IMG/VR virus record: IMGVR_UViG_3300048588_000714
Coordinates: 1-20,594 of that record
Length of the DNA: 20,594 nucleotides
Source: a virus
Strand: one strand, 5' to 3'
The translations under genes were made by a program, and so were the position numbers. The stretch's first letter is position 1, and each line of letters opens with the position of its first letter. Below are positions 1-20,594 of the stretch, piece after piece. The notes beneath the pieces are model-generated. The model saw nothing but the letters and a program-made list of their open reading frames with translations, did not search any database and had not been told where the DNA came from.

Positions 1-82
1 TCGCTGCCGGACAGCGAATTCGAGGTTGTGCCCGATTGAACCGGGTTCGGGTCTCCTCTTGGCCCCCGACCGATCGAACAAC
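1..82. other. Left chromosomal flank, no gene recognised
   Basis: These bases lie outside the left attachment core and terminator and should be host chromosome downstream of the original tRNA-Leu. I see no convincing reading frame or RNA gene. In Xanthomonadaceae the tpiA, secG, tRNA-Leu block is usually followed by the nuo operon, so nuoA may begin just beyond the window; this is inference from synteny, not seen here. Confidence 0.4.
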
Positions 83-107
83 AAAAAACCCGCATCGCTG
101 CGGGTTT
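83..107 (-). terminator. Rho-independent terminator, probably the original tRNA-Leu terminator
   Basis: Read on the minus strand, bases 107-99 and 94-86 form a 9-bp stem with a 4-base loop, followed by six T (plus-strand A83-A88). It lies just beyond the left att core, in the same relation as the terminator at 17219-17243 lies to the intact tRNA. The simplest reading is that this is the host terminator, displaced from its tRNA when the element integrated. Confidence 0.75.
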
Positions 108-120
108 CTTGCTTGCTTCA

Positions 121-140
121 TGGTGCCAAGAGGGGACTCG
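121..140 (-). other. Left attachment core (decayed tRNA-Leu 3' end)
   Basis: On the minus strand this matches the T-arm, acceptor strand and CCA end of the tRNA-Leu at 17258-17278. Fifteen bases are identical without a gap (126-140 against 17264-17278). One G of the acceptor stem is missing, and the next T-loop base (141) differs from the intact tRNA. The changes suggest this copy is no longer under selection as tRNA, so the integration is probably old. Confidence 0.8.
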
Positions 141-190
141 TACAATCGCTGCAAACCTCGCCATTGCTTACTCACAGACGGCGCCATAGC

Positions 191-250
191 AATCTACGCA
201 CGCGCCTACGCACGTAAGCTGCGGTTGCAGGCGGACGCCGACGAACGGCT
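191..250. repeat. Left subterminal repeat with paired CTACGCACG sites
   Basis: CTACGCACG occurs at 194-202 and 206-214, 12 bp apart. The block resembles 17097-17156 at the right end, where CTACGCGCA and CTACGCACG stand at 17100-17108 and 17112-17120, also 12 bp apart. Both blocks end in GCCGACGAACGGC. The two blocks are in direct orientation and each lies just inside an att core. This is the expected layout for integrase or excisionase arm-type sites; the binding itself is inferred. Confidence 0.6.
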
Positions 251-385
251 AGCCTAGGGTTGCGATTCCCGGACCCGTCGAGGTTCGAGTTCTGTCGAGG
301 CAGGCCTAATCCAACGGCATGTCCCCTGCTCTCATCCAGACTGCTGGCGCCTGCGCCTTAGGAGGGGACCAGTCAGGCGGTCTGC
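251..385. other. Element left-end non-coding stretch
   Basis: Between the left arm repeat and the first + strand gene I find no supported gene. A purine-rich AGGAGGGG at 360-367 lies 18 bases before the ATG at 386. That is farther than usual for a ribosome binding site but may belong to that gene. Confidence 0.4.
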
Positions 386-925
386 ATGGATCTCACTTTG
401 GGAGACGGTGAACTCGGATACTGCAGCCTCAACCCAGCCAAGGACTCTCCCGTGTACTGGAAGCCATCTGAATTGACGCTCGTTCCCTTGAGTGCCGTCG
501 AACCTGGATCTCTCTTCGAGTTGCCCGACTTCGTCGATCAATTCCCACTGTTTCTGAGGCTGGCGAATATCGAAGGCAAGTCCGGAGTGATGGCTTTGGG
601 CGGCGAGTCCTCGCTGGAGGTGTTCCCTTGGGATCCACCATCTGACGCCAGGATCGTCTGCGCGCCGGATCGGTTGCTGGTGAAGTTGAATGGGGGGACT
701 GACGTTCCTCAAATGGATGAACCCGGAACCATCACCTTGCACAGAGGCGGAGCCTTTCTCCAATCGAAGGCGGGTCGCCGGCAGGCCCGTGGGGTGAAAA
801 TCTCAACCTCGACTTGGGAACCTGTGCGCGTGAATGATCTCCAAGGCGAGATTAGTTGCTTTGCGAAGTGGCAGTTCGGGCAGTTGGACGGGAGCGGCAC
901 CTTCTTGCCCATCTTTCCGAAGTGA
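386..925 (+). CDS. Hypothetical cargo protein, 179 aa
   Basis: I do not recognise this protein. It is a mixed alpha/beta-type sequence with a hydrophobic core and few repeats, no signal peptide and no membrane segment. Conspicuous parts are an acidic, aromatic N-terminal half (for example ELPDFVDQFPLF) and a basic patch KAGRRQARG near residues 128-136. The + strand frame was chosen over the overlapping minus frame because its composition looks like a folded protein while the minus frame is Arg/Ser rich. It sits at the end of the element far from the integrase and on the strand opposite to the phage genes, which is where accessory cargo is often found. Local GC is low (32 of 60 at 541-600). 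Confidence 0.6.
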   Translation: MDLTLGDGELGYCSLNPAKDSPVYWKPSELTLVPLSAVEPGSLFELPDFVDQFPLFLRLANIEGKSGVMALGGESSLEVFPWDPPSDARIVCAPDRLLVKLNGGTDVPQMDEPGTITLHRGGAFLQSKAGRRQARGVKISTSTWEPVRVNDLQGEISCFAKWQFGQLDGSGTFLPIFPK

Positions 926-1032
926 CCTTGCCGTCTCTTTCAGCCCTCATCGACGCCCTGCGCATCGCAGCCACTGCCGGCGATGGTGAGGCCGCTTGGA
1001 TGCTCCGCATGCTGCGTCAATCGCTGCACTGA
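922..1032 (+). CDS. Small hypothetical protein, 36 aa, coupled to the upstream gene
   Basis: A GTG start overlaps the TGA of the 179-aa gene as GTGA, the same kind of junction used throughout the element. The peptide (LPSLSALIDALRIAATAGDG, then a Met/Leu/Arg-rich end) could form one amphipathic helix pair. The coding support is the coupling and the sensible composition only. Its last bases overlap the 3' end of the convergent gene at 1017-1283. It could be non-coding. Confidence 0.4.
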   Translation: MTLPSLSALIDALRIAATAGDGEAAWMLRMLRQSLH

Positions 1033-1283
1033 GCAGTCGCAGCGCGCTCCATGAGCGTTTCGATCGCCCACATTCCGTAGCCGCTGTAGATGACGTACTC
1101 GAAGTCTGTCTCAGCTGAGACGGGGTGCGCAATCGCCGGCAAGAGGCTGTCGTCGACAGATACGACACCCTTCATTTCCATGTGGCCATACTGGTGTTCG
1201 CACACCATGGACGGCTGCAGGCAGTCAGGCGTGAGCACGTAGGGATAGGAGCGGCTATCGGGCAGGTAGACAGCTAGTCGCAT
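1017..1283 (-). CDS. Hypothetical protein, 88 aa
   Basis: I do not recognise the family. The start at 1283 (MRLAVYLPDSRS) is preferred over an in-frame ATG farther upstream because GAGG stands about 7 bases before it and the upstream extension is Arg-rich and unlikely to be real. The protein is compact, with several Tyr and a C-terminal helix (MWAIETLMERAATAQ). No signal peptide or transmembrane segment is seen. It is convergent with the two + strand cargo genes and is separated from the lipoprotein gene, so it may have its own promoter. Confidence 0.6.
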   Translation of the reverse strand: MRLAVYLPDSRSYPYVLTPDCLQPSMVCEHQYGHMEMKGVVSVDDSLLPAIAHPVSAETDFEYVIYSGYGMWAIETLMERAATAQCSD

Positions 1284-1429
1284 GGCAGCCTCACGTAGTG
1301 ATGTTGGCTGCGCTCGCCCCCTGCATCGGCGCGCTAGCAACCTAACGCGGGCGGGGTGAAATTTTCGCTAAATGACGCTTGGTCATGGTGATCCCAGCCC
1401 GTGCGACGAATGCCCCGCACGCTCGCTGC

Positions 1430-1612
1430 ATGGACGAAGACGACAAGCCCGACGAGTTCACCCTGTATGGGCCGCAGTCGGCGATGCGCGGGAGAGACTC
1501 ACGCACGCCTGAAGAGCGCGCTGAGGCAGAGGCGAAGGAGCGCAAGCGACGACGTGGCGGCAATCGGAACTGGTTCCTGAAAAGCAAAGCACCGCCACCC
1601 GATCAGGGCTAG
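1430..1612 (+). CDS. Possible small charged protein, 60 aa
   Basis: The peptide starts with an acidic stretch (MDEDDKPDEF) and continues into a highly charged Glu/Arg helix ending in Lys-rich residues, so it would be largely disordered or a nucleic-acid-binding tail. No clear ribosome binding site precedes this ATG or the in-frame ATG at 1379. A minus-strand frame covers the same bases but is Arg/Ser-rich and looks like a shadow. This is a weak call. Confidence 0.3.
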   Translation: MDEDDKPDEFTLYGPQSAMRGRDSRTPEERAEAEAKERKRRRGGNRNWFLKSKAPPPDQG

Positions 1613-1699
1613 AGCGTGCTAGTGCTCAGGCGAACCAGTCGATGCTCGTACTTGTCAGCATTCGCGCACGGCAGGCCGTACGTTCCGTTGGTGCCGACG

Positions 1700-2257
1700 C
1701 TAGGGGCGAATGCGCCCGCAGGCGTCGCAGCGCTTGGCCGGATCAGGTTCGTAAGGCTGAGTGCTGCCTCCCGGCGGTGGGGGTGAGGCAGGCAGCGGCG
1801 GGGGAGCGGCCGAACGTTCCTCCCAGATCGGGCCGTTCTCAGGCTGATCCGGCACGTAGATGGCGACACCCTTTCCGGTCTTGCGATAGGTCGCCGACGA
1901 CACACCGAGACCCCACGCCATGCCGCCGCTTGCCCAGGCTTGGCCGCTTCCGACGCTGCCGGTGTACTGATCGCCGATGCCTTGGATCAGAACCCCATTG
2001 GCTCCAACTGCCGCGGCTTCGGCGCGGAGGCGGTCCGCAACCTTGTCGGTTTTCCCTTGATCCGTGATTGCCCAGGAGAAATTGCTCACTGCGCTGAGCA
2101 TGGCGACTTTCTCGTAACGCGCTGGCGGATCCATGTAGAACCGCACCTGTTCGGGTGCGATCGGCGGTCGGCGCGTGCCGACTATCAGGCTGGACGATGC
2201 GCAGCCAACAAGCGAAGCGGACAACACCACGGCGGCGAGCAAGCTGTTCAAGCGCAT
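1700..2257 (-). CDS. Lipoprotein, 185 aa
   Basis: The N-terminus has a type II signal peptide: two basic residues, a hydrophobic stretch and lipobox LVGC with Cys19 as the expected lipidation site. AGGGGG stands 5 bases before the ATG. Residues about 34-135 (for example RFYMDPPARYEKVAML and EAAAVGANGVLIQG) form a domain seen in small bacterial envelope lipoproteins that place a conserved GANG segment after a helix; I cannot name its function. The C-terminus is Pro-rich and ends in CDACGRIRP, a CxxC pair that may bind metal. It lies directly after the tape measure gene, where lambdoid phages carry tail-tip genes, so here it is more likely a lysogenic-conversion gene acting in the host outer membrane. 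Confidence 0.8.
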   Translation of the reverse strand: MRLNSLLAAVVLSASLVGCASSSLIVGTRRPPIAPEQVRFYMDPPARYEKVAMLSAVSNFSWAITDQGKTDKVADRLRAEAAAVGANGVLIQGIGDQYTGSVGSGQAWASGGMAWGLGVSSATYRKTGKGVAIYVPDQPENGPIWEERSAAPPPLPASPPPPGGSTQPYEPDPAKRCDACGRIRP

Positions 2258-2369
2258 AAATCCCCCTGTTGAGATGACCTCTCATCCGCGTAGGCAACCA
2301 TACCAGTCCTGCAGGAACGCCTGACATCGCTCGGGCAATGCGGCCCGCGTGAGCAGGCCTCGCTGTGGA

Positions 2370-5300
2370 TCAGGCAAACCTCGTCGCGTCGCTGAGCTTC
2401 ATGGCGGAATCGGCAGCGCGCTGCGAATCGCTGCGACGGTCCGACATGCGGGGGTTGTGGAAGTGCTGTTCGACGGTGATGGCGCGACCGCGGCCTGCGC
2501 CTGGGCCGGCGCTGTCTTCAGGTCCGCGACCCAGGCGCACCCGGCCGGAGCCGCCGACCATGCCGCCGTTCGCATAGCCGCTGCGGATGGCGCGGCGCAG
2601 CGCGTTGAATCCCGACTCGCCGCCGAGCGCGTTGATCTCCGGCTGCGACAGGACGCCTTCACCCTTGTGGACCATGCCGGCGGGCTGCAATCGGCCACCG
2701 GGGCCGGTGTAGCCACCCGCAGCCCAGCCGCCCATGAAGTCTTCGAATACATCGGCGAACTGCTGGCCGGTCACGCCGTTGGAGCTGGCGACATAGCCGC
2801 CGCCCATTTTGCTCATGCCGCTCCACATGCCGAGGATCGAGGTGAACATGCTCGTCCAGCCGCCGCCGCCCGTGCCGCCCATGGGTGCGGTGCCGCCATT
2901 GGCAACGCCCGCTGCGGCCAGCGATGCTGCTGCGGCCTGCAACGCTGCTGCTGCGCCGTACAGTGGCATTGCGGACGCTGAGAGGGCGCTCGCCGCACTC
3001 TGCATCGAAGCGCCGCTTGAGCCGTCGTCGAGGCCCGGCAGGAACTTCTTCATGAGCTTGGAGATCTGCGACCGAACCGCCATCCGCATGAACTCTGCTG
3101 CGATGCTGTCGAAGTAGCCGCGCCAGTCGGCTTTGCCCTTCGTGAAGAAGTCGGTGAGCAGATCCTCGGTCCCCTGCAGGAAGCTGTTCGTGAGGTTCTT
3201 CGTCTGGCCGGCGATGTCCTCGGCCGCTGCGATGTAGTCCTCGATGCTCGAGCGCATCCCGTTGCGCCAGTCGGACTGCGCCGCGAGCATCTCCTCGAAG
3301 TTCTTGCGGGATTGCGCCATCGCTTCCGACTCTGCGATGACCGTCTTCCCGATGAGTTCCAGGTAGGCGTTCTGTTCCGCGTTCCGGCGTTCGAACTGGT
3401 CCAGCGGGATGGACGCCAGCCGGTTCTGCAGGTCGCCGTCCATCTGCTTGCGCATGTCGCGGAACTGGTCGCTGATCCCGTTCGCGATGCCGTTCCACGC
3501 CGCCGTGTTGCCGCCGTGCCGCAGGGCCTGCATGTCGCGTGCGTGCTTCTTCTGCATCGCCTCCATGTCGTCGGCGATCTGGCGATCGACGGCCAGGCCG
3601 CGGAGCTTCTCCTCCTGCAGGCGCCGCGTCGCGTCGATCTGGTCCTCCAGGACCACGTTCGCCTGGAGGATGGCGCGGATCTCGTCGGCCTTGGACTTGA
3701 TCGTCTTGTCGCGGGTGTCGCGCAGCAGCAGCTCGAACTTCAGCAACTCGCGGCGGGAGCTGTTGAGGGCGTCGCCGGCGGCGATCTCCAACTGGTACTC
3801 CTGCTGGCGAGCCTGCGCAGCCCTGAGGGTGTCCTGGCCAGCGTCGGCATGCGTGCGCGCCGTGGCCTTGGCCGCCTTCTGCTGCGAGTCGTAGGCCTTC
3901 ATCCGGCTGAAGTGCTGCTTCATGAAGGCGTCGAAGGCGTTGTAGTTGGCGCGCTCGTCCGCAGGCAGTGCATTCGGGCCGCCCTTGTCCAGGATGCCCT
4001 TGCCCTGCGTCACCTGGAATGCGGCGTATTCGCCTTTTGTCTTCCGGATCCATTCGATCTGGGACTGCCACACCGAATCGCTGAAGGACCCGAACAGGCT
4101 GCCCATCTGCGCGGTCGCGCTCTGTGCAGCGCCGGCGAGGCCTCGAAGTGCGGCTGCGTGGTTGTCGGCCGCGCTTGCCGCGGTTCCTTGCTTGCCGGTG
4201 AGCGTGTCCAGCTGCGCCTGGTTGTGCTGTAGCTCCCGGGTCAGCGTGCCGACCACACCGGCTTTCTCCAGCAGCCGATCCTTCAGCAGCCGGGCCGCGG
4301 CCTCGTCCGCCAGAAGCTTCGTGTTCGCCGTGGCGAGGGCTGCCGAGTATTCGTCCGCCTTCAGCTTGCCGGTCTGGAACTCCTTCACCAGTGCGCCGGT
4401 CGTGGCCAGGTAGGCGCGCGCTGCGGCCTGCGCCGATTCCGGATAGAGGTCGTATGCCCCGAGGCTGCGATCGAAGCCCTGCGCGAAGAGTTGCTGCACG
4501 CTGCCGGTGATGCTGGCCATGTCGCTTTCGAACTGCTCGGCCTGCGCCTTGATCGTGTTCTGCAGCCCGGCAATCGATGACGCCTGCTGCAAGGCGTTCA
4601 GTTCACGGAACTTCGTGATGGCCTGATCCGCGGAACCGGACCAGTCGACCAGCGCCTGCGAGGCGGCGTTCGTGTTGTCGCGGAATGCGAGCCAGGAGAT
4701 GGCCGTCGACCCCACCATGAAGGCTAGGCCAAGTGGACCGCCGAAGAATCCGAGCGCCGCCTTGCCGGCTAGTGCAAGCCGGCCACTAGCGGCTGCAGCT
4801 CCGTCCGTAGCCGCCTTGTGCTGTTGCAGTGCGCGGCTGTGCGCGTCCGTCGCGACCTTTGCGGCCAGGTCAGCTGCAATGCTGCCTCCGTAGGCCTTTT
4901 GCGCGCGCGAGGCGCTCGCCACCGCATCTTCCATCTCACGCTTCGTCTTGTTGACCAGCGCTGCGGCTGCGGCCTCCGCGCCGACCGCTTGCGCGAGCAT
5001 GGCCGCATGGGAGGCGTTGAGACCCTTGACCCAGCCCGCGGCGCTTTCGCCCAGCTTCACCGCTGCCAGGGAGGCCGCTGCCGGGACGAGGATCGGCAGG
5101 ACGGTGCCCATGCCCTCCAGTGCGACCGTGGCGCCCTTGATCCCGGCGATCGCGGTATCGCTGAAGGCGCCGCCGGCGAGCTCCAGCTTCATCTCCCGCC
5201 ACGCGTTCCCGAGTCGGTTCGATTCGGCCTGCAGGGAGGTCGACGCGGCCTTCCAGTTCACGCCGAGCTCGGAGAAGGCCTGCGTCATCGCGGGCAGGAA

Positions 5301-5972
5301 CGTCTTGACGTCGAGCAGGCCGCCTTGCAGCAACTGGTCGAAGGACTTGCCGGCCAGGTTCGTGCCCTTGACCATTTCCATGACGGCGATCTGGAACCGC
5401 GGGAGCACGCCTGGGATTGCTTCGGCCAGCTGCTGGCGCAGTTCCTCGGCTTGGAATCGGCCCTTGCTGAAGGACTGCGAGAGCGCCGTCATCGCGCGGT
5501 CGACTTTCTCCGGTGCGATCTGCAGCGCGGTCGCCGCTTTGCTCACTTCGAGGAAGAGTCGCTGCTGGTCCTTCATCGCGACACCGTTGGCGGTCGCCGA
5601 TGCCGTCATGCGCTGGAAGCCTTCGGCCGCGGTCTGGTAGTCGAGCCCGAGTTGCTTCGCGGTCTGCGATACGAAGGACAGGGCATCCGCGGAGAGCTTC
5701 GCGGAGCCGGTCGAGGCCTTCATCGCGTTGACCAGCGCCTGCTGCCGCTTCGTCACTTCGAGCAGCGCGCCGCCGGCGGAACTGAGCGCCTGCACCGAGA
5801 TGAATCCGACGGCCGCCTTCTGGAAGTTCGCCATGACCGCGGCGGTCTTCTTCGCTTCCTGCTGAATCAGGCCGAGGTTCTGGTTGGCGACGCGGCCGGC
5901 GTCGATCATCGCCGCGCGGTACTGCGCGGTGTTTGCCCTCAGCAGGACGTCGATCGTTGCGGCGTTGCTCAT
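2370..5972 (-). CDS. Phage tail tape measure protein, 1200 aa
   Basis: The N-terminal 270 residues match the tape-measure N-terminal domain: a MSNAATIDVLLRANTAQYRA start, then helices with SFSKGRFQAEELRQQLAEA and a conserved glycine. The middle is a long Ala/Gln/Lys-rich helical ruler with a hydrophobic stretch near residues 400-430 (LGFFGGPLGLAFMVG). The C-terminal part resembles lambda gpH-type proteins, with DWRGYFDSIAAEFMRM and the motif GGYTGPGG...GMVHKGEGVLS near residues 1080-1105. In lambda-like phages this protein sets tail length and is ejected into the host. AAAGGG lies about 10 bases before the ATG. The gene is full length. No tail tube, chaperone or tip gene is found beside it, which is very unusual. 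Confidence 0.95.
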   Translation of the reverse strand: MSNAATIDVLLRANTAQYRAAMIDAGRVANQNLGLIQQEAKKTAAVMANFQKAAVGFISVQALSSAGGALLEVTKRQQALVNAMKASTGSAKLSADALSFVSQTAKQLGLDYQTAAEGFQRMTASATANGVAMKDQQRLFLEVSKAATALQIAPEKVDRAMTALSQSFSKGRFQAEELRQQLAEAIPGVLPRFQIAVMEMVKGTNLAGKSFDQLLQGGLLDVKTFLPAMTQAFSELGVNWKAASTSLQAESNRLGNAWREMKLELAGGAFSDTAIAGIKGATVALEGMGTVLPILVPAAASLAAVKLGESAAGWVKGLNASHAAMLAQAVGAEAAAAALVNKTKREMEDAVASASRAQKAYGGSIAADLAAKVATDAHSRALQQHKAATDGAAAASGRLALAGKAALGFFGGPLGLAFMVGSTAISWLAFRDNTNAASQALVDWSGSADQAITKFRELNALQQASSIAGLQNTIKAQAEQFESDMASITGSVQQLFAQGFDRSLGAYDLYPESAQAAARAYLATTGALVKEFQTGKLKADEYSAALATANTKLLADEAAARLLKDRLLEKAGVVGTLTRELQHNQAQLDTLTGKQGTAASAADNHAAALRGLAGAAQSATAQMGSLFGSFSDSVWQSQIEWIRKTKGEYAAFQVTQGKGILDKGGPNALPADERANYNAFDAFMKQHFSRMKAYDSQQKAAKATARTHADAGQDTLRAAQARQQEYQLEIAAGDALNSSRRELLKFELLLRDTRDKTIKSKADEIRAILQANVVLEDQIDATRRLQEEKLRGLAVDRQIADDMEAMQKKHARDMQALRHGGNTAAWNGIANGISDQFRDMRKQMDGDLQNRLASIPLDQFERRNAEQNAYLELIGKTVIAESEAMAQSRKNFEEMLAAQSDWRNGMRSSIEDYIAAAEDIAGQTKNLTNSFLQGTEDLLTDFFTKGKADWRGYFDSIAAEFMRMAVRSQISKLMKKFLPGLDDGSSGASMQSAASALSASAMPLYGAAAALQAAAASLAAAGVANGGTAPMGGTGGGGWTSMFTSILGMWSGMSKMGGGYVASSNGVTGQQFADVFEDFMGGWAAGGYTGPGGRLQPAGMVHKGEGVLSQPEINALGGESGFNALRRAIRSGYANGGMVGGSGRVRLGRGPEDSAGPGAGRGRAITVEQHFHNPRMSDRRSDSQRAADSAMKLSDATRFA

Positions 5973-6246
5973 CGTCGGAAACCCTTTGTGGTCAAGGCCT
6001 GGAGCGGCCTAGGAGCGCTCCAGACGAAAATCCGTTTTTTGCCCATTTATTGCCGTTGGCGGGTGGATTGCGTCCTGGTGGTGCTGGGGTTTGTGAGCAG
6101 AATTCCGACTTCGAGCCGAAATTCCGGGGCTAGAAAAAACCTCTGCGTGGGAGCGGGGTCGGTGTCCGGTCTGAGGGGTTCGAGTTCGCGGGTACCCCCC
6201 CCCTGTTCAGTTTCACCTTCACATGTCTGAAGGCCTTGGTAGTCAG
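5973..6246. promoter_or_regulatory. Intergenic region upstream of the tape measure gene
   Basis: This 274-base gap is long for the element. It contains an 8-bp inverted repeat with a 9-base loop (5999-6006 with 6016-6023), six T at about 6035-6040, and a run of nine C at 6195-6203. GTCGGTGTCCG at 6158-6168 also occurs at 10054-10064 upstream of the small-terminase-like gene, and in both places a C-run begins 37-38 bases later. It could be a promoter leader or a packaging-type site; no clear -10/-35 pair was identified. Confidence 0.4.
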
Positions 6247-6465
6247 TCAGTGCAGCCCCTCGCCCCAGCCTTCGACCATCGCCGTAGCCACTGGCCCGAA
6301 GCCGACGAAGGCGCTGAAGCCGTCGCTCCAAGTCATGTAGAGGCCGTACTCGTCTCCGTTCCACCCCTGCCGCTTGAGTGCATCCGCATCCAGCGAACGC
6401 CCGAGGCGTCGAAGGTTCGCGTTCAAGTCGTCCACCGGTAGGTGTGTCTCGCCATTCGCGTTCAT
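6247..6465 (-). CDS. Hypothetical protein, 72 aa
   Basis: I do not recognise this small acidic protein. AGGAGG lies about 10 bases before the ATG at 6465, which is strong support for translation. The sequence has an N-terminal helix (DDLNANLRRLGRSLDADAL) and a Gly/Trp/Phe-rich C-terminal part (SDGFSAFVGFGPVATAMVEG). It lies between the capsid gene and the tape measure gene, where a phage would have connectors, tail tube and chaperones, but it is far too short to replace them and shows no frameshift site. It may be a small assembly or regulatory protein. Confidence 0.7.
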   Translation of the reverse strand: MNANGETHLPVDDLNANLRRLGRSLDADALKRQGWNGDEYGLYMTWSDGFSAFVGFGPVATAMVEGWGEGLH

Positions 6466-6497
6466 GCCTTCGTTGCCTCCTGTCCAATGTGGGTAGA

Positions 6498-6521
6498 GGG
6501 GCGGCCCCGAAGAGCCGCCCC
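6498..6521 (-). terminator. GC-rich hairpin after the capsid gene
   Basis: GGGGCGGC (6498-6505) and GCCGCCCC (6514-6521) form a perfect 8-bp stem with an 8-base loop, 16 bases past the capsid stop codon. No T-run follows on the minus strand, so it is either a weak terminator or an mRNA-stabilising 3' hairpin that separates capsid from downstream expression. Confidence 0.45.
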
Positions 6522-6537
6522 GTTACTGCCCTGCTGC

Positions 6538-7941
6538 TTACGGCGACGTGTCGGAGCAGCCGCTCCAGTTCACCCGACCCCATGCCACCGAAGCCGCGCG
6601 GCGACGCTGCCAGTTCATGAAGCGCTCCACCAGGAACGCGACCGAATTGGTCTGCCACAGGCTCACCAGCTGAGCCGCGGTCGGGGTGACGCTGCTGCTG
6701 TTCGGCGCGTCGTCCATCAGCAGCGAAGCCTGGTCGGACATCGAGACCTGGATGCCGCCCTCGTCGCCGAGGAAGATCTCGTCGCCGCGGACCAGCGCAA
6801 CCACCGAACCGTTGCTGTCGGTGTCGGCGTAGGCGGTGATGAATACCGGCAGGCCGAAGAACGTACCGCCGCTGAAGCTGATACCCGGGAAGGCTTGCTG
6901 GCCCAGGGCGTTCTCCATCAGCGACAGCGCGATCGCGATGCGTTCCGGCATGATCCAGAAGGCACCGTCGAGCGACAGCAGATTGTCGGCGAACTGGTTC
7001 ATGAACACCTCGACATCGCAGCGCACCGCACTGGAGTCGGTGCCACCGCTCAGGGTCAACGGCGTCACGCCATTGAGGATCGAGGCCGGCGACTCGTCGG
7101 TGACCGCCGCGGCATCCGGATCGATGAACGTGGTGTCCAGCGTCGCGCCAACCGCACGGGCCAGTTCGTCACGCAGCAACGCATCCGCGGCCGGCGTGGC
7201 CCGCATCAGCGTCTCCTTCGTGGCCGCTGCGATCGCCGCCACCTTCAGCGGGACCAGCTTGGTGCGGGTGTACTGCCACTTGGTCAGCGGCTTCGCGGCG
7301 CCTTCCTTGACCCACTTCGCAGTGCCGCCCGTGCTCTGGATCAGGACCGGGGTATCGAACGGCAGGTTGCGGAGGCGATCCGAGATCCGGCCCAACAGCG
7401 TGCGCGGGCGCAAGAACTCGACGAAGTCGGCGAATGCCACGCCACCATCGGTGATCAGGTTGCCGGCCCAGGTCGCGCTGCCGGTGTTGGCAGCCGGTAC
7501 TGCTGTCCGGGTCAGGTGGCCGATCGTCTGGTCGTCGTCTGGGTAGATCGTCTTCGCGATCTGCGCGGGGTTCTGGTGATGGATGTGGGACAGGGCCACG
7601 CACCGTGCCACCCGGGCGAAGCCGATGCCCGCATCGAGCGTCTGCGTGTTTCGTGCTTGGGCGCCCGACGGGGCGATACCGGCACGGACCTGCATGCCCT
7701 TGTGGCTCTGGTCATCCACCGGGCGGGCGGTGGCCATGTCGGCTTGCGTCGCCTTGCAGCGTGCGAGGTCGCCCTGCAGACGATCGATGTCGCGGCCGAT
7801 GGTGTCGAACTCCACCCGCTCCGCGTCGGAGAGGCTGCGTTCCTGCAACTGGGCGCGTTCGAGGATCGACTTGCGCTTGGTCATCGCGTCGTCGATGGTC
7901 GCTTCGAGCGCGGAGATCTGATCAGCAATCTGGTACTTCAT
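6538..7941 (-). CDS. HK97-fold phage major capsid protein, 467 aa
   Basis: The N-terminal 70 residues are a charged coiled coil typical of the delta (scaffolding) domain of HK97-type capsid proteins. The rest resembles the phage_capsid family: AVPAANTGSATWAGNLI near 147, FLRPRTLLGRI, a conserved Lys/Trp region at WVKEGAAKPLTKW (E-loop side), LRDELARAVGATLDTTFI and a C-terminal P-domain with FFGLPVFITAYAD and GDEIFLGDEGGI. Length is normal for a precursor that is cleaved after assembly. AAGG lies about 10 bases before the ATG, which overlaps the stop of the 53-aa gene as ATGA. The usual upstream partners, portal and prohead protease, are absent, so maturation would need a protease from elsewhere. 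Confidence 0.93.
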   Translation of the reverse strand: MKYQIADQISALEATIDDAMTKRKSILERAQLQERSLSDAERVEFDTIGRDIDRLQGDLARCKATQADMATARPVDDQSHKGMQVRAGIAPSGAQARNTQTLDAGIGFARVARCVALSHIHHQNPAQIAKTIYPDDDQTIGHLTRTAVPAANTGSATWAGNLITDGGVAFADFVEFLRPRTLLGRISDRLRNLPFDTPVLIQSTGGTAKWVKEGAAKPLTKWQYTRTKLVPLKVAAIAAATKETLMRATPAADALLRDELARAVGATLDTTFIDPDAAAVTDESPASILNGVTPLTLSGGTDSSAVRCDVEVFMNQFADNLLSLDGAFWIMPERIAIALSLMENALGQQAFPGISFSGGTFFGLPVFITAYADTDSNGSVVALVRGDEIFLGDEGGIQVSMSDQASLLMDDAPNSSSVTPTAAQLVSLWQTNSVAFLVERFMNWQRRRAASVAWGRVNWSGCSDTSP

Positions 7942-8099
7942 GGCGTCATTCCTTGTTGGTCGTGAGCGCCTCGCGTCGCCGCGGTGCAGTCGGCTATCGA
8001 CCTGACAGCCGGTTGCGGGAGAGATTTCCCTGCTTGCAAGGGATCTGCGCCCAAGCTCGGATTGACCAGGGTTGCGGTGTCTCTGTCTCCTCCACTCAT
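7938..8099 (-). CDS. Small hypothetical protein, 53 aa, before the capsid gene
   Basis: This short frame begins with an ATG that overlaps the preceding stop as ATGA and ends in a TGA that overlaps the capsid start as ATGA. Such coupling on both sides is good evidence that it is translated. The peptide (MSGGDRDTATLVNPSLGADP and onward) is polar, has no membrane segment and looks largely unstructured. It occupies the position where HK97-type phages have a prohead protease or scaffold, but it is far too short for a protease and I see no catalytic motif. It might serve mainly to couple translation, or as a small scaffold or decoration protein. Confidence 0.6.
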   Translation of the reverse strand: MSGGDRDTATLVNPSLGADPLQAGKSLPQPAVRSIADCTAATRGAHDQQGMTP

Positions 8100-8431
8100 T
8101 GAAGCCGCACGTCGTCGTAGAACTGCTTGCAGGTTTCTGACCTGCCGTCCTTCAGCACGTAGGTGACAGTCACCCAGTTTTGATAGGGCTTGAAATTGAT
8201 CTCGTTGCGAGCGATCTCGTCGGCCGAGGTGAGTTCGAGCGCGGCCAGCGCTGTTCGGGTTGCCTTCCCGACTGCGTCCAGGAGCGCTGCATCCCGCGCC
8301 GCCTTGTTCACTCGAACCAGCGTGCCGTTCCGGATGACGCACGCCTCATCCGGTGCGCTGGTGATGATCAGTGCGATCTCTTGGGGAGTCAGTGGCTCCA
8401 GCTGCTCGCATATCGATTCCCAGGCCGTCAT
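8096..8431 (-). CDS. Hypothetical protein, 111 aa
   Basis: I do not recognise the family. The start at 8431 (MTAWESICEQLEPLTPQEI) overlaps the previous stop as ATGA, and the gene ends in an ATGA overlap with the next. The N-terminal half is helical. The C-terminal half (NFKPYQNWVTVTYVLKDG, then a Lys-Gln-Phe-Tyr end) looks like beta strands. It may be a structural accessory protein because of its place in the capsid operon, but there is no motif to confirm this. Confidence 0.75.
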   Translation of the reverse strand: MTAWESICEQLEPLTPQEIALIITSAPDEACVIRNGTLVRVNKAARDAALLDAVGKATRTALAALELTSADEIARNEINFKPYQNWVTVTYVLKDGRSETCKQFYDDVRLQ

Positions 8432-9132
8432 TCCTGGATCCCCGCAATCATCAGCGCCCACTTGTGGCTCGCCGTGTTGGGCCGCTCGCCGACCTTCGTG
8501 TCCTGCACGCAGTTCCATAGGGCTTCCTTGAATGCGACGACATCACCCGCCTTGTAGGTTGCCGGCGCCTGGTATTTGCCGAGGAAGCGGAAGCCGCGTG
8601 TCTCGATCGCATCCACGCGGCCAGCGATGTTCTCGAACTCCTTGAGCAGCTCGGCGTCGAGTGCGCTCTGGGTTTCCAGCGCCTTGATCCGATTGAACGC
8701 GTGCATCAGCGCTTTGCTGAGCGTGTCTTCGACATCGACAATTCGCTGCGCGCAGGCGAGCAGGAGCTTTCGTTGCGTCGCCGTGGGGCCCTTGGACGCC
8801 GCTGTGTGTGCTGGAGTAGGCGCAGGCTCGCAAGAGAGGGCAGGCGCTGGTAGATCGGGGTCACGGAGCGTGGCGACGGCATGGCCGCCCTTGGCTCGCA
8901 GGTGCCATGTTCCATCGTTGTCGAGAAAGCTGCTCAGCAGGTCAACTCGCTCCGCTTGCTCTGGGGAAAGCGTGGCGACGGCACGATCGAACTTTGCGTA
9001 GTAGACCGCGCGCTCCGCGTCGGCACGCTCCATCGGATCCATTGCATTTGACCTCTGCACGGCTTCCAGGCGCAGCTGTGCCTCCAGCCGAAGTCGGCTT
9101 GCGGCGCTGTGGTCGATTGGCTCAACGGTCAT
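8428..9132 (-). CDS. Protein with C-terminal carbohydrate-binding-like module, 234 aa
   Basis: Residues about 183-228 carry the pattern of CBM5/12-like modules found in phage tail proteins and chitinases: FLGKYQAPATYKAGDVVAFK, then ALWNCVQDT, and a final HKWALM. The N-terminal half is a charged helix-rich region (DPMERADAERAVYYAKFDR), followed by a Pro/Ala linker and a further coiled-coil stretch (LLACAQRIVDVEDTLSKALM to IAGRVDAIETR). The start at 9132 is preferred because AAGG stands about 8 bases upstream; an ATG at 9183, overlapping the previous stop, is also possible and would add 17 residues. It may be a virion surface or fibre-like protein that binds cell-surface glycans; this is inferred. 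Confidence 0.7.
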   Translation of the reverse strand: MTVEPIDHSAASRLRLEAQLRLEAVQRSNAMDPMERADAERAVYYAKFDRAVATLSPEQAERVDLLSSFLDNDGTWHLRAKGGHAVATLRDPDLPAPALSCEPAPTPAHTAASKGPTATQRKLLLACAQRIVDVEDTLSKALMHAFNRIKALETQSALDAELLKEFENIAGRVDAIETRGFRFLGKYQAPATYKAGDVVAFKEALWNCVQDTKVGERPNTASHKWALMIAGIQE

Positions 9133-9182
9133 AGCGGCACCTTGGCGGAATTGCCGCCGAATTACGGGAGGGGAAAGGGGCA

Positions 9183-9500
9183 TCAAGGGGTAGCAGAGGG
9201 CACAAGGGCGCCGGTGATCGGCATGCCAACATCGCTTTCGCGCTCAATCCAAGCGGCCAAGTCGAAGATTCGAAGGCTTCGCTTGTGTCCCTGGCCGCCG
9301 ATTCGGTAGACGCGGATGCCGGACTCAGGCAGGCGCTTTCGGAAGCCCGATGGCTTCATGCCCAGGATCTTCGCGGCGTCGTCAACGCCGATCCGCAAGT
9401 CGTCGCTGATCCACATGTGGGGCTTGGATTGCGCCGCACTGAGCAGCAGCGCCGCGGTCCGCTCGGTCCGCTCGTGGAGATCCGCTGCAGGCTCAGCCAT
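9183..9500 (-). CDS. HTH DNA-binding protein, 105 aa
   Basis: Residues 36-87 (RIGVDDAAKILGMKPSGFRKRL, then VYRIGGQGHKRSLRIFDL) have the helix-turn-helix plus wing pattern of small AlpA or excisionase-like regulators. In this fold the second helix reads DNA. The start at 9500 overlaps the preceding gene by eight bases. Its place inside the terminase-capsid operon suggests a packaging or late-gene regulator rather than an excision factor, since another excisionase-like gene lies at 12968-13171. In several phages a DNA-binding protein beside the terminase helps recognise the packaging site, so that role is possible too. Confidence 0.65.
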   Translation of the reverse strand: MAEPAADLHERTERTAALLLSAAQSKPHMWISDDLRIGVDDAAKILGMKPSGFRKRLPESGIRVYRIGGQGHKRSLRIFDLAAWIERESDVGMPITGALVPSATP

Positions 9501-9672
9501 GCCGGCTTCGCCATGCGCGCGATCGGCATGCAGCGTCGCAATAGCAGCGGGTTCGCCCCGTCTGGCGCGTCGGTGCCAACGCGGTCCCGCATGCCTTGCA
9601 GCGATGCTGCGCCAGCTTCGCGCACTCGTCGCGAACCAGTACGCGGCCGGTTGGGAATTCGAGGACCGTCAT
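9493..9672 (-). CDS. Small zinc-ribbon-like protein, 59 aa
   Basis: The protein has a CKACG knuckle near residues 25-29 and a second cluster CYCDAAC, followed by RSRAWRSRHG. This C-x2-C plus C-x-C-x3-C arrangement with a basic tail is typical of very small phage and plasmid zinc-finger proteins of unknown role. The start at 9672 overlaps the preceding stop as ATGA, which decides it over upstream in-frame starts. The basic tail suggests nucleic-acid binding. Confidence 0.7.
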   Translation of the reverse strand: MTVLEFPTGRVLVRDECAKLAQHRCKACGTALAPTRQTGRTRCYCDAACRSRAWRSRHG

Positions 9673-9998
9673 GCGTTCCCGCCTCGCTGCGGGGTCGCTC
9701 CCATTTTCGAAAGGATCGAACCCAGGACTGCCGCCGCCGAGTCGCCGAACTGGCCCGAGTCCATCCGCGCGGACAGCACGCAGGCCATGCGAAGCAGCAC
9801 GCGGTGCGACGAGTGCAGCCAAGGCAGCTCCGCTGCGTACTCGCGCCAGTACCGCACCTCGGCAGGCTTCATGCCGGCGTAGGGTTCGCCGATCGGGCGC
9901 GTTTTCGTCGGGCCTCGGCGGTTCCTGAAACGGGCGCCGTGCTTGATCGTGGTTCCCGACACTTCAGCCTTGGCGCGGGGGGTTCTATTGCGTGCCAT
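9669..9998 (-). CDS. Probable phage small terminase-like protein, 109 aa
   Basis: The C-terminal half (KPAEVRYWREYAAELPWLHS, then HRVLLRMACVLSARM and SILSKMGATPQRGG) follows the pattern of phage small terminase subunits: a Trp-containing helix, an L-x2-S-x-R/D segment, a long helix and a terminal K-x-G-x-x-P motif. The N-terminus is basic and could contact DNA. Small terminases recognise the packaging site and hand DNA to the large terminase. It is short for the family, and no large terminase follows it; instead the operon runs through small genes to the capsid gene. Satellites such as the Staphylococcus pathogenicity islands likewise carry only a small terminase. The family call is by pattern and is not certain. 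Confidence 0.5.
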   Translation of the reverse strand: MARNRTPRAKAEVSGTTIKHGARFRNRRGPTKTRPIGEPYAGMKPAEVRYWREYAAELPWLHSSHRVLLRMACVLSARMDSGQFGDSAAAVLGSILSKMGATPQRGGNA

Positions 9999-10148
9999 TG
10001 CGCCTCCGCGGGGGTCGTCCCGCCAATTGGGGATGCGAAAGATTTGGGGTCGAGTCGGTGTCCGTCCGAATCGGCCTCGGTTCTGAGGCCTCCCCCCGAC
10101 TTATCCACAGCCGTTCAGGTTCGCCCCGCACGTCGCGCTGGCAGGCCA
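9999..10148. promoter_or_regulatory. Intergenic control region between replication and packaging genes
   Basis: This is the only real gap between the excisionase-like gene at 13171 and the capsid gene. It holds a perfect DnaA-box sequence TTATCCACA at 10101-10109, a run of six C at 10092-10097, a perfect 6-bp hairpin GGCCTC/GAGGCC (10073-10078 with 10085-10090), and GTCGGTGTCCG at 10054-10064, which is repeated upstream of the tape measure gene. It may hold the late promoter and a packaging (cos or pac) site; no clear -10/-35 pair was found. Confidence 0.5.
10101..10109 (+). promoter_or_regulatory. DnaA box (TTATCCACA)
   Basis: The nine bases match the standard DnaA box exactly. The site lies 40 bases past the stop codon of the DnaC-like gene. 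One box alone does not make an origin; it might allow host DnaA to influence replication or late transcription of the element. A chance match is possible in a 20 kb window. Confidence 0.4.
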
Positions 10149-11015
10149 TCACAGTTGAAACCCGCTGCCGTGGATCGTCTGCTCCCGCCAGCGACCCTGC
10201 TCGTGGGTCCGGACGATGGTCGTCTCGGCCGGCTCCTCAAAGGCATCCGGCCCAGCAATGCTCACCTGGCCGCGCAGCGAGTCGCCACTCAAGACCAGCG
10301 TCGGGCCCGTCTCCTTCAGCCTATCGGCGACGCGTTCCCCGACGAGTGCAGCGAAGTTCGCCGTCCCTGCGTTCGTGGCGACCAGCGTCGGCAACTGGTT
10401 CCGATATCGCCAGTCGATCAACTGGAACAATTCGGCGTGGTCATAGTCGCTTGCGGCTTTCACGCCGAGTTCGTCCAAGGCCAACACTGGCGCGTTGCGG
10501 AGACGGTCGATTGCGTTGCGTCGAGGATCGCCACGGCCGCCGCTGAAGGCTGCCTTCGTCTCGGCCAGGACGTCGGGCCAGCTGGCGTAAATCGGGCCGC
10601 TCATCGTGCGGCAGGCCTCGTTGACGATCGCGCAGAGGCCGACCGTCTTGCCGAGTCCTGGCGGCCCGGACAACAGCAGGCCAGCGCCTTCTTCGTACCG
10701 CGTCTGCAGGTTGGCGACGTAGGCCTCCACTGCACGTCGGAGTGACTTGGCGCTGGCAGTCACCGGCTGAATGCTCGCCGGCGTCGCGGACCGGTAGCGC
10801 TCCGGCACGCCGGAACTCTTCAGCCACCAGCCGTAGCGCGAATGCAGTTCGCGATGGCTGTACTCGGCAGCCTGCGCAGCCTTCTGGCAGGTTGGGCAAC
10901 TCCAGGTCATCCGCTTCGGATCGGGAACGCCGTCGCCATAGGTGAATTCGTGCGTCGGGCAGGTCCACACGCGGGCGCTGTCGGCCTGCTCCTGGGTTTG
11001 CGGGTTTGTCGTCAT
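10149..11015 (-). CDS. DnaC-like helicase loader ATPase, 288 aa
   Basis: This is an AAA+ ATPase of the DnaC/IstB type. Walker A is GPPGLGKT (residues 117-124), Walker B is VLALDE (177-182), sensor I is ATN (213-215) and a GERVADRL segment (227-234) supplies the likely arginine finger. A C-x2-H (19-22) and C-x2-C (40-43) pair near the N-terminus probably binds zinc. Such proteins load the host DnaB helicase at a phage origin. The start at 11015 is set by an ATGA overlap with the initiator gene; an upstream in-frame start would add an Arg-rich shadow. IstB-type transposition partners share the fold, but no istA transposase is present and the pairing with an initiator supports replication. Confidence 0.9.
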   Translation of the reverse strand: MTTNPQTQEQADSARVWTCPTHEFTYGDGVPDPKRMTWSCPTCQKAAQAAEYSHRELHSRYGWWLKSSGVPERYRSATPASIQPVTASAKSLRRAVEAYVANLQTRYEEGAGLLLSGPPGLGKTVGLCAIVNEACRTMSGPIYASWPDVLAETKAAFSGGRGDPRRNAIDRLRNAPVLALDELGVKAASDYDHAELFQLIDWRYRNQLPTLVATNAGTANFAALVGERVADRLKETGPTLVLSGDSLRGQVSIAGPDAFEEPAETTIVRTHEQGRWREQTIHGSGFQL

Positions 11016-11902
11016 GCAGCTGCTCCCATGCCGAAGCGCGCGAGCTCGCGCTCGTTCGCTGCGGAAATTTCTTCGTCGGTTCGGGGGTCGCGCTCGATCG
11101 TGCCGACTGACTTGCCGGCGGCCTTTGTCGAATCGCGTGGGTAGAAGCTCGACCATCCGGACTCGATGCCGAGCTCGATCAACTTCGCCGGGTCGTGTCC
11201 TTCAGCCCGAAGAGCTTCAAGTTTCTGGATGGCGAGATCCTGGGCACGACTGCTGAACTTCTTGCCGCGATGATCCTTCCATGACTGCCAAGCGTCAGCA
11301 GGTAGCCACGTAGGCAGGACCACATCGGGTTTCTTCTTCGCGCGTGCACGCTCTTGTTCTTTCTGGTTGCTCTTTCTAGGTGCTCTTTCTAGGTCATTGG
11401 ACTCTGTGACGTGACCTCGAAGCTCAAATGTCCGGAACTCCGACACCGAATGTCCAGAACTCGCGGGCTGAGTACTGGACACAGTGTCCTTAACTTCACG
11501 CTCAGTTCTGGACTCTGTGACTGCACCTTGCGGCAACAACAGTTGGTATTTGTAGCCCCTCCACTTACGCCCCTTGAACTTGATTGCCTGCCTACTGAAC
11601 CAGCGGCCTTCAGTCGCAGTGAGCGCACGCCAGCAGGTTTTCTCGCTCTGGCTCGAAAGCTGCGCCAACGCCTCGATTCCGGGGTAGCAGTCACGCCCGT
11701 TCGAGTTTGCGAACTCGGCCAGGGTGAGCAGGGTCAGTTTCTCGCTTGCCGACTCGTCGCTGTTGAGCACGGCCGATCGCCACTTCGCGATGAATGCACG
11801 CTTGCGAGGTGCACCCGCTGCGCTATCATCGTCCGGAGCCTCGCCGCCAAGCTTGCTCACGGAGCCCGCGAACTGCGGGCTTCGTCGTGTCTGGGGACTC
11901 AT
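11012..11902 (-). CDS. Phage replication initiator (O-like) with winged helix, 296 aa
   Basis: Residues about 34-122 form a helix-turn-helix of the kind found in phage replication proteins: FIAKWRSAVLNSD, LTLLTLAEFANSNGRDCYPG, then IEALAQLSSQSEKTCWRAL and a wing ending in YKYQLLLPQG. A low-complexity linker (about 123-170) is encoded by the iteron-containing DNA, as in lambda O. The C-terminal domain (LPTWLPADAWQSWKDHRGKK to IESGWSSFYP) resembles the helicase-contact end of phage replisome organisers. The start at 11902 overlaps the previous stop as ATGA. Together with the DnaC-like gene it forms an O/P-type replication module. Confidence 0.85.
   Translation of the reverse strand: MSPQTRRSPQFAGSVSKLGGEAPDDDSAAGAPRKRAFIAKWRSAVLNSDESASEKLTLLTLAEFANSNGRDCYPGIEALAQLSSQSEKTCWRALTATEGRWFSRQAIKFKGRKWRGYKYQLLLPQGAVTESRTEREVKDTVSSTQPASSGHSVSEFRTFELRGHVTESNDLERAPRKSNQKEQERARAKKKPDVVLPTWLPADAWQSWKDHRGKKFSSRAQDLAIQKLEALRAEGHDPAKLIELGIESGWSSFYPRDSTKAAGKSVGTIERDPRTDEEISAANERELARFGMGAAA
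11368..11393. repeat. 13-bp tandem repeat beside the iterons
   Basis: TGCTCTTTCTAGG occurs twice in direct tandem with no spacer (11368-11380 and 11381-11393), in a pyrimidine-rich, comparatively AT-rich stretch. It borders the iteron cluster on the downstream side of the initiator gene. Its place is that of the AT-rich unwinding element beside the iterons in lambda ori, and 13-mers recall oriC unwinding elements. Function is inferred. Confidence 0.55.
11395..11523. repeat. Inverted iteron cluster, candidate replication origin
   Basis: A motif close to GAGTTCTGGACAYW appears at 11470-11483 (GAGTACTGGACACA) and 11503-11516 (CAGTTCTGGACTCT), and in the opposite orientation at 11427-11440 (AATGTCCGGAACTC) and 11449-11462 (AATGTCCAGAACTC), the last two spaced 22 bp. 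TGGACTCTGTGAC is repeated exactly at 11398-11410 and 11509-11521. All lie inside the initiator gene, as lambda O-binding sites lie inside gene O. This is a strong candidate for the site bound by the initiator. Confidence 0.65.
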
Positions 11903-12120
11903 CCGCGGCCGGCCTCCAGCAGCGATTGACGCATGCGGAGAATTGCCTGGCGCGCGCCGTCGAGGTTTCTGGCGACCGTTTCGCAAAGGTCCGGCGTCGG
12001 ATCCTCGGACAGCCGCACCAGTTGCGCCTGGAGCGAATCGGCAAGGTCCTGCAATTGCGCACGTGGCAGTGGCGGGGCTGGCCGATACAGGTCGCGGAGT
12101 AGGTCGACCTGGCTGGTCAC
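11899..12120 (-). CDS. Small helical protein, 73 aa
   Basis: The frame begins with GTG in a GTGA overlap with the preceding stop and ends in an ATGA overlap with the initiator gene. The protein is two or three helices (SQVDLLRDLYRPAPPLP, LQDLADSLQAQLVRLSED, and a C-terminal Arg-rich helix). No known family is recognised. Its place just before the replication initiator suggests an early function, for example modulation of replication. Confidence 0.7.
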   Translation of the reverse strand: MTSQVDLLRDLYRPAPPLPRAQLQDLADSLQAQLVRLSEDPTPDLCETVARNLDGARQAILRMRQSLLEAGRG

Positions 12121-12356
12121 GATGCCACCTCGCGCAGCGCGCGCTCGATCGCGTCTGCCTCCTCGATATGGCGCGCGCGTTGGCCTTGGAGATAGACCTC
12201 GAAGTTCTGCAGGGTTGCGATCGCATCCGGCAAACCCGCCAAGGCGTTGTTCGCGACGACAGTGGCTTCGCGGTGCTGCTGTGCAAGTCGCCGCAGTTCT
12301 GCTCGATTGCTCGGGCTCTTTGCCAGCACCTGGGCGGCGTCAAGGACGATGCTCAC
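12117..12356 (-). CDS. Small coiled-coil-like protein, 79 aa
   Basis: GTG start in a GTGA overlap and a GTGA overlap at its end. The sequence is nearly all helix (RAELRRLAQQHREATVVANN, then LQNFEVYLQGQRARHIEEAD) with a heptad-like spacing of Leu and Ala. The family is not recognised. It belongs to a run of five tiny helical proteins of similar length in one operon, which might act together or with the replication proteins. Confidence 0.7.
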   Translation of the reverse strand: MSIVLDAAQVLAKSPSNRAELRRLAQQHREATVVANNALAGLPDAIATLQNFEVYLQGQRARHIEEADAIERALREVAS

Positions 12357-12583
12357 GCTTCGATCTCCGCCGGATTGAGCATCGCGTCGAGCTCGCGCAG
12401 CGATTCGTCAAAGGCCGCCAGCTGCGTGTTCATTTGGCGGATGTAACTCTCGCGCACCGCAGCCAACCTGACCTGTTCTTTTTTCAGTATCCGGCGGCCT
12501 GAGCGGGATGACGCCATGGCGCGCAATTCGGCCATCTTCGTTTTGGGCAGCGCCGCGGATAGGTTCGGCAGAAGGGCTTTCAC
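12353..12583 (-). CDS. Small basic helical protein, 76 aa
   Basis: The GTG start at 12583 overlaps the previous TGA as GTGA. The N-terminal half is basic (KTKMAELRAMASSRSGRRIL, then KKEQVRLAAV), which suggests nucleic-acid contact; the C-terminal half is an amphipathic acidic helix. No known family is recognised. Full coupling to both neighbours supports it as a real gene despite its size. Confidence 0.7.
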   Translation of the reverse strand: MKALLPNLSAALPKTKMAELRAMASSRSGRRILKKEQVRLAAVRESYIRQMNTQLAAFDESLRELDAMLNPAEIEA

Positions 12584-12786
12584 TGGCCACCGCCGAAGTA
12601 TTCATCGCGGAGTTTTTCCAGCGTCACGACTTGTTCGGCTAGCGATCGGACCGTCGCCGCGTCTCGCGAGGAACCAATGGCGCGCGCCAGTTCCCAGCGG
12701 GTCGCGTCGATCAAGGCGCCGGCATCGGCACCTGCAGCGTCGAGGTCAGCGATCGTCGGCAGCTGGCCAGGGAGTAGCGCGTTCAC
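12580..12786 (-). CDS. Small hypothetical protein, 68 aa
   Basis: The GTG at 12786 overlaps the preceding stop as GTGA; a longer in-frame extension upstream is Arg-rich and is a shadow of the neighbouring gene. The peptide (VNALLPGQLPTIADLDAAGA, then a helix ending in LEKLRDEYFGGGQ) is mostly helical and acidic. I do not recognise a family. Confidence 0.65.
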   Translation of the reverse strand: MNALLPGQLPTIADLDAAGADAGALIDATRWELARAIGSSRDAATVRSLAEQVVTLEKLRDEYFGGGQ

Positions 12787-12971
12787 TTCGCACCGCCACG
12801 CATTGCGTCCAGCTTCCGGCGTTGCGCGCCGAGCTCGCGTCGCAAGTCTGCGAGGGGCTTCAGACTGTTGCCCTCCTTGGCGTCGCTCACCTCTTCTTCG
12901 AGTTGCTCGACCAGGAGTTCCTGGTGCTCGATCGCCTGCAGCTCGGGGGCTGCGTTGAGGGCGCGGTTCAC
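12783..12971 (-). CDS. Small coiled-coil protein, 62 aa
   Basis: The GTG at 12971 overlaps the stop of the excisionase-like gene as GTGA. The sequence is a strongly charged helix (IEHQELLVEQLEEEVSDAKE, then LADLRRELGAQRRKLDAM) with heptad spacing, so it probably forms a coiled-coil dimer. It may partner one of the neighbouring small proteins. No family is recognised. Confidence 0.7.
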   Translation of the reverse strand: MNRALNAAPELQAIEHQELLVEQLEEEVSDAKEGNSLKPLADLRRELGAQRRKLDAMRGGAK

Positions 12972-13171
12972 TTCGCACCAGCCGGGACAGCCATGCGCGA
13001 ATCGATGACCTTGCGGAGTTCAGCCTCCGGGATCAGGGTCTTCCGTCCGATCTTGAACGGGCGAACCTCACCCGCCTTGATCAGCTCGTACATGGTCGTG
13101 CGGCTCACGCTGAGCCGTTTGATCGCCTCGTTCACCGTGTGAGCGAGCGGTGTACTTGTGCCGCTTTCCAT
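12968..13171 (-). CDS. Excisionase-like HTH protein, 67 aa
   Basis: Residues 13-60 match the excisionase/HTH_17 pattern: VNEAIKRLSVSRTTMYELIK, then GEVRPFKIGRKTLIPEAELR and VI. Such proteins bind DNA at att sites or early promoters. GGAG stands about 10 bases before the ATG. As first gene of a long operon of replication genes it may act both as recombination directionality factor and as regulator, as AlpA does in P4 and related islands. It faces the palindrome-rich region at 13172-13280. Substrate DNA is inferred. Confidence 0.8.
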   Translation of the reverse strand: MESGTSTPLAHTVNEAIKRLSVSRTTMYELIKAGEVRPFKIGRKTLIPEAELRKVIDSRMAVPAGAK

Positions 13172-13280
13172 CGTCCGTCTCCGTACCGGCGTACGTGTGT
13201 GCCGGTTCGCGAACGATGGTGCCTTCAGCCAGAAGTGAAACGCGAGGAAGTTTCTAGTGTGCGAATTCTTCCGGAAAATT
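13172..13280 (-). promoter_or_regulatory. Operator/promoter region of the replication operon
   Basis: This gap between two leftward operons has a perfect 10-bp palindrome GTTCGCGAAC at 13205-13214 and an inverted repeat centred on TTCCGGAA at about 13263-13281, whose outer arms GAATT and AATTC pair with one bulged base. On the minus strand TAGAAT and TAGAAA are possible -10 elements, but no good -35 is seen. It is the natural place for control of the long operon that starts at 13171. Confidence 0.5.
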
Positions 13281-14183
13281 CTACGTTCCGATTATTTCCG
13301 CCTGAGCAGTTAGCGCATCTTGTGTCGGCTGCGATACCCACTTTCTAACGTTCTTCCAATGCGTCTTACGAATGTCCTCCGCAGTTGGCTTGCTCCTGTT
13401 CGGGAAAAGAACCTCTGCCATATCTGCGTAGGTCAACTCAAAGCCTGCAAGCTCCGACCATCTCTTCAGGATGAAAAGTGGGACGTACTTAAGGTCTACC
13501 CACTTAGCGAAGTCATTTCTGCTGAAGGTCTTCTTCCCAGCCTTCTGATACTCGAACCGCCTCATTGCCGTTAGCCAATCCTTGAATCCACTCACAAGCA
13601 TCTGGTCCGGCAGACCCAGGTCCACCGTTACTGCCCGAAGAGGCGGAGGGCTCTGCTTAGATGCTTCACGCACCGCCAAGAAAAAGGGCTTGTTGAGGCT
13701 TTCGCTAATTTCCTTTGCGACTTCTTTCGCAGGACGGGCCGAAGCCCGCTGCTTTCTGGCTCGGGCGTACTCAATCATCTCCTGACCACGATCTACTTTT
13801 TCAAGCGCAAGCGACATGTTCGCCAATACGCCGCAAGTCACCGAGGAAACCCCACTGAACGCGAATCTCTCAGCACTAAAGTTGTGCAGCGTGGGGCGAC
13901 TCCACAGAGGCTCCGGGTCTATGAGCCAAGCGACATCGTTGAACAAGAATTCAAGGCGCTCGCTTTTGCTGATTGTGAGATCACCATCGAAAATCGCGTC
14001 GATCTCTTCGTCATTCAGGCTATCTAGATTCAAGAGCTTGAAGACGACGTTCCCCCATCCTGCAGCGTCCAACTCTCGAAGAAAGTTGTAGCGACTGAGG
14101 TCGAACCATGCAGGGATTCCCTTCTGGGGTTTCTGCGCCCCCGCTTTCACAGGGGCTTCCGTCGCGGGCTTCTTCGTTGCCAC
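13281..14183 (-). CDS. Hypothetical protein, 300 aa, possibly DUF6387-like
   Basis: The N-terminus after a Lys/Pro-rich tail reads IPAWFDLSRYNFLRELDAAG and is followed by a largely helical protein with WLTAMRRFEYQKAGKKTFSR and YVPLFILKRWSELAGFELTY. It resembles uncharacterised proteins grouped as DUF6387, which I recall being found in genomic islands; that assignment is from memory of the N-terminal pattern and is tentative. GTG at 14183 is chosen because AAGGGG lies about 7 bases before it; it follows the upstream stop by two bases. Local GC is clearly lower than in the phage genes (31 of 60 at 13381-13440), so gene and partner look like an acquired cargo module. No enzymatic motif is seen. 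Confidence 0.75.
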   Translation of the reverse strand: MATKKPATEAPVKAGAQKPQKGIPAWFDLSRYNFLRELDAAGWGNVVFKLLNLDSLNDEEIDAIFDGDLTISKSERLEFLFNDVAWLIDPEPLWSRPTLHNFSAERFAFSGVSSVTCGVLANMSLALEKVDRGQEMIEYARARKQRASARPAKEVAKEISESLNKPFFLAVREASKQSPPPLRAVTVDLGLPDQMLVSGFKDWLTAMRRFEYQKAGKKTFSRNDFAKWVDLKYVPLFILKRWSELAGFELTYADMAEVLFPNRSKPTAEDIRKTHWKNVRKWVSQPTQDALTAQAEIIGT

Positions 14184-14185
14184 AA

Positions 14186-14566
14186 CTATTCCCCTTGATC
14201 CACAGTAAAGGGGATTCCAAGGCGACAGAACAGAGTCCGCACCGGCGCACAATCTCGCTCAACTTGCTCTGCCTGCAGGATCGCGATCGCCTCAGATCGC
14301 GTTTTCCAATCCACGAGATTCTTGCTCATCGTTCCGTAGGAGCAAGCCAATCCTCGTTCCTGCCGGGTCCGCTTGACGCACTTCTGTTCAAGCGCATCCA
14401 TCGCGACAGCTTTGACTAAATCTAGCGAGACCTTGTATCGGGCCCCATGCGCAGCTGCATAGATGCTATTGGGCGAACGCAATTCCGGAAATACTCCGCG
14501 CCGCTCGTAGTCGATTTCGACCTTTGACCCGATCCACAGATAGGTGATTCTGTCGCGCGTTTCCAT
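14186..14566 (-). CDS. Hypothetical protein, 126 aa, partner of the 300-aa gene
   Basis: The start at 14566 (METRDRITYLWIGSKVEIDY) has AAGGAG about 8 bases upstream. The protein has a basic central part (CVKRTRQERGLAC) and a C-terminal helix with Cys residues; no family is recognised. It ends two bases before the GTG of the 300-aa gene and shares its lower GC content, so the two are almost certainly co-expressed and may act together. A toxin-antitoxin or defence pair is conceivable, but no motif supports it. Confidence 0.7.
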   Translation of the reverse strand: METRDRITYLWIGSKVEIDYERRGVFPELRSPNSIYAAAHGARYKVSLDLVKAVAMDALEQKCVKRTRQERGLACSYGTMSKNLVDWKTRSEAIAILQAEQVERDCAPVRTLFCRLGIPFTVDQGE

Positions 14567-14568
14567 GC

Positions 14569-14745
14569 TCACGCTCCTTGTGCGGCAAGCAAAGCATTGC
14601 GGTAGCGCCAAGCGGTCGCGCGGCTACATCCCAGGAACTCTGCAATCTCGCGTGACGTGGGGATCTCGCGACGGCTGCGCGCCCAATCGACGAAGCGGAT
14701 CGTCGCTTCCATGACGCTGCCCGCGTGGAGCCGCTCGACGTTCAT
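14569..14745 (-). CDS. Small HTH protein, 58 aa
   Basis: This short frame reads MNVERLHAGSVMEATIRFVD and later TSREIAEFLGCSRATAWRYR, a clear helix-turn-helix with the recognition helix SRATAWRYRNAL. It resembles small Hin- or MerR-like DNA-binding proteins of phages. Its ATG overlaps the preceding stop as ATGA, and its TGA lies two bases before the next ATG. It is a good candidate for the regulator of the element because no CI-type repressor is found. Confidence 0.7.
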   Translation of the reverse strand: MNVERLHAGSVMEATIRFVDWARSRREIPTSREIAEFLGCSRATAWRYRNALLAAQGA

Positions 14746-14936
14746 GGCTGCACCCCGATCGCTTTCACCACTGCATCCAGCGCGCGCCGCTGATCACGAT
14801 TCGCGCGATGGTAGAACCGCGCCACCTCCATCGCCTCGTGCGACAACATCTCGCCCGTTGGCGTGAGTTCGATCACGGGCGCCGGCATCGCCTCGCGTAT
14901 GATCTCGCCGAGTTCTTCGCGGAGGAACTGGTTCAT
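14742..14936 (-). CDS. Small hypothetical protein, 64 aa
   Basis: The ATG at 14936 overlaps the upstream stop as ATGA and decides the start over an in-frame ATG 30 bases upstream. The protein is acidic at its N-terminus (MNQFLREELGEIIREAMPAP) and ends with a helix rich in Arg and Ala (FYHRANRDQRRALDAVVKAI). No family is recognised. Confidence 0.7.
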   Translation of the reverse strand: MNQFLREELGEIIREAMPAPVIELTPTGEMLSHEAMEVARFYHRANRDQRRALDAVVKAIGVQP

Positions 14937-15193
14937 GGCGTTGGCCTCCAGACGCAGTCCGCCCACTTCGCAGGCTGCATCGCGGTGCCCTTGCGATAGC
15001 CTGGATCACGCACTTCCTGCGGGAGGCTATGGAACGCTACGGCCGCATCTACTGTGGCGAGATAGCCCGCCTTGTCGCCGGCAAGAAACGCTAAGTCGCG
15101 CAGCTCATCTGGTGTCATTCCGCGATCCAGTGCGTCCATCGTGGCGCAGATATCGACGGCAAGTTGCTTTAATTGCTCTTGGCTGAGGGCCAT
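14933..15193 (-). CDS. Small hypothetical protein, 86 aa
   Basis: Mostly helical N-terminal half (LSQEQLKQLAVDICATMDAL, then DRGMTPDELRDLAFLAGDK) and a Trp/Pro-containing C-terminus (KWADCVWRPTP). It starts two bases after the stop of the upstream gene. No recognised family, signal peptide or membrane segment. Confidence 0.7.
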   Translation of the reverse strand: MALSQEQLKQLAVDICATMDALDRGMTPDELRDLAFLAGDKAGYLATVDAAVAFHSLPQEVRDPGYRKGTAMQPAKWADCVWRPTP

Positions 15194-15195
15194 GG

Positions 15196-15399
15196 TCAGG
15201 CCTCCTGCTTTGAATTAATGATTTCCTCGATCCGCGTGAGTTGATCGGTCAACAGCCAAGTCAGTCCAGGTACCACTTTCTCCGGCGAATCGAGATGCGC
15301 AATTCCATCCCCCAAGCAGTCCAATACCGCTCTGGACTTAATGAGCAGCGCGTTCGCTTCGTTGACCAGTGCATCGGGGAGTACTGTTTTGAAGGCCAT
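15196..15399 (-). CDS. Small hypothetical protein, 67 aa
   Basis: A helical acidic protein (VNEANALLIKSRAVLDCLGD, then LTWLLTDQLTRIEEIINSKQ). It is placed two bases after the preceding stop and two bases before the next start, which supports translation as part of the operon. Family not recognised. Confidence 0.7.
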   Translation of the reverse strand: MAFKTVLPDALVNEANALLIKSRAVLDCLGDGIAHLDSPEKVVPGLTWLLTDQLTRIEEIINSKQEA

Positions 15400-15401
15400 G
15401 A

Positions 15402-15782
15402 TCAGGCCTCCAACGCAGCGACGATGCGCGCTCGGCTCTTGGCCGGGAGAGAGGTGAATATCGGGTCTGTGGCTTCGCTCGCATTCCGGACGTAGCAGCC
15501 GGACCAGTGCCCGTAGACCGGACCGCTCTCACCCACATAGCGCACGAACGGTGTGCAGTCGAACTCGACGTAGGCGAACGGCGTGGGATTGAGCCGCGTA
15601 CCCGGGCGCTTGATCTTGCGAATTCGTGTCGGGACGTGGCCTCCTCGCTTCGCAAGCCACCGAACGAGTCCAGGTGTCGAATAGCCGCCTGTCTGTGGCG
15701 CGCACTCGATCTCAATTACGTCTTCGACCGGTGACGGTTCCAAACCGTCGTCGCCGTATGCCATTACCATTTCACTTGCCAT
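15402..15782 (-). CDS. Hypothetical protein, 126 aa, first gene of the integrase-proximal operon
   Basis: The start at 15782 (MASEMVMAYGDDGLEPSPVE) follows AAAGGAG by 8 bases, one of the best ribosome binding sites in the window; the in-frame upstream extension is a shadow of the integrase end. The protein has beta-rich segments (FAYVEFDCTPFVRYVGESGP, VYGHWSGCYVRN) and a terminal helix. Family not recognised. It leads a seven-gene operon that runs to 13281. Confidence 0.7.
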   Translation of the reverse strand: MASEMVMAYGDDGLEPSPVEDVIEIECAPQTGGYSTPGLVRWLAKRGGHVPTRIRKIKRPGTRLNPTPFAYVEFDCTPFVRYVGESGPVYGHWSGCYVRNASEATDPIFTSLPAKSRARIVAALEA

Positions 15783-15818
15783 GATCGTTCTCCTTTCGAA
15801 CGGTTGTGGAAGGCGTGG

Positions 15819-15838
15819 CCGGGTGTATCCGCACCCGG
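15819..15838 (-). terminator. Hairpin between integrase and operon
   Basis: CCGGGTG and CACCCGG form a perfect 7-bp stem with a 6-base loop, 21 bases past the integrase stop. There is no T-run, so this may be a weak or Rho-assisted terminator, or a stabilising hairpin separating integrase transcripts from the operon. Confidence 0.4.
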
Positions 15839-15858
15839 TCGCGCCGCTTGTTACCGGC

Positions 15859-17109
15859 TTAGCCGGATGCTTCGCGCTTGATCGGAACCACCTTGCTGGC
15901 CGGATCCTTGCGCAGGTTGTCGAGGTAGTCCGCCCAGGTCTGCATGACCTCGCGGCGTTGCTCATCGAACGTAGTGCGGTCGTAGGCCTTCTGGACGTCG
16001 CCCTTCTTCGCGTGCGCCAGCTGCGCCTCCAGCACGTCGATATCCACGTTCAGACGCTCGCGCGCCATCGTGCGCAGCGTGCCGCGGAATCCATGGGTCG
16101 CATGCTTGCCTTGGAAGCCCATGTCCCGGAGCGCCTTGCTCAACGCATCGCGGCTCAGGTGTGGCGTTTTCTGCTTCGCCGGCGACGGGAACACGTAAAC
16201 GCCGGGCTTATCGCCTTGGATCGCCTCCAGCAGTGTCACAGCCTGCGTGGGCAGCGGGACGATGTGGTCGTGCCGGGTCTTCATGAGCATGCCCGGGATA
16301 TGCCACTCAGCGGCCTCCAGGTCGATATGTGCCCACTGCGCGGAAGCGACCACCGACGGCCGTAGCGCGGTCAGGGAAGCCATGAGCAGGGCTGTCCGGG
16401 TCGTCGGCTGCGAATAGGCGTCGATGGCCAGCAGCAGCGGCCTGAGCTCTGCCGGCTTCGTGATGGCCGGGATGTGGCCGGCCTCGTACTTCACCAGGGT
16501 GCCTCGTAGGGATAGCAGCTTGCCGTCCTCGCGCAGCCCCTCTTGGATCGCGTAATTCACCATCCCGCCCAGGTACTGGCGCGCCTTCACGGCCAGGTTC
16601 GGCGCGCGCTCGGCGATCTTGCCCAGCACCGGGGTCACGTCCTTTGTCGTGAGCGTGTCGATCGAATGGCGTCGCAGGGCCGGCACCAGGTCGCCCTCGG
16701 TGACCAGCTTCGCTTTCCGGAAGGTTTCGAGCCCTACCCTCTTCCGCTTGTATTCGAGCCACTCCGCCGCGAACGCCGGGAAGCCGGCGCGCTCCCGCCG
16801 CACCTTCGACTCTGAGGACTCGCGCCTCGCTGCCATCGGATCCTGTCCATGCGCGAGGGTCCGGCGCGCTTCCCTGAGACGCTCCCTAGCGTCCTGCAGC
16901 GTGATCTCGTCCCAGCGCCCCAGGGCCATCATTCGGGCCTTGCCGGCGAATCGGTAGCGATAGCGCCAGAGCTTCGAGCCCGTCGGCGTGACCTCGATGC
17001 AGAGGCCGTCCCGGTCCGCGACCCGGTAAAGCTCGGCCTTGGGCTTCAATGCCTTGATCGCGACTTCAGTCAGCACGAGGTTCGGGTCCCAGCCAGAATC
17101 TACGCGCAT
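15859..17109 (-). CDS. Tyrosine integrase, 416 aa
   Basis: This is a tyrosine recombinase of the P4-like class with an N-terminal DUF4102-type arm-binding domain (TEVAIKALKPKAELYRVADR, then TGSKLWRYRYRFAGK). Counted from the ATG at 17109, the catalytic set is Arg250 (TALRPSV), Lys277, His339 and Arg342 (HGFR), His366 (LAHAKKGD) and Tyr376 as nucleophile. It inserts the element into the tRNA-Leu 3' end. A GTG at 17076 would give MLTEVAIKALKPK, closer to the family's usual N-terminus, so the start is open; neither has a strong ribosome binding site. Arm-like sites at 17100-17120 cover the ATG, so the integrase may control its own expression. Confidence 0.92.
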   Translation of the reverse strand: MRVDSGWDPNLVLTEVAIKALKPKAELYRVADRDGLCIEVTPTGSKLWRYRYRFAGKARMMALGRWDEITLQDARERLREARRTLAHGQDPMAARRESSESKVRRERAGFPAFAAEWLEYKRKRVGLETFRKAKLVTEGDLVPALRRHSIDTLTTKDVTPVLGKIAERAPNLAVKARQYLGGMVNYAIQEGLREDGKLLSLRGTLVKYEAGHIPAITKPAELRPLLLAIDAYSQPTTRTALLMASLTALRPSVVASAQWAHIDLEAAEWHIPGMLMKTRHDHIVPLPTQAVTLLEAIQGDKPGVYVFPSPAKQKTPHLSRDALSKALRDMGFQGKHATHGFRGTLRTMARERLNVDIDVLEAQLAHAKKGDVQKAYDRTTFDEQRREVMQTWADYLDNLRKDPASKVVPIKREASG

Positions 17110-17156
17110 ATCTACGCACGATTGTGTCCGGCTGCAAGCGGATGCCGACGAACGGC
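17097..17156. repeat. Right subterminal repeat with paired CTACGCACG-type sites
   Basis: CTACGCGCA (17100-17108) and CTACGCACG (17112-17120) lie 12 bp apart, followed by GCGGATGCCGACGAACGGC. The same order and spacing are found at 191-250 near the left end. The sites overlap the probable integrase start codon. They are candidate arm-type binding sites. Confidence 0.6.
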
Positions 17157-17218
17157 GGCGAACCACGACGGGAAACGGGAAGCGTGTAGGAGTGCGGCTC
17201 TCAGGGTGCTGCAGGCAC

Positions 17219-17243
17219 AAAAAACCCCGCCGTAGCGGGGTTT
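17219..17243 (-). terminator. Rho-independent terminator after tRNA-Leu
   Basis: On the minus strand a 9-bp GC-rich stem with a 4-base loop is followed by six T. It lies 15 bases beyond the CCA end of the tRNA. Since integration replaces the tRNA 3' side, this terminator was probably supplied by the element, matching the displaced host copy at 83-107. Confidence 0.85.
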
Positions 17244-17257
17244 CATGCATTGCTTAG

Positions 17258-17342
17258 TGGTGCCCAAGAGGGGACTCGAACCCCTACGACCTAAATCGCT
17301 ACCACCTCAAGGTAGTGCGTCTACCAATTCCGCCACCTGGGC
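17258..17342 (-). tRNA. tRNA-Leu (anticodon GAG)
   Basis: The minus strand folds as an 85-base class II tRNA: acceptor GCCCAGG with CTTGGGC, anticodon loop TTGAGGT between CTACC and GGTAG giving anticodon GAG, an extended variable arm, T-arm AGGGG-TTCGAGT-CCCCT, and an encoded CCA. It is the integration site of the element, which restores an intact 3' end. Confidence 0.96.
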
Positions 17343-17385
17343 AAATCCGTTGCGGCTGTCGCCGCGCACCGCATTGTAATGCCGA

Positions 17386-17856
17386 TCAACCGCCCTGCGC
17401 CGGAGTAGCCGCCGGTGCCGGAACCGGTGCGTCCGGTGCCGGTTGCGGCTGGGCCCGCGTCGCCTCGGGCTGCGTGTAGTCCGGTGCGGCGACCGGGATG
17501 ACGGGTGCCGGGGCCGATTGCGCGGGCTGCGCCGGCGCGGTCGGCAGCGCGGGAACCGGCTGTGCAGGAGCCGCCTGGCCCATCACCCCGAGGTCGGGCT
17601 TGGCATCCAGCGCACCGACGGCGCTCTTGCTGGCGTACATGGCCATGCCCATGCTGATCACGAAGAACAGCACACCGAGCCACTTGGTGCTCTTGGTGAG
17701 GAAGTTCGACGAGCCGCGCGAACCGAACACGGTCGACGAAGCGCCGCCGCCGAACCCCGAGCCGGCCTGCGCACCCGCGCCGCGTTGCATCAGGATCAGC
17801 ACGACCATCGCGATAGCGACCAGCACGTACACCACATTAGTCAGTTGAAGCCACAT
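17386..17856 (-). CDS. secG: Preprotein translocase subunit SecG, 156 aa
   Basis: The protein begins MWLQLTNVVYVLVAIAMVVL and continues with the SecG signature LMQRGAGAQAGSGFGGGASS and a second membrane segment WLGVLFFVISMGMAM. SecG is an auxiliary subunit of the SecYEG channel in the inner membrane and helps SecA-driven protein export. The C-terminal 75 residues are a Pro/Ala-rich tail, longer than in E. coli SecG (110 aa). The ATG at 17856 is fixed by the conserved N-terminus. It lies 22 bases after tpiA, the usual order in this bacterial group. Confidence 0.95.
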   Translation of the reverse strand: MWLQLTNVVYVLVAIAMVVLILMQRGAGAQAGSGFGGGASSTVFGSRGSSNFLTKSTKWLGVLFFVISMGMAMYASKSAVGALDAKPDLGVMGQAAPAQPVPALPTAPAQPAQSAPAPVIPVAAPDYTQPEATRAQPQPAPDAPVPAPAATPAQGG

Positions 17857-17878
17857 CGTGCATCGTTTCCGTTGTCGG

Positions 17879-18628
17879 TCAGGCCGCCGCAGCGCTTGCG
17901 ATGGCCAGGAAATCCGCGGCGACCAGCGAGGCGCCACCGATCAGTCCGCCGTCGACGTCGGCCTGGCCGAACAGGCTGGCCGCGTTCCCGGGTTTGACAC
18001 TGCCGCCATACAGGATGGGCAGCGAGCCGGCGATTGTAGCATCGCGTGCCGCCACCTCGCCACGGATGAAGGTGTGCACCGCCTGCGCCTGCTCGGGACT
18101 GGCGGTGCGGCCGGTGCCGATCGCCCAGACCGGTTCGTAGGCCACCACGGCATTCGCGAATGCAGCCACCCCGACCCGCTCCAGCACCGAACGCAGCTGA
18201 CTGGCGATCACCGCCTCGGTCTGGCCGGCCTCGCGCTGGTCCAGGCCCTCGCCCAGGCAGAGGATCGGGCACAGGCCGGCATTGATCGCAGCCTGGAACT
18301 TCAGCGCCACCAGCTCGCTGCTTTCCGCGTGGTACTGGCGGCGCTCGGAATGCCCGACCAGGCCGTAGCGCGCGCCCACATCGACCAGCATCGAGGCCGA
18401 CACCTCGCCGGTGTACGCACCCTGCTCGTTGCTGCTGACGTCCTGGGCACCGAACGCCAGCGGAGTGCCCTCGAAGTCCTCGATCAAGTCGCCGATGTAC
18501 GGCAGCGGCGGCAGGATCACCAGCTCCACGCCGGGTACGGACATGGCAGCGATCTCGGCGACCAGCGCGGTAGCGAAGGCGCGGGTGCCATGCAACTTCC
18601 AGTTACCGGCGACGATCTTGCGGCGCAT
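17879..18628 (-). CDS. tpiA: Triosephosphate isomerase, 249 aa
   Basis: Interconverts dihydroxyacetone phosphate and glyceraldehyde 3-phosphate in glycolysis and gluconeogenesis, in the cytosol. The sequence has the catalytic residues Lys11 (GNWK), His93 (GHSERR) and Glu165 (YEPVWAIGTG with the mobile loop), and the phosphate-binding GGSVKPGN near residue 209. Length is normal for the family. It begins the tpiA-secG pair and is divergent from the oxygenase gene at 18696. Confidence 0.98.
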   Translation of the reverse strand: MRRKIVAGNWKLHGTRAFATALVAEIAAMSVPGVELVILPPLPYIGDLIEDFEGTPLAFGAQDVSSNEQGAYTGEVSASMLVDVGARYGLVGHSERRQYHAESSELVALKFQAAINAGLCPILCLGEGLDQREAGQTEAVIASQLRSVLERVGVAAFANAVVAYEPVWAIGTGRTASPEQAQAVHTFIRGEVAARDATIAGSLPILYGGSVKPGNAASLFGQADVDGGLIGGASLVAADFLAIASAAAA

Positions 18629-18695
18629 GGCGTGACCTTGTCGGTGCGGGCCCGAAGTTTACCAACCGGGCGGGTGCGGCCGTATAGTCGCGCCG

Positions 18696-19370
18696 ATGAA
18701 CAGGCCCTTCCCGCCATTGCGCATGCTGCCTTACCGGAAACCGACTGAAGGCCGCGACTACTGGCTGTTCGACGATGTGCTGCCGAATGCCTTCGAGGTG
18801 CGCGAGCGTTGCATGGCGAAGGAGGATTGGGCACTCGGCTTCCCGCACACGCAGGAGAGCTGGCCGGGACGTCGCGCGATCCCGGCCCTTGAGCCGGCGG
18901 AAATGGCGGCGGTCGAAGACAAGGTCCGCCAGGCCACGGCCTCCAAGAGGCTGTGGGTGCAGTCTGCGCCGGACGGCAAGACCCTCAACCACAACTGCGT
19001 GCAGGTGGTCGGCGAAAACGAAGCCGGTGCACGCCCGCACACGGATTCGCGCGCGCTGTGCCGCTATGCCGGCGTGCTCTACCTCACGCCCGATGCGCCG
19101 GAACACTGCGGTACCAGCTTCTACCGCCAGCAGATGCCGAACGGACAACTCGGCGGCAACACCGTCAACAAGCCGCACGACAACCTGGTGCAGGCCCTGG
19201 GTACACGCTTCGTGCCGCCCGACAGCTTCGTCGAGGACGTGCGCATCCCCAACAAGTTCAACCGCCTGATCGTGTACAGCTCGGCGATGATCCACAGTGC
19301 CACGGCGTACTGCGGCGAAGTGCTGGCCAACGAACGGATGGCCGCCGTGTTCTTCTGGATGGGCGTTTGA
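18696..19370 (+). CDS. Putative Fe(II)/2-oxoglutarate-type oxygenase (DUF6445-like), 224 aa
   Basis: The central part carries RPHTDSRALCRYAGVLYLT, an H-x-D pair (His115, Asp117) like the iron site of 2-oxoglutarate oxygenases, with a distal His200 (MIHSATAYCG) and Arg214 as possible co-substrate ligand. It resembles the uncharacterised DUF6445 proteins of proteobacteria; the substrate is unknown. TATAGT lies only seven bases before the ATG and no ribosome binding site is present, so the message may be leaderless. It is host chromosome, outside the element. Confidence 0.75.
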   Translation: MNRPFPPLRMLPYRKPTEGRDYWLFDDVLPNAFEVRERCMAKEDWALGFPHTQESWPGRRAIPALEPAEMAAVEDKVRQATASKRLWVQSAPDGKTLNHNCVQVVGENEAGARPHTDSRALCRYAGVLYLTPDAPEHCGTSFYRQQMPNGQLGGNTVNKPHDNLVQALGTRFVPPDSFVEDVRIPNKFNRLIVYSSAMIHSATAYCGEVLANERMAAVFFWMGV

Positions 19371-19400
19371 GCCCCCAACAGCGAGCGGCTCCCATGCGCC

Positions 19401-20354
19401 CTACTTCAGCTTGATCTCGCGCAGCCGTTCTTCCAGGTAGCCCTGCGCAGTGATCGGTTCCGGGTAGCGACTCGGGTTGTCCGCGGTGATGGTGGACGGT
19501 AGCACGTCGATCAGGAAGTCCGGGTTCGGATGCAGGAAGAACGGCACCGAGTAGCGCGGCTGGCGCGCGGCCTCGCCCGGCGGATTGGTGACCCGGTGGG
19601 TGGTCGACGGATACACGTGGTTGGTCAGGCGCTGCAGCATGTCGCCGATGTTGACCACGATGGTGTCGGCGTCGGAGGTGAACGGCACCCACTCGCCCTT
19701 GTTCGACAGCACTTCCAGGCCGGCCGCGCTGGCGCCGACCAGCAGGGTGATCAGGTTGATGTCCTCGTGCGCACCGGCGCGCACGTTGGGGATGTCGTCG
19801 GTGGTTATCGGCGGATAGTGGATGGGACGCAGGATCGAATTGCCGAAGTCGGTCTTGTCGGCGAAATAATCCTCCGCAAGGCCGATGTGCAGGGCCAGCG
19901 CGGACAGCACCTGCGAGCCCAGCCCATCCAGCGATTCGTACAGGCCGTAGCCGACGCGCTGGAACCCGGGGACCTCGGACGGCCACAGGTTCGGCGCCAT
20001 GTCCGCGGCGTACTTCGAATCGCGCGGGATCTCGCGACCGATGTGCCAGAACTCCTTGAGGTCGGAATACTTCGCGCCTTTTGCGGTCTCCACGCCGAAC
20101 GCCGTGTAACCGCGCGCGCCGCCACCGCCGGGCACGTGGTACGCCCGCTTGGCGTCTTCAGGCAACGCGAAGAACGCGCGGAAGGTCGCATAGGCCTCGT
20201 CGATCTGCGCCTGCGGGATGCCGTGGTTGCGGATGCCGGCGAAGCCCCACTCGCGGTAGGCCGCGCCGAGTTCGCCGATGAAGGCCTGGCGATCTTCCGG
20301 CGAGACCGGATTGGTGAAGCGGCGGATGTCGAGGGTCGGGATCTGGCTGGTCAT
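19401..20354 (-). CDS. Isopenicillin N synthase-family dioxygenase, 317 aa
   Basis: The N-terminal domain (IPTLDIRRF, then YREWGFAGIRNHGIPQAQID) and the jelly-roll core match the non-haem iron dioxygenases related to isopenicillin N synthase. Iron ligands are His196, Asp198 (AHEDINLITLL) and His253 (STTHRV); Arg267-x-Ser269 binds 2-oxoglutarate. The start MTSQIPTLDI at 20354 is chosen over an upstream in-frame ATG because it gives the family's N-terminus. The substrate cannot be read from sequence. It is convergent with the oxygenase at 18696 and lies between glmM and tpiA. Confidence 0.88.
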   Translation of the reverse strand: MTSQIPTLDIRRFTNPVSPEDRQAFIGELGAAYREWGFAGIRNHGIPQAQIDEAYATFRAFFALPEDAKRAYHVPGGGGARGYTAFGVETAKGAKYSDLKEFWHIGREIPRDSKYAADMAPNLWPSEVPGFQRVGYGLYESLDGLGSQVLSALALHIGLAEDYFADKTDFGNSILRPIHYPPITTDDIPNVRAGAHEDINLITLLVGASAAGLEVLSNKGEWVPFTSDADTIVVNIGDMLQRLTNHVYPSTTHRVTNPPGEAARQPRYSVPFFLHPNPDFLIDVLPSTITADNPSRYPEPITAQGYLEERLREIKLK

Positions 20355-20418
20355 GTGCGTGTCTCGGGTCGCCCGGCGGAAGCATGCGCGCACCGCCGCG
20401 GGAATGGTTTGATCCGGA

Positions 20419-20594
20419 TCAGGTCGCGGCGTTGCGCACGGCCGCGGCCAGTGTTTCGAGGGTGGCCTCGACCAGCGCGGCATCGTCCGCTTCGACCGTC
20501 ACCCGAACGACGGGTTCGGTGCCGGACGGACGCAGGAAGGCTCGACCGCGGCCTTCGACCGCGCGCAGCGCCGCGGCCAGCGCGGCCTGCACGC
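20419..20594 (-). CDS. glmM: Phosphoglucosamine mutase GlmM, C-terminal fragment
   Basis: Only the last 57 codons are in the window; the gene continues past the right edge. [20 protein letters not shown] is the phosphate-binding loop of the C-terminal domain of phosphohexomutases and fits GlmM best, which converts glucosamine 6-phosphate to glucosamine 1-phosphate for cell-wall synthesis. Another phosphohexomutase is possible from so short a piece, but GlmM near tpiA fits this group. Confidence 0.8.

Follow-up and report, generated by a model that had tools for sequence, protein, structure and literature searches.

The element in the window (the whole stretch of DNA analysed, a virus record of 20,594 bases) is probably a phage satellite that would swap the capsid protein and the tape measure protein (TMP) of its helper for its own and thereby give chimeric virions. 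It spans ~17.1 kb (126-17263), is integrated at a tRNA-Leu gene, and carries an integrase, an AlpA-type regulator, and replication genes together with a morphogenetic set of small terminase subunit (TerS), major capsid protein (MCP), and TMP. Ten further integrated elements in Lysobacteraceae have a TMP without a detectable tail tube or tip gene, which suggests that the eleven may build mixed particles by loading their own TMP into the tail of a helper phage. A broader reading, which we hold tentatively, is that the recurrent morphogenetic core of Lysobacteraceae satellites may be the two proteins that set virion size, MCP and TMP, recruited repeatedly from different siphophages, with portal, connectors, tube, and tip usually those of the helper; on this view the helper would build the virion, and the satellite would determine its dimensions and provide its entry factor. 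What appears new is the recurrent reduction to MCP and TMP outside Vibrio, no such arrangement having turned up in searches of open-licence PMC papers.

The window element has the features of a satellite (integrase, tRNA att repeats, AlpA-type regulator, replication gene, and incomplete structural set; Table 1), and the full head and tail modules of a complete temperate phage were absent in tblastn searches with reference proteins. Its att core is short (15 exact bases, 17/18 overall), so the window could hold an old copy. Three copies of the nine-base arm-type motif CTACGCACG lie in the window, two adjoining the left att and one the right. The DNA to the right of the tRNA, with secG-, tpiA-, and glmM-like translations, we take to be chromosomal. 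Leftwards from the integrase, the recognised genes encode the AlpA-type regulator, an O-like replication protein, DnaC, TerS, and a helix-turn-helix (HTH) protein, followed by two unknown proteins, the MCP, a 72-aa protein, the TMP, and a lipoprotein. A tRNA-like inverted repeat at 6168 was rejected as an inner att site because the sequence does not run on as a tRNA end. Between the TMP and the distal att lies a possible cargo ORF (386-925, plus strand, 179 aa) without a PHROG match; a putative exclusion or defence role may be assigned to it and to the lipoprotein gene (1700-2257).

Table 1 Features of the window, with positions counted from its first base
Feature	Position	Strand	Remarks
tRNA-Leu (gag), integration site	17258..17342	-	
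att, proximal copy, within tRNA-Leu	17264..17281		
Tyrosine integrase	15859..17250	-	phrog_1 4.7e-53; 38% to integrase of satellite phiAH14b
AlpA-type excisionase/regulator	12968..13171	-	phrog_66 2.5e-9; present in 6/11 elements
Frame containing an O-like replication initiation protein, true start internal	11012..12343	-	phrog_678 7.6e-19
73-aa backbone protein	11899..12120	-	8/11 TMP elements, 0/35 phage loci
DnaC-like helicase loader	10149..11015	-	phrog_50 1.8e-40
TerS	9669..9998	-	42-60% to genes immediately before the large terminase gene (TerL) in phages L007, L012, L038
HTH protein	9183..9500	-	also in L033 and L087
Protein upstream of MCP	8428..9132	-	52% identity to L033 homologue
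111-aa protein	8096..8431	-	function unknown; no family above noise
HK97-type MCP, 467 aa	6538..7941	-	PF05065; phrog_617 5.4e-73
72-aa protein between MCP and TMP	6247..6465	-	53% identity to L033; no phage-locus match
TMP, 1200 aa, intact	2370..5972	-	PF09718, PF20155; phrog_339 5.5e-64
Lipoprotein-like gene 3' of TMP	1700..2257	-	phrog_27267 2.2e-11
Arm-type repeats CTACGCACG	192..214	+	starts 194 and 206; third window copy at 17112
att, distal copy, displaced tRNA-Leu 3' end	126..143		17/18 bases match proximal copy

The original prediction of a complete TMP of 1200 residues was borne out: the ORF (2370-5972, minus strand) starts with ATG and is intact, and its product matches PF09718 (3e-19) and PF20155 (1.5e-17), both past the curated cut-off, and phrog_339 (5.5e-64, residues 1-1032 aligned to positions 3-999 of 1123 in the profile). 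Base composition predicts ~27.5 stops in this frame, in which the terminal one alone is observed, and GC by codon position (0.65/0.49/0.86) is like that of the live genes of the window. The tail tube, chaperone, and tip genes are indeed missing, as claimed: tblastn with reference proteins gave no match in the element for tube, terminator, chaperone, connector, tip, portal, TerL, or protease, and the same functions were not found in PHROG scans of its main genes. In the positive control for tblastn, eight of nine prophage loci scored with the tube reference, and the ninth with terminator and portal. The sole small gene on the upstream side of the TMP (6247-6465) matched neither a PHROG nor the single chaperone reference, a comparison that a diverged chaperone could escape. 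To call this a missing tail module is correct for the tail but incomplete, because head genes are equally few: TerS and MCP are kept, whereas large terminase, portal, protease, and connector were not found. The selective keeping of the MCP (6538-7941) and TerS (9669-9998) alongside the TMP had been overlooked, and the tail of ~180 nm derived from the TMP holds as arithmetic (1200 × 1.5 Å = 180 nm) but does not show that a tail exists.

Peptide-pattern scans of viral contigs and genome contigs returned no relatives of the window TMP, and none of 149 genomes matched it at 1e-20. Its best match among complete phages is the TMP of SOVA965 (1015 aa), with 31% identity over residues 288-702, which is the sound part, since an end-to-end alignment at 24% arises only with the composition correction off. 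Pattern scans with DnaC, TerS, and the 8428 protein found no relatives; that with the MCP did. The window MCP is 60-62% identical to the MCPs of phages L003-L006, whose contigs carry protease and portal. Among the nine loci from the MCP scan, L012 has portal and tube, as does the L011 genome in a wider stretch (L036, L037), and L010 and L013 have a portal, with no tube match within the stretch examined; the remaining five, compared with the window genes alone, all have the MCP, and two of them TerS also. The 8428..9132 protein, with a weak CBM5/12-like C-terminus, occupies the position of the protease in phages, and our guess would be a scaffold or decoration role. AlphaFold models of this protein (pLDDT 53) and of the 6247 protein (pLDDT 59) were too weak to use.

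We searched with the MCP in 395 genomes of the family to which a Luteimonas saliphila genome belongs (Lysobacteraceae according to the lineage in its record), and matches were found in seven, the contexts of six of which were examined. Five carry protease and portal, and the sixth, in genome G345, shows the arrangement closest to that of the window: a 9.7-kb element (L033) integrated in tRNA-Pro between perfect att repeats of 49 bp, with homologues of the HTH protein (53%), the 8428 protein (52-54%), the MCP (56%), and the 72-aa protein (53-57%), the same order of MCP, small gene, and TMP, and no other tail genes. Its TMP (745 aa) differs from that of the window, and shares mainly the first 39 residues with the resident prophage of G345.

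The L033 TMP, used as query in 38 genomes of one genus, gave matches in six, and the five other loci were examined. One of these (L048) is phage-like, one (L050) has tail genes, and two (L051 and L052) are tail-less, with integrase and TMP. The fifth, L049, was rejected as a head-less tail element and excluded from the eleven, as PHROGs show TerL, portal, and head genes; within 2994-17989 it holds integrase, primase/helicase, a chaperone-like gene, TMP, TerL, portal, and a head morphogenesis gene, tube and tip not being found. It is cf-PICI-like, brings a TMP of its own, and may be an intermediate form. A search with phrog_2854 in 198 family genomes returned 31 TMP places in 27 genomes, and the surroundings of all 31 were examined. 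At eight of them (L033, L083, L084, L086, L087, L088, L097, and L109) the TMP is accompanied by an integrase or head gene and by neither tube nor tip; the other 23, classified by gene-length pattern and reference matches, are longer phage gene runs or fragments. These eight, the window, L051, and L052 make up the eleven elements.

Seven of them (L033, L051, L052, L083, L084, L088, and L109; sizes 6.3-15.8 kb) have att repeats of 43-50 bp, each of those in L084 and L088 being two exact runs separated by one base; repeat searches of the L087 locus found none, and L086 and L097 extend to contig ends. Integrases pair by site (L051/L083, 64%, tRNA-Val; L052/L109, 71%, tRNA-Met), and the structural genes differ. 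An MCP precedes the TMP in the window, L033, L084, L086, L087, and L097, with TerS intervening in L097. The MCP of L051 is a 123-aa fragment, and in L052, L088, and L109 no MCP was recognised, so either some decay has occurred or the MCP is optional. L083 has a 330-aa protein with a weak MCP match, a portal, and in addition a tail assembly protein; with this exception, the TMP is the sole recognised tail gene of these compact att-bounded elements, several of which are <10 kb. In L088 and L052 the att-bounded element runs ~7 kb past the TMP, and the extra genes look like cargo. Directly after the TMP of L097 (7942-8583) and of L049 (12858-13487) is a gene of ~210 aa matching phrog_13702, whose terminase large subunit label is doubtful because of the size and place of the gene.

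Most element TMPs align over much of their length with TMPs of complete prophages, and these come from different lineages. Identity to the L030 TMP is 52% (L083), 43% (L051), and 38% (L084); to that of L089, 41% (L052) and 39% (L097); to that of L091, 40% over residues 1-1124 (L087); and to that of L048, 38% (L109) and 34% (L033). The TMPs of L088 and L086 have partial matches to phage TMPs, not over much of their length. Phage types with a matching TMP, whose absence would have spoken against a helper, are thus present in the same bacterial family, the nearest phage TMPs marking candidate helper types rather than proven helpers. In an MCP tree of 25 rows, six element MCPs require at least four label changes (the starred branches force four); the window MCP sits among phage MCPs, apart from that of L033, and L087 is on a very long branch. 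This fits repeated recruitment of MCPs into the group.

To compare the nonstructural genes, we built profiles from them and surveyed the 11 element loci and 35 phage loci, the latter including L049 and covering mostly structural regions, so that phage early regions are under-tested for backbone genes. The 73-aa backbone protein is present in eight elements, four of which are seeds and four new (best E from 5e-14 to 5.5e-7), and was found in none of the 35 phage loci (mostly structural regions) and none of 50,697 phage records. The AlpA profile matched six elements, the HTH-protein profile three strongly (all seeds) and two weakly, and the replication-protein profile three (all seeds), each with 0/35 phage loci. 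Two other backbone profiles match phage-side loci (gene 14569: L049 and L092; gene 12353: L049, weakly).

As a control we searched the same 198 genomes for this tail lineage's tube protein, and all six matches were within ~2 kb of a TMP. The difference between lone TMP (8/31) and lone tube (0/6) is not significant alone in this small sample (P = 0.20), and the significance in a favourable subset (8/14 vs. 0/6, P = 0.02) comes from a subset picked after the fact; the comparison is further limited by a tube profile that is narrower than the one for TMP.

If the window element is such a satellite, its TerS would steer packaging towards satellite DNA during the development of a helper siphophage in the cell, and its MCP would form or reshape the head. 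The satellite TMP would be loaded with the chaperone, tube, and tip proteins of the helper into a chimeric tail, would set the length of that tail, and would, in place of the helper TMP, exit with the DNA on entry. Candidate gains from an own TMP are head-tail specificity, escape from TMP-targeted exclusion, and length. In the pairs with long alignments, the element TMP differs from its nearest phage counterpart by anything between a deficit of 108 residues and an excess of 54, so resetting of tail length, the aim originally proposed, is not a consistent one. That neither direction prevails speaks for specificity, and not length, as the main gain. Elements with TMPs of several phage lineages offer a natural experiment on why a satellite should have its own TMP when the whole tail is stolen, and their small size permits deletion gene by gene.

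Helper hijacking by a lone TMP remains the part of the original prediction that fits best, because the same arrangement is found in other elements with integrations of their own, and matching phage TMPs exist; its novelty does not stand. According to PMC12987554, PLEs of Vibrio cholerae place a satellite TMP in virions from which the helper TMP is excluded, tails are ~10 nm shorter, and deletion of tmp cuts transduction; the authors call PLEs the first satellites known with chimeric tails, leave the benefit open, and remark on putative tmp genes in some cf-PICIs. In view of these reports, hijacking by the window element would be of a kind already described. PLE11, PLE1, and PLE4 share with the window a satellite-encoded TMP (by function class), but PLEs pair it with a chaperone, and PLE11 also with a baseplate hub protein, neither of which was found in the window, and PLEs use helper capsid proteins, whereas the window element encodes an MCP (PMC12987554). 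The cf-PICIs are, like the window element, integrated and encode MCP and TerS, and their tails come from the helper; they differ in encoding protease, portal, connectors, and TerL as well (PMC10690885), the window having MCP and TerS only. The staphylococcal pathogenicity island SaPIbov5 encodes Ccm, a homologue of the helper capsid protein, which redirects helper capsids (PMC8569155) and in this resembles the window MCP; Ccm affects the shape of the capsid, and the abstract of PMC8569155 does not mention a TMP.

The sparse gene set might also have arisen by loss. The window element could be a reduced relative of cf-PICIs that formerly possessed all head genes together with a TMP and later shed portal, protease, and terminase. 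In favour are L049, with TerL, portal, head morphogenesis gene, and a TMP with a chaperone-like gene, L083, with portal, weak MCP, and TMP, and the tmp genes on record for cf-PICIs (PMC12987554). We nevertheless consider this unlikely, because the six element MCPs belong to separate phage lineages, needing four or more label changes, which leaves no single inherited head set, and because the backbone protein common to eight elements is missing from L049. Decay of a siphophage prophage, in which most head and tail genes were lost and the TMP, as the longest gene, was left by chance, appears quite unlikely, even though SOVA965 and other phages likewise have TerS, MCP, and TMP in this order, the att core of the window is short, and the L051 MCP is truncated. 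Chance survival sits poorly with a pattern seen eleven times, in elements that occupy several tRNA sites and often have long att repeats, with backbone genes common to the elements and absent from the examined phage loci, with the same small genes kept around MCP and TMP in the window and L033, the two most alike, and with lone tube genes at 0/6.

The satellite TMP and MCP could instead serve mainly to poison helper assembly or exclude the helper, and not as parts of satellite virions. Ccm of SaPIbov5 does redirect helper capsids (PMC8569155), and the TMP is a known assembly target, that of the PLE protein Rta (PMC12987554), but a poison need not keep homology over much of the TMP at near phage size, and we regard such a role as very improbable.

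A further known satellite for comparison is phiAH14b of Pseudomonas, packaged in particles made of the proteins of a presumed helper and carrying AlpA, primase, and a stray tail assembly gene (PMC4936722). Like the window element, it is ~17 kb in size and has an AlpA-type gene, a lipoprotein gene, an integrase (38% identical), and an isolated tail gene, in this case for tail assembly; unlike the window element, phiAH14b has no annotated MCP or TMP. AH14b_p21 and the lipoprotein of the window show no similarity, and phiAH14b is matched by 0/9 backbone profiles. The tail assembly protein I of L083 (7753-8349) is 50% identical to AH14b_p20 of phiAH14b, and represents a second kind of isolated satellite tail gene.
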